Below, piece by piece: positions 1 to 64,000 of a stretch of 64,000 nucleotides of DNA. Origin of the DNA: Desulfuromonadaceae bacterium (GTDB taxonomy: Bacteria > Desulfobacterota > Desulfuromonadia > Geobacterales > Pseudopelobacteraceae). The notes beneath the pieces were generated by a model. That model was given only the letters and a program-made list of their open reading frames with translations, did not search any database and was not told the origin of the DNA. How positions within the stretch are numbered: position 1 is the first letter of the stretch; each line of letters begins with the position of its first letter. A program made the position numbers and the translations under genes. Location: positions 310,001 through 374,000 of the forward strand of contig JAQTZV010000001.1 in the NCBI GenBank assembly GCA_028687585.1, in the 5' to 3' direction.

Positions 1-732
1 GGCCATCAAACCGCAGCCCGGCTTGGCTTCCGAAACGGAGTCACCTGTCAAGTAGAGTCGCTGTGAAACTTTGCGCGTTACAATACTGTTGTTCGACCCG
101 TAGCCGGCCATGCCGGAAGCAGCGACAATACAGCTCTGCGGCATTGCTTCAAGGACCGTGTTTACCAGCATGGCCTTCATGTCGGCCCGGTCAAATGCTT
201 CAACCACAATTGAACAGTCGGAGAATAGTGCCGGAATATTCTTCGGGGTGAGAAGTGTGCAATGTGCATGCACGGTTACATAGGGATTGATGCGCTGCAG
301 GTTTTCGCACAGAGCGTCCACTTTATAGCGGCCGATCTGGTCGGTAAAGTACTGCTGGCGATTGAGATTGGAGGGCTCAACAACATCAAAGTCGGCTATA
401 ACCAGCCTACCGACACCGACTCGTGCAAGGGCTACCGCCACTGCAGAACCAAGGCCTCCCACGCCGGCAATGCCGATCACCGCCCGTTTCAGGCGGGCAT
501 GAACACCGGGTGTGTGGCGGGATGCCATTAATCCTTCCAACTCGTCTTCAGTTGGTATTTCTCCACGCCGTATCAGGAACAGTTCATCGCCATCACATAA
601 AATCGTATCCGGGGCAGTGGGGAAACCGTTCAGGATCAGCACATCAGCATCAGCTTTGTGCGTTGCGGCACACGCGCCAAGCGTCAGACCGTCTTTGATG
701 TCGACGTCTTTTTCGTTGATACGGATTTTCAC
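1..732 (-). CDS. thiF: ThiF/MoeB-family activating enzyme with N-terminal ThiS-like domain (partial)
   Basis: The reading frame begins at a GTG (730-732) three bases after the stop of the trans-sulfuration gene and is still open at the window edge, giving 244 residues with the C-terminus missing. The first 65 or so residues look like a small beta-grasp sulfur-carrier (ThiS-like) domain. A Rossmann-type E1 fold follows with the nucleotide loop GIAGVGGLGSAVA and an acidic strand end IADFDVVEPSNLNRQ, which is the ATP/Mg region of ThiF/MoeB/HesA enzymes. Family knowledge: these enzymes adenylate the C-terminal glycine of ThiS or MoaD-like sulfur carriers. Linkage to two PLP sulfur-amino-acid enzymes and a SAM riboswitch suggests a role in sulfur transfer tied to cysteine/methionine metabolism, but thiamine synthesis is equally possible. 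It is probably translated by coupling, as no strong Shine-Dalgarno is visible. Confidence 0.8.
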   Translation of the reverse strand, partial: MKIRINEKDVDIKDGLTLGACAATHKADADVLILNGFPTAPDTILCDGDELFLIRRGEIPTEDELEGLMASRHTPGVHARLKRAVIGIAGVGGLGSAVAVALARVGVGRLVIADFDVVEPSNLNRQQYFTDQIGRYKVDALCENLQRINPYVTVHAHCTLLTPKNIPALFSDCSIVVEAFDRADMKAMLVNTVLEAMPQSCIVAASGMAGYGSNNSIVTRKVSQRLYLTGDSVSEAKPGCGLMA

Positions 733-735
733 ACT

Positions 736-1869
736 CTACCCGATGGCCTGCTGCAAATCAGCAATCAGATCATCCGGGTCCTCCAGACCGACGGAGAGTC
801 GCACCAACGTATCGGTAATCCCCTTGCGCTCCCGTTCCTCTTTGGGTACCGACGCGTGTGACATTCTTGCCGGATAGGAGATGATGCTTTCAACACCGCC
901 AAGGCTGACGGCAAAAGCGGCCAGGTGAGAATTTTCCAGCAGTCGCTTGGTTGTGTCATACGTATCGAGTTCAAAAGAAAAGACCGCGCCTGGACCATCA
1001 GCCTGAGCATTGTGGATGGTGTGACCGGGATGCTCGGGAAGGCCCGGATAATGGACTGCGGCGACGCGTGGATGCTGTTTCAGCCATGTGACGATTTTGA
1101 GTGTGTTTATCTGGCTCTGGTCCATTCTTACCTTGAGGGTCTTGACACCGCGCAGGGTCAGAAAGGAATCATGCGGGCCGAGTCCGGTGCCGAAGGCGTT
1201 CTGGATGTAGCGGATGCGCTGCCCGAGTTCTGTGTCTCTGGTGACAGCAAAGCCGCACAGGACGTCGCTGTGGCCGTTAATGAACTTGGTGCCGCTGTGC
1301 AGAACGATATCACAGCCGAGTTCCAGCGGGCGCTGCAGGTAGGGGGTCATGAAGGTGTTATCCACGAGCGTGATAATGTCGTGCCGGTGGGCAATGTCGG
1401 CCGCTCCGCGCAGGTCGGTGACCTTAAGGAGCGGGTTTGAAGGTGTTTCAAGATATATCCCCTTTGTTTCTGGACGGATGGCTGCTTCAATTGCGGCCAG
1501 ATTGGTAGCGTCGACAAAGGTGGAGATAATGCCCATCCGGCTGAATATCGTCGAGAGCACTCGATAGGCACCACCGTAGACATCGTCACAGACGACCAGA
1601 TGGTCGCCGGGGGAAAAAATCATCAGAGTGGTTGAGATGGCGGCCATGCCGGAAGCGAACGCGAGGCAGCGTGTACCCCCTTCCAGCACGGCAATTGTAT
1701 CTTCCAGCGCTTCACGGGTCGGGTTATCGCCGCGGGCATAATCATATTTACTGAAATGGTCGACCGACGTCTGGCGATAGGTGGATATCTGGTAGATCGG
1801 TATTCCGAGCGCCCCGGTTTGCTGGTCAATTGTTGGTCCACCGTGGATCAGTTTGGTTGCAAGTCTCAT
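736..1869 (-). CDS. Trans-sulfuration family PLP enzyme (cystathionine gamma-synthase/lyase type)
   Basis: The 377-residue length is normal for the Cys/Met metabolism PLP family. The PLP-binding lysine is K195 in HSGTKFINGHSD. Other family landmarks are YDYARGDNPTREALE near residue 42 and the FASGMAAIST loop near 71. The ATG has a strong GGAGGGG five bases upstream, and the gene begins 2 bases after its upstream partner, so the two are one operon under the SAM riboswitch. Members carry out gamma-replacement on activated homoserine, or beta/gamma-elimination of cystathionine. Sequence reading alone cannot separate synthase, beta-lyase and gamma-lyase, so no symbol is given. A duplicated pair could split forward and reverse trans-sulfuration. 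Confidence 0.88.
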   Translation of the reverse strand: MRLATKLIHGGPTIDQQTGALGIPIYQISTYRQTSVDHFSKYDYARGDNPTREALEDTIAVLEGGTRCLAFASGMAAISTTLMIFSPGDHLVVCDDVYGGAYRVLSTIFSRMGIISTFVDATNLAAIEAAIRPETKGIYLETPSNPLLKVTDLRGAADIAHRHDIITLVDNTFMTPYLQRPLELGCDIVLHSGTKFINGHSDVLCGFAVTRDTELGQRIRYIQNAFGTGLGPHDSFLTLRGVKTLKVRMDQSQINTLKIVTWLKQHPRVAAVHYPGLPEHPGHTIHNAQADGPGAVFSFELDTYDTTKRLLENSHLAAFAVSLGGVESIISYPARMSHASVPKEERERKGITDTLVRLSVGLEDPDDLIADLQQAIG

Positions 1870-1871
1870 GG

Positions 1872-3008
1872 TTACCCCTCCAGGGCCTGGCGCAGATCTT
1901 CAATCAGGTCATCACAATCCTCGATCCCGACCGACAGACGCAGCAGTACATTGTTAATTCCCAATCTGGTGCGCAGTTCGGGCGGAATGTCAGCGTGTGT
2001 CTGCACCTCAGGGAAGGTGATCAGGCTTTCAACTCCTCCGAGGCTTTCGGCAAAAGAGATCAGGCTCGTCTTCAGCAGAATCTGCTCAACAAGTTCATGC
2101 TTGTCAACCTCAAAAGCTATCATGGCTCCGAAACCACGGGAATCGCGACCCATCAGGTCGTGATCGGGGTGATCTTTCAGGCCGGGATAAAATACTTTTG
2201 TTATGCGAGGGTGCGCTGCAAGCCACTCGGCAATGTGGCCGGCATTCTCCTGCTGTTTATCCATTCGGATCGCCAGGGTTTTAATGCCGCGGGTTGTCAG
2301 CCAGGAATCCTGTGGTCCCAGAACGGCCCCTACAGAATTCTGATGAAAATACACCAGATCTGCCAACGTCGGATCCTTGACCGTAACCAGTCCCGCTACG
2401 GTGTCATTATGCCCTGCAAGATATTTTGTCGCACTGTAGACAGCTATGTCAGCGCCCATATCGAGCGGACGAAGCAGGTACGGTGTCAGGAAGGTATTGT
2501 CAGCAATCAGCAGCAGATTGCTGTTTTTACAGAGGGCGGAAATTGCCCGAAGGTCGGCGAATTTAAGAAGTGGATTGGTAAGGGTCTCAACAAATACCGC
2601 CCTGGTTGATGGCTGGATGGCCGCAGACACTTCGGCACTATTGCTGGTGTCAACATAGCTGAAAGAAAGGCCGTATTGAGTGAATATCTTGTCAAACAGT
2701 CGACAGGTGCCGCCGTAGAGATCCTCTGTTACGATCAGGTGATCACCCGATTTGAATAGCAGCAGCAGATTGGCAATTGCCGCCATTCCGGAAGCGTACG
2801 CAAAGCCGCGAGCAGCTCCGTCAAGCCGTGCAATGCCATCTTCCAGCGCCTGTCGGGTCGGGTTGCCGGAGCGGCTGTAATCATAGCCGGTACTTTGGCC
2901 GAGTCCTGGATGTCTGAATGTGGCTGTTTGATAAATCGGAACGGTAACGGCACCGGTTCGAGTGTCCCATTCCAGTCCGATCTGTACTGCCTGAGTTGCA
3001 ATGTTCAT
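1872..3008 (-). CDS. Trans-sulfuration family PLP enzyme, paralogue of the adjacent gene
   Basis: This is a second cystathionine gamma-synthase/beta-lyase-like protein of 378 residues, clearly related to its neighbour along its length. The PLP lysine is K195 in YSATKYLAGHND, and the N-terminal landmark is YDYSRSGNPTRQALE. I chose the ATG at 3008 because TTTGGAGGG lies 5-6 bases before it; a TTG four codons upstream overlaps that ribosome site and is unlikely. It is the first gene after the SAM-I riboswitch, so it should be expressed when S-adenosylmethionine is low, which points to methionine or cysteine supply. The exact reaction is not resolvable from sequence. Confidence 0.88.
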   Translation of the reverse strand: MNIATQAVQIGLEWDTRTGAVTVPIYQTATFRHPGLGQSTGYDYSRSGNPTRQALEDGIARLDGAARGFAYASGMAAIANLLLLFKSGDHLIVTEDLYGGTCRLFDKIFTQYGLSFSYVDTSNSAEVSAAIQPSTRAVFVETLTNPLLKFADLRAISALCKNSNLLLIADNTFLTPYLLRPLDMGADIAVYSATKYLAGHNDTVAGLVTVKDPTLADLVYFHQNSVGAVLGPQDSWLTTRGIKTLAIRMDKQQENAGHIAEWLAAHPRITKVFYPGLKDHPDHDLMGRDSRGFGAMIAFEVDKHELVEQILLKTSLISFAESLGGVESLITFPEVQTHADIPPELRTRLGINNVLLRLSVGIEDCDDLIEDLRQALEG

Positions 3009-3020
3009 AGTACCCTCCAA

Positions 3021-3075
3021 AGTATAAATCCCCTTCCGGGGTGCGGAAGAGGATCTTGTGGACGGCGCTCTTCCT
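3021..3075 (-). promoter_or_regulatory. Candidate expression platform of the SAM riboswitch
   Basis: Directly after the aptamer the minus strand can form a 7-bp hairpin (arms 3045-3051 and 3068-3074) whose 5' arm touches the closing helix P1 of the aptamer. A second small hairpin CCCCGGAAGGGG (3030-3041) follows, just before the GGAGGG ribosome site of the first enzyme. The U-run after the second hairpin is weak, so control could be premature termination or masking of the ribosome site. This is inferred from base pairing by eye. Confidence 0.4.
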
Positions 3076-3177
3076 TATCTCCCGAAACCGCAAACGGTCC
3101 CGCTGGAATTGGCACCTTGCCGTATGGCTGGTTGCCGCGACATCACAGGGCCAGTCCCTCAGTCGCTCTCGATAAGA
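3073..3177 (-). promoter_or_regulatory. SAM-I (S-box) riboswitch aptamer
   Basis: Read on the minus strand, the sequence follows the S-box pattern closely: CTTATCGAGAGCGACTGAGG, GACTGGCCC, a TGATG segment, CGGCAACCAGCC, AAGGTGCCAATTCC, and a closing GAGATAAG pairing with the opening CTTATC. These are the conserved P1, kink-turn, pseudoknot and ligand-core segments of the SAM-I class. It lies in the leader of two trans-sulfuration genes, the classic target. High SAM should switch the operon off. Confidence 0.93.
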
Positions 3178-3217
3178 ATATGTATGTTGAGTTTATTAGT
3201 ATGAAAATATGAGTGAA

Positions 3218-3246
3218 AAATATCAGTATGATAGTAAGAATGTCAA
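3218..3246 (-). promoter_or_regulatory. Probable sigma-70 promoter of the riboswitch-controlled operon
   Basis: On the minus strand a perfect TTGACA (3246-3241) is followed after 16-17 bases by GATATT/ATATTT near 3224-3218. This lies about 40 bases upstream of the riboswitch aptamer, in a strongly AT-rich stretch (3180-3360) that holds no gene. The -35 box is consensus; the -10 box is only fair. Confidence 0.5.
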
Positions 3247-3364
3247 TAATTATTTTGCATATAACTCTGTATGAATGTATGGTGATACTTAACTATTTTA
3301 GTGTGAAAAGGGCCACTCAAATTCGAGAAACCCTTACGTGCAATAGTTGAATCATATAAATTCG

Positions 3365-3568
3365 TCAATGTTTTTTGCTGAAATCGCGGAACGAGCCTTT
3401 GGGAAGCGGGGGGAGTTTTTTCGGGGTCGTTGCATCCCAGATCATTTTTGACAAACTGCGCTCTATAGGTGACATGGTGATTGCCAGCAGGAACAAAGCC
3501 AGAAATGCCAGGGCAAAAATCAGCAGCATACCGGCCGAAACGAGAATTGCTTCAATAATGACGGGCAT
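3365..3568 (-). CDS. Small single-pass membrane protein, unknown function
   Basis: The protein has 67 residues and starts at the ATG at 3568, which follows a GCGGGGGG ribosome-site-like run; a GTG start twelve codons upstream (3604) lacks a site. The N-terminal half (about residues 4-32) is a continuous hydrophobic stretch rich in Leu, Ala and Ile, and so a membrane anchor. The tail is basic and proline-rich (TTPKKLPPLPKGSFRDF) and probably cytoplasmic. I recognise no family. It is divergent from resB with about 220 bases between them, which could hold promoters for both. Confidence 0.5.
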   Translation of the reverse strand: MPVIIEAILVSAGMLLIFALAFLALFLLAITMSPIERSLSKMIWDATTPKKLPPLPKGSFRDFSKKH

Positions 3569-3790
3569 ACACGCCCCCCGCAAAATAAGTAATGGTTTTC
3601 TCACGTTGAGTATACACGATGGTTATAAAATTGAAAGTGATCATTACACTGACTGTCACTGAAAAATGGAATGATGATAAAAGTAAAAAAAGTGGTGCAT
3701 TTTTTTTTGAAATTGAGGTATTGTCTAAAAGTTAACGAATGAAGTTTCAAAGTACTGTGTCTACTTCACAAAAATTGTTTGGAGATTCCA

Positions 3791-5155
3791 TTGGCTACTA
3801 CAGATAAAAGTTTTGCAACCTCCGTCTGGGATTTTTTCTGCTCTCTTAAGCTGACCCTTTTCCTACTCATTTCACTGGCTTTAACATCAATCATCGGCAC
3901 AATTCTTCCCCAGGGTGCATTGCCGCCTGAATATGTTGCCTCGATCAGTCCCGCCAAGCTGCAGATATATTCCAAACTCGGTTTCTTTGATATGTATCAC
4001 TCATGGTGGTTTATAGCCCTGCTGTACGTGTTCAGCTTGAATCTTGTGTCCTGCTCGATAAAGCGCCTGCCACACGTATTCAAGTTCATCAGTGAACCGA
4101 CTCTTGTTCTGGGAGAGGGAACGCGAAACTCATTCTCGCTGAAAAAAGAGCTGACGTTTTCCGGGTCTATTGAACATGGAAAAGAGCGACTGGTCGCTTT
4201 TCTCGGGAAAGAATTTTCCGCGCCGGTCATTACGGAACAAAACGGTGAATATCATCTGTTTGCGCAAAAAACAGCTTGGTGCCGTCTGGGTGTATATGTT
4301 GTGCATTTCAGCATACTGGTGATTTTTGTCGGGGCGATTATCGGATCACTGGCCGGATACAAAGGCTTTGTAGCAATTGTAGAAGGAACCAGCGTCAATG
4401 CCTTTCAAAAGCAGAATGGTCAGCAGATGCCGCTCGGATTTGATGTTCTTTGTGAAAAATTCAATGTGGAATTTTATAATTCCGGAGCTCCCAAAGAATT
4501 CAGAAGTACTTTGACCGTGTTGGAAAACGGTAAACCGGTTCCCGGTTATTCGAAAGTAAAGGTTATTGTCAACGAACCGATGACATACAAGGGCATCACG
4601 TTTTACCAGTCAAGTTATGGCCAGGCCAGCGAAGGAAGCGATCACTTGATTTCTGTGACTCCACGCAGTGGCGGGGCGGCGGAAAAACTATCAGTTCGTG
4701 AAGGAGTGCCCGTTACTCTGAAGGATGGCACTGTCTTCAAGCTGCTGGAGGCAACGCAGGAAGTCCGTCAGTTTGCGCCCGGTTTTTCCGGCCCGGCAGC
4801 CCGCATTGAAGTGACCCCGAAGGGTGGGGCTCCACTTACTTTCATCGCTTTTAAAAATTTTCCTGAAGTTAATGCCCGGCGCGGTGATGCCCTCATTTTT
4901 GGCTACGAAGGGTCGAACGCCAAGCAGTATACCGGCTTGCAGGTCGCTAAAGACCCCGGTGTCTGGGTTGTCTGGCTCGGATGTGCGCTTATGGTACTTG
5001 GCATTAGTGTGGCATTTTTTATGTCGCATAAACGGATCTGGGTTGTAGTCTCAAAAGGGCATGCCCGTATGTACGGTAATGCCAGTAAGAACCAGGCTGC
5101 ATTTCAGATGCAGTTCGAAGACATTTCCGAGAAATTTCAGGAAATAAAAATCTAA
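3791..5155 (+). CDS. resB: Cytochrome c biogenesis protein ResB (system II haem handling)
   Basis: This is a 454-residue membrane protein. Hydrophobic segments lie near the N-terminus (KLTLFLLISLALTSIIGTIL), around residues 65-90, near 175-195 (VVHFSILVIFVGAIIGSLAG) and near the C-terminus (VVWLGCALMVLGISVAFFMS). A large extracytoplasmic beta-rich domain lies between the last two, which is the ResB/Ccs1 layout. The TTG at 3791 is favoured because GGAG (3781-3784) sits 6 bases before it; another TTG at 3779 overlaps that site. Family knowledge: ResB and CcsA form the system II synthetase that delivers haem and attaches it to CXXCH motifs of apocytochromes outside the inner membrane. The next gene is its partner, 17 bases downstream. 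Confidence 0.92.
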   Translation: MATTDKSFATSVWDFFCSLKLTLFLLISLALTSIIGTILPQGALPPEYVASISPAKLQIYSKLGFFDMYHSWWFIALLYVFSLNLVSCSIKRLPHVFKFISEPTLVLGEGTRNSFSLKKELTFSGSIEHGKERLVAFLGKEFSAPVITEQNGEYHLFAQKTAWCRLGVYVVHFSILVIFVGAIIGSLAGYKGFVAIVEGTSVNAFQKQNGQQMPLGFDVLCEKFNVEFYNSGAPKEFRSTLTVLENGKPVPGYSKVKVIVNEPMTYKGITFYQSSYGQASEGSDHLISVTPRSGGAAEKLSVREGVPVTLKDGTVFKLLEATQEVRQFAPGFSGPAARIEVTPKGGAPLTFIAFKNFPEVNARRGDALIFGYEGSNAKQYTGLQVAKDPGVWVVWLGCALMVLGISVAFFMSHKRIWVVVSKGHARMYGNASKNQAAFQMQFEDISEKFQEIKI

Positions 5156-5172
5156 CGGAGGTTACCTGATTT

Positions 5173-6030
5173 ATGAATAGCTCCATGCTTTTTAACGTAA
5201 CAACCTTTGCATATCTGATCTCTACGGTTGTGTTCTTTGCTTTTCTCGCCAGCAAGAACAAATCTGTTGGACTTGCCGGCAGTTTCATCGCGTATGCAGG
5301 ACTTGCAGCCCAGACAGTGGCTATCGCACTGCGCTGGAAAGAGTCCTATGATATGGGAGTCGGCCATGCGCCGATGTCCAATCTGTATGAATCGATCGTC
5401 TTTTTCTCCTGGACGATAATTCTGCTGTTTGCCTACATCGATCTCCGCTACAAATACCGGATAATCGGTGCTTTTGTAGTGCCGTTTGCTTTGCTGGGTA
5501 TGGCCTGGGCACAGCTCGGTATGAACACCGGCATCGAACCTCTTGTGCCGGCGCTGCAGAGTAACTGGCTGTTGTACCACGTTATTACCTGTTTTCTTGG
5601 CTATGCTGCATTTGCCGTTGCGTGCGGAATATCGGTAATGTATTTGATAAAAACTGCCATTGAAGGTACCAATTCGACTGCGCAAGCTGGTGGGCTGATG
5701 TCCCTCTTTCCTCCACTGAAGGTCCTTGATGATCTCAACTATCGCTCTATCATGATCGGTTTTCCGCTCCTGACACTCGGTATTATCACCGGTGCTGCCT
5801 GGGCCAATTATGCCTGGGGAACTTACTGGAGCTGGGATCCAAAGGAAACGTGGTCATTAATCGTCTGGTTTGTCTACGCTGCCTTTCTGCACGCCCGCAT
5901 CACCAAGGGGTGGGTCGGAAAACGCGCCGCCTGGCTCTCGGTCATCGGTTTTGCCGCAACAATATTCTGCTATCTGGGAGTCAATCTGTTCCTCTCCGGC
6001 CTGCATAGTTACGGTGGTGGCGCAAAGTAG
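5173..6030 (+). CDS. ccsA: Cytochrome c assembly protein CcsA/ResC
   Basis: This 285-residue polytopic protein carries the haem-handling WWD-type motif WGTYWSWDPKETWSLIVW around residues 215-232 and conserved histidines, including HVITC near residue 136. Roughly eight membrane segments are visible. A perfect ACGGAGGT sits ten bases before the ATG. Family knowledge: CcsA channels haem across the membrane and, with ResB, ligates it to apocytochrome c. The operon ends here and a terminator follows. High demand for c-type cytochromes would suit a Geobacter-like host. Confidence 0.94.
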   Translation: MNSSMLFNVTTFAYLISTVVFFAFLASKNKSVGLAGSFIAYAGLAAQTVAIALRWKESYDMGVGHAPMSNLYESIVFFSWTIILLFAYIDLRYKYRIIGAFVVPFALLGMAWAQLGMNTGIEPLVPALQSNWLLYHVITCFLGYAAFAVACGISVMYLIKTAIEGTNSTAQAGGLMSLFPPLKVLDDLNYRSIMIGFPLLTLGIITGAAWANYAWGTYWSWDPKETWSLIVWFVYAAFLHARITKGWVGKRAAWLSVIGFAATIFCYLGVNLFLSGLHSYGGGAK

Positions 6031-6054
6031 TAACTCCAGCGCTGATATCCAAAG

Positions 6055-6085
6055 GACCTCAGAGGTTCCTAACGCCTCTGAGGTC
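6055..6085. repeat. Perfect inverted repeat after ccsA
   Basis: GACCTCAGAGG and CCTCTGAGGTC form an 11-bp stem with a 9-base loop. It lacks a U-run and lies just upstream of a proper terminator, so it may stabilise the 3' end of the resB-ccsA transcript. Confidence 0.6.
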
Positions 6086-6123
6086 TTGCCAAAATTCTGA
6101 TTTCAATCGGATAGTTTTACCAC

Positions 6124-6147
6124 ACCGGGCATGCCCGGTTTTTTTTG
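6124..6147 (+). terminator. Intrinsic terminator of the resB-ccsA operon
   Basis: ACCGGGC-AT-GCCCGGT is a compact GC-rich hairpin followed by a run of T residues (6139-6146). The next gene starts 13 bases later, so it must have its own promoter or depend on readthrough. Confidence 0.88.
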
Positions 6148-6159
6148 TGTAAGGCGCCC

Positions 6160-7131
6160 ATGTGCTTGTTCTCGATAATCATACCCGTAAATCCGGGTGG
6201 CCATGTTGCCGCCATTCAGCATCTCAAGGCGATCATGCCGGACGATCAGTCGTATGAGGTTCTGCTTGCTGAAGGAAATGCTCCGAGCCAACAGCGCAAC
6301 CGTGCGGCGCAAGAGGCCGTTGGTGATATATTGTATTTCATTGACGATGACTCCCGGATAGCTCCTGAAAACTTTGCTCTTTGCGCCGCCGGAATGAGTG
6401 ACCCGTCGGTAGCAGTCGTTGGCGGCCCTTCTATTACACCGGCACATGACAACTGGTTGCAGCAGCTGTTTGGGGCCGCTCTCTCTTCACCCTTCGGTTC
6501 CGGGCCGGTTCTTAATCGATATCGCTCACATGGTGAAACACGTGTAACAACTGACAAGGAGTTGATTCTCTGCAATCTGGCTGTTCGCCGGAGTGTGTTT
6601 ATCGACCTGGGAGGTTTTAACGAATGTTTGTATCCAAATGAGGAAAATGAATTTCTGGAAAGGGTCACTTCTGCTGGTTACACGCTGCTTCACGACCCAT
6701 CCATGTCTGTATTCCGGAGTCAAAGACCTTCCCTGAAGGCGTTTGTTCGTCAGATGTTCTCCTACGGACGCGGCAGGGGGCAGCAGACTATAGTCACGTC
6801 AAACTGTTCGGTGACAAGTTTTATTCCGCTGTTTTTTGTCATATACCTTGCCGTTGCGTTGGTATGCATAAAGTATGTTTTACTGCTTGCTCCGCTCATG
6901 ATATATCTGGCAGCGGCGCTCTTCAGTTCTCTCCGGATAATGATCAAGAGCGGGCGCCTGTCTTCTCTGCTTCTGATCGGAGTATATCCACTTATGCATG
7001 TTGTTAACGGGGTTGGACTCTTGTGGGGATTGATGAACGGAAAACCTGACCCGGTCTGTGACAGCTCAATTCTGATAACAAAAATAAAAGGATTGGGGAT
7101 GAGCTTTTCGTCAGAGAACAGAGCGATATAA
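6160..7131 (+). CDS. Family 2 glycosyltransferase, membrane-associated
   Basis: The protein has 323 residues from the ATG at 6160 (AAGG five bases upstream); the in-frame TTG at 6145 lies in the terminator U-run and is rejected. The GT-A fold is shown by FSIIIPVNPGG at the start, IDDDS (the DXD metal/nucleotide-sugar site) near residue 62, and a later NEENEFLERV acidic segment. The C-terminal third has two or three membrane helices (about residues 215-285). It probably adds sugars to a lipid-linked or surface polysaccharide. It heads a set of three glycosyltransferase genes read in the same direction; donor and acceptor are unknown. Confidence 0.82.
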   Translation: MCLFSIIIPVNPGGHVAAIQHLKAIMPDDQSYEVLLAEGNAPSQQRNRAAQEAVGDILYFIDDDSRIAPENFALCAAGMSDPSVAVVGGPSITPAHDNWLQQLFGAALSSPFGSGPVLNRYRSHGETRVTTDKELILCNLAVRRSVFIDLGGFNECLYPNEENEFLERVTSAGYTLLHDPSMSVFRSQRPSLKAFVRQMFSYGRGRGQQTIVTSNCSVTSFIPLFFVIYLAVALVCIKYVLLLAPLMIYLAAALFSSLRIMIKSGRLSSLLLIGVYPLMHVVNGVGLLWGLMNGKPDPVCDSSILITKIKGLGMSFSSENRAI

Positions 7132-7175
7132 CGCGTCGAGAAACATCTGTTAAACCTTCACTGCTGGAGATAAAC

Positions 7176-8120
7176 GTGGAAGTAAGTATTGTTGTACCGA
7201 TATATAATGAGCGGGATAATGTAGAAGCGCTTTATTCCGCGCTCAAATCAGCACTTCAATCTATGGGCTGCTCGTATGAGATCATTATGGTCGACGATGG
7301 CTCTTTTGACGGATCATATACCGTACTGTCCAGGCTGGCGGCCGAAGATACCTGCCTGAAGGTCATCAGATTTCGAAGAAACTTCGGCCAGACTGCCGCC
7401 ATGTCGGCCGGCTTCGATAACGCGAAGGGCGACATCATTATTCCGATGGATGGTGATCTGCAGAATGACCCCGCTGATATACCACGGCTGATGGAAAAAA
7501 TTCATGAAGGGTATGACGTTGTTTCCGGATGGCGCCGTGATCGCAAAGACACCTTTGTTACCCGCAAAATTCCCTCTATGCTTGCCAATACCCTTATCTC
7601 CCGCCTCACAGGGGTTCATCTCCATGATTATGGCTGCACGCTCAAGGCGTACCGCCGGGAAATTCTTGACGGTATCAACCTTTATGGTGAAATGCACCGG
7701 TTCGTTCCGGCGCTGGCTTCCCAGTTCGGGGCCAAAGTAACCGAGTTACCGGTTAATCATTTTCCCCGATTGCATGGAGTCAGCAAGTACGGTATATCGC
7801 GAACTCTCCGGGTTGTTCTTGATCTGATGACGGTAAAATTCCTGATGGCGTACTCCACAAAGCCGATTCAACTATTCGGGAAGTGGGGGGTGTACACCAT
7901 CCTGGCAGGTGCAGGCACCGGTGCAATGACGCTGTACATGAAATTGTTTGAACATTTCAGCATGAATCGTAATCCGCTTCTGATATTGACCGCATTTTTA
8001 CTGTTTATGGGTGTCCAGTTTATTGTCCTTGGTTTGCTTGGTGAGCTTAATGCCAGAACCTACTTTGAGTCGCAAGGCAAGCCCATTTATGTGGTGAAAG
8101 ACAGGATAAATCTTGGCTAA
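7176..8120 (+). CDS. Family 2 glycosyltransferase of the dolichol-P-mannose synthase/ArnC type
   Basis: The 314 residues begin at a GTG with GGAGA about six bases upstream. Motifs are SIVVPIYNERDNVEAL, MVDDGSFDGS and PMDGDLQNDP (DXD), in the order and spacing of DPM1/ArnC/GtrB-like enzymes. Two C-terminal membrane helices (about residues 230-250 and 268-290) also match that group. Such enzymes usually transfer a sugar to undecaprenyl phosphate on the cytoplasmic face. The gene overlaps the next glycosyltransferase by 8 bases, which implies coupled translation. Confidence 0.87.
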   Translation: MEVSIVVPIYNERDNVEALYSALKSALQSMGCSYEIIMVDDGSFDGSYTVLSRLAAEDTCLKVIRFRRNFGQTAAMSAGFDNAKGDIIIPMDGDLQNDPADIPRLMEKIHEGYDVVSGWRRDRKDTFVTRKIPSMLANTLISRLTGVHLHDYGCTLKAYRREILDGINLYGEMHRFVPALASQFGAKVTELPVNHFPRLHGVSKYGISRTLRVVLDLMTVKFLMAYSTKPIQLFGKWGVYTILAGAGTGAMTLYMKLFEHFSMNRNPLLILTAFLLFMGVQFIVLGLLGELNARTYFESQGKPIYVVKDRINLG

Positions 8121-9312
8121 CGGTGCACTCCGCGTCCTCATGATCGCTCCGACCCCCTATTTCTCAGATAGGGGCTGTCATGTCAGAATATATGAAGAGG
8201 CACGGGCGTTGACGAATTTGGGCCACGAGGTCTGTATCGTCACCTATCACCTCGGCCGCGATATGCCCGGGGTGCGGGTAGTACGCACACCGCGTATTCC
8301 GTGGTACAACAAACTTGAAGCCGGCCCTTCCTGGCATAAGCCGTATCTGGATATACTATTGCTGTGGAAGTCACTCGTCGAAGCCCGTTCGTTTCACCCC
8401 CACCTTATTCACGCCCATCTCCACGAAGGTGCCTTAATCGGCTCTGTTCTCAAACTTCTTTTACGTATCCCGCTTCTCTTTGATTATCAGGGCAGCTTGA
8501 CCGGTGAATCTCTTAATCATGGTTTTTTTCACAAATCATCACCACTTACATCTATTTTCAAGCGGTTAGAGCGTTTTATTAACCGCCGTGCTGATGCCAT
8601 GATTACCAGTTCTGATCAGGGGCAACAGGAGCTTGTGCGCGAATGGGGGATCTCGCCCGAGAGGGTAACCAATCTTATTGATGGTGTAGACACGGAGGTG
8701 TTTCACCCGTACTCTCAAAGCGAATCACGCCGGGAGCTTGGCATACCGGAAAATGTGAAGCTGGTTGTTTATCTCGGTTTGTTTAATCGCTATCAGGGTG
8801 TTGATCTGCTATTGGACGTTATTTCTCAGGTCAGGGCTAAATTTTATGATGTGCGCTTTCTGCTGATGGGATTCCCTGATGAGGAATACCGGAGAAAGGC
8901 GAAGGAAATGGGCATAGATGATGTAATCATCTTCACCGGACGAGTTCAGTATGAGCGCGCAGCGTTTTTTCTGAGTGCCGGGGATCTCGCCGTTTCACCA
9001 AAGCTGGCTCAAACAGAGGCCAATGGTAAATTGTTTAACTACATGGCATGCGGACTACCGACAGTAACGTTCGACAGTAACATCAATCATGAAATTTTAG
9101 GTGATTCCGGAATCTATGTTGAGCATGGAAACACCTCTGCGTTGGCTGATGCGATTGTTACTTCAATATACGACAGCGAAGGTATGATGTTGTTTTCTCA
9201 GAGAGTTAGAGACAGAGCAATCAACATGCATTCCTGGAACACCCGGTCACGGCAGTTGGAGTTACTGTATAGAGCGCTGTTAATATCGGGGCACGATACA
9301 AAATTTCGATAA
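8113..9312 (+). CDS. Family 4 glycosyltransferase (GT-B fold)
   Basis: This 399-residue protein starts at a TTG overlapping the previous stop, with AGGA ten bases upstream. The N-terminal half resembles the glycosyltransferase 4-like acceptor domain (MIAPTPYFSDRGCHVRIYEE). The C-terminal half is a group 1 domain with VYLGLFNRYQGVDLLL and the donor-site segment KLAQTEANGKLFNYMACGLP, including the EX7E-type acidic residue. It has no membrane segment, so it is a cytosolic or peripheral enzyme. It probably acts with the two upstream enzymes on one cell-surface glycan. Confidence 0.86.
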   Translation: MANGALRVLMIAPTPYFSDRGCHVRIYEEARALTNLGHEVCIVTYHLGRDMPGVRVVRTPRIPWYNKLEAGPSWHKPYLDILLLWKSLVEARSFHPHLIHAHLHEGALIGSVLKLLLRIPLLFDYQGSLTGESLNHGFFHKSSPLTSIFKRLERFINRRADAMITSSDQGQQELVREWGISPERVTNLIDGVDTEVFHPYSQSESRRELGIPENVKLVVYLGLFNRYQGVDLLLDVISQVRAKFYDVRFLLMGFPDEEYRRKAKEMGIDDVIIFTGRVQYERAAFFLSAGDLAVSPKLAQTEANGKLFNYMACGLPTVTFDSNINHEILGDSGIYVEHGNTSALADAIVTSIYDSEGMMLFSQRVRDRAINMHSWNTRSRQLELLYRALLISGHDTKFR

Positions 9313-9338
9313 AATATCTACCAGAGTGCTGAAAAATG

Positions 9339-9367
9339 TTGACACCACAAACTCAATTTGCTATAAA
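9339..9367 (+). promoter_or_regulatory. Consensus sigma-70 promoter of tRNA-Gly
   Basis: TTGACA (9339-9344), a 17-base spacer and TATAAA (9362-9367) lie 13 bases upstream of the mature tRNA 5' end. Confidence 0.85.
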
Positions 9368-9380
9368 ACCGTTCTCACAA

Positions 9381-9455
<75 letters not shown>

Positions 9456-9463
9456 AAAAAATC

Positions 9464-9497
9464 AAGGACTTAGCCACTACCGGTTAAGTCCTTTTTT
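9464..9497 (+). terminator. Intrinsic terminator after tRNA-Gly
   Basis: AAGGACTTA and TAAGTCCTT form a 9-bp stem around a 12-base loop, and the stem runs into a T-run ending at 9497. Confidence 0.85.
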
Positions 9498-9722
9498 GTT
9501 GTGTTTGGGGTTTTGTTTCCGTTGATGTTTCCGTTTGGCAAGGAATAACTCTGAAACTAAGGGCGTCATCTTGCAAACAGTGGAAACATTCACCTCAATT
9601 TTTTAAATAGCTCTATTGTCGACTCATAATTGAAAAACCCGCCTCCAATGAATGGAAACGGGCCTTACGTACTATTGTCTGGGATCTGGCTGAGCCCCAG
9701 GAAAATTTTTTAACCTGTAGAC

Positions 9723-11207
9723 TTATAACCTTCCAGGTTTTTTCGGGATAAGTAATTTCTTGTCATCTGCCGGATCATCAAAGGCATGGCATTCCTCCAT
9801 CTGTAATCTGGCTGCACCATAGTCTTCAAAGGAAACATTGAAGACGAACTCCCGCGCAAATGACATGACACTTATGAATGACTCCGGCTGCAGATGATTG
9901 GTCAATCGTTTAAGTGAGGCAACATATTCATTCCTGAACACCGAGGGGATGATAATCCGTGTTTCGTCTGCGGCGACCAGTTCAGAATTCATCATGGCCC
10001 GTGCTGTCCGTCCGTTTCCGTCATCAAAGGGGTGTACCTCGGCAACAAGAAACATTATCAGAAGAGCACGGGCAAACGGGTGCTCAAGTGACTTGTACAT
10101 TCCAAAGCCTTGCATAAGGGTGCCTTGAACCAGATCGGGATCAACAAAACGGGTGGCGCCGGCAAAGTTTGTTTCCTCTTTGAATTGCCCTGGTCTTTTG
10201 TCAGGTCGCCCGACCATGATGTCGGTGTGCCTGACACGCAGAAGTTCGATCAACTCTTCCGCTGTCCCTGGTGTTCGCCGCATGTTTTCCAGGCTGCTTA
10301 GCACCCGATACGTGCCAAGGATATCGTGTCCGTCAGCAGGACGTACCGCCGGGATCACTCCAGAATCCACTATTTCCTTTGCCTCGTCTACCTTGAACCG
10401 GGTTCCTTCGATGTAATTGGAAAAATATGCATCAAAGAAGGCAACAGTGTAAAATGCCGGTCCGGAACCGCTACTCGTTGGACAGTATTTATGCGGTTTT
10501 GCAGCCAGGACGGACCAGAGCGCTTCTACACGCGCCAAGGCATTCGGATCATATGGGGCGCCAAGCTGGTGCGCTTTGGCAATCGGGTCGGCGAGTGTGG
10601 CCTGGCGTGTTCTGAGCAATGTGCCGATAATCTCATCCAACTCGGCAAACTCTTTCTCCAGTCCCAGTTGTGGCGCAATGTGCCGGGCCTGGTCACGCAG
10701 CCGGTTGATCGACTTTTCTTTTTCCACGTTCAACTGCTCTGCCAGACGGCGTTCAAGCATCTCGCGCGGAAGGTTCTTCAACTCTCCACCGTTTCGTTCC
10801 CGTGACGGGGTGAGATTTTCAAGAAGAGCACGGGCACGGGATGACATGAATATTCCCAGCAAGGGGGTATCCCCTTCGACTGGAGTCGGTCCCTTTATTT
10901 GAATGAACTTTGTGCCATGCAGTTCGAGCGACCTGGGATATTCTCCGGTGACATACACCCGGCCAGCGGGAGAAACACGGCTTTCAAGCGCCGTACGATT
11001 GCTGACGACACATCCCGGCATGAGCAAAGACAATACCTGCAACCAGTTCTGTCGAATGATGTATGCGGGGTCGTCACTGGTATTGGTAGTGTAGAGTCTC
11101 GGGCCGATTTTACGAACACGTCCCGCTTTTACTTCGCGACTGATTGCCCCCGATGTATTCGAGTCGGAGAGAAACAGCATTGGTAATTTTTTCATGTTAA
11201 GCGTCAT
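9723..11207 (-). CDS. Fic-family AMPylase-like protein with AbiEi-like N-terminal domain
   Basis: The protein has 494 residues from the ATG at 11207 (GAGAG seven bases upstream). The first 130 or so residues look like the winged-helix and adjoining domain of AbiEi-type antitoxins (REVKAGRVRKIGPRLYTTN). A helical linker follows, then a Fic domain with the full catalytic motif HPFDDGNGRTAR near residue 392. An inhibitory-helix motif S-x3-E-G (SNYIEG) near residue 263 marks a class II autoinhibited Fic enzyme. Fic proteins transfer AMP or other phosphate-containing groups to protein hydroxyls. Placement at the element's tRNA-proximal end suggests a maintenance or defence role. It is monocistronic, with an AT-rich upstream gap (11214-11334). 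Confidence 0.85.
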   Translation of the reverse strand: MTLNMKKLPMLFLSDSNTSGAISREVKAGRVRKIGPRLYTTNTSDDPAYIIRQNWLQVLSLLMPGCVVSNRTALESRVSPAGRVYVTGEYPRSLELHGTKFIQIKGPTPVEGDTPLLGIFMSSRARALLENLTPSRERNGGELKNLPREMLERRLAEQLNVEKEKSINRLRDQARHIAPQLGLEKEFAELDEIIGTLLRTRQATLADPIAKAHQLGAPYDPNALARVEALWSVLAAKPHKYCPTSSGSGPAFYTVAFFDAYFSNYIEGTRFKVDEAKEIVDSGVIPAVRPADGHDILGTYRVLSSLENMRRTPGTAEELIELLRVRHTDIMVGRPDKRPGQFKEETNFAGATRFVDPDLVQGTLMQGFGMYKSLEHPFARALLIMFLVAEVHPFDDGNGRTARAMMNSELVAADETRIIIPSVFRNEYVASLKRLTNHLQPESFISVMSFAREFVFNVSFEDYGAARLQMEECHAFDDPADDKKLLIPKKPGRL

Positions 11208-11334
11208 GGGCAACTCTCAAAAACTGTATTTCATAATAATAGATACCACAAAAAGCAGATTTTATAAAGTTAAAGATAATTCGTAGTTTTAAGCTGTTCG
11301 TTTTGAGGGGTTGCCGTATAAACCAAAACGTCAT

Positions 11335-11649
11335 TCACTCCAGGATGCTGTCCAAAACACTGCTGCTATCCTTTTGCGGCGCAAATGCCGAATGGGTCTT
11401 TGCGCCTACTCGTTCAGGCGGTGTTTCGATACAAGTAGTATCAGACGGCAAAGAAACAGATGGCAGAGATGGTTCTGTTGTCGCCTTTCCCTCCATTAGC
11501 TGAAGCACCTGTCCTCCCTTCTCCGTGGAAAGAAATTGTTTCAACGATTCATGGGTAAAAGCCGCCTGTTTTCTGTTTTTCCGTAAGCGTTCAAATGCAT
11601 CGATGATGGCAGGATCATAGGTGCAGAGCTTAAGGGAGTATTGGGGCAC
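11335..11649 (-). CDS. ParR-like partner of the actin-type partition protein
   Basis: This 104-residue protein starts at a GTG (11649) one base after the upstream stop, with AAGGGGG just before. The first 60 residues (YDPAIIDAFERLRKNRKQAA and the helical LKQFL segment) have the size and helical pattern of ribbon-helix-helix or ParR-type DNA-binding adaptors. The C-terminal 40 residues are polar and probably disordered, as in ParR tails that contact the filament. Function is inferred from its place directly after an actin-like ATPase. I see no similarity strong enough to be sure from sequence alone. Confidence 0.6.
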   Translation of the reverse strand: MPQYSLKLCTYDPAIIDAFERLRKNRKQAAFTHESLKQFLSTEKGGQVLQLMEGKATTEPSLPSVSLPSDTTCIETPPERVGAKTHSAFAPQKDSSSVLDSILE

Positions 11650-11650
11650 A

Positions 11651-12538
11651 TTACACCCCCTTACCAAAGGCGAGTGTCTGAAAGCCCCTGGCATTGGCAT
11701 ATTCAGGTTCAGGTAGCACGATAACTTTGATGTTTCTTGCCGGTAAATCATTTTTCAGGAAAGCAGCCCCACCCCCGAACAACAGTACCTGATCAAAATC
11801 AGCATGCATGCCTACATGCGCCTGCAACTCTCCCTGAATATCTCTTATAATGTGCTCAATGTACGCAACGCCGGCTTCCTGGATCTCTCTGGTAACATCG
11901 TGGCGTTCAAAGCCATACTGCAGATATCCCTTCTCGATCAGGAATGCAATTTCAACCGGCGTAAAAGTTCCAGATGGTGCAAGATCTTTTATCCGAGGAA
12001 GCAGGAAGCTGGTCGCCATCTGGTGAACGCCACGTTTGTTAAGGGTCTTGCCGTGGATGATCTGCTTTCGTTGCGGGGAGAACAGAGTAAAGATGATGGT
12101 ATTGAACCCGATGTCGATGCCGAGAACATTACCAGTCGGTCTTTCCGGCAGGCCGTCCAGATAGTCCCTCAGTCCTCCCAGACCCTGCGGGAATACGGCA
12201 ACATCCTTGATGGACCCTCCGGTCAGCGACTTTGCCAAAGCAGGAACCGCTCCCCCGGGCTTGTGCTGCTCCTGCCAATAAGAATACGGAAGCCCGACGG
12301 CAAGGAGGATATCTCCTTCGGTATCGGCCTGCTTTTGGCACTGTTCGACAAATACCGGATAATAGCGGACCAGCTCTTCCATCGTTTTCAGATAGGAGGA
12401 ACCGGACGACATCAAAGAATCTTCCCCGACCAGCAGATTGTCACCGTTGTAACTAAACGCAGAGATAATCCTTCCCTTACGTTCCCCATAGATCCACTTG
12501 GCCGAAGAAAACCCGAGATCACACACCAGCACATTCAT
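11651..12538 (-). CDS. parM: ParM/StbA-family actin-like plasmid segregation ATPase
   Basis: The 295 residues start at the ATG at 12538, preceded by GGGGGTGG; a GTG 11 codons upstream has a badly spaced site. Actin-fold signatures are visible: phosphate-1 VCDLGFSSAKW at the N-terminus, phosphate-2 LGIDIGFNTIIFTLF near residue 150, and the adenosine-type loop LLFGGGAAF near residue 255. ParM proteins polymerise with ATP and push plasmid copies apart through ParR bound to the parC centromere. The arrangement parC-parM-parR here matches the R1-type order. A promoter-like box shared with two other operons lies 45 bases upstream. Confidence 0.82.
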   Translation of the reverse strand: MNVLVCDLGFSSAKWIYGERKGRIISAFSYNGDNLLVGEDSLMSSGSSYLKTMEELVRYYPVFVEQCQKQADTEGDILLAVGLPYSYWQEQHKPGGAVPALAKSLTGGSIKDVAVFPQGLGGLRDYLDGLPERPTGNVLGIDIGFNTIIFTLFSPQRKQIIHGKTLNKRGVHQMATSFLLPRIKDLAPSGTFTPVEIAFLIEKGYLQYGFERHDVTREIQEAGVAYIEHIIRDIQGELQAHVGMHADFDQVLLFGGGAAFLKNDLPARNIKVIVLPEPEYANARGFQTLAFGKGV

Positions 12539-12582
12539 ATCCACCCCCAGAAAGTAATGTGAGGCATTCACGCCTCCATACT

Positions 12583-12606
12583 AAATATCTATAGGGGGGG
12601 CAGGTT
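12583..12606 (-). promoter_or_regulatory. Shared promoter/operator box, copy 1 (partition operon)
   Basis: The minus strand reads CCTGCCCCCCCTATAGAT followed by ATTTAG, ending about 44 bases before the parM start. Near-identical copies in the same orientation occur before the AlpA-like gene and the transfer operon. TATAGAT could serve as a -10 element, and no good -35 box is visible, which suggests an activator-dependent promoter. Confidence 0.65.
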
Positions 12607-12741
12607 CAGGTGGCGAAAATGGTGCCGAAAATGGCTGCTTATTGGCTACCTTCCCATTATGCCGCATCTATGGGTGCTAATAGGTAGCCGAAAAAGAGCC
12701 AAATTCTGCCATCATCATAGAAGGTGGCGAAAATGACGCCA
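12606..12741. repeat. Candidate parC centromere: degenerate repeats upstream of parM
   Basis: A 136-base stretch without genes contains related words: GGTGGCGAAAATGGTGCC (about 12610), TGCCGAAAATGGC (about 12622), GGTAGCCGAAAAAGAGCC (about 12683) and GGTGGCGAAAATGACGCC (about 12723). There is also an inverted pair GGCTACCT/AGGTAGCC. In R1-type systems ParR binds repeats upstream of parM, so position and content fit a centromere and autoregulatory operator. Confidence 0.5.
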
Positions 12742-13362
12742 TCAATGAGCCATGCCGTCAGTCACCCGATTTTCGACGAGACGGTTCAATCTCAAGATGT
12801 ATTCATGCAACCTGTACGCTGACTTCAAAGCGTAAAAGGCATCGTCCCAGTCTTTTCCACGGGCTTCAATGCTCGGACATTCAGGGACAGAGGCCATAAA
12901 CGTTTTACGTTCGATATTCCAGTCGATTCTCAATGAATCTGGATGGGAGCGGAGTCGCTTCTTCTTTTCCTTTTTGGTCTTCCTGCCGTCATACATGCTG
13001 ATGAATACTTCCGGGAAGTCTCGCTTCAAGGCTGAATGAGCTTCACTTTCTTTTTCTTTTTCAGGAGCAGATTTCAGATCTGCCACCGTAGCTGCAGGAT
13101 CGAACCTCCAACCGAGACACCAGCGGCCAAAGGAAAAACCCTTTACCCGAAATGCATTCGTCAGTCTGGGATCAATATCGTATTGACGGCGATATTCGCT
13201 TCTTTCCATTACTGGAATATGCCCCGTATCACGCAGCAAGCTGTGAACGGAGTCGACACTGGTTTTCCTGAGCGCACGGGTGATCTCCACGACACTGTAC
13301 CCGTGAGAATAAGCATAAATGATCCGCCTGTTGAGCATCTCTTCCAAATCTTCAATCTTCAT
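12742..13362 (-). CDS. Hypothetical protein with possible N-terminal helix-turn-helix
   Basis: The protein has 206 residues, with a clear AGGAG before the ATG. Residues 15-45 (HGYSVVEITRALRKTSVDSV) read like a helix-turn-helix in which a repetitive helix is followed by a recognition helix. The middle is highly charged (EKEKESE and KKTKKEKKKRLR) and likely flexible. I recognise no family. It sits between the partition and replication modules in a set of small same-strand genes, so a plasmid regulatory or copy-control role is plausible but unproven. Confidence 0.6.
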   Translation of the reverse strand: MKIEDLEEMLNRRIIYAYSHGYSVVEITRALRKTSVDSVHSLLRDTGHIPVMERSEYRRQYDIDPRLTNAFRVKGFSFGRWCLGWRFDPAATVADLKSAPEKEKESEAHSALKRDFPEVFISMYDGRKTKKEKKKRLRSHPDSLRIDWNIERKTFMASVPECPSIEARGKDWDDAFYALKSAYRLHEYILRLNRLVENRVTDGMAH

Positions 13363-13421
13363 CTTTCTCCTCCTGGTTGTAATACAAACTTTTCTACAAA
13401 GACTTTCCTTAGAAAAGTTTG

Positions 13422-13910
13422 TTATTTGGATTTTTTGACAGATTTCTCCAGCTGCTTATTGATTGATTTCCGTTCAAGAGCCGACAATGCCAGGTACAAT
13501 CTTCTCCATTCTCCCCGTGTACTCCGAAGCATGTTGTAGGCAATCTGCCGGATGCGCTTGATCTTGAATTCCGGATAGTCGATGTGAAAATGGTCCCGCA
13601 GTCGTTTTGAAACTTCATAGGCTGATACCCGTGACTTCTTTTTATGCTCGTCAGGCAGATAGGAGTTCAGTATGTAGCGCTCAATCTTGCCGAAATTGGG
13701 AAAGGCGAGCATGAGTGCCCTCTTGTCGGGTTTGAACGACATGTTCATCTGGGCTACATACCATTCATCTGCCCATAAACGAGAAAGTACGGACAAGGCA
13801 TGTTGATCCCCCTCATTCAAAGGTTCAGACACCAGACCTTCATCAACCATCCGTTTCAGTGCTTTCAGTGATACAGGACGAAATTTTGCTGCTGCTTGCT
13901 CCAGATTCAT
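13422..13910 (-). CDS. Hypothetical basic protein of the plasmid backbone
   Basis: This 162-residue protein has GGAGGACACCA directly before the ATG. It is strongly basic at the C-terminus (LERKSINKQLEKSVKKSK) and mainly helical in character, with no membrane or signal segment. No family is recognised. It lies between the unknown HTH-like gene and the sigma-like gene, all on the minus strand with short gaps, so the three may be co-transcribed. Confidence 0.6.
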   Translation of the reverse strand: MNLEQAAAKFRPVSLKALKRMVDEGLVSEPLNEGDQHALSVLSRLWADEWYVAQMNMSFKPDKRALMLAFPNFGKIERYILNSYLPDEHKKKSRVSAYEVSKRLRDHFHIDYPEFKIKRIRQIAYNMLRSTRGEWRRLYLALSALERKSINKQLEKSVKKSK

Positions 13911-13947
13911 TGGTGTCCTCCTGTGTTATTTGATTATTCAATCCTCG

Positions 13948-14505
13948 TCAGGCGAGGCGCTTTGGATCAATAGCACCGCTATTGACAAGATTTCTGACGC
14001 GCTCAAGTGCCCGATTGAGTATGTCGCGAACGTTTGAAACCACGCAGCCGAGATGATCGGCGATTTCGTAGTTCGAAAGCCTTCCTTCCTTCCCGATTCC
14101 CAGCGAAAGGTAGAGGACTTGTTGTTCCCTCTCGGTGAGCAGATGACAGATTGATTTGTAGATAGCCTCTATGTCCGGCTGTTTTGTTCGCCTTCTCGTG
14201 CTTCTGCCAGATATGGAGGCAAGATCCTTGGTGCAGAGATGTGAAGGAATTGAGTTTGATCCATGGGTCAGGATGTCCGGCGAAGGCGTTAAAACACTTA
14301 TCTGGTTACGGAATACCTTCCAGAAGGCAGCTTCGAAACAAATGTGCTTCTGTTTGCTGCGGATAGCCGCAATCATTGCAGCTTCAAATGCTTCCTGCAT
14401 GAAATCGCGTTCTTCGTAGGGCGAGAACATGCGATATTTGGCGATATACCCCTTGATTACTGTCTCATGATCTTTGACCCATTCCGCCGCTTGTTGAAAG
14501 TCCAT
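13948..14505 (-). CDS. Sigma-70-like protein of the element
   Basis: The protein has 185 residues from the ATG at 14505 (GGAG nine bases upstream); an in-frame GTG at 14538 falls inside a terminator hairpin and is rejected. The N-terminal part has a region-2-like pattern (RDFMQEAFEAAMIAAIRS, then FWKVFRNQIS). The C-terminal part is a convincing region 4 helix-turn-helix: LTEREQQVLYLSLGIG followed by LSNYEIADHLGCVVSNVRDI. It could be an alternative sigma factor or a sigma-derived regulator for transfer genes, perhaps acting on the repeated CCTGCCCCC-TATAGAT boxes. That link is my inference. Confidence 0.72.
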   Translation of the reverse strand: MDFQQAAEWVKDHETVIKGYIAKYRMFSPYEERDFMQEAFEAAMIAAIRSKQKHICFEAAFWKVFRNQISVLTPSPDILTHGSNSIPSHLCTKDLASISGRSTRRRTKQPDIEAIYKSICHLLTEREQQVLYLSLGIGKEGRLSNYEIADHLGCVVSNVRDILNRALERVRNLVNSGAIDPKRLA

Positions 14506-14523
14506 GTTTGTTCGCTCCAGATA

Positions 14524-14565
14524 AAAAAAGCCGGCCACGGAGTCGTGCTCCGATGACCGGCTTTG
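14524..14565 (-). terminator. Strong intrinsic terminator in the leader of the sigma-like gene
   Basis: On the minus strand a long hairpin (AGCCGGTCATCGGAG paired with CTCCGTGGCCGGCT) is followed by a seven-base U-run and lies only about 20 bases before the sigma-like start codon. A smaller perfect hairpin (14571-14586, GCTCAA/TTGAGC) precedes it. It may end the upstream transcript, act as an attenuator of the sigma-like gene, or form the 3' end of a small RNA encoded in 14570-14690. Confidence 0.8.
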
Positions 14566-14689
14566 CGAGTGCTCAATGCTTTGAGCCTGGCCTTGCCAGA
14601 ATGAATTATTTAATTCAGCGATACGAGACGCTATAAGTCGAATTCAGCCGCGATATAGCCCATTTGGTGTGACTTTATCGGGTGGACTG

Positions 14690-15007
14690 CTACTTCAATC
14701 TGACGCCAAGGCATGCTGCTATGCGGATGATGTCCTGCTTCGATGCCGATTTGCGCAGATGATCCTCAACCCTTCTGCGCAACTTCACGGTATCCATCTC
14801 CGGCATGATCCGTCTTCCGCATATCTGAATAGAACCCTCTTCGGTCAGTGACACCGCACCGTCAGCACATGCCTGCCCAATAACGTTGATATTCGGAGTC
14901 CCTTTTCCGAGGACGAATGAACCTTCCGAAAAGATTACGGTCTGGCCTGAACGACGCAGATACGATACTACGGTTTTCATTGCTTCATCAGGGAACGGGC
15001 AGTTCAT
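14690..15007 (-). CDS. Hypothetical small protein next to the replication origin
   Basis: The 105 residues begin at an ATG with GGAGGG nearby upstream. The first half looks like a compact alpha/beta domain, and the end (KLRRRVEDHLRKSASKQDII) is basic and helical. There is no membrane or signal segment and no recognisable family. It lies between the iteron region and the sigma-like gene and may be a copy-control or origin-associated protein; this is positional inference only. Confidence 0.55.
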   Translation of the reverse strand: MNCPFPDEAMKTVVSYLRRSGQTVIFSEGSFVLGKGTPNINVIGQACADGAVSLTEEGSIQICGRRIMPEMDTVKLRRRVEDHLRKSASKQDIIRIAACLGVRLK

Positions 15008-15127
15008 CTATTTTCCCTCCTGTCAATGCGACGCCTCTTAATGGTTAAAGAATGGTTAAAAGAAGGTTAGGGGGGTGTTGATAATTTTCTAACTAAACGA
15101 TTGTTTTCAGAAATATGAGCACTGTCA
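15008..15127. other. AT-rich part of the candidate replication origin
   Basis: This gene-free stretch next to the iterons contains three close direct repeats of GGTTAAAGAA-like sequence (about 15041-15069) and an AT-rich block (GATAATTTTCTAAC and following). Both are typical of the melting region beside iterons in theta-replicating plasmids. I could not identify a convincing DnaA box. Confidence 0.5.
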
Positions 15128-15256
15128 GTCGGTCAAAGGTCAATAATCCGGTCGGTCTTAAGTCAATACTCTGGTCGGTCAAAAGTCAGTACCGGTCGGT
15201 CAAAGGTCAATAGTGGGTCGGTCAAAGGTCAATAGCTGGTCGGTCATAGGTCAATA
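15128..15256. repeat. oriV: Six iterons of a plasmid-type origin (oriV)
   Basis: Six copies of an 18-bp word, consensus GTCGGTCAAAGGTCAATA, begin at 15128, 15151, 15174, 15195, 15217 and 15239. The spacing of 21-23 bp is close to two helical turns. Copies 1, 4 and 5 match exactly; copies 2, 3 and 6 differ at one to three positions. The last copy overlaps the stop codon of the TrfA-like gene. Tandem, helically phased repeats beside a replication initiator are the hallmark of iteron-controlled plasmids. Confidence 0.93.
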
Positions 15257-16072
15257 CCTCCTGATGACCACGACAAGATCATCTTTGAACTCCCATGTTT
15301 CCACGAAACCGATTCTCCTGAGATGATCGAGTGCTTTCCTCAATTCCGCCTTGAAATGCTTTGCCGACATTTCTGAACCGCACAGCTTCAACAGAGTTTC
15401 GATCTTGACTGGATATGGTTTGCGATGGCTGGCCCAGTAGCCGAACAGCTTGGATGCAATTCCATCCGGCAATGAACGCCTGGTCTCCCAAGCCACCCTG
15501 GTCAGAAACTCCTCGTCGAACAGCAACTGCATCTCCTTGCCGACCCAGACTTGCCAGCGGGAGAGATTTTCATCCCGGTCGTTTCTGGACATAAACTTCT
15601 GGATCAGTGAGATGCTGATGAAACACTGCAGCCGTTTGGACTGAATTCGGAGGGCCGTGGCCTGCATACGGCTCAGGCAGGTCCGCAGCCGTTCATAATT
15701 CTGTCCCTTGATGGGCCACCCAAGAGCTTTGATGAATGAATAGGGAGTGAATTCGACACATTCACCCAAAGGGAGTTTCTTGATCAGATGCATGAGATGC
15801 ATCCAGACAAGTTCATCATCCTGGCGCAATTCTTCACCACGGTAGATGACCTGACCGTCTCCGATAACGGCTATTTCCGAATCTTTCATGAACACGCGGG
15901 GATGATTCCGGTTGCGACAGTTGAAGAGCGCTGAACGGAGGATCTCATTCGGCATCGCCCTTTGCACGTCAGACCATTCGGGCAGATACTTGGGACCTGA
16001 GGCAAGGGTTGTCAATATCTGTTTAAATGATTCGCCGGAATCGAAAATCAGTGGCTGTGAAGTGTCATACAA
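15251..16072 (-). CDS. TrfA-like plasmid replication initiator
   Basis: This 273-residue protein starts at a TTG with GGAGG six bases upstream. The central block, from ILRSALFNCRNRNH through VIYRGEELRQDDELVWMHLM to LGWPIKGQNYERLRTCLSRM, matches the TrfA replication initiator family of broad-host-range plasmids such as RK2. That family contains paired winged-helix domains binding iterons. Its own iterons lie immediately downstream, and its stop codon overlaps the last one. The protein would open the origin and load helicase. It suggests the element can replicate when excised, or is an integrated plasmid. Confidence 0.88.
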   Translation of the reverse strand: MYDTSQPLIFDSGESFKQILTTLASGPKYLPEWSDVQRAMPNEILRSALFNCRNRNHPRVFMKDSEIAVIGDGQVIYRGEELRQDDELVWMHLMHLIKKLPLGECVEFTPYSFIKALGWPIKGQNYERLRTCLSRMQATALRIQSKRLQCFISISLIQKFMSRNDRDENLSRWQVWVGKEMQLLFDEEFLTRVAWETRRSLPDGIASKLFGYWASHRKPYPVKIETLLKLCGSEMSAKHFKAELRKALDHLRRIGFVETWEFKDDLVVVIRRY

Positions 16073-16116
16073 TCGAAACCTCCAGATTCAGGAACAATGA
16101 ATATCTGCCGCAGCTT

Positions 16117-16290
16117 TTATTCGCCTTTTCTAGCCTCCAGCCACGATTCAAAATCCTCGCGCCGCCATCGCTTGCACCCCATCAGAACCACCGGCTTCGG
16201 GAAATTCTGGTATCTCAGCATTCTCCAGAGCGTTGCCCGCGATACGTTCATGATTTCCATCAGGTCACGTTGTCTCAATAGTGCTTCCAT
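16117..16290 (-). CDS. AlpA/excisionase-type small DNA-binding protein
   Basis: The protein has 57 residues from the ATG at 16290 (GGAGG seven bases upstream); longer in-frame starts have no ribosome site and run through the shared promoter box. The sequence LRQRDLMEIMNVSRATLWRM followed by PKPVVLMGCKRWRREDFESW is a MerR-like winged helix of the AlpA/HTH_17 type. Such proteins act as excisionases or transcriptional regulators on integrative elements. It is divergent from the transfer operon and both are headed by the same box, so a switch between maintenance and transfer is a reasonable inference. Confidence 0.82.
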   Translation of the reverse strand: MEALLRQRDLMEIMNVSRATLWRMLRYQNFPKPVVLMGCKRWRREDFESWLEARKGE

Positions 16291-16324
16291 TGGCTTTCCT
16301 CCGTTCGTGGTGTTTCTGCTTGTT

Positions 16325-16348
16325 AAATAATCTATAGAGGGGGCAGGT
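16325..16348 (-). promoter_or_regulatory. Shared promoter/operator box, copy 2 (AlpA-like gene)
   Basis: The minus strand reads CCTGCCCCCTCTATAGAT then TATTTAAC, about 35 bases before the AlpA-like start codon. It differs from the copy before the transfer operon by about one base over 20. Between here and copy 3 (16349-16583) I see no gene. Confidence 0.68.
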
Positions 16349-16583
16349 GATTCCGGCGTCACAGAAGGCAAATTCACTCTAACCACTCAAATATATTTAA
16401 TATTATTTTTAATTAACCGATTCGGACTCACCGTTCACCGCTTATTAGGTCACAGGGGAACCATTTCCAGGCCAAGCTTTCGAGCCGTTAAAAATGTTGG
16501 ATAGGAAATAGTGCTCCTGCTGTTTCATGTTCATTCCCCATGCTTTATCTGCCGCTTAGCATTGCCCCAGCTACTTCGCCCAA

Positions 16584-16607
16584 CCTGCCCCCCCTATAGA
16601 TTATTTC
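16584..16607 (+). promoter_or_regulatory. Shared promoter/operator box, copy 3 (transfer operon)
   Basis: CCTGCCCCCCCTATAGAT followed by TATTTC ends 27 bases before the first gene of the transfer operon. It has the same orientation and similar distance to the start codon as the other two copies. It probably sets the start of the long tra transcript. Confidence 0.68.
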
Positions 16608-16633
16608 TATGAACAACTCTTTTTGGAGGCCCC

Positions 16634-17242
16634 ATGCAGCAGGGAAAACCTTTGAGCATCATCATGCTTGTTCTGCTTGTCCCTTTGACAAGCCATGCCA
16701 CTGACATCCGGCAACGGCCATACAGCTATTCGTTTGATGCGGCGGTGGCCAAGGAAGACAGGCAATTCGTGGTTTGCTCAAATTGCCCGGACAATCAGTT
16801 GTCAAAGATGCCCTTCGTTCCAAAACTTGCGGTGCGTCTGTCTGCTCCGGATAAGCAAACAGTCCCTGCCGCTCTGGAAGAGCACGAAGATCAGAACAAG
16901 AAAGTCGAAACCAAGCAGGAATCAGGTCGAACCGAAACAGTTCGGTTCAATTTCGACAGCGCACAACTGTCACGTAACGAAAGAGAAAGACTGACCGGAC
17001 TTATGAAGGAGCTGCCGACAAACGGCACGTTTGGTCTGACTGGCTATACCTGCTCAATCGGGACAACTGCCTATAACGAGAAGCTTTCGCTAAGAAGGGC
17101 GAATCAGGTTGCCGACATTCTGAAGGCCAACGGGGTGAATGTAGGAACGGTTAAAGGGAAAGGTACATGCTGCCCTGTCTCACAAGACAAGCGGCTCAAT
17201 AGACGGGTGGAGATCATGGAACAACGAAAGGAGGAGAAGTGA
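16634..17242 (+). CDS. Periplasmic OmpA-domain protein heading the transfer operon
   Basis: This 202-residue protein has a signal peptide (residues 1-22) and GGAGG before the ATG. Residues 100-195 form an OmpA C-terminal-like peptidoglycan-binding domain (VRFNFDSAQLSRNERERL, LSLRRANQVADILKANGV, DKRLNRRVEI). The middle is charged and coiled. Anchoring of the transfer channel to the cell wall is a likely role. Two cysteine pairs (CSNC near residue 50 and CC near 184) suggest disulphides, which fits the DsbC-like gene directly after it with a 4-base overlap. Confidence 0.78.
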   Translation: MQQGKPLSIIMLVLLVPLTSHATDIRQRPYSYSFDAAVAKEDRQFVVCSNCPDNQLSKMPFVPKLAVRLSAPDKQTVPAALEEHEDQNKKVETKQESGRTETVRFNFDSAQLSRNERERLTGLMKELPTNGTFGLTGYTCSIGTTAYNEKLSLRRANQVADILKANGVNVGTVKGKGTCCPVSQDKRLNRRVEIMEQRKEEK

Positions 17243-17991
17243 AACTGACGAATAACAGGAAACTTACGGTCGGCTGGTTGATGCTTCTTATCGTGATGGC
17301 GGCGGGGTTCTCTATCGCGAGCGATGATGTGAAAACGGAGAAAGAGAACCTGATGAAGAGTTTTCCGAATCTGAGGGTTGACGGCTTCAGGGAGTCCCCA
17401 TTGAAAGGTCTCTATGAGATCACCGCAGGTGAACAGGTATTTTACTTCAGCCCTGAAGGGTACCTCTTCTTTGGTGAGATCTGGACCAAGGACGGCAAGA
17501 ACCTGACTGCGGAAATGCGGGATAAAGTTATGGCGGATCGAGTCAAGGATCTACCCCTGGACAAAGCCCTGAAGATAGGTAACGGCCCCAGGAAGATCAT
17601 CGAGTTCACCGATCCCGACTGCCCTTATTGCCGTAAAGTTGACAACTTTCTTGCCAAGCGAACTGACGTGACCCGCTATGTCTATTTCGTCCCGTTGAGG
17701 AAGATTCACCCCGATTCTGAAAAGAAGGCCCGTTACATCCTTTCACACCCTGACAGGCAGAAGGCTTTCCATGAGGTATTCGGAGGAGCTTTGGACGGGA
17801 AACCGATTCCTGTCCCCGATGGCTCCCAGCAGACGCAATTGGAGGAGATGGAAAAAATTGCAGCAGGGCTTGGCGTACGAGGAACACCGGCACTCTGGAT
17901 CGATGGTGCGCATGTGAATGGTGCAGATCTCCAACGGATATCAGGTTTGTTGGACAAGGGAAAGGAGGTGAATGCAGCAGTGTCACATTGA
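17239..17991 (+). CDS. dsbC: DsbC-like thiol:disulphide isomerase of the conjugation system
   Basis: The 250 residues start at a GTG with GGAGGAGAA directly upstream. An N-terminal membrane or signal segment (residues 10-27) is followed by a DsbC-type dimerisation domain and a thioredoxin-like domain with CPYC at residues 128-131 and the cis-proline segment GVRGTPALWIDG. Conjugation operons of the F/SXT type often carry such an enzyme (TrbB or DsbC) to fold cysteine-rich TraN, TraU and others, and this operon contains extremely cysteine-rich TraN-like proteins. It works in the periplasm. Confidence 0.88.
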   Translation: MKLTNNRKLTVGWLMLLIVMAAGFSIASDDVKTEKENLMKSFPNLRVDGFRESPLKGLYEITAGEQVFYFSPEGYLFFGEIWTKDGKNLTAEMRDKVMADRVKDLPLDKALKIGNGPRKIIEFTDPDCPYCRKVDNFLAKRTDVTRYVYFVPLRKIHPDSEKKARYILSHPDRQKAFHEVFGGALDGKPIPVPDGSQQTQLEEMEKIAAGLGVRGTPALWIDGAHVNGADLQRISGLLDKGKEVNAAVSH

Positions 17992-18047
17992 ATATCAACC
18001 GCAGGACAGTCTGACCATCACTACAGAACACGAAAAGGAGAAAATGA

Positions 18048-18347
18048 ATGCACAAACGGAAAATGCTTCTGATGACCGCCGTTGCGATGATCGTGACACT
18101 GGCGGCATCCCAGGCAATGGCCCTCGTAGCACCAGTAGCCGGTTCCTTCGGCTTCGAAGCTTACGACTTCTTCATCACCAACATCCTCAAGGGACCCTTC
18201 GGCGCTATCGCCGGAGTTCTGGCAATCATTGCCGGGGTCGTTGTCATGATCCAGCAAAAACTGGTTCCGGCAGTCCTCTGCATCCTGGGGGGTGTACTCG
18301 TCATCAACTCGGACAAGATCGTCACCTCTCTCGGGATGATCATATGA
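18048..18347 (+). CDS. traA: Conjugative pilin, TraA/TrbC-VirB2-like
   Basis: This 99-residue protein has AAGGAG seven bases before the ATG. A long leader (residues 1-25, ending in MALVAP) is followed by two hydrophobic helices (about residues 50-68 and 73-92) separated by a short lysine-containing loop (QQKL), the standard layout of F-like and VirB2 pilins. It lies directly before traL as in F. The mature product would be the pilus subunit. Assignment rests on size, topology and position more than on conserved residues. Confidence 0.78.
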   Translation: MHKRKMLLMTAVAMIVTLAASQAMALVAPVAGSFGFEAYDFFITNILKGPFGAIAGVLAIIAGVVVMIQQKLVPAVLCILGGVLVINSDKIVTSLGMII

Positions 18348-18354
18348 CCGCAAC

Positions 18355-18381
18355 CTGAGCGGGGGCGCAAGCCCCCCTCAG
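18355..18381 (+). other. Intercistronic hairpin after the pilin gene
   Basis: CTGAGCGGGGGC-GCAA-GCCCCCCTCAG is a very stable hairpin with a GCAA tetraloop and no U-run. Such structures after a pilin gene can protect the upstream mRNA and so raise pilin expression above downstream tra genes; that role is inferred. Confidence 0.7.
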
Positions 18382-18408
18382 CTTCTCGAAGCCAAACGGA
18401 GAGAGCAA

Positions 18409-18675
18409 TTGGTTCGCAAGTTTCCTCAATACCTGACGCAGCCTTTCCAGGTTCTCTGGTTCGAGCCGGATGACCTGGCGATCATGACGGCGAGCTTTAT
18501 CTTCGCCCAGCAGTTCGGCGGGTATTTCTGGCTGGCATTGATTGTCGTGCCATGGGGATACAGCCGCTTCAAGAGACAGTACCCGCGTGGTTTCCTGCGT
18601 CACATCCTCTACTTCATAGGTGTAGCTCCGATGACAGGATACCCGCAGTTTTTCGAGAGAGATTTCCTGGAATGA
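18409..18675 (+). CDS. traL: Type IV secretion protein TraL
   Basis: The 88 residues begin at a TTG with GGAGAG upstream. The N-terminus (FPQYLTQPFQVLWFEPDD) and following hydrophobic stretches (about residues 23-55) fit TraL, the VirB3-like inner-membrane component. Its place between the pilin and traE is the canonical F-type order. Confidence 0.85.
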   Translation: MVRKFPQYLTQPFQVLWFEPDDLAIMTASFIFAQQFGGYFWLALIVVPWGYSRFKRQYPRGFLRHILYFIGVAPMTGYPQFFERDFLE

Positions 18676-18697
18676 CCATTACAGAGGGAGTGAAGAA

Positions 18698-19276
18698 GTG
18701 AACCTCGATATTTTTCTGCAGAAAAGCTCCAACATATTTGCCGAAAACCGGCTGCTCAAGTTCGTCGTCGTAGCACTGGGCATTGCCGTTGTCATAAACA
18801 CGGCAGGGCTTTTCATGGCCCTCAACAGCCAGCGGGTAATCCTCGTCCCGCCGACCATCAATTCCAGGATTTCTGTCTCCGGTGACAAGGCTTCTGATGA
18901 ATATCTGAAGGAGTTCACCCGCTACATCCTGAATCTGGCCCTTACCTACAATCCGGTCAACGCAAGGTCACAATTCAGCGAACTGCTGGCAGTCTATGAC
19001 CCCGCCGAGTTCCAGTCCTCCCGGAAAGAACTGTACGAGCTGGCGGACAAAATCGAAAACACCAAGGCGTCGAGCGCCTTTTACATCCATGCAATCAACA
19101 ACGACAGTGAAAAACGTCGACTTGAAGTCACCGGCAACAAAAGAACCTACATGGTGGACCAGAAGGCGGAGGACGTTCAGAAGGTCTACCTCATCGAATA
19201 CCGCTTTGATAACGGAAAATTCATCCTGGTACGGCTGTATGAGAAGCCGGCTATAGGCGAGAAGAAGGGGGCATGA
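18698..19276 (+). CDS. traE: Type IV secretion protein TraE (VirB5/VirB8-like)
   Basis: This 192-residue protein starts at a GTG. It has one N-terminal membrane helix (about residues 20-42) followed by a periplasmic domain including VLVPPTINSRISVSG-like and YVDQK-type segments typical of TraE. It would be part of the inner-membrane and periplasmic scaffold. Its last four bases overlap traK. Confidence 0.85.
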   Translation: MNLDIFLQKSSNIFAENRLLKFVVVALGIAVVINTAGLFMALNSQRVILVPPTINSRISVSGDKASDEYLKEFTRYILNLALTYNPVNARSQFSELLAVYDPAEFQSSRKELYELADKIENTKASSAFYIHAINNDSEKRRLEVTGNKRTYMVDQKAEDVQKVYLIEYRFDNGKFILVRLYEKPAIGEKKGA

Positions 19277-20208
19277 TGCGCAAGATTGCTTTATTGGCCG
19301 CATTGCTTACGCCGGTTTTTGTGCAGGCAGCAGAACAAAGCGGCGTCCAGAAACAGAAACCCGTGATTGATCAGGTTGTCGAGCAACCAGCCGAAGGAGA
19401 GTTCCCCACCACCGTGCTCCCGGAAGCGACCACGAGTGTCCGGCTGTCCAGTTCTGACATGAATCGTATTTCCTGTCCTTCCGACATCCGTGAGGCTCTG
19501 ACCTCCACCGAGAAAGGGCTCACTATCAAGATCACCGGCAAGGACGCCTTCGTAAAGTTCAGAGTGACCAAAAAGGGAGACAAGTTTGCCTATTCGGCAA
19601 CTCCTACCGAACTCTACGTTGTCTGCGGAGACGAGACCTTCAGCATGATCGTTTATCCGCAAAGAATCCCTTCTCAGACGATACGACTCACTTCAGGCAT
19701 AGAGAGAAAGATCAAGGAGAACCTCTCTCTCTATTCAGGCCTGCCGTTCGAGAAGAAACTGCTCAAGGCCATCAGGGATGTCTACACCGAGAACATTCCC
19801 GACTCCTACAGCGTCAGCAGAAAAGAGAAGCGTTTCAGCTCATACCGCGAAATCCTGCTGACCCTCAAACGGACCGTAGATATCGAAGGGGAAGGACTCC
19901 GAATCAAGGAGTATGAAGCCTCTCTTCGGGGTGAGACTTTAGAGTTCAAAATGAACGAGAAGATGTTACTGCGAACGGAACTGGCTGAGAACCCGGTTGC
20001 GATCTCTCTGGAGCGCCACATCCTGCGTACAGGCGAAACTTCGCGGGTCTTCCTGGTCGAGCAACGAGCGGAGAAATCGGGAACAGGAAAACTGGCCGGT
20101 GAGCTGCCGGTAATGGACAGTGCCAAACCAAGTGCCCCGGCAAAGCAGTCAGTGAACGCCAAGGATCGGCCATCAGAAACGGATCAGGAGGCAGACGATG
20201 AAAAATAG
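19273..20208 (+). CDS. traK: Type IV secretion protein TraK (outer-membrane core, VirB9-like)
   Basis: The protein has 311 residues with a signal peptide (1-20). A conserved central block starts VRLSSSDMNRISCPSDI, the entry to the secretin-like beta domain of TraK. The C-terminal 35 residues are charged and low-complexity. It would form the outer-membrane core complex with TraB and TraV. It overlaps traE and traB by 4 and 11 bases, showing tight translational coupling. Confidence 0.87.
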   Translation: MMRKIALLAALLTPVFVQAAEQSGVQKQKPVIDQVVEQPAEGEFPTTVLPEATTSVRLSSSDMNRISCPSDIREALTSTEKGLTIKITGKDAFVKFRVTKKGDKFAYSATPTELYVVCGDETFSMIVYPQRIPSQTIRLTSGIERKIKENLSLYSGLPFEKKLLKAIRDVYTENIPDSYSVSRKEKRFSSYREILLTLKRTVDIEGEGLRIKEYEASLRGETLEFKMNEKMLLRTELAENPVAISLERHILRTGETSRVFLVEQRAEKSGTGKLAGELPVMDSAKPSAPAKQSVNAKDRPSETDQEADDEK

Positions 20209-21472
20209 GCTGCTCTCCTTCTGGAACAATCTGAATGGAAACCAGCGCCGCCTGATTGTCTGGGTTGGAGGAGGCTGCGTCTTTATTGCGGTGTTCTTTT
20301 TCGGGAACATGGCCATGAACAGGGGAAAAGCTACGCTTCCGGCAAAAGATGTAAAGAGGGCGTCGCTGGATATTGAGCCAAAACTCCTGGAAAAGTCCCA
20401 ATTCCTCGAAAGCCAGAAAGAGATCTCCAGACGTGACGACAAGGTTGCCGAACTCCAGAAGAAGCTCGACGAAATTACCCGCGAGAGGAACGGACAAGTT
20501 GCAGCACCACCGCAGTTACTGGCAAGTGCAACGGCTACAGCTCAGGCTGATCCTCGCATCACAGCGAGCTCGCAGCTTCCGGGACAGTCTCAAAAGGCAG
20601 GTTTCCACAAAATGGCGAACAGTAAGCAACTGCCGCCACCACCGCCGATGCCACCAGCCGGCATGCCGCTACCGCCACTTCCTTCCACAGCTCAAGGCAT
20701 GCAGGCAGGACAGCCGCTTTCTCCTCCGGAGACAGAGATTGGCGACATTGCCATCGTAACCCATTCCGGATCAGGCAAATCAGTCAAGGTTGAAGCAGAG
20801 GATAAAAAAAAAGACACAACAACCGGTTCGGTCTATCTGCCTCCTTCTTTTATGGAGGCGACTCTGCTGAGTGGCTTGGACGCTCCCACGACATCGGAAG
20901 CCAAAGGTAATCCAGTGCCGGTGCTGCTCAGAGTCAAGACCCCTGCGGTTCTGCCCAACAGCGTCAAGGCGAACCTCAAAGGGTGTTTCGTGATTGCTGA
21001 TGGCAAGGGGAACCTGGCCACGGAACGGGCTGAGCTGCTACTGGTCTCCCTGTCGTGTCTTGACCGCAAGGGTCAGGCTGTCGTTGACCAGAAGATCAAG
21101 GGGTTCGTCGTTGATGAGGACGGCAAGATCGGCCTGAGGGGACGGGTTGTGGCAAAGATGGGCTCCATGATCGCCAGAAGCATGCTGGCCGGTTTCTTCG
21201 GCGGCGCCGGAGATGCCATCAAGGCTTCAGCCTCCACCCTGGCGGTCAGCCCTCTCGGTACCACTCAGACCGTTGACCCGAAGGATATTGCCATGTCCGG
21301 GGTTGGTTCCGGACTGTCGAGTGGCTTCAAGGAGATCCAGAAGTTTTATATGGAACTGGCCAGACAGACCATGCCGGTCATAGAAGTCGGAGCTACGAAA
21401 CCGGTGACACTGGTTATCAGCGAAGGAATCAATCTGGATATCAAGAAGATTGCAAAAGGAGGCGGAAAGTGA
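20198..21472 (+). CDS. traB: Type IV secretion protein TraB (VirB10-like)
   Basis: The 424 residues comprise an N-terminal membrane helix (about 25-42), a coiled-coil segment (about 65-100), and a proline-rich spacer (PPPPPMPPAGMPLPPLP near 147-163) that spans the periplasm. The C-terminal VirB10-type beta-barrel domain contains KGCFVIADGKGNLATERAEL and FFGGAGDAIK. TraB connects both membranes. The length is normal for the family. Confidence 0.9.
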   Translation: MKNRLLSFWNNLNGNQRRLIVWVGGGCVFIAVFFFGNMAMNRGKATLPAKDVKRASLDIEPKLLEKSQFLESQKEISRRDDKVAELQKKLDEITRERNGQVAAPPQLLASATATAQADPRITASSQLPGQSQKAGFHKMANSKQLPPPPPMPPAGMPLPPLPSTAQGMQAGQPLSPPETEIGDIAIVTHSGSGKSVKVEAEDKKKDTTTGSVYLPPSFMEATLLSGLDAPTTSEAKGNPVPVLLRVKTPAVLPNSVKANLKGCFVIADGKGNLATERAELLLVSLSCLDRKGQAVVDQKIKGFVVDEDGKIGLRGRVVAKMGSMIARSMLAGFFGGAGDAIKASASTLAVSPLGTTQTVDPKDIAMSGVGSGLSSGFKEIQKFYMELARQTMPVIEVGATKPVTLVISEGINLDIKKIAKGGGK

Positions 21473-21951
21473 AGAAGGCCCTGATTGCCATAGCAATGTT
21501 GATTATGAGTGGCTGTGCCCTGCTCAACCCATATGAGGGCAGTTTCAGTTGTCCGGAGACCAGTAACGGGAAATGCGTCTCGGTTCAGACGGCATACAGC
21601 GAATCAGCCACGGGACCGGGCAAGGATGAAGTTCATAAAAACGAACAGATCAACAGTGACAATGTCACCGTCAACTCCTCTACCGACAAAGAAAAAGAGT
21701 CTTTACTCAATCCAGCATCAACGGAGTACAGCAGCTTCAACCGTTACCGCACTGCGCTCTTCGACAAGTTCAGCGGCCTCCTGAAAGAGCCGGTTACGCC
21801 GGTCGTTGCACCTCCCAAGACCATGCGGGTGCTGCTCCTGCCGTACACCGGCCAGGACAATGAGTTCTACATGCTTCGTTACGTCTACTTCTTCGTCGAC
21901 GAGCCTCGCTGGCTTCTGGGCGATTCTGTTTCGTCAGGCGAGGAGGAGTAG
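21469..21951 (+). CDS. traV: Lipoprotein TraV (VirB7-like)
   Basis: This 160-residue protein starts at a GTG with AGGAGG upstream. It has a signal peptide ending in the lipobox MSGC (lipidated Cys16), followed by the TraV hallmark NPYEGSFSCPETSNGKC. It would anchor the core complex to the outer membrane. Its start overlaps the traB stop. Confidence 0.88.
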   Translation: MKKALIAIAMLIMSGCALLNPYEGSFSCPETSNGKCVSVQTAYSESATGPGKDEVHKNEQINSDNVTVNSSTDKEKESLLNPASTEYSSFNRYRTALFDKFSGLLKEPVTPVVAPPKTMRVLLLPYTGQDNEFYMLRYVYFFVDEPRWLLGDSVSSGEEE

Positions 21952-21954
21952 AGC

Positions 21955-24405
21955 ATGGGTATCATGTCGTCTCTTTTCGGGAAGGATGGAGGAATGACCC
22001 GGGGCGAGTTGAAGAAACTCTCGCAGCGGGAGAAGTTCTCCGACCATCTCCCCTGGATTGCCTATGAACCCAGGAAAAAGATCTATCTGAACACCGACAA
22101 CACCTTCGGCATGATGTGGGAGTGCGCTCCTCTCTCCTTTGCCTGCGAAACCAGCATCAAAACACTGGAAGGGCTCTTTCGTGTCAACCTGCCGGAAGGA
22201 TCGATCATGCAGTTCATCCTGTTTGCCGACCCTTTTGTGCAGCCGATCGTAGATGCCTATGGTTCACTGAAGAGTCGTGACAGCAAGCTGATTTATGACG
22301 TTTCAGACAACGTCTCGCGCTTCTTTCAGGAGGGGGTGGAAGGTCTTGGCTGCCTGAGCGGCATTCCGATCAGGAACTTCAGAATGTTTTTCACGGTCAA
22401 GTTCCCCGTTAAAGAAGTAGACCATGTAAATCTGGAAGAGGTGTTCGGTACGATCCAGGAGGTATTGCGGGGAGCAGGTCTTTCCCCGGTTGTCGTTGAA
22501 CCGGGAAGGTTGCTGGATTATCTGCGGCGAATGCTGAACGATGACCCATCCAGCAACTCCAGACACTATGACGAACGGAACATTATCCGCAAGCAGGTAT
22601 TGCTTGGTACTAAAGTTGAGAAACGGTTCTCCTCGCTCAAGTTCGACTCCAAGCACTTCCGTTGTGTGACGCCAAAATCTTTCCCCCTGAATGGCGACCC
22701 GATCCAGACCAACCAGCTCTTCGGCGGGATCATGGGTATGGCGACCGACTCGGACCAGATCCGGACTCCATTTTTCTTCACGCTGAACATCGTCCTGCGG
22801 AACCAGAAGAACAAGCTGCATACCAAGTGCAACATGGTCCTGCAACAGCAGGGAGTCGGCAGTTTCGCCCCCTCGCTGTCTCGCAAAAAAGATGAATATC
22901 TCTGGGCGGTCGACGAACTGGAACGGGGTACGAAGTTCTACCGGATCATCCCGATCATGTGGGTCTACGGTAGTGACGAATGGCTGGTAAATGAATCGGT
23001 GACCAGAGCCAAGAGGGTCTGGGAGGGACAAGGGTATGTGATGCAGGAGGACAAGGGAATACTCCCCATCCTGTTTATCTCAGCCCTTCCGTTCGGTCTC
23101 TACGACACTGGCAGCAACATCGACACCCTCGACCGGGACCATATCCTTCCGGTGGACAGCATCGCCGTCACTTTGCCGGTGCAGAGTGACTTCTCGGGGC
23201 TGGGCAAGCCGGTGATGCTCTTTGCCGGCAGGAAAGGTCAGCTCTTTGGGCTTGATATATTCCACAAAGAGGGTGTGAACAATCATAACGCCATGGTCTG
23301 TGCCTCGTCAGGAGCCGGCAAGAGCTTCTTTATCAACTACATGGTCTACAACTACTTTGCCACGAAGTCGAAGGTCAGGATCATCGATATCGGCGGCTCC
23401 TACAAGAAGATGACCAAGCTCTTCGGCGCCCGTTATCTGGACTTCAGCGAAGATTCGCAGGTCTGCCTGAACCCCTTTACCAACATCATCGATCCCGAGT
23501 ACGACATTCCGGTTATCGCTCCCATTGTTGCCCAGATGGTTTTCTCCACCGGCAAGACTATCCCAAGTGAGACCGAGATGACCCTCATCAAGCAGGCGGT
23601 TCGTTGGGCATGGCAGCAGGAGGGAAACGAGGCCGGCATCGATACCGTCTACGAATACCTGTTCAATTTCGACCGCTACTCATCGGAAGGGGGCGAGATC
23701 AGGGAGGCAGCATCACGTCTTGCTTTCAACCTGGCAGACTTCAGGAGTGATGGTTCCTTTGGCCGCTTCTTCAACGGCAAAAGCAGCCTCGACATCTCCA
23801 ATGATGAATTTGTAGTGCTGGAACTGGAGCATCTCAAGTCTCGCAAGGAACTGTTCCGGGTTGTCACCCTCCAGGTGATCAATGCCGTCACCCAGGATCT
23901 GTACCTCTCTGACAAGTCGGATCAACGGCTGATCGTCTTCGATGAAGCCTGGCAGTTCCTCGGCGAGAGTTCAACTCTGAAGGAGGTCATTGAGGAAGGT
24001 TACCGCCGGGCCCGTAAATACCATGGCAGCTTTACCATCATCACCCAGTCGGTGCTCGACATGAAGCTCTTTGGTGGGGTTGGAGATGTCATCCGAAACA
24101 ATTCGGCCTTCAAATTCTATCTGGAATCATCGGACTTCGAGAAGGCACTGGATGAGAAGCTGATGGACTACGACGAATTCACCATGAGGATTCTGAAGTC
24201 CACCAAGAGCAACAAGCCGAAGTATTCGGAGATCTTCATGGACACGCCGTTCGGTATCGGTATCGGCAGACTGGCAGTCGATCCCTTCTCCTATTACGTT
24301 TTCACTTCGGATGCGAGCGAGATCGCTGAAATAGAGGCAATGGTCGATGGTGGAGTGAGTTATGAGGATGCGATTCGTGAAATGGTCAAGAAGTACCGCA
24401 GCTAA
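21955..24405 (+). CDS. traC: Type IV secretion ATPase TraC (VirB4 family)
   Basis: The protein has 816 residues, normal for TraC. The N-terminal half is the TraC/VirB4 non-catalytic domain. Walker A is SSGAGKSFF near residue 453, Walker B is LIVFDEAWQFLG near 660, and a downstream SFTIITQSVLD sensor segment is present. It powers pilus assembly at the inner membrane. The last 44 bases overlap the next gene in another frame. Confidence 0.95.
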   Translation: MGIMSSLFGKDGGMTRGELKKLSQREKFSDHLPWIAYEPRKKIYLNTDNTFGMMWECAPLSFACETSIKTLEGLFRVNLPEGSIMQFILFADPFVQPIVDAYGSLKSRDSKLIYDVSDNVSRFFQEGVEGLGCLSGIPIRNFRMFFTVKFPVKEVDHVNLEEVFGTIQEVLRGAGLSPVVVEPGRLLDYLRRMLNDDPSSNSRHYDERNIIRKQVLLGTKVEKRFSSLKFDSKHFRCVTPKSFPLNGDPIQTNQLFGGIMGMATDSDQIRTPFFFTLNIVLRNQKNKLHTKCNMVLQQQGVGSFAPSLSRKKDEYLWAVDELERGTKFYRIIPIMWVYGSDEWLVNESVTRAKRVWEGQGYVMQEDKGILPILFISALPFGLYDTGSNIDTLDRDHILPVDSIAVTLPVQSDFSGLGKPVMLFAGRKGQLFGLDIFHKEGVNNHNAMVCASSGAGKSFFINYMVYNYFATKSKVRIIDIGGSYKKMTKLFGARYLDFSEDSQVCLNPFTNIIDPEYDIPVIAPIVAQMVFSTGKTIPSETEMTLIKQAVRWAWQQEGNEAGIDTVYEYLFNFDRYSSEGGEIREAASRLAFNLADFRSDGSFGRFFNGKSSLDISNDEFVVLELEHLKSRKELFRVVTLQVINAVTQDLYLSDKSDQRLIVFDEAWQFLGESSTLKEVIEEGYRRARKYHGSFTIITQSVLDMKLFGGVGDVIRNNSAFKFYLESSDFEKALDEKLMDYDEFTMRILKSTKSNKPKYSEIFMDTPFGIGIGRLAVDPFSYYVFTSDASEIAEIEAMVDGGVSYEDAIREMVKKYRS

Positions 24406-26365
24406 TCTTGTGCTGGCAACTATGCTGGGAAGTTCGTCAGCATCGGCAGTTGACGGGAAAACAGCCGGTCAGGATGCCGGGAAATCGGCTCTGTCGCGCT
24501 TCGGGAGCAAGAATGCCATCAACAGCAACATTTCACTGCCGATGACGAACTCCTCGAACCTCATGCAGACAGTGAATGGCGCCACAAGCTTTCCGGCGAC
24601 ACTTACCGCACCATCTTCGGCAAAGTTCCTGGAAGTATTCATTCAGCCATCCGGAACCGGCGATCTGCAACAGGTGATCGTCAGTCAGGATCTCAATACC
24701 GATGGAAACATCGACAATGTTCACACTGTCCCGACTCTGGTCTCGGGAGTCTGCGCCAACGGCTTCATATCCTGCAATTCCGGCAGCTGGTCCAACTGCA
24801 GATACTACACGTGGGCAGCCGATATTGATGGCCGCGTCACTGAAGCACCGGCCTCCATCACCGATCTGGGCGGCTGCTACTGCATCAACAGCAGTTGTGG
24901 CAGTAACCTCGTCTGGGTCAACAGCGCTATCGTGCTCAAGGATATCGGCGGCGGCATCGTCAACGCCGTCCATACCAGCAATACATCATTCACTATCACC
25001 AACGTCAACACCGACATTACCACAATCACCTATTTCGGGCAGGTGACCACCAAGACAAACAACTCTGCCACGAGTGTCGCAGCATTCGCTGCATCCCCGA
25101 CCGTTGATACCCTGACTGGGTATTACACAAACTGGCCGCAATTGACTGCCGCCCGGGATTCAGCCGCAACCTCCCAAACTGCCGATCCGACCAGCTTCTA
25201 CTACCTGATCTCCAACTCAGGTGCTGCACGACAAGCTCAAGGAAAGGCGAGTGTCTGCACTGTTGACCGCGCAGGCAGGGTCGATACTACGGTCACCTCA
25301 TTTAACGACTCCGGAAACGGTCAGCTCTGCACCGATCATCTGGTCTACATGCGCGTCCACAAGGTCGATGACCTGACCTATCGGCTGCAATACCTGGACA
25401 CCGGGCCAGGCGGTCCGGGGGCTGCACATCACAATTGTAACGACAACCCAGGTGGGGACGGCTGGCACACCTACAAGAGCGTCGCCCTCTCGGCACCTGA
25501 TCCTGCCAAACTCGGCAAGCTGATGTCTGCTGCCTTCAATCTCAACAACGTGGGTGGACCGGGCTGTTCCACAGCGTCGGCATCGGTGGACGGTGTTGTC
25601 AATGGCTTCGATACCTCCGTTCAGGTGGGGATGTCCTGCCCGGGTGGCGGAGCCCAGGGGCCAACCTTCAACTGGAGCTATTTCTTCGATTACAAGGAAG
25701 ATCTTTACACTGAATCGGTAGAGGACAAATGCGCAGTGCTGGCAAATAACCCGGACTGCAGGCTGAAGGATGAGGAGATCGACACTGTCGTGACCTATCA
25801 GAATTTCAATCCGACCGGGCTCAATCAACTCCCCTCATGCAAGGCGTTCACCGGACAGGTAGGGACGAACAATATCTGCCGGGACTGGTGGAATAAGAAG
25901 CGCACGTATGTCTGCGGCAGTCAGCAGTTCGACTTTTCGGATGTGGCGACCAGATTCGGGCAGGTGGTCACTTCTGCCAGTGACAACACAGCGAATCTGA
26001 CGTTCCAGGACCCACGACTCGGTCCACAGGGATGGTCTGTCGCCAACGGCAGCATCAACCTGCCGCAGAGAGATTCTGTAGCGGAATGTGAAGTGGCCTG
26101 CAAGACCCGCATCCCCAAGACCGATACTCAGGTGACGACGAACGGGAATGTCACTGACATGCGTGTCCCTGCCCAGTCCTACGACATTTTCTACAAAACC
26201 TGCATTGACAACATCTGTCCAGTTGATCCCGGTGAAGAAATAGTTATCGATTGCCAGTGCATCAACGAGTTCGCCGAGGCTGCGACGGTCATTCAAACGC
26301 TCAGGCTGGCCGGCAAGGACAATATCTGTTCCAGCGGCCAGAAGCAGCCGATGCAGTCGAGGTGA
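24362..26365 (+). CDS. Secreted cysteine-rich protein, TraN-like
   Basis: The 667 residues begin at an ATG inside the traC end, with GGAG eight bases upstream, and a signal peptide (about residues 1-30) follows. The protein is rich in Cys, Asn, Thr and Ser. The C-terminal 200 residues contain many paired cysteines (CAVLANNPDCRLKDEEI, CQCINEFAEA) in a style I associate with the N-terminal half of long SXT-type TraN proteins. It ends only a few bases before traN. I suggest that two genes share the job done by one TraN elsewhere, or that this is a diverged duplicate. Outer-membrane location and mating-pair role are inferred. Confidence 0.6.
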   Translation: MRMRFVKWSRSTAANLVLATMLGSSSASAVDGKTAGQDAGKSALSRFGSKNAINSNISLPMTNSSNLMQTVNGATSFPATLTAPSSAKFLEVFIQPSGTGDLQQVIVSQDLNTDGNIDNVHTVPTLVSGVCANGFISCNSGSWSNCRYYTWAADIDGRVTEAPASITDLGGCYCINSSCGSNLVWVNSAIVLKDIGGGIVNAVHTSNTSFTITNVNTDITTITYFGQVTTKTNNSATSVAAFAASPTVDTLTGYYTNWPQLTAARDSAATSQTADPTSFYYLISNSGAARQAQGKASVCTVDRAGRVDTTVTSFNDSGNGQLCTDHLVYMRVHKVDDLTYRLQYLDTGPGGPGAAHHNCNDNPGGDGWHTYKSVALSAPDPAKLGKLMSAAFNLNNVGGPGCSTASASVDGVVNGFDTSVQVGMSCPGGGAQGPTFNWSYFFDYKEDLYTESVEDKCAVLANNPDCRLKDEEIDTVVTYQNFNPTGLNQLPSCKAFTGQVGTNNICRDWWNKKRTYVCGSQQFDFSDVATRFGQVVTSASDNTANLTFQDPRLGPQGWSVANGSINLPQRDSVAECEVACKTRIPKTDTQVTTNGNVTDMRVPAQSYDIFYKTCIDNICPVDPGEEIVIDCQCINEFAEAATVIQTLRLAGKDNICSSGQKQPMQSR

Positions 26366-26370
26366 GACAG

Positions 26371-29300
26371 ATGATACTCCGTGTTTTGTACTCATTGCTC
26401 TATTCAGTACTCCTGCTCTCCATCTCCGGAATTACCAGCACGGTGCAGGCCGTCGTCAGCTGTCAGGATACGATAACGACGGGAACGACATACAGGTATA
26501 TCGATGCTCTGGCATTCTTCACCGAATTCAACGGCAAGACCTACGCCATTGCAAAATCCGCTGTCAGCGGCAGTCAGTCGCTTCCCGACAGCTATTTCGA
26601 CTTTTCTGCGAATATCAGCCGTGAATATCTGATGACCGGAACTGATACGGCTTCGCTCAAACGGATGCTCACCCTCGGCCAGTTCGGTGCGGCCAGGCCG
26701 GTCAGCATCGACAGTCAGCAGACGCTGGACTTCGTCATCAACCGTTACGGAACACATCTCGGTGCGGCAACTTCTGCGAAGAGCACCTATATCGATGCCT
26801 GGAAGGAATTCGGCCCAGCCGGTTTTACCGCAATAGACGGATCTGGACTTGCTTTTACCAAGTGGCCGGCAGCAGGGCCATACTCCGGTCAAGACCCGCA
26901 GGCGGTCGTCATCGGGAGTGACGGTATCTGGACCAGCGGTCTTGATGGGACAAGGTCATCCCAGATCGTCGAGTTTCCCGGCAAGCTGGATTGTGCGCTT
27001 TCATATGTCGATCCAGGGACTATCACGCCCCCTCCACCGCCACCCCCGCCTCCGCCGCCCGATCCGAATGCCATCAGAAACATCATGTGCGGTCAGGATC
27101 TCAACAACAACGGCTATGCTGCTGATCCCGGCGAAATGGCAAACTGTATCCAGACTACTCAAGGTCAGTTCTGTCCGGTAGGCTCAACTGAGTGCGTGGA
27201 GACTTATACCTCTCCCGTCTGTCCGGGAGGCTCAGCCCTGGAGCCGATTCGAGACATGTGTCAGGCAACGGCTCAGAACGTGTGCGGAAGTGGCTACACT
27301 TGGGACGCCGGTATCGACAGATGCACCAAGGCTGTATCCTGTCTGGAAAATGGCACCTTCAACCCGGTGGCTGACCGGTGCGAGAAGCTGGTACAAAACG
27401 ATTGTCCTGTCGGTTATTCCTATGATGCAAACCCGGCAAGCACGACCTATGACCGGTGCGTCAAGTCAGCAGCCTGTACCGACGGTGGAGCATTCGTAGC
27501 AGGAAGAGACCGGTGCGAAAAAGCCTGGATGCCGGTGTGCGATGCTGCCAGCGGCTATTCCTACAATGCTCAGACCGGTGTCTGCCAGCGTGCGCCGATC
27601 TGCACCTACGGCAGCTACAACGCTCAATACAATCTCTGCGTGCAACCCATCGTACCGTCCTGCCAGAGCGGCTACGGCTACAACAGCACCCGTGGACGTT
27701 GCGAAAAAACTCCTGAATGCCCGACAAACACGACGTACAACGTAGTCACGAACAAGTGCGACGCCATTACCAACGCCAGTTCGCAACAGGTTTTGTCCTG
27801 CAGCCCGCAATCATTTCTCTGTACATCGTATGCCGATTCCTGCTGCAACGTGAGCATTACCTGTCCCAGCGGTCCCCAGGGTCAGGTCAGTGTCGTTGCG
27901 AACTATTGCTGCCTTGGCTCTGACGCCATCACGATCCAGTCTCCTTTTGACCTCCTTACCAGAACAGAGCTGACCAGCACCGGCTACGCCTTGTCGGCTC
28001 TGCAATGCGACACCGTGGGCAACTGCAGTTACTACTTCATGGACCGATATTGCGACGGTTCTCCGGCCAGTGACTGGATGCTGTCCGGGTCTTTTGGGAT
28101 GTCCTCACCACAGATGATTTGCCCTCCCGGACAGGCGCTCATCAATGGCAATCAGTGTCTGTCTGCCACCAATCCCACTTGTACCGGCGGCAATTTCGAT
28201 CCCAGCCTGGATGTCTGTTGGACAACCTACTCACCAACCTGTAGCCAGGGGACATACGACAGCGCGTCAGGGTTCTGCATCCTTGCGCCCTCCTGTCCCA
28301 ACGGCACGCTGAACAGTGCAACTGATCTGTGCGAGGCAACTATCGCCAAGGACTGCGGCGCCTACTCCCTCGATGCTGCCGCCAACCTCTGCTACTCCCC
28401 TCCGGTTTGCGCCAATGGAGCCTATGATGCGAATCTCAATCTCTGCCTTGCAACGCTCACCCGAAATTGCGGTTCGTACAACTGGAGTCAGGCCGACTTC
28501 AAGTGCCTCCAGGGAATAACCTGTCCACAAGATCCAGGATTCTCCCTGTCGGCAACCATCACCTATTCCGCGAACCTCAATATCTGCCTCTCTGAGACGC
28601 AGCACAACTGTCCCGTCGGCACAACCTATACGCCGCTACCCATTGCCAAGTGCGAGGCGGTACCGATCTGCAGCGGCGCAGGGATTTACGATCCGCAGAA
28701 GAACAGCTGTTTCGAGGGGTTCAATACCTGTCCACTTGGAACTCAGTACGCCTGCATGGAGTATCAAGCCAAGATGCAGTGTTCGCCGAATCCCTGCTTC
28801 GATCCCGGTACGCCCGGGGTGGAGACAACAACTACACTCGACGAATCGATGCTCCAGGACGACGGGCCTCGTGACCCCAACGGCCAGTGCCTCGGTCAGC
28901 TGTACATCTTTAACGGCAAGGCATCCCGCTGTCGTCCACCGGGAATGAAGGTCGGTTATCTCAACAACTGCTGCGAAAGCGATCAGGTTGCTTCGGAGGA
29001 TACCGGTGCCAGTATTCAGGGGGCGGTCCAGGGCATTCAGATGGCCTACGAGATAGGACAGGTCGCTTATTACGGAAATGCTCTGGTCACTGGAGCAGCA
29101 CAGATCTCGGCGATTTCAACCACCGCAACCGGAGCGGTAACCTCCATGACCGTTGTCACCGCTACCGGTACGACGACAACTCTTTCAGGGGCGGCAGCGA
29201 CGGGAGCCTATGCAACCATGGCCAGCGGCGCATCTGGGGCTTCTGCACTTGGTGCCGGATTGCAGGCGTACGCCGCTGCTCTGTTCAATCCGGCCACTAT

Positions 29301-29742
29301 TGCCATAGCAATTGTCATTCTGGTGGTCATGAAGGTTCTTATGGGGAGCGGCTGCGATCAGGGAGACATTCAAACCGGGATGCAGAATGCAGCCAAGGAC
29401 TGCCATTACGTGGGGGACTATTGTGAAAAGAAATGGTCGTTTGTGGGATGTGTACAGAAGGCGAAGAGCTATTGCTGCTTCAACTCTAAAATGGCGAGGA
29501 TCATCCACGAGCAGGGGAGACCGCAACTCCTGGCCTTCCAGCCGAATGGAGCATGGGGGGTACCGGAACAGCCCAACTGCCGCGGCTTTACGCCCGATGA
29601 ATTTCAGGCCCTGGATTTTTCGAGGATCGATCTTTCGGAATACTTCACCGACGTGCAGAAGGATCTGGCCACCAAGATTGATGGTTCGCAGCAGACCATC
29701 ATGCAGAACATCCAGAACAAGTACCAGGCGACGCCGAAATGA
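26371..29742 (+). CDS. traN: Mating-pair stabilisation adhesin TraN, unusually long and repetitive
   Basis: The protein has 1123 residues from the ATG at 26371, where a fresh signal peptide begins (residues 1-28); an upstream in-frame start would lie in the previous gene. A proline run near residue 220 leads into a long array of roughly 35-45-residue cysteine repeats (CPxGxxY and CxNGxxN patterns), up to about residue 850. The end is unmistakable TraN: KSYCCFNSKMARIIHEQGRP and RGFTPDEFQALDFSRIDLSE. F TraN has about 600 residues, so the repeat array is an expansion. TraN contacts recipient surface proteins, so the array may set recipient range. Confidence 0.88.
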   Translation: MILRVLYSLLYSVLLLSISGITSTVQAVVSCQDTITTGTTYRYIDALAFFTEFNGKTYAIAKSAVSGSQSLPDSYFDFSANISREYLMTGTDTASLKRMLTLGQFGAARPVSIDSQQTLDFVINRYGTHLGAATSAKSTYIDAWKEFGPAGFTAIDGSGLAFTKWPAAGPYSGQDPQAVVIGSDGIWTSGLDGTRSSQIVEFPGKLDCALSYVDPGTITPPPPPPPPPPPDPNAIRNIMCGQDLNNNGYAADPGEMANCIQTTQGQFCPVGSTECVETYTSPVCPGGSALEPIRDMCQATAQNVCGSGYTWDAGIDRCTKAVSCLENGTFNPVADRCEKLVQNDCPVGYSYDANPASTTYDRCVKSAACTDGGAFVAGRDRCEKAWMPVCDAASGYSYNAQTGVCQRAPICTYGSYNAQYNLCVQPIVPSCQSGYGYNSTRGRCEKTPECPTNTTYNVVTNKCDAITNASSQQVLSCSPQSFLCTSYADSCCNVSITCPSGPQGQVSVVANYCCLGSDAITIQSPFDLLTRTELTSTGYALSALQCDTVGNCSYYFMDRYCDGSPASDWMLSGSFGMSSPQMICPPGQALINGNQCLSATNPTCTGGNFDPSLDVCWTTYSPTCSQGTYDSASGFCILAPSCPNGTLNSATDLCEATIAKDCGAYSLDAAANLCYSPPVCANGAYDANLNLCLATLTRNCGSYNWSQADFKCLQGITCPQDPGFSLSATITYSANLNICLSETQHNCPVGTTYTPLPIAKCEAVPICSGAGIYDPQKNSCFEGFNTCPLGTQYACMEYQAKMQCSPNPCFDPGTPGVETTTTLDESMLQDDGPRDPNGQCLGQLYIFNGKASRCRPPGMKVGYLNNCCESDQVASEDTGASIQGAVQGIQMAYEIGQVAYYGNALVTGAAQISAISTTATGAVTSMTVVTATGTTTTLSGAAATGAYATMASGASGASALGAGLQAYAAALFNPATIAIAIVILVVMKVLMGSGCDQGDIQTGMQNAAKDCHYVGDYCEKKWSFVGCVQKAKSYCCFNSKMARIIHEQGRPQLLAFQPNGAWGVPEQPNCRGFTPDEFQALDFSRIDLSEYFTDVQKDLATKIDGSQQTIMQNIQNKYQATPK

Positions 29743-30395
29743 TCAGACAGTCATTACTGATAACGATTACCCTGATGCTCGGTACCGTTCCGGTACAGGC
29801 CAAGGTGCTCGGTACCTTCGGCGTGACCTACCTGATTGCAGAAAAGGATGCTCTTGCCGAGATCGAAGCACGGGCACGGCAGGTGGACTGGAACAAGGTC
29901 CTCGACAAGAAGAAAATCGAGAATTATCAGGGACCGCCGGACAGGGTATCTCTTACGCGGGCGAAGCGGAACCGGAGCTTCCCGGTTGACATGACCTATA
30001 CCACCGAGATCGACGTTCCCGATGGCAAGGGAGGAGTTCTCTATCCCAAGGGGTACACCTTCAACCCTTTCGATTATGTGACCTATCCGAAGACGCTCGT
30101 GGTCATCGATGGCAGCGATCAGGAGCAGGTCAAGTGGTTTGCCGCATCCGAGTACGACAAACGGCTTGATGTAACGCTTCTCCTCACGGAAGGAAACTTT
30201 GGAACCGTGTCGAAACGGATCAGTCGTCCGTTGTTCTATGCCGACCGGAAGATCGTCGAACGGCTGAAGCTGAAGGCTGTGCCATCGATCATCAGGCAGA
30301 AGGGACGGCTGATGGAGGTGACCGAGGTGCTACTGCCGGTCAAGTATTCAAAGACAGCAACGAAATTATCCCGCAAGAAAAAGGGGACTCCATGA
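29739..30395 (+). CDS. traW: Type IV secretion protein TraW
   Basis: This 218-residue periplasmic protein has a signal peptide (1-21) followed by the TraW signature LGTFGVTYLIAEKDALAEIE. Its start overlaps the traN stop by four bases. TraW takes part in F-type pilus assembly with TraU and TrbC, which follow. Confidence 0.92.
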   Translation: MIRQSLLITITLMLGTVPVQAKVLGTFGVTYLIAEKDALAEIEARARQVDWNKVLDKKKIENYQGPPDRVSLTRAKRNRSFPVDMTYTTEIDVPDGKGGVLYPKGYTFNPFDYVTYPKTLVVIDGSDQEQVKWFAASEYDKRLDVTLLLTEGNFGTVSKRISRPLFYADRKIVERLKLKAVPSIIRQKGRLMEVTEVLLPVKYSKTATKLSRKKKGTP

Positions 30396-31423
30396 ACACA
30401 ATTCCCCTGCGAAATAACATATCAATCATAACCATTCTCCTGCTCTTGCTGGCGTCGTCGTCAGCTTATTGTGCCGGTGGCGCCTGTAAGGGAAAGGTTC
30501 TCAACCCGGTGACTGATATCTGCTGGCAATGCATGTTCCCGGTGAAGATGGGTAGCGTCACCTACGGTAACGGGGCTGAAGCCGCTCCAGGGAATATAAC
30601 TTCGCCGGTCTGTGCCTGTCCGGACAGCAAGGGGATACTTATCATAGGGGTATCTACGGCGTTCTGGGAACATGCTCGACTGATCGAGACGGTCAAGGAC
30701 CCTTTCTGTTTTCCCGTAATGGGGACCGGCATGGCCAACCCCAAGCCGGGCTTTTCCTCCGGAGAGATCAGGAGCAAGGAATATGGCGACTCTGACTTCG
30801 CCTTCCAGCAGGCCCATTATTACTACTTCCCGGCCTGGTCAATACTGCGGCTGTTTATGGACTTCCCGTGTGCCGAGAACAAGGCGTTCGACCTGGCCTA
30901 CATGACAGAAGTCGATCCGATGTGGAATGACGACAGCCTGTCATTCATCATCAATCCGGAGGCGCTCCTGTTCGGCAATCCGGTTTCGCAACTGGCGTGC
31001 GTTGCCGACAGCGTGGCGGCAACTGTGACGTATCCTATCGATCCTCTCTTCTGGTGCATGGGGAGTTGGGGTTCATTCTACCCCCTGTCCGGCAGCATGA
31101 TTGAGAACAACCCCCTCAACGTGAATGCCGGCCTGGCAGCTCGGATGCTGTTCAAGCTCGGGCGTGAAACGCTCCTTTATGATACCGGCATCAACCAGTG
31201 CGCCAGCGCCGGAGTCGTGACGCCTATTCTCGTCAAGAGCAACTATCGGCTCCAGATTGCAAGGCCGGTAAGAGGCAACGATTGCATTCCCATTGGCAGA
31301 CCGTCGCTGATCTGGGGGATCGCTAAGAACCCACCTTTCGGGACTGACAACACGTCACCGGACAATTTTCTCTGGTCTATGACACGAAGGAGGGTCTGTT
31401 GCGTCGGCTATGCGCTCAATTGA
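30392..31423 (+). CDS. traU: Type IV secretion protein TraU
   Basis: The 343 residues start with a signal peptide (about 1-27), followed by ACKGKVLNPVTDICWQCMFP, the family signature. Further conserved tryptophan- and cysteine-containing blocks occur (MDFPCAENKAFDLAYMTEVD, FWCMGSWGSFYPLSG). TraU is a periplasmic F-type protein needed for DNA transfer. Both ends overlap neighbours (4 bases with traW, 25 with trbC). Confidence 0.94.
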   Translation: MNTIPLRNNISIITILLLLLASSSAYCAGGACKGKVLNPVTDICWQCMFPVKMGSVTYGNGAEAAPGNITSPVCACPDSKGILIIGVSTAFWEHARLIETVKDPFCFPVMGTGMANPKPGFSSGEIRSKEYGDSDFAFQQAHYYYFPAWSILRLFMDFPCAENKAFDLAYMTEVDPMWNDDSLSFIINPEALLFGNPVSQLACVADSVAATVTYPIDPLFWCMGSWGSFYPLSGSMIENNPLNVNAGLAARMLFKLGRETLLYDTGINQCASAGVVTPILVKSNYRLQIARPVRGNDCIPIGRPSLIWGIAKNPPFGTDNTSPDNFLWSMTRRRVCCVGYALN

Positions 31424-32187
31424 CACTGGCCTTCATGGTCTTTCCCGCAGTTGTAAGAGGGGACAGCCCCCGGATTGGCATCCCCGAGGTGGAAGTCAGC
31501 CTGGACAAAGCAAACAAGGTGGCAGAAACACTCACCATCCCGACAAACAAGTCTGAAATGGAAATGGCGAAGATTGCGGAGAAAATGAACGCCTACTACC
31601 GATCCCCGGAATTCCAGGGAAGATTGAAGAACGAGACAGAACGGATAAAGGGTGAACTCTTCGGCGATGCCTCAGTCAGGTTCTATCCGGACAGCAAGAC
31701 TCCGGCAGCACGCGGGAAACTCGGCAGTGACGAGCGAATCTATGTATTCATCTCATCAGCCATGCCTCTACAGACAGTCAGAAACTATGCAGCTTCGGTG
31801 GCCCGTTTGGGCGATCCAAACGTCACTCTTGTCATGCGCGGGTTCGTGGATGGAATGACGAAGATTCAGCCGACCATCAGGTTCATCGGATCTGTGCTGC
31901 AACGTGACGCGACATGCAACCCTACAGATGGTGAGTGCGAGATGCTGCCGGCCAGCCTGGCTGTCGATCCCTTGCTGTTCAGGCGATACGGAATCGACCG
32001 GGTGCCCGCAGTCGTTTATGTCCGTGGCGTCAAGGCGGAGGATGCAGCCCTGAGTGAAGGTGATTCCAGGAACACCAGTATCTCAGAGAATCATACGGTA
32101 TATGGCGACGCCTCTCTGGAATATCTCATCGAGCAGATATGGAGGGAAAGCGGGGTACGCTCGCTGAAAGATCTCTCTGGTCTGTAG
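31399..32187 (+). CDS. trbC: F-type conjugation protein TrbC
   Basis: The protein has 262 residues and begins at a TTG within the end of traU. After a signal peptide (about 1-20), the conserved TrbC block is IYVFISSAMPLQTVRNYAAS and VTLVMRGFVDGMTKIQPTIR, a thioredoxin-fold-like region. TrbC acts in the periplasm with TraW. It is the last gene before a toxin-antitoxin pair read in the opposite direction. Confidence 0.88.
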   Translation: MRRLCAQLTLAFMVFPAVVRGDSPRIGIPEVEVSLDKANKVAETLTIPTNKSEMEMAKIAEKMNAYYRSPEFQGRLKNETERIKGELFGDASVRFYPDSKTPAARGKLGSDERIYVFISSAMPLQTVRNYAASVARLGDPNVTLVMRGFVDGMTKIQPTIRFIGSVLQRDATCNPTDGECEMLPASLAVDPLLFRRYGIDRVPAVVYVRGVKAEDAALSEGDSRNTSISENHTVYGDASLEYLIEQIWRESGVRSLKDLSGL

Positions 32188-32201
32188 TGTGGGAAAGGAT
32201 G

Positions 32202-32702
32202 TTATCCGCAGGTGAGGGTTCTGATTGTATCAATCGGCATAAAGAGGTGAAGCGGCTGGTCAGGGAGCATGACGAATCCATACCGTTCATAAAAGGCGCG
32301 AGCGGAATCGCCCTTTGCATCGACAAACAGACCAATTACACCGGCCTGCCCGGCAATCAGGGCGGTGCGGGTGATGGCTTCCGTCAACAGAAGTTCCCCA
32401 TACCGTTTGCCCTGGTGTTTGAGCGATACCGCCAGGCGTGCCAGCCGAACGGCAGGAAGACCATGTTGCGGATATTTCTTCGCATATGAGGTTGGAAGTT
32501 TCGTCGCGACGGCTTCACACAGGGTAAGGGTGAAGAACCCCATAATGAATGGACTGTCCTGGTCAGTCAGTACAAACGTTCGGGAAATGCCCTTATCGCC
32601 ATGCTGTCGTGCGGTGGATTTGAGAAATGCATTGAGCTCGACCACACCGCAGTCAAAACCGGTGCGGTCATGATGTTTTGACAGGGCCTCTATTTCGGGC
32701 AC
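32202..32702 (-). CDS. GNAT acetyltransferase toxin (TacT-like)
   Basis: This 166-residue GNAT-fold protein starts at a GTG overlapping the antitoxin by 13 bases. The acetyl-CoA pyrophosphate loop region is LKHQGKRYGELLLTEAITR, and FYERYGFVMLPDQPLHLFMP is the late conserved segment. Family knowledge: TacT/AtaT toxins paired with DUF1778 antitoxins acetylate charged aminoacyl-tRNA and stop translation. It sits inside the tra operon on the opposite strand, so it probably stabilises the element. Confidence 0.9.
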   Translation of the reverse strand: MPEIEALSKHHDRTGFDCGVVELNAFLKSTARQHGDKGISRTFVLTDQDSPFIMGFFTLTLCEAVATKLPTSYAKKYPQHGLPAVRLARLAVSLKHQGKRYGELLLTEAITRTALIAGQAGVIGLFVDAKGDSARAFYERYGFVMLPDQPLHLFMPIDTIRTLTCG

Positions 32703-32971
32703 AGGGTTTTTTCGCGGCGTTTCATGGCAGCTTTCAACCGCTCGTTAGGGACAGGGGGGTTATCCATCAGGTCGAACATGGTCTTTGCAGCATGTGCCGA
32801 CAATTTGATAACTCGCTCCTGTTCGAGAATCTCGTTGGCTTTTTCCAGAGCCGATTGAACCAGAAACTGATTGAGCGTAGCGCCTACAGCCTGGGCGGCT
32901 TCAACAACACGGTCGTACACTGCCGTGGGCATCCGTGCCGGGATTCGTTCTTCTGCTCGTGCATGTGCCAC
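32690..32971 (-). CDS. DUF1778 ribbon-helix-helix antitoxin (TacA-like)
   Basis: The 93 residues start at a GTG with GGAGGTGTACT just upstream. RIPARMPTAVYDRVVEAAQ is the ribbon-helix-helix DNA-binding part, and the C-terminal helix with ERLKAAMKRRE would neutralise the toxin. The antitoxin-first order with overlap is standard. The pair likely represses its own promoter in the 32972-33083 gap. Confidence 0.9.
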   Translation of the reverse strand: MAHARAEERIPARMPTAVYDRVVEAAQAVGATLNQFLVQSALEKANEILEQERVIKLSAHAAKTMFDLMDNPPVPNERLKAAMKRREKTLCPK

Positions 32972-33083
32972 AGTACACCTCCTGTCAGGAATAAAGTGTA
33001 ACCATGTGACGCCAAAATGGCAACAAATAATATGTACACTGCCTCGTACAGAACAAACTGATTCAGGAAAGAGGGATTACAGA

Positions 33084-33476
33084 ATGAATGAAGGGAACGG
33101 CATGGAGACGACTTCATTATATGAACAGCCAGAGAGAAAGGTAGCTGTATCGGCACCATCAACGGTACCAAAAGAGCATCCCAAAAAGCCACCGGGACTT
33201 GTCCCCATTGTTGCGCTCTGTTTGGCGGTATCTTTTGGCGCATCTTTGGCCACCATTATTGGATATGACCACTGGTATGCCCAGAAGGTCGTGGCCGTTG
33301 ACATCAAGGGATACATAGCCCAGCAGCGGGACAATTACCTTGCCGGTAAACTTAATGACGATGAACTGAAGAGGAGCTTCGACCGTCTTGAGACAGTCAT
33401 AACAGCCATTCCCAAGAACCGGGTGGTCATCATGGGTGACGCGGTGGTGCGCAATGCCGAAACCGTTAAACCTTGA
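33084..33476 (+). CDS. trbI: F-type conjugation protein TrbI
   Basis: The protein has 130 residues from the ATG at 33084 (AGAGGG upstream); longer in-frame starts run back through the antitoxin gene. A proline-rich cytoplasmic N-terminus is followed by one membrane helix (about residues 42-62) and a periplasmic part, VDIKGYIAQQRDNYLAGKLN, with VVIMGDAVVRNAE, which fits the F-type TrbI family. It restarts the transfer operon after the toxin-antitoxin insertion. Confidence 0.82.
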   Translation: MNEGNGMETTSLYEQPERKVAVSAPSTVPKEHPKKPPGLVPIVALCLAVSFGASLATIIGYDHWYAQKVVAVDIKGYIAQQRDNYLAGKLNDDELKRSFDRLETVITAIPKNRVVIMGDAVVRNAETVKP

Positions 33477-33948
33477 TTTCCGCAACTGGCGGCTCTGGCT
33501 GGCGATCACATGCCTGCTCGTGGCTGGGACGCTTCTCCCCTATAAGATCAGTGTTACGCTCACGCCATCGCTCAAGCATCGAGTCTACTGGCTTATCAGT
33601 AATCCGGATCGGTTGGAGAAAGGTGACTATGTACTGTTCAAGCATCGGGAGCTTACCACCAGGATGGGGATGAAAAAGTCTGAGGACATGTTGAAGATAC
33701 TCGGGTGCAACGAGGGGGATCTGCTCACCGTTGATGCGGAGAAGAAATTCTACTGCAATGGCGAGTATCTGGTACGGGCAAAGGACTTTTCCCTGAAGGG
33801 AGAACCGCTGCAGCATTTTGAATTCAACGGCACGATCCCCAAAGGAGTCATGTTTGTCATGGGACAGCACAAGGACAGTTACGACTCCCGTTACTTTGGC
33901 TTTGTTGAAAAGAGCCGCATTTTGGCGAAAGCCTACCCGATCTTCTGA
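33454..33948 (+). CDS. S26-type signal peptidase of the transfer system (TraF/TrhF-like)
   Basis: The 164 residues start at the ATG at 33454 inside the end of trbI; a GTG six codons earlier is possible. There is one N-terminal membrane helix (about 12-30). The catalytic serine lies in the segment TLTPSLKHRVYWL and the general-base lysine in MLKILGCNEGD, with the S26 box GHKDSYDSRYFG-like sequence (MGQHKDSYDSRYFGFV) later. Such peptidases mature the conjugative pilin in RP4- and SXT-type systems, and would process the pilin made from 18048-18347. Confidence 0.83.
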   Translation: MPKPLNLDFRNWRLWLAITCLLVAGTLLPYKISVTLTPSLKHRVYWLISNPDRLEKGDYVLFKHRELTTRMGMKKSEDMLKILGCNEGDLLTVDAEKKFYCNGEYLVRAKDFSLKGEPLQHFEFNGTIPKGVMFVMGQHKDSYDSRYFGFVEKSRILAKAYPIF

Positions 33949-33959
33949 AAGGAGCAGCA

Positions 33960-34211
33960 GTGCCCATCGAGAAACTCAATCCCCTGCACTACATGGGGCA
34001 GGCGGAATATACCGGCTTCTGGCAGAAGCTCTTTGCCACGCTTCTCTATGGCTTCTGGGGGCGCTTTTTTTTCGTTGCCCTGGTGGTCTCAGCATTCTGG
34101 GTCGGGGTGAGACAGCGTAATCCTGCGCTTGCGGCTGTTTGCTTATTCCTGGCTGCTATCTTCGCTTATGGCGGTGGTCTTATGAACCTGATTAGATCGT
34201 TCACGGGATAG
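33960..34211 (+). CDS. Small two-helix membrane protein of the transfer operon
   Basis: The protein has 83 residues, starting at a GTG with AGGAG upstream. Two membrane helices (about 24-48 and 54-76) are visible. The function is not recognised. It lies 12 bases after the peptidase and 8 before the next membrane protein, so it is surely part of the operon. Confidence 0.65.
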   Translation: MPIEKLNPLHYMGQAEYTGFWQKLFATLLYGFWGRFFFVALVVSAFWVGVRQRNPALAAVCLFLAAIFAYGGGLMNLIRSFTG

Positions 34212-34219
34212 GAGGGGAC

Positions 34220-34960
34220 GTGGCGAAAGATGGCAACACTACGCCGGATTTAATGCTGGCTCAACAAAGTAACGAGATTCATCCGCGAGGTCTCCTGGAG
34301 GCGATCTCTTACATCGATCAGAACTTCGCCAACGAACTTGGAGGCTGCATGATCAAGTCCCGTTTCCTGACCACCCAGCAGCGTCTCGAATTCATGGAGG
34401 TTGGTTTTCGGAGTTCCTTTGTTTCTGGAATCGTCTCGGCGCTGCTGACCCCCATCGCCATCGGCGTGATCGAGCAGTACATCCCCATGTTCGGCGATCC
34501 TTCTCCGACCTTCTTCGACATGTTCAGTGCTTTCCTGCTGGCTCTTGGCTTCTCGCTTGGCTATGCCATCTTCATGGCGAAAGCCTCTACCTGTTTCATC
34601 GGCGAGTATACTCGGGCAATGGTGCTGAACCTTTTGGGCGGCATGGTATTTGGGGCCATCTTCAAGGCGGTTCTTGCTTTCATCGCTTTTCACTTTCTCT
34701 ATTTCAAGGTCTTCACCGACAAGAACGTACTGTGGGCCGTGTCCAAGCTCTATTATGCCAAGACCTCTCCCAATACGGTCGCTTCAATCTACTACTGGGT
34801 ACAGGGATTCAAGGGAATCTTCCTCATCTCAGCTTACTTCGTACTGGTATCTACGGCAGTATTCATCGTCATCCCGATTGTTGCAATGCTGGTCGCCTAT
34901 TACCGTAACCGCAAACTGATTGCCGCAGGAGTCGTGCATGTCGACACGGACAGTTTCTAG
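34220..34960 (+). CDS. Polytopic membrane protein of the transfer operon, unknown function
   Basis: This 246-residue protein has a GTG start behind GGAGGGGAC. A 65-residue cytoplasmic N-terminus leads to about four membrane helices (roughly 68-88, 100-122, 133-160, 195-228). No family is recognised. It overlaps traG by 23 bases, suggesting a role in mating-pair formation or entry/surface exclusion. Confidence 0.65.
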   Translation: MAKDGNTTPDLMLAQQSNEIHPRGLLEAISYIDQNFANELGGCMIKSRFLTTQQRLEFMEVGFRSSFVSGIVSALLTPIAIGVIEQYIPMFGDPSPTFFDMFSAFLLALGFSLGYAIFMAKASTCFIGEYTRAMVLNLLGGMVFGAIFKAVLAFIAFHFLYFKVFTDKNVLWAVSKLYYAKTSPNTVASIYYWVQGFKGIFLISAYFVLVSTAVFIVIPIVAMLVAYYRNRKLIAAGVVHVDTDSF

Positions 34961-37900
34961 GATCGCCTTAACGGCGCTGTTGCTGTTGATTCCATCAATG
35001 GCGCTGGCCCTGGATATGGAATTCTATGTTTGGGGTGGTCACGATGCAGTTGTGAATGCCTTCAGCAAACTGGCACTGATCTTCGGTGACAACGCCTACA
35101 AGTCGCTCTACTTCGTTGTCATCACTGCTGGGCTCTTCTTCGGCGGGGTGACGGTATTTGCCAAGTCGCTTGGTACCGCCAACGGTTCGGTCATGACCTG
35201 GATCGTGCCGACTATGATCGGCATTATGGTTTACCTGGCTCTGGTTGTCCCAAAGGGAACCATCCATGTCTATGATCCGGTTTTCAACAAGAACCAGGCG
35301 GTCGGCGGCATCCCGGACGGTGTCGTGGCGGTGGCCGGTATCTTGAACAAGATTGAGCGGGGCCTGGTGGATATCGTCACCACTGCCGGAGATCCCCTGA
35401 ATTACCAGACCCAGGCGGGAGGGAAGGGCTTCCTGGGGCTCGCCCAGCTCACCAGCATTCCTCTGTCGGCGGTGGACAGCAATCTGGACGCCTCCATGCG
35501 GCGCTACGTGAAGGATTGTGTTTCCTATGCCCTGATGAACCCCAATGCCAACCTCACGGTGGATGAACTGCGAAAGACAACCACCAATTTTGTCGGTTCC
35601 CTGGACAAGGCCGTAAATCCGGCTATCTGGACGGTCTACTATGATGCTGCCAGTCCGCAGGGCCAGGCTCTCACCTGTACCGACTCCTGGACCAGCATCA
35701 AAGCGGCACTCACCCCGGCTAATCTCGAAAAGAATATCCAGTCAGTCTGCGCCAATCTCGGCTATGAGGTTTCCGATGCGGCCGCCATGATCCAATGCAA
35801 GACGGTGTTGAACAATGTCAATTCCGGGACCGGCCTGGGAGCAGCGAGCATTGATGACTTTTTGAAACAGGCCTATGTCTCCCAGCGACTGGAAGAGATC
35901 TTCCGCAGCGGCAATGCAGCAGGTGCCACCAATTACCAATTCCTGCTTAGCGCTTCAGGCGCCATGAAGTCAGCCAACGAATGGTTGCCGATCCTGAAGG
36001 CGGCGCTCACCGCCATCGCTGTCGGGTTGCTGCCGTTCCTGGCGCTCTTCATTCCCACGCCGCTGATCGGCAAGGCAGTCGGGATCATAGCCGGATTCTT
36101 CATTTGGCTCACCGCCTGGGGTGTCACCGATGCCATCGTTCACCAGTTTGCCGTGGACTATGCTAATCGGGCCTATGAGATGGTGCGGCAGAACAAGCTG
36201 GGTATGGATGCCCTCTACTTCTTTCCTGACCAGACGGTGAAGATCCTCGGTATGTTCGGCACACTGAGGATGAGCGGAATGATGCTGGCGACTGTCATTA
36301 CCGGTATGTTGATCAAGTTTGGTGGTCATGCCATGGCGATGATGGCCGGAGGGATGGTCAGCCAGGTTCAGTCCGCTGGCAACCGTGCTACTCATGAGGT
36401 TGAAGATCCTGCCGGCAGAGCTTCGGCCATGCAGCGTAATGTCACCGCCATGCCGACTCAAGCCTGGAGCAATGAGCATAGCTTCCAAGCCAGGCAGGCG
36501 CAGTCGCTGGTCGGTATGTCCGGTAAGACCACGGCGTCGAGCGATATGATTCGGGACTTCGGGATGGATTTTTCGAGTCGGATATCCGCTGACAGCGAGA
36601 TTGGAAGATCAATCGGTTTCGGTGGCAGCGGCAGGGCCATGCGTGAGGGTGGTCTGTCATCTTCCTACGAGTTGAAATCATTTGATGGTCGTCTCGGACT
36701 CGACAAGTCGGCTGCGACCAAGGATGTGGTTTCAGGCAGCTATGGCGGTGACACTCTGGCCTTTGCCAAAATGGGAGTTGCCAACGACCGGGCCCTGGCA
36801 AATGTCTTTGGCTCCGGTGAAAACTATTCTGACTTCCTGACTGCCAACATGGACAAGAGTGTCGGACAACTCCAGGGAGAAATGGGAGCTTATGCCGCAG
36901 CCAGGTCTCTCGGATTCAATGGGAACTGGCGGGAGTTCAACGCCATGCGCTCGGAAGTTACAGCCCTTGGGGATTTTGCCAATGCAGATGCGGTGAACAA
37001 GATTGCCGATAATTACGGAATCTCTTCCGGACAGCTCATGCAGATGAACGCCCAGTTCCAGCAGAGCAAACATGCCTCAGAGGTTACCGGACTCTCGAAT
37101 CAAATGGGTGGCCCGGTTGCTGCCGGTACAGAGGCTGGCAATGTCGTGGCAACGGAAACCGGGGGCAAGATCCAGGGAATCTATGCTGGGGGTGGTTACG
37201 GCAACTACCAACAGCTCACCAGCAATGATGTTTCCGGGAGGATTGCACGCAACCAGCTTGTTCATGCAGCAGCGGATCAGATGGTTGGCAGGATTGCTCC
37301 TCAACTCAAAAACGATCCAGAGATGTACCAGAACGGTCACCTGACCGAACGGGGCTTTGCCGAGATGCAGAAGGCGATGGAGGGGCAGAACATCAACTTC
37401 ACGACAGCTGACGGCAAAAGTTCTGTCAATGTCGGTATGGATGGCGGAATTGTCAATTCGTCGGATTCCGGTACCGTAGCTAAAGGCGACAGGAGCCAGG
37501 GCCTTGAAATACAGAAGCAACTCCGTTCTGCCGGATTCCAGAGTGCTGCAGCCCATGTCGCCAAGCTGTCCGGCCAGGCCTTCGACTACAAGGCAGATTA
37601 CGACCGAAACGGCAATCTCGCGTCGTTTGCCATTGACCAGGGTGGCCGGGTGCAGAAGTTTGATCTCGGTCAGAGCAGGACCGGGACTGATATCGAGCGT
37701 CTGGATCGGAACGTGTCAACTACTGACAAGGGGCTGCGCAAGACGGTTGGTGACTTTATCAAGACTGGCTATGAAAATCATGCCCTGAATGTCTCACGGA
37801 AGTCAGGCTCATACATGATCCAGGCTGGCGGCAAGCAGATGATGGTCAATGGCGACTGGTATTACGCCAAGAATGAGAAAACCGGCAAAATGGAGGTAGT

Positions 37901-38546
37901 CGGCGGATCATTCTCCAACGGGCTTGACGGTAATGTTCTGATGTACGCCAAGGACAAAGATGGCAACCTTCATTACTCCCAGGTGCAGGGGAAAATGGAC
38001 AAAAGCGGGAATCTTATTGCCGGACAGCGTTCCGAGATCACCGAGGACCAGTTTGTTCAGTCGTCACAGCAAGGGGCGGCGGTTGTCAGTACTAGGTCCG
38101 GTGGTGGAATTACCGGGAGTATTCGTGCTGATGGCGGGGTCAAGGCGGATTATTCGAGTTCGCAGGTGGTTGGGACGAGGGTTGAATCCAAACAGAATCT
38201 TGCTGGTAGTGCTGCATCACAGGAGTTTAGGGATGGCCGTTCAATTGATGCCGGTGCGGCTGCTACTACAATTGCCGTTGGTCAGGGAGCGCTACATGAG
38301 ACAGCTGGAATAGTTGGGGATGTTGCGAAGACTGTTGGCCCTTATAAAGCTGCAGTTACAAAGCGAGAGGAAGCAGCTAACGCGGCTGCAAGCGCGGCTG
38401 AGCGTGAAATCATGCATACCGCTGAGCAGCAAGCTCGAAATGTTCAACAGCAGGTGCAAAGAACCAGCAAAATTCTACAACACCAGAGCAAAACCTCGCC
38501 ACTCCCAAGAGGCGGTGGGCCACAGCCACGAGGCACAAGGAGGTAA
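34938..38546 (+). CDS. traG: Mating-pair stabilisation/pilus assembly protein TraG
   Basis: The protein has 1202 residues from the ATG at 34938 (GGAG seven bases before). It has a signal or first helix (1-24), then the TraG N-terminal hallmark DMEFYVWGGHDAVVNAFSKL and membrane helices near 50-100 and 340-410. From about residue 480 to the end there is a long, helical and glycine-rich periplasmic part with a coiled C-terminal tail. Length and layout match F TraG (about 940 residues), with extra tail. It is the last recognisable tra gene here. Confidence 0.88.
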   Translation: MSTRTVSRIALTALLLLIPSMALALDMEFYVWGGHDAVVNAFSKLALIFGDNAYKSLYFVVITAGLFFGGVTVFAKSLGTANGSVMTWIVPTMIGIMVYLALVVPKGTIHVYDPVFNKNQAVGGIPDGVVAVAGILNKIERGLVDIVTTAGDPLNYQTQAGGKGFLGLAQLTSIPLSAVDSNLDASMRRYVKDCVSYALMNPNANLTVDELRKTTTNFVGSLDKAVNPAIWTVYYDAASPQGQALTCTDSWTSIKAALTPANLEKNIQSVCANLGYEVSDAAAMIQCKTVLNNVNSGTGLGAASIDDFLKQAYVSQRLEEIFRSGNAAGATNYQFLLSASGAMKSANEWLPILKAALTAIAVGLLPFLALFIPTPLIGKAVGIIAGFFIWLTAWGVTDAIVHQFAVDYANRAYEMVRQNKLGMDALYFFPDQTVKILGMFGTLRMSGMMLATVITGMLIKFGGHAMAMMAGGMVSQVQSAGNRATHEVEDPAGRASAMQRNVTAMPTQAWSNEHSFQARQAQSLVGMSGKTTASSDMIRDFGMDFSSRISADSEIGRSIGFGGSGRAMREGGLSSSYELKSFDGRLGLDKSAATKDVVSGSYGGDTLAFAKMGVANDRALANVFGSGENYSDFLTANMDKSVGQLQGEMGAYAAARSLGFNGNWREFNAMRSEVTALGDFANADAVNKIADNYGISSGQLMQMNAQFQQSKHASEVTGLSNQMGGPVAAGTEAGNVVATETGGKIQGIYAGGGYGNYQQLTSNDVSGRIARNQLVHAAADQMVGRIAPQLKNDPEMYQNGHLTERGFAEMQKAMEGQNINFTTADGKSSVNVGMDGGIVNSSDSGTVAKGDRSQGLEIQKQLRSAGFQSAAAHVAKLSGQAFDYKADYDRNGNLASFAIDQGGRVQKFDLGQSRTGTDIERLDRNVSTTDKGLRKTVGDFIKTGYENHALNVSRKSGSYMIQAGGKQMMVNGDWYYAKNEKTGKMEVVGGSFSNGLDGNVLMYAKDKDGNLHYSQVQGKMDKSGNLIAGQRSEITEDQFVQSSQQGAAVVSTRSGGGITGSIRADGGVKADYSSSQVVGTRVESKQNLAGSAASQEFRDGRSIDAGAAATTIAVGQGALHETAGIVGDVAKTVGPYKAAVTKREEAANAAASAAEREIMHTAEQQARNVQQQVQRTSKILQHQSKTSPLPRGGGPQPRGTRR

Positions 38547-38549
38547 TGT

Positions 38550-38864
38550 GTGATTGAAAAGATACTATTCGTTTCTGACGGGATCATTGCAATTATGGGG
38601 AATGGGTACGTGCCGGCGGAACCAATGGATAACGTGGTTTTTGATCTAACAGAGTACGGTGTTGAACTTCGAGTTTCAGGTGTTCAAATACCGATACCAG
38701 CTGAGGCTCTCGAACACCTTGAGCAAACTGAAGGCACAAATGTTCACTTTTATGAATCCGACTCGTATGCTCTTGTTGCACCTTATCGTGGCTGTATTGA
38801 AATCAGCCGAGACGAAATCCTCAAATTGAAAGGGGCTTGGGAATATATTCGGCCTCACCAGTGA
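38550..38864 (+). CDS. Small acidic hypothetical protein after traG
   Basis: The 104 residues begin at a GTG with AAGGAGG upstream, three bases after traG. The sequence is acidic and strand-rich, without membrane or signal segments. No family is recognised. It ends convergently against the next gene, with a 10-base overlap of the two 3' ends. Confidence 0.6.
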   Translation: MIEKILFVSDGIIAIMGNGYVPAEPMDNVVFDLTEYGVELRVSGVQIPIPAEALEHLEQTEGTNVHFYESDSYALVAPYRGCIEISRDEILKLKGAWEYIRPHQ

Positions 38865-39220
38865 TGAAAGGAGGATGAATCTTTTCTTCTCCGACGATCA
38901 CGGAACAGTCGAAACGGAGTGCTATAGATTATCCAGTTCATATACCATTCATATTCCGCAGCCGACATTGTCGGTCTCAATTCTGGGGCCGCGTATCCAT
39001 ATTTCAGGAGTGGCCAAGTTGAAAGGCCTTTCAACGCTCCTATATAAAGACGTAGGTGAACACGATCAAGGATTATGTAACATAGGGCTAATACAGCAAT
39101 ACCAAGTGTCCAGTACCAAAAAGACGATAAGAAAAACAACCCCACTATCGCCCCCGCAAAAAGGCAGGGAAGAACTGTTCCTAACGCTGATATTACGAAT
39201 GCCATAAATTTTCTTACCAT
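38855..39220 (-). CDS. Small membrane protein, convergent to the transfer operon
   Basis: This 121-residue protein has an excellent GGAGGGG seven bases before its ATG (39220), which makes this strand the real one. Two N-terminal membrane helices (about 5-32 and 35-52) are followed by a basic C-terminal tail (RDRRRRKDSSSFHHW). No family is recognised. An exclusion-type role is possible from its place at the end of the tra operon but is unproven. Confidence 0.6.
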   Translation of the reverse strand: MVRKFMAFVISALGTVLPCLFAGAIVGLFFLSSFWYWTLGIAVLALCYIILDRVHLRLYIGALKGLSTWPLLKYGYAAPELRPTMSAAEYEWYMNWIIYSTPFRLFRDRRRRKDSSSFHHW

Positions 39221-39416
39221 AACGTTCCCCTCCTTTCTTTAGCGGTCTGACTTCTATTGGATTTTAATAGATAGTTTGACCAGCTTAAATTCAATTGTCA
39301 ACTCAAAATGAAGTCAATATGCAATTATTACAGAGTGTTGCAGTACTCTGTCCTGAACGGACTGGGTGCTGTTTTCCCGGAAAAATTGAATCCGATTTAT
39401 CACTTTTTCAGATCAA
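39221..39416. other. Intergenic region before the defence promoter
   Basis: This AT-rich stretch holds no gene. It contains one small hairpin (CAGAGTGTTGCAGTACTCTG near 39331) and the upstream side of the promoter of the small membrane protein. Confidence 0.5.
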
Positions 39417-39445
39417 TTGACATTCGAGGCGAAAAGTTGTATTAA
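39417..39445 (+). promoter_or_regulatory. Consensus sigma-70 promoter of the defence region
   Basis: TTGACA (39417-39422), a 17-base spacer, then TATTAA (39440-39445). It is followed by a leader with a small reading frame and a terminator before the first restriction gene. Confidence 0.82.
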
Positions 39446-39482
39446 CGTGGCGTAATTTCATGCATTTATGGAGGGTGAGACA

Positions 39483-39539
39483 ATGGGCTCTGTGCCCTTC
39501 AGAAATATCAGTGGTATTAAAAGCCGCATTGTCTGCTGA
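39483..39539 (+). CDS. Possible 18-residue leader peptide
   Basis: An ATG with a perfect GGAGGG seven bases upstream opens an 18-codon frame (MGSVPFRNISGIKSRIVC) ending in TGA at 39537-39539. Its last codons run through the 5' arm of the terminator hairpin that follows, and the stop lies in the loop. This is the geometry of translation-controlled attenuation. No similar peptide is known to me, so the call rests on ribosome site and layout. Confidence 0.5.
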   Translation: MGSVPFRNISGIKSRIVC

Positions 39540-39563
39540 GTGCTGACGGGCGGCTTTTCTTTT
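39519..39563 (+). terminator. Intrinsic terminator/attenuator before the restriction operon
   Basis: AAAAGCCGC (39519-39527) pairs with GCGGCTTTT (39550-39558), with inner GTC/GAC pairing and a following TCTTTT. It lies between the promoter at 39417 and the start of the helicase-nuclease gene at 39590. Transcription must read through it to express the defence genes. Confidence 0.78.
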
Positions 39564-39589
39564 CAATAGTATCCGGAGATAAACTAACT

Positions 39590-42500
39590 ATGGATAATCG
39601 TTTTTTCGAGCAACCAATCCTCAACTCTCCATACGAATATCCTGCCCGTCACTGGGAGCTTGATCCTTCGGGCCAACCAACTCAGCAGATTCTCGAAAAG
39701 CGTCGTCGCGCCGAGTTCATCACACCGATTCCCAAACCGAAAAAACGCAAAGGCACGGCAGCCGACCAGCAGAATCTGCTCTTTGACGACGGCGTAGGTC
39801 TTTCCACTCAGCAGCAGCAATACGATCCAACCTCGATTATCAATGCCCTGCGAATCCAGGTAGACAAGTGGCGCACTATCCCGAACCCGAATGATTGGAA
39901 GGTTACACCGGAGACCGCCAGACTGCTGCAACACTGGCGTCATCACCAGTTCAATGGCGTCCGCCCGTTCTTCTGTCAAGTGGAGGCCATCGAAACGGCA
40001 ATCTGGTTGACCGAAGTTGCTCCGCATATGGGCAAGACTGGTGAAGGTTTTATTGAGCATCTTACTAACGCCAACCATGATGCCAATCCCGAGTTGATGC
40101 GTCTAGCGCTGAAGCTGGCTACCGGTGCCGGCAAGACTACGGTCATGGCGATGTTGATTGCCTGGCAGACAATTAACGCGGTGCGTCGTCCCACCAGCAA
40201 ACGATTTACCCGCGGATTTCTCATCGTTGCTCCCGGTCTGACCATCAAGGATCGTCTGCGAGTATTGCAACCCAACGATCCGGACAGCTATTACCAGAGT
40301 CGCGAAATTGTCCCCAGCGACATGCTGGATGACCTCGATCGGGCCAAGATCGTCATCACCAATTACCATGCCTTCAAACTGCGTGAGCGCCTGGAGCTGT
40401 CCAAAGGTGGCCGTCTGCTGCTCCAGGGGCGTGGTGGCGAGGAACTCAACACGCTGGAGACCGAAGGACAGATGCTGCAGCGGGTCATGCCTGACCTGAT
40501 GGGATTGAAGAACGTCCTGGTACTCAATGACGAGGCGCATCACTGTTACCGCGAAAAGCCGAATCATGACGATGATGACGATCTGACCGGCGACGACAGG
40601 AAGGAAGCGGAGAAAAACAACGAGGCTGCCCGCCTCTGGATTACCGGCCTGGAAATCGTCAACCGCAAGCTGGGACTTAATCGGGTTATCGACCTGTCGG
40701 CAACGCCGTTTTTCCTGAGTGGCTCGGGCTATGCTGAAGGCACCCTGTTCCCCTGGACCATGTGTGACTTTTCGCTCATGGATGCCATCGAATGCGGCAT
40801 CGTCAAACTTCCTCGCGTTCCGGTGGCGCAGAACCTGCCGGGCGATGAAATGCCAATGTTCCGCAATTTGTGGGAACATATTCGCAAGGATATGCCTAAG
40901 AAAGGCCGGGGCAAGGCAAAGGATCTTGATCCTCTCAGTCTGCCTGTCCGTCTCCAGACTGCCCTTGAAGCACTTTATGGCCATTACGAAAAAACGTTCA
41001 ACCTCTGGCTGGAATACAAAATCAATGTCCCGCCTTGCTTTATCGTTGTCTGTAACAACACCTCCACCTCTAAGCTGGTGTATGACTACATCTCCGGTTT
41101 TCAGCGGGAGAACGATGACGGCTCCACGACGTTGGAAAATGGCCGTCTGGCTCTGTTCCGCAACTTCGATGACCATGGCAATCAGATTGCCCGCCCCCGT
41201 ACCCTGCTGATCGACAGCGAGCAGTTGGAATCCGGTGATGCACTGGATGATAATTTCCGCAAAATGGCTGCTGACGAGATCGACCGCTTCCGTCGAGAAA
41301 TCATCGAACGTACCGGCGACCGCCGCCAGGCCGAAAACCTTACCGATCAGGAACTGCTGCGGGAGGTTATGAACACGGTCGGCAAGAAGGACCGCCTGGG
41401 TGAATCGATCCGATGCGTGGTCTCGGTTTCCATGCTTACCGAAGGGTGGGACACCAACACCGTTACCCATGTGCTCGGTGTGCGTGCTTTTGGCACCCAA
41501 CTTCTGTGCGAGCAGGTTATTGGCCGTGCTTTGCGCCGCCAGTCCTATGAACTGAATGAAGAGGGTCTCTTCAATGTTGAGTATGCCGACGTCCTGGGCA
41601 TTCCCTTCGACTTCACCGCCAAGCCGGTGGTTGCACCGCCGCAACCGCCCCGTGAAACCATCCATGTCAAGGCTGTCCGTCCGGAGCGTGACCCGCTCGA
41701 AATCCAGTTCCCACGAGTTGCCGGTTACCGGGTAGAGCTTCCCGAGGAGCGACTGACCGCAGTGTTTAATGAGGATTCAATTCTGGAGCTCTCTCCCGAT
41801 CTGGTCGGTCCGTCCATCACCAGAAACTCCGGCATTATCGGTGAAGGGGTTGATCTCAGCCTTGCACACCTTGGGGATATGCGCCGTTCTACCCTGCTGT
41901 TCCATGTCACTCAGCGCCTGCTCTACACCAAGTGGCGTGACCCTGGCGAGGACGCCAAGCTCCATCTTTTTGGCCAGCTCAAACGGATCACCAAGGAGTG
42001 GCTCGATAGCTGCCTGGTCTGCAAGGGGGAAACGTACCCGGCGCAGCTCATGTACCAGGAACTGGCTGACATGGCCTGCGAACGGATTACTGCCGGCATC
42101 ACCCGCTCGGAACTCGGCAAGCGCCCCATTAAGGCGGTGCTCGACCCGTACAACCCGACCGGCTCCACTTGTCATGTGAGTTTCAACACCTCAAAGAAGG
42201 ATCGCTGGGAGACCGATGCGCGTCGTTGCCAGATCAACTGGGTCATCCTCGACAGCGACTGGGAAGCCGAGTTTTGCCGTGTGGCTGAAGCGCATCCCAA
42301 AGTAACAGCCTATGTCAAGAACCACAACCTGGGTCTGGAAGTGCCATACCGTTACGGCTCAGAAACTCGCCGCTACTTGCCCGACTTTATCGTGAAGGTC
42401 GATGATGGCAAAGGCGAGGACGATCTACTGAACTTGATCGTCGAGATCAAGGGTTATCGCCGGGAGGACGCCAAGGAGAAGAAAAGCACTATGGATGTTT

Positions 42501-42643
42501 ACTGGGTGCCGGGGGTCAATAACGTGAAAAGCTACGGTCGCTGGGCCTTTGCCGAGTTCACCGAGGTCTACCAGATCGAGGCTGATTTCGAGGCCAGGGT
42601 TGAAGCTGAATTCAATAAAATGATCGAAACTGTAACTGCCTAA
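39590..42643 (+). CDS. Type III-like restriction subunit: SF2 helicase with C-terminal nuclease (BPTD_3080-like)
   Basis: The 1017 residues include an SF2 helicase core with Walker A LATGAGKTTVM (177-183 for ATGAGKT) and the DEAH box VLNDEAHHCY (314-317). Motifs III and VI are seen in DLSATPFFLSGSG and EQVIGRALRRQSY. Near the C-terminus LPDFIVK (about 929) and IVEIKGY (about 950) form a PD-(D/E)XK nuclease site. Such proteins translocate on DNA and cut when the recognition site is unmodified. The next gene encodes the matching methyltransferase, 23 bases downstream. The family name is from memory of protein-family naming. Confidence 0.88.
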   Translation: MDNRFFEQPILNSPYEYPARHWELDPSGQPTQQILEKRRRAEFITPIPKPKKRKGTAADQQNLLFDDGVGLSTQQQQYDPTSIINALRIQVDKWRTIPNPNDWKVTPETARLLQHWRHHQFNGVRPFFCQVEAIETAIWLTEVAPHMGKTGEGFIEHLTNANHDANPELMRLALKLATGAGKTTVMAMLIAWQTINAVRRPTSKRFTRGFLIVAPGLTIKDRLRVLQPNDPDSYYQSREIVPSDMLDDLDRAKIVITNYHAFKLRERLELSKGGRLLLQGRGGEELNTLETEGQMLQRVMPDLMGLKNVLVLNDEAHHCYREKPNHDDDDDLTGDDRKEAEKNNEAARLWITGLEIVNRKLGLNRVIDLSATPFFLSGSGYAEGTLFPWTMCDFSLMDAIECGIVKLPRVPVAQNLPGDEMPMFRNLWEHIRKDMPKKGRGKAKDLDPLSLPVRLQTALEALYGHYEKTFNLWLEYKINVPPCFIVVCNNTSTSKLVYDYISGFQRENDDGSTTLENGRLALFRNFDDHGNQIARPRTLLIDSEQLESGDALDDNFRKMAADEIDRFRREIIERTGDRRQAENLTDQELLREVMNTVGKKDRLGESIRCVVSVSMLTEGWDTNTVTHVLGVRAFGTQLLCEQVIGRALRRQSYELNEEGLFNVEYADVLGIPFDFTAKPVVAPPQPPRETIHVKAVRPERDPLEIQFPRVAGYRVELPEERLTAVFNEDSILELSPDLVGPSITRNSGIIGEGVDLSLAHLGDMRRSTLLFHVTQRLLYTKWRDPGEDAKLHLFGQLKRITKEWLDSCLVCKGETYPAQLMYQELADMACERITAGITRSELGKRPIKAVLDPYNPTGSTCHVSFNTSKKDRWETDARRCQINWVILDSDWEAEFCRVAEAHPKVTAYVKNHNLGLEVPYRYGSETRRYLPDFIVKVDDGKGEDDLLNLIVEIKGYRREDAKEKKSTMDVYWVPGVNNVKSYGRWAFAEFTEVYQIEADFEARVEAEFNKMIETVTA

Positions 42644-42666
42644 TTGGCAGCGTGAGGATAAAGAAT

Positions 42667-45447
42667 ATGGCCAAAGCACCAACCAAGATAGCTGTTGAAA
42701 CTCTCACCCACGATGAAGCAACTCGCAAGAATATTCCCACTGCCGAGCATCAGTCGCTTATGCACGATGCGGATAAAAGCCCGGTGCGAATTGCCTATGA
42801 GCGGCGTAACCGCGACCTGGACCCTCAATTAGTTTGGCGCGGCAAGGATGAACAGGACTGGTCCGATCTGGTGGTGCAGGCACCGCCGCTCTATATTCAG
42901 GAGAAGGTCCACCCCAAGGTGCTGATTGACGATCTTCTGTGCCGCAGCAAGGCTGAGGAAAAGGCGAACGAGGCACAGTTCGACCTGTTTGCTGACTTCA
43001 ATGGCCTTCCCAGCGAGAGCGCCAAGACCGAGTTTTACCAGCACGATGCTCACTGGGCTAACCGGATGATCCTGGGAGACAGCCTGCAGGTTATGGCGTC
43101 ACTGGCTGAACGAGAAGGGTTGCGCGGTAAGGTACAGAGCATATTTTTTGACCCTCCATATGGGATCAAGTTTAACTCAAATTTCCAATGGTCAACTACG
43201 GATAGGAGTTCTAAATCAGAAGGATCGGAATTCATCACACGAGAACCCGAACAAGTGAAGGCATTCCGTGACACTTGGCGTGATGGAATTCATTCGTATT
43301 TGACATACCTTCGTGACCGCATGACTGTCGCACGGGACCTCTTAAGTGACACTGGCTCGATGTTTGTTCAGATTGGAGATGAAAATGTCCACCGAGTTAG
43401 AGCTTTGATGGACGAAGTCTTCGGTGACGAGAATTTTATTGGCTTGATTTGGTTCCGCAAGAAAACCATGCCGTTAGGAGCTACATACCTTGAAAGAATG
43501 GGAGACTATGTAGTTTGGTTCGGAAAGAATAAGGAAAAAACTAAGTTTCGACGTTTATATAAGGATATGGAAGTTTCAGGGGATTTCCACTGGAATTGGC
43601 GTCAAATTGACGTTATTAATCGTCGGAAGTACTCCAAAAAAGAAATTGAAAACAACCCCTCTGGCGACCCTTTCCGGCTAGTATCTATGTGGCCACCATC
43701 TTTTAGTGCAAAGGATGTATATGACCTCCCATTTCACGGGAAAAAATGGCCGCCTGCACCTGGACAATGTTATCCCTCGGGGCAAGAAAAACTCGAAAGG
43801 ATTGCTAAAGCTGATCGTCTAGTAGTTGAAGGGAATTTTATTAGATACGTGATGAAGTTGTCGGACGATAACACAACAAAACTGAACCTAACTTGGACTG
43901 ACACAATCGGAGCCAGGGATCAGAACTATGTAGTTGAGACTAATGAACTTGTTGTTCAACGCTGCATTCTAATGACAACAGACCCTGGAGATCTGGTTCT
44001 TGACCCTACCTGCGGTTCTGGTACGACTGCATACGTTGCTGAACAGTGGGGCCGTCGCTGGATTACCATTGATACCTCTCGCGTTGCATTGGCTTTGGCC
44101 CGAGCCCGTATCATGGGTGCTCGCTACCCTTACTTTCTACTTGCCGATAGTCGTGATGGTCAAATCAAAGAAGCCGAAGTAACCCGCAGTATTCCATCAA
44201 GTCAGCCCACCCGTGGCGATATACGCCAGGGATTCGTATATGAACGGGTGCCGCACATCAGCCTTAAATCCATTGCCAACAATATTGAGATTGACGTCAT
44301 TTGGGAGAAGTACCAAGAGAAGCTGGAGCTATTGCTTCAACAGCTCAACCAAATATTGAGTAAGAAATGGGAAGAGTGGGAAGTCCCCAGTGACGCAGAC
44401 ATCAAGTGGTCGGAATCAGCAAGAAAACTACATGTCCAATGGTGGGAACAGAGAATTGCGCGACAGAAAGAGATTGATGACTCCGTTGCTGCTAAGGCTA
44501 AAGCTGATTCTGAAAACATCTACGATAAACCCTACCCAGACCCGAAAAAGCTTCGAGTGGCCGGGCCGTTTACGGTCGAGAGTTTGACGCCGCATCGGGT
44601 ATTGACAGTAGGGGCTGATGACGAACTGATCGACACAGTTGCAGAACAGCAGGACGGCTACGGTAAAGAACGAGACTTCGTCCAGATGATCCTGGAAAAC
44701 CTCAAGACCGCCGGGGTGCAGCAGGCGCACAAGGAAGATAAAATTACCTTTACTGCCCTCGTCCCCTGGCCGGGAGATCTGGTCTGCGCCGAAGGGCTCT
44801 ACGTGCGGAGCGACGACGGTTCAGGCAATGAAAAACGCGCTGCCATCTTCATCGGTCCCGAGTTCGGCACAGTCTCCCGTCCCGACCTGGTACAGGCTGC
44901 CCGCGAAGCCGGAGATGCTGGTTTTGACGTGCTCATTGCCTGCGCTTTCAACTACGACGCCCACTCGTCGGAGTTCGACAAACTCGGCCGCATTCCGGTG
45001 CTCAAGGCCCGCATGAATGCCGACCTGCACATGGCCGACGACCTCAAGAACACTGGTAAAGGCAATCTGTTTGTCATCTTCGGCGAGCCAGATATAGACA
45101 TCAGCAATGTCGCCGACGGCCAGATTCAGGTCAAGGTCAACGGCGTGGACGTCTTCCATCCCAACACCGGTGAAGTCCGCAGCGACGGCGCAGAAGGCAT
45201 TGCCTGCTGGTTCATCGATACCGACTACAACGAAGAAAGCTTCTTCGTCCGCCATGCCTACTTTCTGGGGGCTAACGACCCGTACAAGGCACTCAAGACC
45301 ACTCTCAAAGCTGAGATCAACGAAGATGCCTGGGCAACACTCAACAGCGATACTTCCCGGCCATTCGATAAGCCCAAGACCGGTCGTATCGCAGTGAAGG
45401 TCATCAATCACCTGGGAGATGAGGTGATGAAGGTGTTTCGGGTGTGA
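42667..45447 (+). CDS. Type III-like adenine/cytosine-N4 DNA methyltransferase (Mod), mosaic gene
   Basis: The protein has 926 residues from the ATG at 42667 (GAGGA upstream). The catalytic DPPY lies at about 162 (SIFFDPPYGIKFNSN) and the SAM-binding LDPTCGSGTTAYVAEQ at about 446; catalytic motif first is the beta-class order. The region between is the target-recognition domain. A C-terminal domain of about 350 residues exceeds a bare methyltransferase. Bases about 43140-44540 are visibly more AT-rich than both ends of the gene, as expected if the recognition domain was swapped by recombination. It protects host DNA and probably guides the restriction subunit. Confidence 0.88.
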   Translation: MAKAPTKIAVETLTHDEATRKNIPTAEHQSLMHDADKSPVRIAYERRNRDLDPQLVWRGKDEQDWSDLVVQAPPLYIQEKVHPKVLIDDLLCRSKAEEKANEAQFDLFADFNGLPSESAKTEFYQHDAHWANRMILGDSLQVMASLAEREGLRGKVQSIFFDPPYGIKFNSNFQWSTTDRSSKSEGSEFITREPEQVKAFRDTWRDGIHSYLTYLRDRMTVARDLLSDTGSMFVQIGDENVHRVRALMDEVFGDENFIGLIWFRKKTMPLGATYLERMGDYVVWFGKNKEKTKFRRLYKDMEVSGDFHWNWRQIDVINRRKYSKKEIENNPSGDPFRLVSMWPPSFSAKDVYDLPFHGKKWPPAPGQCYPSGQEKLERIAKADRLVVEGNFIRYVMKLSDDNTTKLNLTWTDTIGARDQNYVVETNELVVQRCILMTTDPGDLVLDPTCGSGTTAYVAEQWGRRWITIDTSRVALALARARIMGARYPYFLLADSRDGQIKEAEVTRSIPSSQPTRGDIRQGFVYERVPHISLKSIANNIEIDVIWEKYQEKLELLLQQLNQILSKKWEEWEVPSDADIKWSESARKLHVQWWEQRIARQKEIDDSVAAKAKADSENIYDKPYPDPKKLRVAGPFTVESLTPHRVLTVGADDELIDTVAEQQDGYGKERDFVQMILENLKTAGVQQAHKEDKITFTALVPWPGDLVCAEGLYVRSDDGSGNEKRAAIFIGPEFGTVSRPDLVQAAREAGDAGFDVLIACAFNYDAHSSEFDKLGRIPVLKARMNADLHMADDLKNTGKGNLFVIFGEPDIDISNVADGQIQVKVNGVDVFHPNTGEVRSDGAEGIACWFIDTDYNEESFFVRHAYFLGANDPYKALKTTLKAEINEDAWATLNSDTSRPFDKPKTGRIAVKVINHLGDEVMKVFRV

Positions 45448-45520
45448 TGAGAGGTTTCATTGCAGACAAAACTTGTATTTGTTCGTAATAACACGACACA
45501 CGTATCCAGGTGGCGAATCA

Positions 45521-47260
45521 ATGGTATTTGATCTGAAAAACCTTTATCAAGCGAACAATTTTAGTTTTGAGACAAAAGCATTGGGTCGAGTGTTTTGTGG
45601 ACATGTAAGTACAGAAATGACTTCCCAATTGAGCAAAAAACTAGAGGGGAATGATGTTGATTGCACTGTTTTTACTAGAAAGCTATTGCAGTTGATAAGC
45701 ATAAAAGTTGTTCCTTGCGATGCAAAAGATACCTCAAGTGAAACGCCGGATCTAAAGTTTACTAAAGAAGATATAAGGCAAGTTACTGAAGATGAACTAG
45801 AGGTATTTGCAGAAAACTTCATATCCCATAACGGATGGCTTTTTCATGATTCTAGCGGTGGTGAGAGAAAGGTTAGAACCAACGAGCGTGGAGAGAGAAT
45901 TGTCTCATTTATACCGACGTTCATAACCTTTCCGAAAGATGATACAGAATGTTATTCCGGCTTTTTGCTTCGGTTGTATCGTAACTATTTTGTAGGTCAG
46001 AAAGAGCAAATGAAAAGGTTTAAAAAAGCTGCAACTGACATGACAATTCCGCAGTCAGTAATAGCCCAATTTACCGAAGCAACTCGGTTTCAAAAAGAAT
46101 ACGGTGCGATTGCTGCCTTTGCTGAGCAAATGAAACGTGAGCAGGAGATGCTGAATACAGTATCTTGCTCATTTGTTTCACAACAAAATGAGCTAATCAC
46201 ACAAAGTACCGCAATTGCAAAAGCCATTTATCACGATATGGACATTTTGAGGGAGTCCGCTCGACAGAGTTTAATTCAAAGTGTGACGATACCTGCTTCC
46301 ATAATTGCTGATTTTAAAAAACAACAAGAAGTCAGTGAGTTGCTGAGAAAACATGAATCCATGTTCCGGCTTCCACAGGCACTAGAGGTGGCTCGTCTTA
46401 TAGATGCTGATCGTTTAGGTGCGGTTGCCAAATTCGCACAGCAACATGCTCAGTTCATCAACGGGCAGAAGATAGCATTAGAAGCGATAACAACTCCTTG
46501 GTTGCACAAAATTCATGCTACGCGATCTGTTACAGCTTTATTGGAATTACAGGGTATCGGTACCGCATTAAAGACGCTGAAGGGATTTGATCCTGCATTC
46601 ACTGTGGCACTTCGACAGGACTTTGGAGATTGGCGAGACAAGATCTCATTCCCAGAGATTGTCTTTACCGACTCTGTCGCACGGACAGATTATTATGAAG
46701 ATCGTGGTTTCAATTCAGCCCTCACTGATTTTCCCGAGATAGCATTTCATCAGGGTCTTGACCTTGCAGGGCTTGATGACACATATATCGATTTGGAGCT
46801 GTTTGCTTCTATAATACCTCGTTCCGATGATCCAGAAGTAGAAGCTGGCCTGAAAAGAACAAATATTTGCCATGATTGGATACAACGATTTGAAAGGATG
46901 CTACGTCATTTTATAAATGAAAAAATGACTGAACAATATGGACCAAAATGGCCGAAAAAACGACTTCCTCCAAATCTTTATGAGAAATGGGTATCCAAGC
47001 AACAGAGTGCTGAAAATAACGGTGAAATCATTACTATTATAGATGCTGCTGACTTTACCGACTATGAACTGATTATTTGCAGACAAGACAACTGGCGAGA
47101 AGTCTTTGAATATTCTTTTAAAAGAAAAGAGAGTGTTCGTGAATCACTACAAAGGCTTCAGCCAATCCGAATAGCAGCAATGCATTCTCGAATTGTTACT
47201 AAAGAAGATGAGCTATACCTTAAATTAGAAATTGTGCGATTGATTGGTGCGATTAAATGA
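45521..47260 (+). CDS. Uncharacterised protein with C-terminal Swt1-like HEPN domain
   Basis: The protein has 579 residues from the ATG at 45521 (AGGTGG upstream). The N-terminal 130 residues form an unrecognised domain. A helical middle (about 170-330) may be coiled. From about residue 430 the sequence resembles Swt1-family HEPN domains, ending with a R-x4-H pair (RIAAMH, about 550-555), the active-site pattern of HEPN ribonucleases; the usual polar residue after the Arg is Ile here. The gene is AT-rich compared with neighbours, indicating separate acquisition. A toxic RNase role in abortive infection is inferred from domain and context. Confidence 0.6.
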   Translation: MVFDLKNLYQANNFSFETKALGRVFCGHVSTEMTSQLSKKLEGNDVDCTVFTRKLLQLISIKVVPCDAKDTSSETPDLKFTKEDIRQVTEDELEVFAENFISHNGWLFHDSSGGERKVRTNERGERIVSFIPTFITFPKDDTECYSGFLLRLYRNYFVGQKEQMKRFKKAATDMTIPQSVIAQFTEATRFQKEYGAIAAFAEQMKREQEMLNTVSCSFVSQQNELITQSTAIAKAIYHDMDILRESARQSLIQSVTIPASIIADFKKQQEVSELLRKHESMFRLPQALEVARLIDADRLGAVAKFAQQHAQFINGQKIALEAITTPWLHKIHATRSVTALLELQGIGTALKTLKGFDPAFTVALRQDFGDWRDKISFPEIVFTDSVARTDYYEDRGFNSALTDFPEIAFHQGLDLAGLDDTYIDLELFASIIPRSDDPEVEAGLKRTNICHDWIQRFERMLRHFINEKMTEQYGPKWPKKRLPPNLYEKWVSKQQSAENNGEIITIIDAADFTDYELIICRQDNWREVFEYSFKRKESVRESLQRLQPIRIAAMHSRIVTKEDELYLKLEIVRLIGAIK

Positions 47261-47443
47261 CAGATAGAATTTTATCCGATAAATCGACAAATTCAAAATT
47301 AGAAATGCTGCGGTAATTGGGATCAATCATCTGGATGTTTAGATTATGAAGGTTTTCGGTTGTAGCTAAGTTCGGACGGATTGTAGTATCTGTTGAGATA
47401 AATACACCGAAGAAGGAATTACTTGATAGGGCAAGTGGATGTA

Positions 47444-48832
47444 ATGACTATTGATCTTTTCACACCCGTTGTGCCCGATGAAAATCAACATTCTAATTTC
47501 AGAGTTATTACAACACCTGGATTATATAGTCATGAAAGAGATGTGTTGGCTTCTTGGGCTGAAGGTTTTGTTGACCGTGATGGTAAAGCAGTTAAGGAGT
47601 TTCAAACCACTTTTAACTCAACGTTTTGGGAGTTGTATTTACATGCAGCGTTCCAAGACCTGGGCTTTTTAGCTGATTACAGTAAAGAGGCTCCTGATTT
47701 TATTCTTTCAAAAGATGGATACCAAATTATCGCAGAGGCCACTATAGCAAGTAATCCAGAAGGATATCCTGCAGAGTGGGAGCGTGATGTTACTAAAGAG
47801 GCCATTCAAAAGCTTGATGCTGAGGAAATTGTCGAATTAGCGGCAGTTAGACTAGCTAATGCTGTAGCAACCAAGCATAAAAAGTATGTGGAGTCATATT
47901 CAAAGTTGGATCATGTCAAGGGACTTCCATATGTGATCTGTGTAGCACCATTTGAACAGCCGTTTTTCTTTGAGCAAAGTGATAATGCAATCAGGCGGGT
48001 ATTGTATAGCTTCGACAGATATTTATTTAAGGACATGCCTGAAGAGCAAAAGCGAGTGATATTTGGAGAGGTATATTTTGACAGTTTTGTAAAATCAAGT
48101 GGCATTGAAATAGAGCTTGGATTCTTTAGGAATAATCGCATGAAGGAGGTAAGCGCTGTTATATTTAGCTGTTGTGCTACCTTCAGCAAGGTGCGTGCTC
48201 TTGCAAAAAATACTGATCAACAAGTTATCTTTATGGCAAAGAGACACAATGATCAGGGATTACAGCCTTTACTCATATGCCAAGAAAAAGCTGAATATAA
48301 GGAAACGCTTCTCGATGGGCTGATTCTTTTGTTAAATCCCTTTGCTGAAAGACCGTTCCCGCTTGATGCTTTCAGAGGTAGGGACATATCGATCCATTTC
48401 TTTGATCCAGATACTGAAGAATATCTTGTCGATTCTCCTCAGGGGTTTCTATTCCAGCGTTCATGCATAGGGTCATTCCCTCTTGATAAGGCTGATGAGC
48501 TAAAGCGCAGGGTCCCAAAAGGTAAACCAATGATACCTCACTCTGCTCCAGCATGGGTGGAGGGGGAATTGCACAAAGCTAGGGCTTCAATAGCGCATTT
48601 TCAGGAACATTATCTGGCTCATTTTATGGGATGGACCATATTGATCATTCTTGATCCCATTGATGATAATTGGGGTGCCCAAGCTATCTCTGCAAAAGTA
48701 AAAACTATTTCACGGTTTGAACAGTTTAATCGGGGTGGTAAGTTCATTCATTTAATGGCTGATGACTTCTATGCAACAAAAGAAATAGCACTGGAGGCCA
48801 TTCAGATGGAGATTTCACAATACATAACGTGA
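47444..48832 (+). CDS. Uncharacterised protein with PD-(D/E)XK-like N-terminus
   Basis: The protein has 462 residues from the ATG at 47444; a TTG seven codons upstream is possible. FWELYLHAAFQDLGF (about 61), APDFIL (about 83) and IIAEATIA (about 95) match the E...PD...ExK layout of nucleases, but the last catalytic lysine position reads Thr, so the site may be altered or inactive. The rest has no recognised domain. The gene is AT-rich like its upstream neighbour, with a 180-base gap before it that shows no other gene. Confidence 0.55.
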   Translation: MTIDLFTPVVPDENQHSNFRVITTPGLYSHERDVLASWAEGFVDRDGKAVKEFQTTFNSTFWELYLHAAFQDLGFLADYSKEAPDFILSKDGYQIIAEATIASNPEGYPAEWERDVTKEAIQKLDAEEIVELAAVRLANAVATKHKKYVESYSKLDHVKGLPYVICVAPFEQPFFFEQSDNAIRRVLYSFDRYLFKDMPEEQKRVIFGEVYFDSFVKSSGIEIELGFFRNNRMKEVSAVIFSCCATFSKVRALAKNTDQQVIFMAKRHNDQGLQPLLICQEKAEYKETLLDGLILLLNPFAERPFPLDAFRGRDISIHFFDPDTEEYLVDSPQGFLFQRSCIGSFPLDKADELKRRVPKGKPMIPHSAPAWVEGELHKARASIAHFQEHYLAHFMGWTILIILDPIDDNWGAQAISAKVKTISRFEQFNRGGKFIHLMADDFYATKEIALEAIQMEISQYIT

Positions 48833-48886
48833 AATGGACAAGTAGAACCGGTACCAAGAGAATAATTGAGTGCAACGAGAGAGAAG

Positions 48887-50293
48887 ATGCAACTAATTCC
48901 GCTGGATACATTAAGAGACCGCATTGCAGAGGCTCTTGCTGCTCACGTTAAGTCCTACAATCTCCCCGGCTTTTGTACAAGGCTTGGATTGGAGCCAGGG
49001 GATACGGATGAGGCGCATCGCAGCAAATGGCGGTACGTGAAGAATCGGCTCTTGTGTTTCAAGCAACCTGATCTACTTAGGATTGCCCAAGATGTGTTAG
49101 AAGAGGTCGAATACCCGGCATTATCCGATATGGTCAGTGAGCTGACTGTACACGTCGATCAGCGTATCACCGATATTACTCGTCGTGATTTGCTGAAAGC
49201 TTTAAACCGACTCGATACATTATTCGGCGATTTTGAACTTTTCGAGGGACTAAACATTATTTCCTCGGAACAGCTTTCTTATGAAGGGCTCGACAACTAT
49301 CTCAATTTCCTGCCGTCGCTTGCAAAGGAGATTGAACAACACTACATCCGAAACGACGACATCTCTAACGAAGATTTGCTTATAAAATGTGGTGCGCTGG
49401 TTTGCAGCCAGACTCGTTTCATTGCCTTTCTTGAAAAACTGCTCGACCCTGTGATTCGGCGAGGTGACGAACAAGCCCATTTGGCCAGATCATTGAACTC
49501 AGTCATGAAGGCAGATGGTTTCAACGCTGTGGTGGCCGGTGATGTGTCCGGGCATCCCATCTATAAGGTCCAGCGGATGGCCGCTGGCGTGGCCGGAGTT
49601 CCGAAGAATCTCATATTCGCTTCGATAAACAACAAGCCTGATCTGTATTTCACCGATGCGATTAACAACAATATCGCTATCCGCAACGATACTGATGCAC
49701 TTATTTACGACCGCTTCCTTGCCGAGTCTGGCCTTCTCTGGGACACATTGGCCGAGTGGTGGCAGGATTGTAAAGGAATAGCTGAACAGAAAGAGACCAA
49801 ACAATCTCTGTATAAACGGCTTGTGTTATCCGTAAAAGCGACTTCCTCGCCTGGTGAGTTTACATTGTTCGACACTTACTATCGTGAGTTCTCGAAAGTG
49901 CTCGGAGATAAATTCCCGGCGCTCATTCCCCAAGTCTATTTGCACTACGATCCTCGCACAATGAAAGAACGCGGCAATGACCCGGTACTATTGCGTCAAC
50001 GTATGGATTTTCTGCTCTTGCTCGACCGAAATGTGCGCATTGTAATCGAGGTTGATGGCAAGCACCATTATGCCGACGGCGACAAGGTCTCGCCAACAAA
50101 GTACGGAGAAATGGCCGCCGAAGACCGACGCCTTCGTTTGCTGGGATATGAGCTATACAGATTCGGTGGTGCTGAGTTCAAAGACACAGCCTTTTCCGAT
50201 GGGAAATGCACTATCGGGCCTATTGCTAAACAGGTTGCTATCGACTTTTTTCATCAATTATTTGAAAAGCATCACATCAAGACAACGCTATGA
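48887..50293 (+). CDS. Uncharacterised protein with C-terminal Vsr/DUF559-type nuclease motif
   Basis: The protein has 468 residues from the ATG at 48887 (GAGAG upstream); a TTG at 48866 is possible. The N-terminal 70 residues (LPGFCTRLGLEPGDTDEA) resemble a small helical domain seen at the start of some abortive-infection proteins, with low certainty. The C-terminus has MDFLLLL (about 373), IVIEVDGKHHY (about 386-396) and a following YELYRFGG strand, the pattern of Vsr/DUF559-like PD-(D/E)XK nucleases. It lies 58 bases upstream of qatA and may be an independent one-gene defence unit. Confidence 0.6.
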   Translation: MQLIPLDTLRDRIAEALAAHVKSYNLPGFCTRLGLEPGDTDEAHRSKWRYVKNRLLCFKQPDLLRIAQDVLEEVEYPALSDMVSELTVHVDQRITDITRRDLLKALNRLDTLFGDFELFEGLNIISSEQLSYEGLDNYLNFLPSLAKEIEQHYIRNDDISNEDLLIKCGALVCSQTRFIAFLEKLLDPVIRRGDEQAHLARSLNSVMKADGFNAVVAGDVSGHPIYKVQRMAAGVAGVPKNLIFASINNKPDLYFTDAINNNIAIRNDTDALIYDRFLAESGLLWDTLAEWWQDCKGIAEQKETKQSLYKRLVLSVKATSSPGEFTLFDTYYREFSKVLGDKFPALIPQVYLHYDPRTMKERGNDPVLLRQRMDFLLLLDRNVRIVIEVDGKHHYADGDKVSPTKYGEMAAEDRRLRLLGYELYRFGGAEFKDTAFSDGKCTIGPIAKQVAIDFFHQLFEKHHIKTTL

Positions 50294-50350
50294 GAGAACT
50301 GTCTTTGAACTGTTGCGATATCTGCTGGACGGCTTTTTCGGAGATATAAA

Positions 50351-52315
50351 ATGATTCTGGCGGACAATGAAACTAAAGTCGATCTGCTAAACAATGAAGC
50401 AATCGCGACCACGATTATTGGGTTACTTCGTGAGCGTCCAGATCACCCAGTTACTATAGGTGTGCATGGTGATTGGGGTGCAGGCAAGTCCAGCGTTTTA
50501 GAGATGATCGAAGAAGGGCTCTCCGGAAAGGATGAAGTCCTCTGCCTAAAATTCAATGGTTGGCGATTTCAAGGTTTTGAGGATGCCAAGATCGCACTGA
50601 TTGAGGGCATCGTCACGGGTCTTGTTGAGAAGCGCCCGACTTTGACGAAAGCAACAAGTTCAGTGAAAGAAATTTTTAAATGCATTGATTGGTTGAAGGT
50701 CGCTAAAAAGGCGGGCGGTTTGGCCCTGACTGCGTTTACAGGAGTACCGTCGCCAGAACTGATAAGCTGCATTGTGGGTACGCTGGAGGGGGTGCTCGGA
50801 AACCCAGGTCAACTTGCGACCAAGGAAAACCTAGTTTCCGCAATTGACGGCGTGAAGTCGATATTGAAACCGGCCGAAACCAAGAACGTGCCAGAAGAGG
50901 TTGAAGAGTTTCGAAAGGCATTCGACAAGCTGTTAACGGATGCTGGCGTTGATCAACTCGTTGTCCTTATTGATGACCTTGATCGTTGTTTGCCGGACAC
51001 AGCGATCGAAACACTCGAAGCCATACGTCTATTTGTCTTTACAGCACGTACCGCCTTTGTTGTGGCTGCCGACGAGCCAATGATCGAGTATGCCGTGCGA
51101 AAGCATTTCCCAGATTTACCTGATACTACGGGTCCGCGAGATTATGCTAGAAACTATCTGGAAAAACTGATCCAGATCCCATTTCGGATTCCGGCCCTAG
51201 GGGAAACTGAGACGCGAATCTACGTGACGCTTTTGCTGGCCGGGGCTGAAGTCGGAGAAGCTGACGAAGGTTTCAAAGAACTCATCAAGGAGGCGCGGTT
51301 GAAGTTGAAGCGTCCGTGGGAGAGCACGGCACTCGACGCGGCAACTATCAATAAGGCTCTAGGCAAAAATGCAGACAAGGTACATAACGCCCTTATGCTC
51401 AGTGACCAAATAGGTCCCATTCTCGCTAGCGGTGCTAAGGGAAATCCTCGACAGATAAAGCGCTTTCTCAACACATTATTGCTGCGTCAGAGAACTGCGG
51501 CTGTGCGTGGCTTTGGCGAAGAGATCAAAATTCCGGAACTTGCAAAACTGATGCTTGCCGAGCGATTTTTGCCGAGCCTATTTGATCAGATCGCAACCGT
51601 TGCTGTTACCCATCCACAAGGTCGTTGCATCGACTTGGCAGAGTTAGAGAAGATTGATAAGGCCGAGAGCCACACTGCGCCCAGCGCAGAAAAGAAGCTG
51701 AAAGCTTCAGACGGGAAAGAATTCAAGGCAGGAGAATCAGCAGCTACAGTTTCAGAAAGTGTCATTCTTTCCGAATGGAAAGCGTCGCAGTCCATTTTGG
51801 CTTGGTCACATGTGCCACCATCGTTAGGGGCGCTCGACCTCCGTCCTTATCTTTTTGCGACAAAGGATAAGAAAGATTACTTTGGGCCAGCTTCAGTTCT
51901 TGGGCATCTCTCCACGGTTGCCGAGAAGCTCTTCGGGCCAAAGATCTCCGTTCAATCGTTGGAATCGGAGTTGAAACAATTGGCTCAACCCGAGGCAGAG
52001 CAGTTGTTTGAGGCGATTCGAACAAAAATTATGAGCGGCGATACTTTTGACATCCAGCCCCCTGGGATTGATGGGATGGTTGTATTGGTTAAGGCGCAGC
52101 CAAGCCTACAAAGCAAATTGCTCGATTTTATTCATGCACTCCCGAGTGAAAGGTGTGGGCCATGGATAGTGGGCGGATGGCAAAGTGTGCTCAAGGATGC
52201 TGAAGTTGTCGTCCGCTTTAATCGGCTGCTCGACGGCTGGTCCAAGATCACGAACAGGCCGATGCTTAAAGCCGCAGCAGAGGCGGCGATCAAAACAGAG
52301 AAGAGAGTTCGATAG
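50351..52315 (+). CDS. qatA: QatA: KAP-family P-loop NTPase of the Qat anti-phage system
   Basis: This 654-residue protein has GGAG before the ATG. Walker A is GDWGAGKSS (about 40-48) and Walker B LVVLIDDLDRCLP (about 200-212), the extended form typical of KAP NTPases. A hydrophobic stretch follows Walker A, as in that family. Its stop overlaps the next start by one base. Identification is by the set: KAP NTPase, unknown, QueC-like and TatD-like proteins in this order are the QatABCD defence system described from systematic defence-island work. QatA is presumed to use ATP to sense or act on infection. Confidence 0.9.
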   Translation: MILADNETKVDLLNNEAIATTIIGLLRERPDHPVTIGVHGDWGAGKSSVLEMIEEGLSGKDEVLCLKFNGWRFQGFEDAKIALIEGIVTGLVEKRPTLTKATSSVKEIFKCIDWLKVAKKAGGLALTAFTGVPSPELISCIVGTLEGVLGNPGQLATKENLVSAIDGVKSILKPAETKNVPEEVEEFRKAFDKLLTDAGVDQLVVLIDDLDRCLPDTAIETLEAIRLFVFTARTAFVVAADEPMIEYAVRKHFPDLPDTTGPRDYARNYLEKLIQIPFRIPALGETETRIYVTLLLAGAEVGEADEGFKELIKEARLKLKRPWESTALDAATINKALGKNADKVHNALMLSDQIGPILASGAKGNPRQIKRFLNTLLLRQRTAAVRGFGEEIKIPELAKLMLAERFLPSLFDQIATVAVTHPQGRCIDLAELEKIDKAESHTAPSAEKKLKASDGKEFKAGESAATVSESVILSEWKASQSILAWSHVPPSLGALDLRPYLFATKDKKDYFGPASVLGHLSTVAEKLFGPKISVQSLESELKQLAQPEAEQLFEAIRTKIMSGDTFDIQPPGIDGMVVLVKAQPSLQSKLLDFIHALPSERCGPWIVGGWQSVLKDAEVVVRFNRLLDGWSKITNRPMLKAAAEAAIKTEKRVR

Positions 52316-53175
52316 TGGGAACTTCGTCTGCATACGGAGGGCCAGGCGGGAAGACACCTCTGGTGCCTTCTTGGCTGGGGCCCGACGGCGGTAGCCCTGG
52401 TCTGCCCGACGCACCCACCGGTGATACGCCAGCTCCAGCTCCTCCTGCCCCCCCTAATCGTCCAGCGATACCTGCTCTTGCTGATCCCAGTAGGTTCACG
52501 GGTGCTCGAAGCAACTTCACACGCTTTGCGCATTCTGGAGGCAGTGACCGAGTCAGCTTGGGTCGTGCAGTTTCGGGCTATGTTTCTACCTCCTCTGGTG
52601 GTGCTCGGCAGGCAGTACAGCGTATGGGGGCATCACGAGGGGCTGGGGCACGACTACTCGGGTTTTTGACGAATGTGCAAGCCCATGGCGTCAGAGAAGC
52701 CCTACGTTCGTTGAATCTAGAGGGGCTGGCTGGGCGTCCAATCGACGAAGTCTTTATCGGTCTGGCTGATTATATTTGTCCTAATGCGGGAACAGTTGAT
52801 GAAGGTATCGCCCGCGAGGCATTCGTCGAGACGATCATTGAGTTAGCCACGTTTGGAGTGACCGATCTGGACGCACTCACTCCCGACCAGATGCAAACGG
52901 TATTCGAGCTTTATGCAACCCATGCCATCGAAGCGAGGTTGTGCAACGATATAGGCACCAAACTCATTACTGTTCCGGCAAACGCGCAAGCTGCTCTTCG
53001 CGTTCAAGAGCAGTTGCGGGACTTCATTCGCAACGCGGTAAGTGATGCATTAACCGCTGCCCGCGCTGAGACTCCGACATTGCCACAGGATCGTGTCCAA
53101 TCGTTTGTTGATACGGTTTATGAGCGTGCTTTTGGCATTCTGCAGGCTCTTGGAGACGCGGAGGCTGACCAATGA
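52315..53175 (+). CDS. qatB: QatB: Qat system component of unknown function
   Basis: The 286 residues start at a GTG whose G is the last base of the qatA stop. The first 60 residues are Pro/Gly/Ser/Ala-rich and likely disordered; the rest is helical with conserved-looking acidic segments (IGLADYICPNAGTVDEGIAR). It overlaps qatC by four bases. The call rests mainly on its position between QatA and QatC and on size. Confidence 0.82.
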   Translation: MGTSSAYGGPGGKTPLVPSWLGPDGGSPGLPDAPTGDTPAPAPPAPPNRPAIPALADPSRFTGARSNFTRFAHSGGSDRVSLGRAVSGYVSTSSGGARQAVQRMGASRGAGARLLGFLTNVQAHGVREALRSLNLEGLAGRPIDEVFIGLADYICPNAGTVDEGIAREAFVETIIELATFGVTDLDALTPDQMQTVFELYATHAIEARLCNDIGTKLITVPANAQAALRVQEQLRDFIRNAVSDALTAARAETPTLPQDRVQSFVDTVYERAFGILQALGDAEADQ

Positions 53176-54536
53176 AGAGACACCTTATCGCTGGCCACTT
53201 TGGTCCAGGCGATCAAATTATCATCCCGAGTAATGACGACGAACAATTGACGAGGTTGGAGCTAGTCTCTGGCGAAAAGTCCCTCGACCATGGAATCAGC
53301 AGTGCGCTGACAGATCTCAACAGATTTGGAGTGTTCCCTTCGGAAATTGGTGTTGATTTACTTGTTGTTGCTGCCCATGTACATGCAGCCGATACTCGTA
53401 TCTCAAGAGCTGAACAATCGCAAGATTCATGGACGCGCGAGATAAGGTTGGTTGTTCCTGTCAGTGATCCCGACCTCTGGCAAGCAGCCGCTCGCACGCT
53501 GACTATCATATTAGATTTCTTAACTGGTGATCGTTGGACATTGGGATTCCGACGACGCCCTGAACGTTTCGTCAATATTACCACTCGCACTGCAACGCTA
53601 TTCCCGGCGCCCTTCGACGAAGTGAGCCTTTTTTCCGGTGGGTTGGACAGTTTAATTGGGGCCATTGACCTACTTGAAAGCGGACGCACGCCGCTTCTGA
53701 TAAGCCATGCCGGCGAAGGAGCTACAAGCGATGCTCAGAGTGAGTTATTTGGTAAATTGAAACAACATTACAAGGGTTCTTCTTTTGATCGTCTGCGGGT
53801 ATGGATGACATTTCCGAATGGACTGGTAAAAGGCGTCAATTCTGAGAATACGACCCGTGGCCGCTCATTCCTGTTCTTTGCTATTGGTGTTTTTGCGGCT
53901 TCAGGTATTGGCTCTAATTTCATTTTGCGCGTCCCGGAAAATGGACTGATAGCACTTAACGTCCCCTTGGACCCTTTGCGATTGGGCTCAAATAGTACGA
54001 GGACGACCCACCCGTTTTATATGTCGAGGTGGAATGAATTTCTTGGAGAGCTAGGGATCGACGGTCGTGTAGAGAACCCTTACTGGGACAAGACCAAAGG
54101 CGAGATGACCGGTGAATGCGCAAACGATCCTCTACTAAAGGCGCTTGTGGCTGACTCCTTGTCATGCTCATCTCCTTCCAAGGGTAGGTGGAAAGGCCAC
54201 GGGATTGAACACTGTGGTTACTGCCTCCCGTGTTTGATTCGTCGCGCAGCACTTGATTCGGCTTGGGGACCAGGTTCTGATGAAACCATCTACACTGTGC
54301 CTGATCTTAGAGCTCATCCTCTGGACACGCAGGAGTCAATTGGTAAGCAAGTACGCTCGTTTCAGGTTGCGATTGAGCGACTACGCAGAAAACCAGAATT
54401 AGCAAAGCTGCTTATTCACAAACCCGGCTCACTCTGTGACGAGATCACGAGGCTCAATCAGTTGGCCGATGTCTATATGCGTGGCCTCAACGAAGTTGCG
54501 CAGTTAATCCGCGATGTCGAAACTAGACCAAGCTGA
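53172..54536 (+). CDS. qatC: QatC: QueC-like protein of the Qat system
   Basis: This 454-residue protein carries the PP-loop ATP pyrophosphatase motif SGGLDS (155-160) and a C-terminal zinc-type cysteine set (C348, C351, C354, with C332 nearby), as in QueC 7-cyano-7-deazaguanine synthases. It is about twice the length of QueC, with an extra N-terminal domain. In defence systems QueC-like enzymes are thought to make or attach a deazaguanine-type group to a target. It overlaps qatD by 23 bases. Confidence 0.88.
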   Translation: MKRHLIAGHFGPGDQIIIPSNDDEQLTRLELVSGEKSLDHGISSALTDLNRFGVFPSEIGVDLLVVAAHVHAADTRISRAEQSQDSWTREIRLVVPVSDPDLWQAAARTLTIILDFLTGDRWTLGFRRRPERFVNITTRTATLFPAPFDEVSLFSGGLDSLIGAIDLLESGRTPLLISHAGEGATSDAQSELFGKLKQHYKGSSFDRLRVWMTFPNGLVKGVNSENTTRGRSFLFFAIGVFAASGIGSNFILRVPENGLIALNVPLDPLRLGSNSTRTTHPFYMSRWNEFLGELGIDGRVENPYWDKTKGEMTGECANDPLLKALVADSLSCSSPSKGRWKGHGIEHCGYCLPCLIRRAALDSAWGPGSDETIYTVPDLRAHPLDTQESIGKQVRSFQVAIERLRRKPELAKLLIHKPGSLCDEITRLNQLADVYMRGLNEVAQLIRDVETRPS

Positions 54537-55302
54537 TTTATCTGGTGAATACATGATCACAACAAATGGTTTGGTCGATTTTCACTGTCATCTAGATTTG
54601 TATCCCGACCATAAAGCGGCCGTTCTAGAGTCAGACACAGCGGGCGTCTATACTCTCGCTGTGACAACAACTCCAAGGGCATGGGCACGTAACCATGAAT
54701 TTGCACAGGCTACGCAACATGTACGTGCTGCGCTTGGACTACATCCTCAACTTGTCGCCGAGAGAGCAGGTGAAATCACTCTGTGGGAAGAACTTCTTGT
54801 TGAAACTCGATATGTCGGTGAGGTGGGATTAGATGCAGGTCCACGCTTCTATAAGTCATTTGATCTACAAAAACAAATCTTTGAGCGTGTGTTACGCTGC
54901 TGTGCCGCTGCTGGTGACAAAGTCATTTCTGTGCATAGTATTCGGGCTGCTAAAGTAGTTTTGGATCTCATAGAGGCACATCTACCTCCGAGTCAAGGGA
55001 AGGTAGTGCTTCACTGGTTTACTGGTACTAAAGCAGAAGCGCAGCGGGCTGTAGATATGGGATGTTATTTTTCGATCAACGCTATGATGCTTGAAAATGC
55101 TCGTCATGCATCAATGGTCACTGCTATTCCTTTTGAGAGACTTCTAACAGAAACAGATGGTCCGTTTACAAAGGTTGCTGATCGACCTTCCAAACCAGCT
55201 GACGTCGCTTTTGTCGTTGAAGCATTGGGACGATTACTGAATCTGCCACAGAAAATTACCAGTGAAAAAATTCAAACAAATTTACGCTGCTTACTTGCTT
55301 GA
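54514..55302 (+). CDS. qatD: QatD: TatD-like metal-dependent hydrolase of the Qat system
   Basis: The 262 residues have TatD-family metal ligands: DFHCHLDLY near residue 22, GLHPQL and GEVGLD in the middle, ISVHSIRA, and LLTETDGPF near the end. An alternative start at 54553 would avoid the overlap with qatC. TatD proteins are 3'-5' exonucleases or deoxyribonucleases. The gene is more AT-rich than qatABC. It completes the four-gene system. Confidence 0.88.
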   Translation: MSKLDQADLSGEYMITTNGLVDFHCHLDLYPDHKAAVLESDTAGVYTLAVTTTPRAWARNHEFAQATQHVRAALGLHPQLVAERAGEITLWEELLVETRYVGEVGLDAGPRFYKSFDLQKQIFERVLRCCAAAGDKVISVHSIRAAKVVLDLIEAHLPPSQGKVVLHWFTGTKAEAQRAVDMGCYFSINAMMLENARHASMVTAIPFERLLTETDGPFTKVADRPSKPADVAFVVEALGRLLNLPQKITSEKIQTNLRCLLA

Positions 55303-55421
55303 ACTAACAGATTATGATGAACAATAGATTATACACAGAATCGTTGCTACGATATGGCAGATTGCATCTTTAACGAAGATACACCTTGAATTCAAACTTC
55401 TTTAGTGAACGGAACTAACCA

Positions 55422-57494
55422 TTGGAATTCCGCATAGCTGACACATTTACCGACAGCCTCGCCAAACTGACCGGCGAAGAACAGAAGGCCGTGAAAACCA
55501 CAGCCTTTGATCTGCAATTGAACCCGTCCAATCCCGGCATGAGCTTACATAAGCTCGACAAGGCTAGGGACAAGAACTTCTGGTCGGTGCGTGTCAGCAG
55601 CGACTTGAGGCTTATCGTACATAAGAGTAGTGACAGCCTGCTACTGTGCTATGTGGATCACCACGATCCTGCTTACCAATGGGCGGTGCGGCGTAAACTG
55701 GAGGTTCACCCCAAGACCGGCGCGGCCCAGTTGGTGGAGATTCGTGAAACAGTGCAGGAAATCACCATCCCTAGGTATGTGGAAGCGCCACAACCGGTCC
55801 AGCTCAAACTGCCATTATTTGCAGATGTCTCCGAAAGTGTTCTACTAGGTTATGGCGTGCCGGAAGAGTGGTTGGCTGATGTACGACTGGTAAATGAAGA
55901 CACACTTTTAATTCTGGCAGAGCATCTTCCCGGTGAGGCTGCCGAGGCATTGCTGGATTTAGCCACAGGTATCACTCCGCAACTTCCACAACCAGTGGCT
56001 GTTGGCAGTGGTCCCTTCGATCATCCTGATGCCCAGCGTCGTTTCCGGGTAATGAACAACGTGGAAGAGCTGGAACGTGCTCTCGATTTTCCTTGGGAGA
56101 AGTGGACGGTTTTTCTCCATCCTGCTCAGCGACAACTGGTGGAGCGGGACTATAGCGGCCCTGCGCGGGTTTCAGGTTCAGCAGGTACGGGCAAGACAAT
56201 CGTTGCCCTGCATCGGGCAGTTTTTCTGACGCGCTCCAATCCGAATGCCCGCGTACTGCTCACCACCTTTTCCGATACCCTGGCAAATGCCCTGCGCACA
56301 AAAATGCGGCGACTGCTCAGCAATGAACCTCGTCTGGGTGAGCGACTGGAAGTGCATGCCATGAACGCGATTGGCCAGCGCCTCTATGAGTTGAATTTTG
56401 GCCGCCCACAGATTGTCTCCCGGGAAGAGCTGCAGCGGCTTCTTGCCGAGGCTGCCGGTAGCGCCGAAAGACATAAATTCAGCCTGCGCTTTTTACTTGC
56501 CGAATGGGAACAGATCGTTGATGCGTGGCAGCTCGACAGCTGGGATGCGTATCGCGATGTTGCCAGACTGGGGCGCAAAACCAGGCTACAGGAACAGCAA
56601 CGGCTGCTGCTCTGGTCGATCTTCGAGCAGGTTCGGGCCAAACTGAAATCCACTAACCTGATCACTCATGCCGACATGTTCAGCCGGTTGGCAACCCGTT
56701 TTGCTGAGAGCAAGAATCCTCCCTTCGACTTCTGCGTAGTGGACGAGGCCCAGGATATTAACGTTGCCCAGTTACGCTTCCTGGCTGCATTAGGTGTCAA
56801 ACGCCCCAACTGCCTCTTCTTTGCCGGTGATCTCGGCCAGCGGATATTCCAGCAGCCCTTTTCCTGGAAGGCGCTTGGCGTGGAAGTGCGCGGTCGTGCC
56901 CGGACCTTGCGGATCAATTACCGAACCTCACACCAGATCAGGATGCAGGCTGATCGACTGTTGGGGCCTGATATAGCGGACGTTGATGGCAATACGGAAG
57001 AACGACGCGGTACAACATCGGTCTTCAACGGCCCGCCACCAACCGTCGAAGCGTTGCATACGCCAGAAGATGAAATCGAAGCTGTCGGCAAATGGCTTGC
57101 CGACCGAACAATCGAAGGGATACAGCCGCACGAAATTGGCGTATTCGTGCGCTCCGTAGCGGAACTGGACCGAGCAAGCGCTGCCGTGGAAAAAGCCGGG
57201 CTGGTTGGTAAGGTGCTTGATGAACACGTTGAAACAGCCGTCGGTCAGGTATCTATAAGCACCATGCACCTTGCCAAGGGTCTGGAGTTCCGTGTTGTCG
57301 TGGTGATGGCCTGCGATGATGAAGTCATACCGCTTCAGGAACGTATCGAAACAGTCGTTGACGATGCCGATCTGCAGGAGGTTTACGATACCGAACGTCA
57401 CCTGCTGTATGTCGCCTGCACCCGTGCTCGGGATCATCTGCTGGTGACCAGTGGGGATGTGCCGTCGGAGTTCTTGGATGATTTGAGGATTTGA
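55422..57494 (+). CDS. Fusion of a RelE/ParE-like domain to a UvrD-type superfamily 1 helicase
   Basis: The protein has 690 residues, starting at a TTG with GGAAC nearby. Residues 1-95 look like a RelE/ParE fold toxin (FWSVRVSSDLRLIVHK, YVDHHDPAYQWA). A linker leads to an SF1 helicase with Walker A GSAGTGKTIVALHR (about 250), FCVVDEAQDINVAQLRFL, INYRTSHQIR and the late LYVACTRARDHLLV motif. The helicase is short for UvrD, with no RecB-type nuclease seen. It is the first of three closely spaced large genes. The toxin-like part may bind the ribosome or DNA, or regulate the helicase; that is open. Confidence 0.85.
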   Translation: MEFRIADTFTDSLAKLTGEEQKAVKTTAFDLQLNPSNPGMSLHKLDKARDKNFWSVRVSSDLRLIVHKSSDSLLLCYVDHHDPAYQWAVRRKLEVHPKTGAAQLVEIRETVQEITIPRYVEAPQPVQLKLPLFADVSESVLLGYGVPEEWLADVRLVNEDTLLILAEHLPGEAAEALLDLATGITPQLPQPVAVGSGPFDHPDAQRRFRVMNNVEELERALDFPWEKWTVFLHPAQRQLVERDYSGPARVSGSAGTGKTIVALHRAVFLTRSNPNARVLLTTFSDTLANALRTKMRRLLSNEPRLGERLEVHAMNAIGQRLYELNFGRPQIVSREELQRLLAEAAGSAERHKFSLRFLLAEWEQIVDAWQLDSWDAYRDVARLGRKTRLQEQQRLLLWSIFEQVRAKLKSTNLITHADMFSRLATRFAESKNPPFDFCVVDEAQDINVAQLRFLAALGVKRPNCLFFAGDLGQRIFQQPFSWKALGVEVRGRARTLRINYRTSHQIRMQADRLLGPDIADVDGNTEERRGTTSVFNGPPPTVEALHTPEDEIEAVGKWLADRTIEGIQPHEIGVFVRSVAELDRASAAVEKAGLVGKVLDEHVETAVGQVSISTMHLAKGLEFRVVVVMACDDEVIPLQERIETVVDDADLQEVYDTERHLLYVACTRARDHLLVTSGDVPSEFLDDLRI

Positions 57495-57530
57495 GTACTT
57501 CCGATTATTGAAGTTGAGTTAAGGAACATA

Positions 57531-60500
57531 ATGAATCCAGGTCAACGAGTAAGACTTAAAAGCGACCCCGGAAGGGTCGGAAGCTTAACCGGAAAATCGC
57601 GGGAGCGTGCTGGAACGATCTGGTGGCAAATAGGTTTCTCCGATGGAGTTTCCTACCAACCAGAGTACGAGATTGAACTGATCGCCGACGACAATAGTGA
57701 CCCGTACACGTTGTTGGCTGAAGGCCGTTTTGGGAGAGTTACTGACCTGCGCCGCAATCTTTCCCACATTCAGCTCAGTGGTCGTCTGGCGAATATGGTT
57801 TACAGCATGGACACCACGAACACGGACTTCTACGCTTACCAATACAAACCCGTTCTCTCTTTTCTTGATTCTCCCTCAAATGGTCTTTTGATTGCTGATG
57901 AGGTTGGTTTGGGTAAAACCATCGAGGCCGGCCTGATCTGGACGGAACTCCGCAGTCGTTATGACGCGCGTCGGCTAGTGGTGCTCTGCCCGGCCATGCT
58001 CCGCGAGAAATGGCAGTCGGAACTTTGGGACCGTTTTGGCGTGGAAGCAACCATAATGGATGCCGAAGAAGTGTTGTTGGAATTACGAAAAAATCGAAAT
58101 GAAATCCCGGATGGTAAAGCAATAATTTGCAGCCTACAGGGGATTCGACCACCCAAGAACTGGGAGGATGAGGAAGAGGGGGGCAGAAATCCCCGGCGAG
58201 ACTTAGCCATGTTTCTTCAGGACCAGTCTGAAATCGATCCGATTATCGACCTGGTAATCATTGATGAAGCACATTACCTGCGTAATCCAGAAAGCCAGAC
58301 GGCCCGCCTGGGCCAGCTTCTTCGGGCGGTTACCGAACACATAGTCCTCCTCTCGGCTACGCCGATCAACCTAAGAGACGACGACCTTTACCACCTACTT
58401 AATCTGGTTGATCCGGACACTTTTGATGTGAAAGAGGTTTTTCCTCAGGTGTTGAAGGCCAACGAGCCTTTAATCAAGGCACGGCAAGCAGCTTTGAATA
58501 TGCAGGCAAAAGAGGACGATATCAAAACCCATCTGAATCATGCCGTCACTCATCACCTGCTTGCGAATAACCTGCAACTTGCTGAACTGCTCAAGACATC
58601 ATTTTCTGCTGAGATGCTTGCCAGTCGGGCTAAGCGGGTGAGCCTCGCTAATCGTATTGAGAGAATAAACCTGCTCCGTCATGCTGTTTCAAGGACACGT
58701 AAAGTTGAAGTGACAGAGTGGCGGGTGGTTCGTCTTCCGTACTCAGAATTTGTTGATTTGAGTGAAGTTGAATCGCATTTCTACCACACGGTTACCCAGC
58801 AAATCCGAAGCTACGCCCAACGGGCTGATATTAGCGAAGGGTTTCTCCTTGCCAGCCCCCAGCGGCAGGTATCAAGCTGTATGTATGCAGCAGCAAAGGC
58901 TTGGACGGAGAAGATGGACAACTGGTCTGAGCTTGTTTACGAAGATCTAGGCGTAGATACTGATAATTCCAAAGTATTTGCGCCACTCATTGCCCACCTT
59001 ACGAAAAATGTTTTGCCTGATGTCGATTTAGAGGCACTTCGAAGGCACGACACCAAGTACGAACGGTTTCGTGCCGTTATTCAGAACTATCTGAACAAAC
59101 ATCCAGGGGAAAAGATTGTAGTATTTTCCTTCTTCCGAGGGACTCTTGCTTACCTGTACGATCGTTTAGCAGAGGACGGAACCAAGGCGCAGGTACTAGT
59201 TGGTGGCATAAGAGAAACCAAGCAACAGGTCATTGACCGCTTCCGCGACGACTCCACAATTAAGGTTCTTCTTTCTTCAGAGGTGGCAAGTGAGGGTGTT
59301 GACCTGCAATTCAGCAGTGTACTTGTAAACTACGACCTCCCTTGGAATCCTATGCGCGTAGAGCAGCGGATCGGACGTATCGATCGTATTGGGCAGGGCT
59401 CTCCCACCATCAGCATTTGGAATCTTGGTTACAAAGACACTATCGACGAACGTATTTATGTGCGGCTCTTCGAGCGATTGAAGATTTTTGAACGCGCCCT
59501 GGGCAGCATGGAAGCAATCTTGGGAGAGATAATAACCGAGTTGACTACGGACCTTCTGCGCAAGGATTTAACTCCTGACCAAGAAACTGCCCGAATTGAC
59601 CAGACAGCGCTGGCGATTGAAAAAATTCGTCAGGATCAGGATGAGCTGGAGAGGCAGGCATCGAATCTTATTGCTCATGGTGGTTTTATCCTGGAGGCGG
59701 TAAAAGCAGCGCATGATTTCAAAAAGCGCATTACCGAACAGGATCTGGTCATTTATGTCAGCGATTACCTCTTCAAGTATTGTCATGGATTCCAGTTCCA
59801 ACAAGTTGCTACTGACCAGTTACTGTTTGAAATTCAACTTCCGCGCACCACAGCTGCTGAATTTGACGAATTTATCCGTCGCAGACGACTGTTTGGCCAG
59901 ACGCGACTTACTTCAGGGGAGACGATCCGATGTCATTTTGTCAATAAGATCGCTAAAGGCCGCCCAAAAGTTGAGCAGATTAGCCAGTTCCATCCCCTGA
60001 TTCGTTTTATCAGCCAGGATTTGCAGGATCGTAACGAGGCTTTTTACCCACTTGTGGCGGTTTCTCTCCAGCGCCACTATGCCAGTGAAATGCCAGTCGG
60101 TCAGTATGCATTTGCGGTGAACCGCTGGAGTTTCGATGGCTTGAGAGTGGAAGAAGAATTGCGTTCGCGGGTCTGCAGGCTGGGTGGCAAGCAGATTATG
60201 GATTCTGATCAATCTTGGACTCTTGTCAACACGGTTCGGGTGGAAGGCAATGATTGGCTATCAGTTAACAATGAAGCTAACATGAATTCGCTTGAAGAAA
60301 CTTTGGAGAATTGTTTGACCTGCCTAGAGAAGGATTATTTACAGGTGAAGCATGAACGGGAAATGGAAAACCAGGACCGGGTGAACTTTCAGGTGCTTTC
60401 GGCGACGCGACATCGAGATCGTCAACTGCGAACGACCCGTGAGGTCCTCGCCAAATACCGAGAGAGTGGTAGAACCAAGATGATTGCTCCTTTGGAAGGA

Positions 60501-60614
60501 CGTATCAAAAAGCTGGAAGAGCGTTTTGCTGTCCAAGTTGAGCGTCTGCAAAGAAAAGCTCAGTTGAGCAGCTCACAAACTGAAGTCTGCTTGGGAGTGA
60601 TTGCTGTTATTTAA
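57531..60614 (+). CDS. SNF2/RapA-like superfamily 2 helicase
   Basis: The 1027 residues begin with an SH3-like or chromo-like segment (MNPGQRVRLKSDPGRVGSL, about 1-50). The SNF2 ATPase core has Walker A ADEVGLGKTIEAGLIW (about 122-137), DEAH (VIIDEAHYLRN, about 243) and the C-terminal helicase motifs VLLSSEVASEGVDLQFSSVL and EQRIGRIDRIGQGSP. It ends in a long helical tail with coiled segments. It resembles DISARM DrmD in general plan, but no other DISARM gene is here. It starts 36 bases after the RelE-UvrD gene and ends 18 before the Hsp70-like gene. Confidence 0.86.
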   Translation: MNPGQRVRLKSDPGRVGSLTGKSRERAGTIWWQIGFSDGVSYQPEYEIELIADDNSDPYTLLAEGRFGRVTDLRRNLSHIQLSGRLANMVYSMDTTNTDFYAYQYKPVLSFLDSPSNGLLIADEVGLGKTIEAGLIWTELRSRYDARRLVVLCPAMLREKWQSELWDRFGVEATIMDAEEVLLELRKNRNEIPDGKAIICSLQGIRPPKNWEDEEEGGRNPRRDLAMFLQDQSEIDPIIDLVIIDEAHYLRNPESQTARLGQLLRAVTEHIVLLSATPINLRDDDLYHLLNLVDPDTFDVKEVFPQVLKANEPLIKARQAALNMQAKEDDIKTHLNHAVTHHLLANNLQLAELLKTSFSAEMLASRAKRVSLANRIERINLLRHAVSRTRKVEVTEWRVVRLPYSEFVDLSEVESHFYHTVTQQIRSYAQRADISEGFLLASPQRQVSSCMYAAAKAWTEKMDNWSELVYEDLGVDTDNSKVFAPLIAHLTKNVLPDVDLEALRRHDTKYERFRAVIQNYLNKHPGEKIVVFSFFRGTLAYLYDRLAEDGTKAQVLVGGIRETKQQVIDRFRDDSTIKVLLSSEVASEGVDLQFSSVLVNYDLPWNPMRVEQRIGRIDRIGQGSPTISIWNLGYKDTIDERIYVRLFERLKIFERALGSMEAILGEIITELTTDLLRKDLTPDQETARIDQTALAIEKIRQDQDELERQASNLIAHGGFILEAVKAAHDFKKRITEQDLVIYVSDYLFKYCHGFQFQQVATDQLLFEIQLPRTTAAEFDEFIRRRRLFGQTRLTSGETIRCHFVNKIAKGRPKVEQISQFHPLIRFISQDLQDRNEAFYPLVAVSLQRHYASEMPVGQYAFAVNRWSFDGLRVEEELRSRVCRLGGKQIMDSDQSWTLVNTVRVEGNDWLSVNNEANMNSLEETLENCLTCLEKDYLQVKHEREMENQDRVNFQVLSATRHRDRQLRTTREVLAKYRESGRTKMIAPLEGRIKKLEERFAVQVERLQRKAQLSSSQTEVCLGVIAVI

Positions 60615-60632
60615 CTTGGCTGGGGGGATCGC

Positions 60633-62150
60633 ATGTCTTGGCTTGATGCCATTCGTAGGCTGCTTGGGATTAGGGGTACAGAAAAAGTATCACCTAAACC
60701 TGCGTCATCAGCGTCAGCGGAGAAAGAGAGACTGGTCGAAGCGCCAGCAACTCGACCCCCTGTAAAACCGGCTCCTGCCCGCCGTTCAGCTGGGAATGGG
60801 AAACAATCATCACCCCTTACCGGGGATATGACGCAATTCCCCTCAATAAATTCCTCTTCACCGAAGCTGCTGCTGAATATCGGTCTAGATTTCGGTACAG
60901 CATTTGCCAAGGTAGTCATTGGTGAGACTCGTACCAGCTATGCAGTACCTTTTGACCTCCAAATGTCCGGGAACCCGTACCTACTTCCATGTGTAGTCTA
61001 TATTGACGATTCCGGCAGGTGCTCACTGCAACCGCAGAGTGATGTGTGTGAAGCTGTCACCGATATGAAGATGAAATTATTGGACGGAACTGCAACACAT
61101 CAGGACTTGGTAAGTATGGTTGCATTTATCGCGCTAATACTTCGACACACTCGCTTGTGGCTGTTAGAAAATAAAAGCGCTACCTATGAGGGACATTATC
61201 TCGACTGGTATATCAATGTCGGTGTTCCAACAGATTCTTACCATCATGAAGAACTGGTTGAAACCTATCACAAAGTCGTTATGGCTGCATGGGCTCTCAG
61301 TGTTGTCCCTGACCCGGTTCAAATTGATGTCGCCGACGAATTGTTGTCATATGGTGCGAAAGGGGGGAACGTACTTCCTGATCATTATGCAGGTCAGCGT
61401 CAAAGAATGATTCACCCGGAGGCTCTTGGTCTATTTCCGGAGTTTGTCGCGCAGGTTGTGGGATATGTTAGATCCCCTTTACGGAAATCTGATCTTCACA
61501 TGATAGTCGATGTTGGAGCCGGCACTGTCGATATTTCAATATTCAATGTCCATGTATCTGATGGTGATGATCTCTTTCCCATATTTGCGAAGGCTGTCAA
61601 GCCGCTTGGAACTAATTACCTCATGAAACATCGGAATAACAAATTGCCAGCTGGTGCGAATATCATATGGTCATTGCAAGAGAGAACACCATCCCAGTCC
61701 GAGCTGTTACAGGTGTTGAAGATCCCTATGAAACAATTAAACGAGATTGACAACGATTTCACGAAACAGATCGGCACTACTGTCCGGGAGTTGCTAAAGT
61801 ATACCAAGGAGAGCCGCTATCCAGGTTCTCGCCGATGGCAGGAAGGCGTTCCTACATTCCTGTGTGGTGGGGGTGGAAAGGTGGAGGTGTATTCAGAAAT
61901 AATTGGCAGATTCGAGAACGGCAATCATGCGTATAAAATCCGAGTCGAAAGACTACCTAAACCTCAACGCCTAACAGCACCTCAGTTACCTGATAACAGC
62001 TATGACCGATTGTCGGTAGCTTATGGCCTTTCCTATAATGCATTCGATATCGGTCAAATAATTCAGGCAAGTGAGATTGAAGATGTTCGACCATCTCTCA
62101 GAAATCCTGATTCTTTCACGCAAAATTATGTCGGCAAGGAACAAGTCTAA
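60633..62150 (+). CDS. Hsp70/actin-fold ATPase with disordered N-terminal region
   Basis: The 505 residues comprise a short amphipathic start (MSWLDAIRRLLGI), a Pro/Ala/Ser-rich linker to about residue 78, then an actin-fold ATPase. Phosphate-1 is IGLDFGTAFAKVVIGE (about 83-98), phosphate-2 is IVDVGAGTVDISIFN (about 290-304), and the adenosine loop is LCGGGGKVE (about 409). There is no Hsp70 substrate-binding domain. It is tightly linked to the SNF2 helicase. It could be a sensor or polymer-forming ATPase; its partner role is unknown. Confidence 0.75.
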   Translation: MSWLDAIRRLLGIRGTEKVSPKPASSASAEKERLVEAPATRPPVKPAPARRSAGNGKQSSPLTGDMTQFPSINSSSPKLLLNIGLDFGTAFAKVVIGETRTSYAVPFDLQMSGNPYLLPCVVYIDDSGRCSLQPQSDVCEAVTDMKMKLLDGTATHQDLVSMVAFIALILRHTRLWLLENKSATYEGHYLDWYINVGVPTDSYHHEELVETYHKVVMAAWALSVVPDPVQIDVADELLSYGAKGGNVLPDHYAGQRQRMIHPEALGLFPEFVAQVVGYVRSPLRKSDLHMIVDVGAGTVDISIFNVHVSDGDDLFPIFAKAVKPLGTNYLMKHRNNKLPAGANIIWSLQERTPSQSELLQVLKIPMKQLNEIDNDFTKQIGTTVRELLKYTKESRYPGSRRWQEGVPTFLCGGGGKVEVYSEIIGRFENGNHAYKIRVERLPKPQRLTAPQLPDNSYDRLSVAYGLSYNAFDIGQIIQASEIEDVRPSLRNPDSFTQNYVGKEQV

Positions 62151-62227
62151 TACAGCATTAATAACCTGATAGTACATTGCTGACAGGGGTGACTCAGACC
62201 AATAAGCAACCAAAAGGAGACCTAAGC

Positions 62228-62410
62228 ATGGCAATGACCGTTGAAATCAAAGGAAACAAGCTTTACATCGAAATCGACTTGGAGAAACCTACGCCTTCAA
62301 CTTCCGGCAAGACCCTGGTGGTTGCAAGCACAAGGGGGAATGCCGTGACCACTGCAGAAGTAGACGGCAAGCCATTGACCATTGGGCTTAATGCCTATAT
62401 AAAACCTTGA
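62228..62410 (+). CDS. Small conserved-type beta-rich protein
   Basis: The protein has 60 residues from the ATG at 62228 (AAGGAGA seven bases before); a longer in-frame start lacks a site. The sequence is strand-rich (TVEIKGNKLYIEIDL) and contains LVVASTRGNAV and LTIGLNAYIKP, a pattern I have seen in small hypothetical proteins on mobile elements. The function is unknown. It is followed by the IHF-like gene, 36 bases on. Confidence 0.65.
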   Translation: MAMTVEIKGNKLYIEIDLEKPTPSTSGKTLVVASTRGNAVTTAEVDGKPLTIGLNAYIKP

Positions 62411-62446
62411 TTGCGGCCAATATCATGAATCTCAAGGAGCAGAGGC

Positions 62447-62722
62447 ATGACCAAAATTGATATCGTTGAGCGTGTTTATGAAAAAGTCGGTATCCAGAAA
62501 TACGAAGCGGCAGAGATATTGGAATCAGTCTTGGAGATAATGAAGGAGACTCTGGAAAAGGGAGAAGGCATCAAGGTTTCAGGTTTCGGCAATTTTGTCG
62601 TCAAATCAAAGAATGATCGCAGAGGCAGGAACCCTCAAACCGGCGAGGCAATCACGATTACCAGCCGTCGTGTTCTTACCTTCAAACCGAGCAATCTCCT
62701 GAAGCAATCCATTAATAGGTAA
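62447..62722 (+). CDS. Integration host factor alpha-like DNA-bending protein
   Basis: This 91-residue protein has AAGGAG before the ATG. It is a full HU/IHF fold: TKIDIVERVYEKVGI at the start, FGNFVVKSKNDRRGRNPQTG in the DNA-binding arm (with the RNPQTG motif) and RRVLTFKPSNLLKQSINR at the end. The arm and length favour IHF-alpha over HU. An element-borne copy may serve recombination, origin function or transfer gene control. Confidence 0.9.
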   Translation: MTKIDIVERVYEKVGIQKYEAAEILESVLEIMKETLEKGEGIKVSGFGNFVVKSKNDRRGRNPQTGEAITITSRRVLTFKPSNLLKQSINR

Positions 62723-62746
62723 TCCTGATGAACAGATGGGAAGCAC

Positions 62747-63026
62747 TTGGGGTTGGAAGCCATGGAGAAGAATGGATCGTTACCAGCTGAATTTGAATTT
62801 AATGATGACCACAGTTATTTCATGGTACGGCTGCCTGTGCATCCTGCGGCACTGGAAGTGGTTGAAACGTCAAAGATTGACGATGCGAGGTCAGAGTCGA
62901 GGTCAGAGTCAAGGTCAGAGTCAAGCATCTCACCCCACAAGTCACCCACAAGTCTTGAGCATTCTTAAAGCAGTGACTGGCGAGATGAAGATGTACTGGG
63001 GCTGCAGCGGTAAAGCCAATAACTGA
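62747..63026 (+). pseudogene. Remnant of an AlbA_2-type ATP-binding regulator, frameshifted
   Basis: One frame encodes GSLPAEFEFNDDHSYFMVRL followed by an Arg-Glu-Ser repeat, the look of the C-terminal part of AlbA_2-domain regulators. The continuation typical of that family (SHPTSHPQVLSILKAVTGEM) lies in another frame after the 12-base repeat AGGTCAGAGTCR (about 62888-62925). No start or upstream domain exists. It is a degraded 3' fragment broken at or near the repeat. Nothing else is seen in 62723-63059. Confidence 0.6.
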
Positions 63027-63059
63027 ACCGTACAGATAATGCAGGTCTTTACACGCTCA

Positions 63060-63743
63060 TCAAGATATTTCCAGATACACTTGCCCTTGTTCCCGCTCAA
63101 CGGTTACCGACTGCCGCTCAGGGTAACAACGATACGTCAGGTAACAATGATTCCTGGGGTTGCTGAGAATGGAGGGGGCAAACGACGCCAGGTTGGTCCC
63201 CTTGCATCGTGCAGAAGGCACCAAAAGTCCCGGATGACCCTCGTTATGGAGCCGCTCGCCTATCTGGTGCGTGAGGCTGTAATCGTTTGAGACCAAGTCG
63301 GCGAACTGCTTCTCTTTACCTCTCAAGTCAATCAGGACAGCCCGGCAATGAACCTGATAAACGGCACGTTCACGGATGATGGGGCCTTTCGATCCTTCCA
63401 CCCGCAGTTCTTCCTGAATCATATGGTACGCCGTTTCATGGATTGTGGTTTCCAGTTCCAGTGAACCATACCAGACGCCAAACGCTCCATTCCCATACCG
63501 GCTGGACAAATAGGGGTCAGTCTCAAAGGGGTAACCGATCGCGGTGGTATAATGAAAACCCCGCTTGATTAGTCCGGTCGGGATTTCGGACTTGACCCGC
63601 ATCTCTGCAGTAATGGCCACTTCGCTCGAATATTCATCATCGTCAGTCAAGTCAGAAAATAGATCTACTGACTCGCGCAATGATACTATGTTACGGAAAA
63701 GGTCATCGTTAAAATCGCAGGTTTTATCGAACATGCTTGGCAT
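63060..63743 (-). CDS. RES-domain toxin
   Basis: The 227 residues carry the RES catalytic pattern: Tyr/Arg-containing GFHYTTAIGYPF and SSRYGNGAFGVWYGS, the glutamate in LELETTIHETAY, and the serine in LLVPSARCKG. RES toxins degrade NAD+ with an ADP-ribosyltransferase-like fold. The gene starts 6 bases after the stop of the antitoxin, matching the usual antitoxin-toxin order. Confidence 0.88.
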   Translation of the reverse strand: MPSMFDKTCDFNDDLFRNIVSLRESVDLFSDLTDDDEYSSEVAITAEMRVKSEIPTGLIKRGFHYTTAIGYPFETDPYLSSRYGNGAFGVWYGSLELETTIHETAYHMIQEELRVEGSKGPIIRERAVYQVHCRAVLIDLRGKEKQFADLVSNDYSLTHQIGERLHNEGHPGLLVPSARCKGTNLASFAPSILSNPRNHCYLTYRCYPERQSVTVEREQGQVYLEIS

Positions 63744-63749
63744 GATAGA

Positions 63750-64000
63750 TCAGCGACCGCGGTAGAAGTCGAGGTAGCGGGCCACCTTGGCGATGCCGAT
63801 GATCCCCTGTTCCTTCATGACAGCAAGTGGGGTAAGGTTGTCGAAAGCCGTATTCCGCCGGGAAACCCAGGAATAGCGGATATCATCATTCTGCGGGTAA
63901 AGAAGACGTAAAGCCTTGTGAATTGCCAGGAGCCAGCCGACACGGTCCAGAATGTCACGGGTGCCGGGCAGCGCCTCGCCCTTGCCGTATTTTGCCAGCA
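63750..64000 (-). CDS. Xre/MbcA/ParS-type antitoxin (DUF2384), N-terminus cut by the window
   Basis: The last 83 codons are present. Segments GTRDILDRVGWLLAIHKALR, LYPQNDDIRYSWVSRRNTAF and GIIGIAKVARYLDFYRGR match the toxin-binding domain of RES partner antitoxins. The DNA-binding N-terminus lies beyond the right edge. It neutralises the RES toxin and probably represses the operon. Confidence 0.88.
   Translation of the reverse strand, partial: LAKYGKGEALPGTRDILDRVGWLLAIHKALRLLYPQNDDIRYSWVSRRNTAFDNLTPLAVMKEQGIIGIAKVARYLDFYRGR

Follow-up and report, generated by a model that had tools for sequence, protein, structure and literature searches.

A linked pair of SNF2 and Hsp70-fold ATPase genes recurs in defence neighbourhoods

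Genes A, B and C downstream of QatABCD

The stretch of DNA analysed here, a 64-kb window from a Desulfuromonadaceae genome, carries three consecutive genes (A, B and C) immediately downstream of the defence system QatABCD. The initial annotation had read them as a RelE–UvrD fusion, an SNF2 helicase and an Hsp70/actin-fold ATPase, and these identities, the intergenic gaps of 36 bases (A–B) and 18 bases (B–C) and the upstream position of QatABCD were all confirmed. The defence-island setting also stood, with QatABCD directly 5′ in the window and defence genes recurring near B–C in other genomes. In a PADLOC scan of the window, a methylase at 42652–45447 matched type III models. The features discussed below are these:

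50351..55302, + strand: QatABCD, a known defence system directly 5′ of A (context only)
55422..57494, + strand: gene A, a RelE-like domain with a UvrD/GajB-type SF1 helicase in an ArmD-like architecture (neighbour, probably outside the core pair)
55422..55736, + strand: RelE-superfamily domain of A, residues 1–105
57531..60614, + strand: gene B, a DrmD/RapA-related SNF2 ATPase (core gene of the pair)
58464..58658, + strand: B-specific insertion within the SNF2 core, residues 312–376 (candidate contact with C)
60633..62150, + strand: gene C, an Hsp70/DnaK-type nucleotide-binding domain without a substrate-binding domain (core gene of the pair)
60864..62075, + strand: Hsp70-type nucleotide-binding fold of C, residues 78–481

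The N-terminal domain of A was found to have a RelE fold. Its residues R63 and H81 are invariant across 31 aligned rows, of which two represent a single protein. A weak match to YoeB (E 0.9) places them opposite R65 and H83, which are catalytic in YoeB. This RelE-like domain is fused to a GajB-like UvrD helicase, and A is 33–36% identical to ArmD-type proteins encoded at three of the loci described below (L020, L025 and L054). Such a RelE–UvrD fusion already has a name in the main text of the ARMADA paper, ArmD of ARMADA type II (PMC12458937).

C adopts a DnaK-like fold, with Hsp70 its nearest relative among solved structures. The Hsp70-type nucleotide-binding domain retains the conserved ATPase residues: D86, G88, K93, K146, D293, G295, T298, D300 and G412–G414 are identical in 66 aligned C proteins, and the invariant motifs include those for phosphate and adenosine as well as Lys146. 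A substrate-binding domain is absent, the match ending at about residue 481–486 of 505 and leaving some 20 residues of low model confidence. Across 64 aligned B proteins, the Walker A lysine, the DEAH-box DE and the motif VI arginines do not vary, and the DEAH histidine is present in 61. Given these invariant motifs, B and C are both predicted to hydrolyse ATP. Domain-model scans recognised no nuclease domain in either protein; in the related proteins BrxHII and RapA, the helicase is followed by a degenerate nuclease fold, according to passages of PMC12839542.

Two classifications of C were considered and rejected. The match of C to PDC-M61B spans 26 residues around one phosphate-binding motif, and the same model also fires in 5 of 14 control genomes. 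The description of C as a family lacking any Pfam entry was set aside owing to a PF27659.1 label in a protein database on one (P0035) of the 120 listed C relatives. A recent Pfam family may thus touch C; the Pfam copy used here returned no PF27659.1 match in 40 C members.

Linkage of B and C across genomes

Of the 120 C relatives among the matches listed, 40 were aligned. Conserved-motif patterns of C were searched in one genome for each of 84,980 species and gave 74 loci. These were read with up to 10 kb on either side, the flanks being partly short, and form a sample rather than a census; they are not all independent, since L008 and L009 are near-identical. B lies directly 5′ of C on the same strand in 68 of the 74, across several phyla. 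At L071, L073, L074 and L075, C was too weak for the tblastn count and was placed from the motif-pattern search and the reading of the locus. Outside the 68, the end of B was recovered by HMM at L036, and at L010, L048 and L069 C begins right at a contig end or no more than about 150 bases from it. L011 has about 720 bases 5′ of C with no HMM match to B, and L070 holds a C fragment at a contig end with no B found upstream by HMM; these two may be true exceptions to the pairing. B is in pieces at L003, L015, L025 and L047. The spacing of the two genes, measured without choosing starts, ranges from −28 to +62 over 64 gaps, bar three outliers (L002, −86; L024, −89; L056, −361).

The same pairing is seen on plasmids. 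C-type queries matched five plasmid records, of which we read four, leaving out a second Sphingobium record, and B adjoins C in all four regions (HMM scores of 992–1126 bits for B and 182–258 bits for C). The order is reversed in one, the Leptolyngbya plasmid, where C precedes B with 98 bases between them. HamA and restriction genes lie beside the pair on pAA03, and on pSF1 the C gene shares a four-base overlap with an SNF2-related gene. As an indirect sign of linkage, 43 of the 120 listed C clusters, including that of the window, equal a listed B cluster in the size of their longest contig (119 of the 120 listed B rows entered this comparison).

B and C have also diverged together. Their pairwise distances over 59 loci plus the window correlate with a Mantel r of 0.938, the highest of 2,000 permutations reaching 0.13, which fits joint inheritance and by itself is no proof of contact. 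Among 80 SNF2 proteins placed on a tree by a quick method, with SH-aLRT support and a midpoint root, two label changes account for the 65 B rows, and the single very long branch of L004 causes one of these. DrmD- and ArmA-like SNF2 proteins from the same loci fall outside the B branch, as do three gammaproteobacterial B-like proteins without a visible C, which form a separate SNF2 branch. The bond between B and C implied by the initial annotation is thus borne out by the 68 of 74 loci, the four plasmid regions and the joint divergence.

The pair is patchily distributed. C was found in 1 of 58 relatives, and B, at E up to 1e-100, in a single one of 277 genomes from the class; both times this was the window's own genome. 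No C was found in viral contigs or phage records, and megablast of a Pseudomonas B–C segment against 20,395 E. coli records gave no near match. Because C was the search anchor, B on its own is underrepresented among the loci. In a set of 369 gammaproteobacterial genomes, where no more than two candidates per genome were scored, a B-like match was found in five: two have C, two lack it downstream and one is cut by a contig end.

A does not share this linkage, and the earlier proposal that A, B and C act as one system was not supported. Within the flanks read, an A-type gene lies near B–C at only 6 of the 74 loci (L020, L021, L025, L030, L046 and L054; 8 if the weaker UvrD-like cluster members at L062 and L068 are included), and A orthologues occur at only two, L030 and L046 (64%), in both cases next 3′ of C and on opposite strands relative to each other. 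The reverse view is similar: 7 of the 369 gammaproteobacterial genomes hold an A orthologue (E up to 1e-200), of which one, in the genome of L046, is beside B–C, so that the three genes are rarely adjacent. Neither B nor C lies within 5 to 9 kb on each side of the other six. Ten neighbours were scanned at those six loci, and five loci gave at least one PADLOC match (Lamassu LmuB with PDC-S05; PDC-M68B; IetS with a type III methylase; NERD-UvrD; and a type III methylase); the sixth, with one protein scanned, gave none. In the wider search for A, 7,999 proteins, not all of them necessarily RelE fusions, passed the threshold, and the 120 A clusters listed all span the full length, with identities of 75% or more.

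The trio could still be one system if it were a reduced relative of ARMADA type II, with A in the place of ArmD, B in that of ArmA and C replacing the methylase/YprA pair, and with the RelE domain as an RNase effector released on sensing. ArmA is a RapA/BrxHII-like SNF2 protein distantly similar to B, and A has the ArmD architecture and lies 5′ of B in the window. In L025 an ArmD-type gene that follows a YprA-like gene lies directly 5′ of B; L020 has the same arrangement except that a 122-aa ORF intervenes before B. The A orthologues of L046 and L030 come next after C. Besides that of the window, listed A and C clusters have equal longest contigs at 14600 (A and C) and 16966 (A, B and C), which suggests proximity of A to C in the closest relatives. 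In E. coli, protection required all four ARMADA genes, according to the main text of PMC12458937. However, the rarity of A at B–C loci and of B–C at A loci, together with a gene order and strand that vary, rules the trio out as our main reading and makes the reduced-ARMADA explanation quite improbable. No PglX-like methyltransferase (ArmB) and no YprA-type gene was recognised directly beside the window A–B–C; an ArmB-like query, run without a positive control, was silent across the genome. PADLOC made no YprA-type call (Dru, DrmA proper) among the window proteins scanned, and the genome was queried for this type with DrmA only. The words Hsp70, DrmD and DnaK do not occur in the main text of the ARMADA paper (PMC12458937). 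A is best read as a separate defence gene of known type, mostly found without B–C, and probably does not belong to the core pair.

B–C beside DISARM, ARMADA-like and other genes

We examined the company that B–C keeps by identifying neighbour seeds with PADLOC and counting them by tblastn in flanks of up to 10 kb, seed loci included. DISARM genes are present at 12 of the 74 loci (L006, L026, L032, L035, L038, L042, L043, L044, L049, L050, L055 and L057). The pair sits between DrmMI and DrmA in six of these (L026, L032, L038, L044, L049 and L050) and precedes a second SNF2 gene and DrmMI in L043 and L055. An ARMADA-like methylase or YprA, so labelled by gene content rather than by tree, occurs at 8 of the 74 (L019, L020, L025, L029, L047, L053, L054 and L060), or at 10 if L003 and L052, both weak cases, are included. 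PDC-S68 is found at four (L008, L009, L041 and L046). In flanks of at most 10 kb, often cut, 54 of the 74 loci show neither DISARM nor ARMADA-like genes, and 50 (48 counting the weak cases) show none of DISARM, ARMADA-like or PDC-S68 genes, the only three classes tallied.

DISARM class 1 consists of DrmA, DrmB, DrmC and DrmMI encoded with DrmD, as given in passages of PMC9252829, and B shares the full-length SNF2 architecture of DrmD. Indeed, the PADLOC model PDLC02623, labelled DrmD, matches six B proteins at 847–1937 bits, window B being matched over its full length at 972 bits. True DrmD proteins, however, sit on another branch of the tree and share loci L006 and L043 with B, where they score 140 and 183 bits against PDLC02623 and 1041 and 1401 bits against the DrmD equivalog NF038317; the B proteins at these loci score 407 and 634 bits against the latter. 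Window B misses the NF038317 cut-off (423.5 bits against 610), and two B proteins of a DISARM-linked subgroup narrowly exceed it (632 and 634). Score, tree branch and coexistence with true DrmD at both loci tested rule out B as DrmD. No second C-like gene was seen beside the true DrmD genes in the stretches read at these loci.

PADLOC found none of the class 1 genes DrmA, DrmB, DrmC and DrmMI among 20 of the proteins encoded between 20198 and 63743 of the window. The only such label fell on B, which matches PDLC02572 at 164 bits; this model is labelled DrmA yet is itself an SNF2/DrmD model. A DrmA query of the whole window genome, run without a positive control, gave no match. Hma, whose name stands for helicase, methylase and ATPase, is a further point of comparison. 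HmaA matches B at 197 bits, far below the 972 bits of PDLC02623, and none of the Hma models matches C at E up to 0.001.

The DISARM placements, above all those between DrmMI and DrmA, and the ARMADA-like loci would be expected if B–C were a strict accessory of methylase–helicase systems with no activity of its own, left in the window as a stranded remnant. The 54 loci with neither system in their limited flanks argue against such dependence, as do pSF1 and the Leptolyngbya plasmid, on which no DISARM or ARMADA neighbour is annotated within about 8 kb. In the window, moreover, B and C are intact with all their ATPase motifs, although the control-free DrmA and ArmB-like queries found no match in the genome. 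We therefore regard a strict accessory as unlikely.

A role outside defence would make B–C a mobile regulator of transcription or replication that lies in islands by chance. The nearest solved relative of B is RapA (E 2.5e-31), and RapA recycles RNA polymerase. B nevertheless misses the RapA equivalog cut-off (NF003426, 158 bits against 576), and the patchy distribution and repeated defence neighbours of the pair speak against such a regulator, which we consider very improbable.

A putative nucleotide switch on an SNF2 motor

The explanation that we favour, and hold to be somewhat probable, is that B–C is an anti-phage module of two genes, spread horizontally, which occurs beside or within larger systems (DISARM class 1, ARMADA-like systems and others) or without them, and in which the Hsp70-fold protein C controls the SNF2 motor B. 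The analysis shows the gene identities, the linkage and joint divergence of B and C, their intact ATPase motifs and the recurring defence neighbours; we infer that the two proteins touch, that DNA is their target, that C controls B and that the pair acts against phage. B would be a motor of the Swi2/Snf2 type, akin to DrmD, RapA and BrxHII, that moves on double-stranded DNA and remodels phage DNA–protein complexes. C would bind B as an Hsp70-type nucleotide switch, its nucleotide state being coupled to engagement or release of B, in the manner of an actin-fold subunit of an SNF2 motor. The absence of a substrate-binding domain from C favours this role over chaperoning or protein folding. Because no nuclease domain was recognised in B or C, we propose that the pair would work by remodelling or stalling, or would deliver its substrate to a nuclease or methylase encoded nearby.

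A candidate site for contact with C is the insertion at residues 312–376 of B. These positions are mostly gaps in 11 other SNF2 proteins compared (11 of 15 comparators, four long-branch ones being omitted), and the insertion shows low conservation across B proteins (mean 0.39). We considered the coil at the C terminus of B for the same role and rejected it, since it also aligns in the other SNF2 proteins of this comparison and is thus not specific to B.

Two known arrangements resemble the pair. CnuD of CoCoNuT is, like C, an Hsp70-like ATPase encoded in a defence operon; as described in passages of PMC11090510, it has both nucleotide- and substrate-binding domains, is presumed to hydrolyse ATP very poorly and belongs to operons of McrB/McrC homologues. 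C, in contrast, consists of the nucleotide-binding domain only, with invariant motifs, and is encoded beside an SNF2 gene. In eukaryotes, Arps regulate SNF2 motors, as in RSC, where Sth1 acts with Arp7/9 (PMC5969521), so that these remodellers, like B–C, join an actin-superfamily subunit to an SNF2 motor. C is nearest to Hsp70 among solved structures, and any likeness is probably convergent. Searches of the open-licence literature turned up no title, abstract or passage naming an SNF2 and Hsp70-like pair, nor a published experiment in favour of defence by B–C.

A bolder form of the favoured explanation, which we put forward only tentatively, holds that B–C is a self-sufficient defence machine, with an Hsp70/actin-fold regulatory subunit on an SNF2 DNA motor, as a prokaryotic counterpart of SNF2–Arp, and an interchangeable part of DISARM, ARMADA and other systems. 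The pair would so far have been hidden because databases label the motor DrmD and its partner hypothetical. If the two-gene module is real, it would stand apart from DISARM annotation, and one branch of SNF2 defence proteins would gain a defined partner. It would also offer a simple bacterial setting for control of an SNF2 motor by an Hsp70/actin-fold ATPase, and would predict an extra functional layer in some DISARM and ARMADA operons.

Some C proteins carry an additional element. Since it is absent from the C protein of the window, we omitted from the mechanism a DnaJ-like zinc finger that lies at the end of C in 16 of 40 near relatives (Pfam, E up to 0.1) and, by a strict pattern, in 7 of 72 C proteins.

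The C terminus of the Hsp70-type protein

Some relatives of the Hsp70-type protein C, including those encoded at L002, L003, L004, L006, L010, L012 and L013, have a DnaJ-type zinc finger with the CxxCxGxG pattern at the C terminus, an Hsp40-like element joined onto the Hsp70 domain. The window C carries a short NYVGKEQV tail in place of this zinc finger.

Genes flanking the window locus

An additional defence gene lies 5′ of QatABCD, and two further genes follow C.

42652-45447: type III methyltransferase (PADLOC match, 1328 bits)
47423-48832: PD-T7-5-like gene (PADLOC match of its protein, 356 bits)
62447-62722: IHF-alpha/HU-like gene, next after C
63060-63743, opposite strand: RES-domain protein gene, after the IHF-alpha/HU-like gene

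The methyltransferase is preceded by a 1017-aa gene (the two spanning 39590-45447) that had no match in the PADLOC scan. Methylases resembling it also occur close to orthologues of A, the RelE–UvrD fusion, in L103 and L105.

Partial RelE copies near A orthologues

Upstream of the A orthologues in three loci are incomplete additional RelE domain copies, separated from A by other genes, which may represent a recombination footprint.

L100, 3760-3840: partial RelE domain copy
L101, 4702-4914: partial RelE domain copy
L102, 13309-13560: partial RelE domain copy

Neighbours of the B–C pair

PDC-S68 proteins of about 1250 aa, which also have RecD-like matches, are encoded close to the SNF2–Hsp70 pair B–C in four loci (L008, L009, L041 and L046). 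At L049, a 626-aa protein is encoded between DrmMI and B (4503-6380); its matches are to a type II restriction enzyme and also SpbK-like, and relatives are present in L032, L038 and L044. On the Leptolyngbya plasmid (L120) the order of the pair is reversed, and cas2 and a transposase are the nearest annotated genes. The PADLOC model PDLC02572, labelled DrmA, is probably mislabelled, because its match to the L043 SNF2 protein DrmD is full-length and scores 2056 bits.
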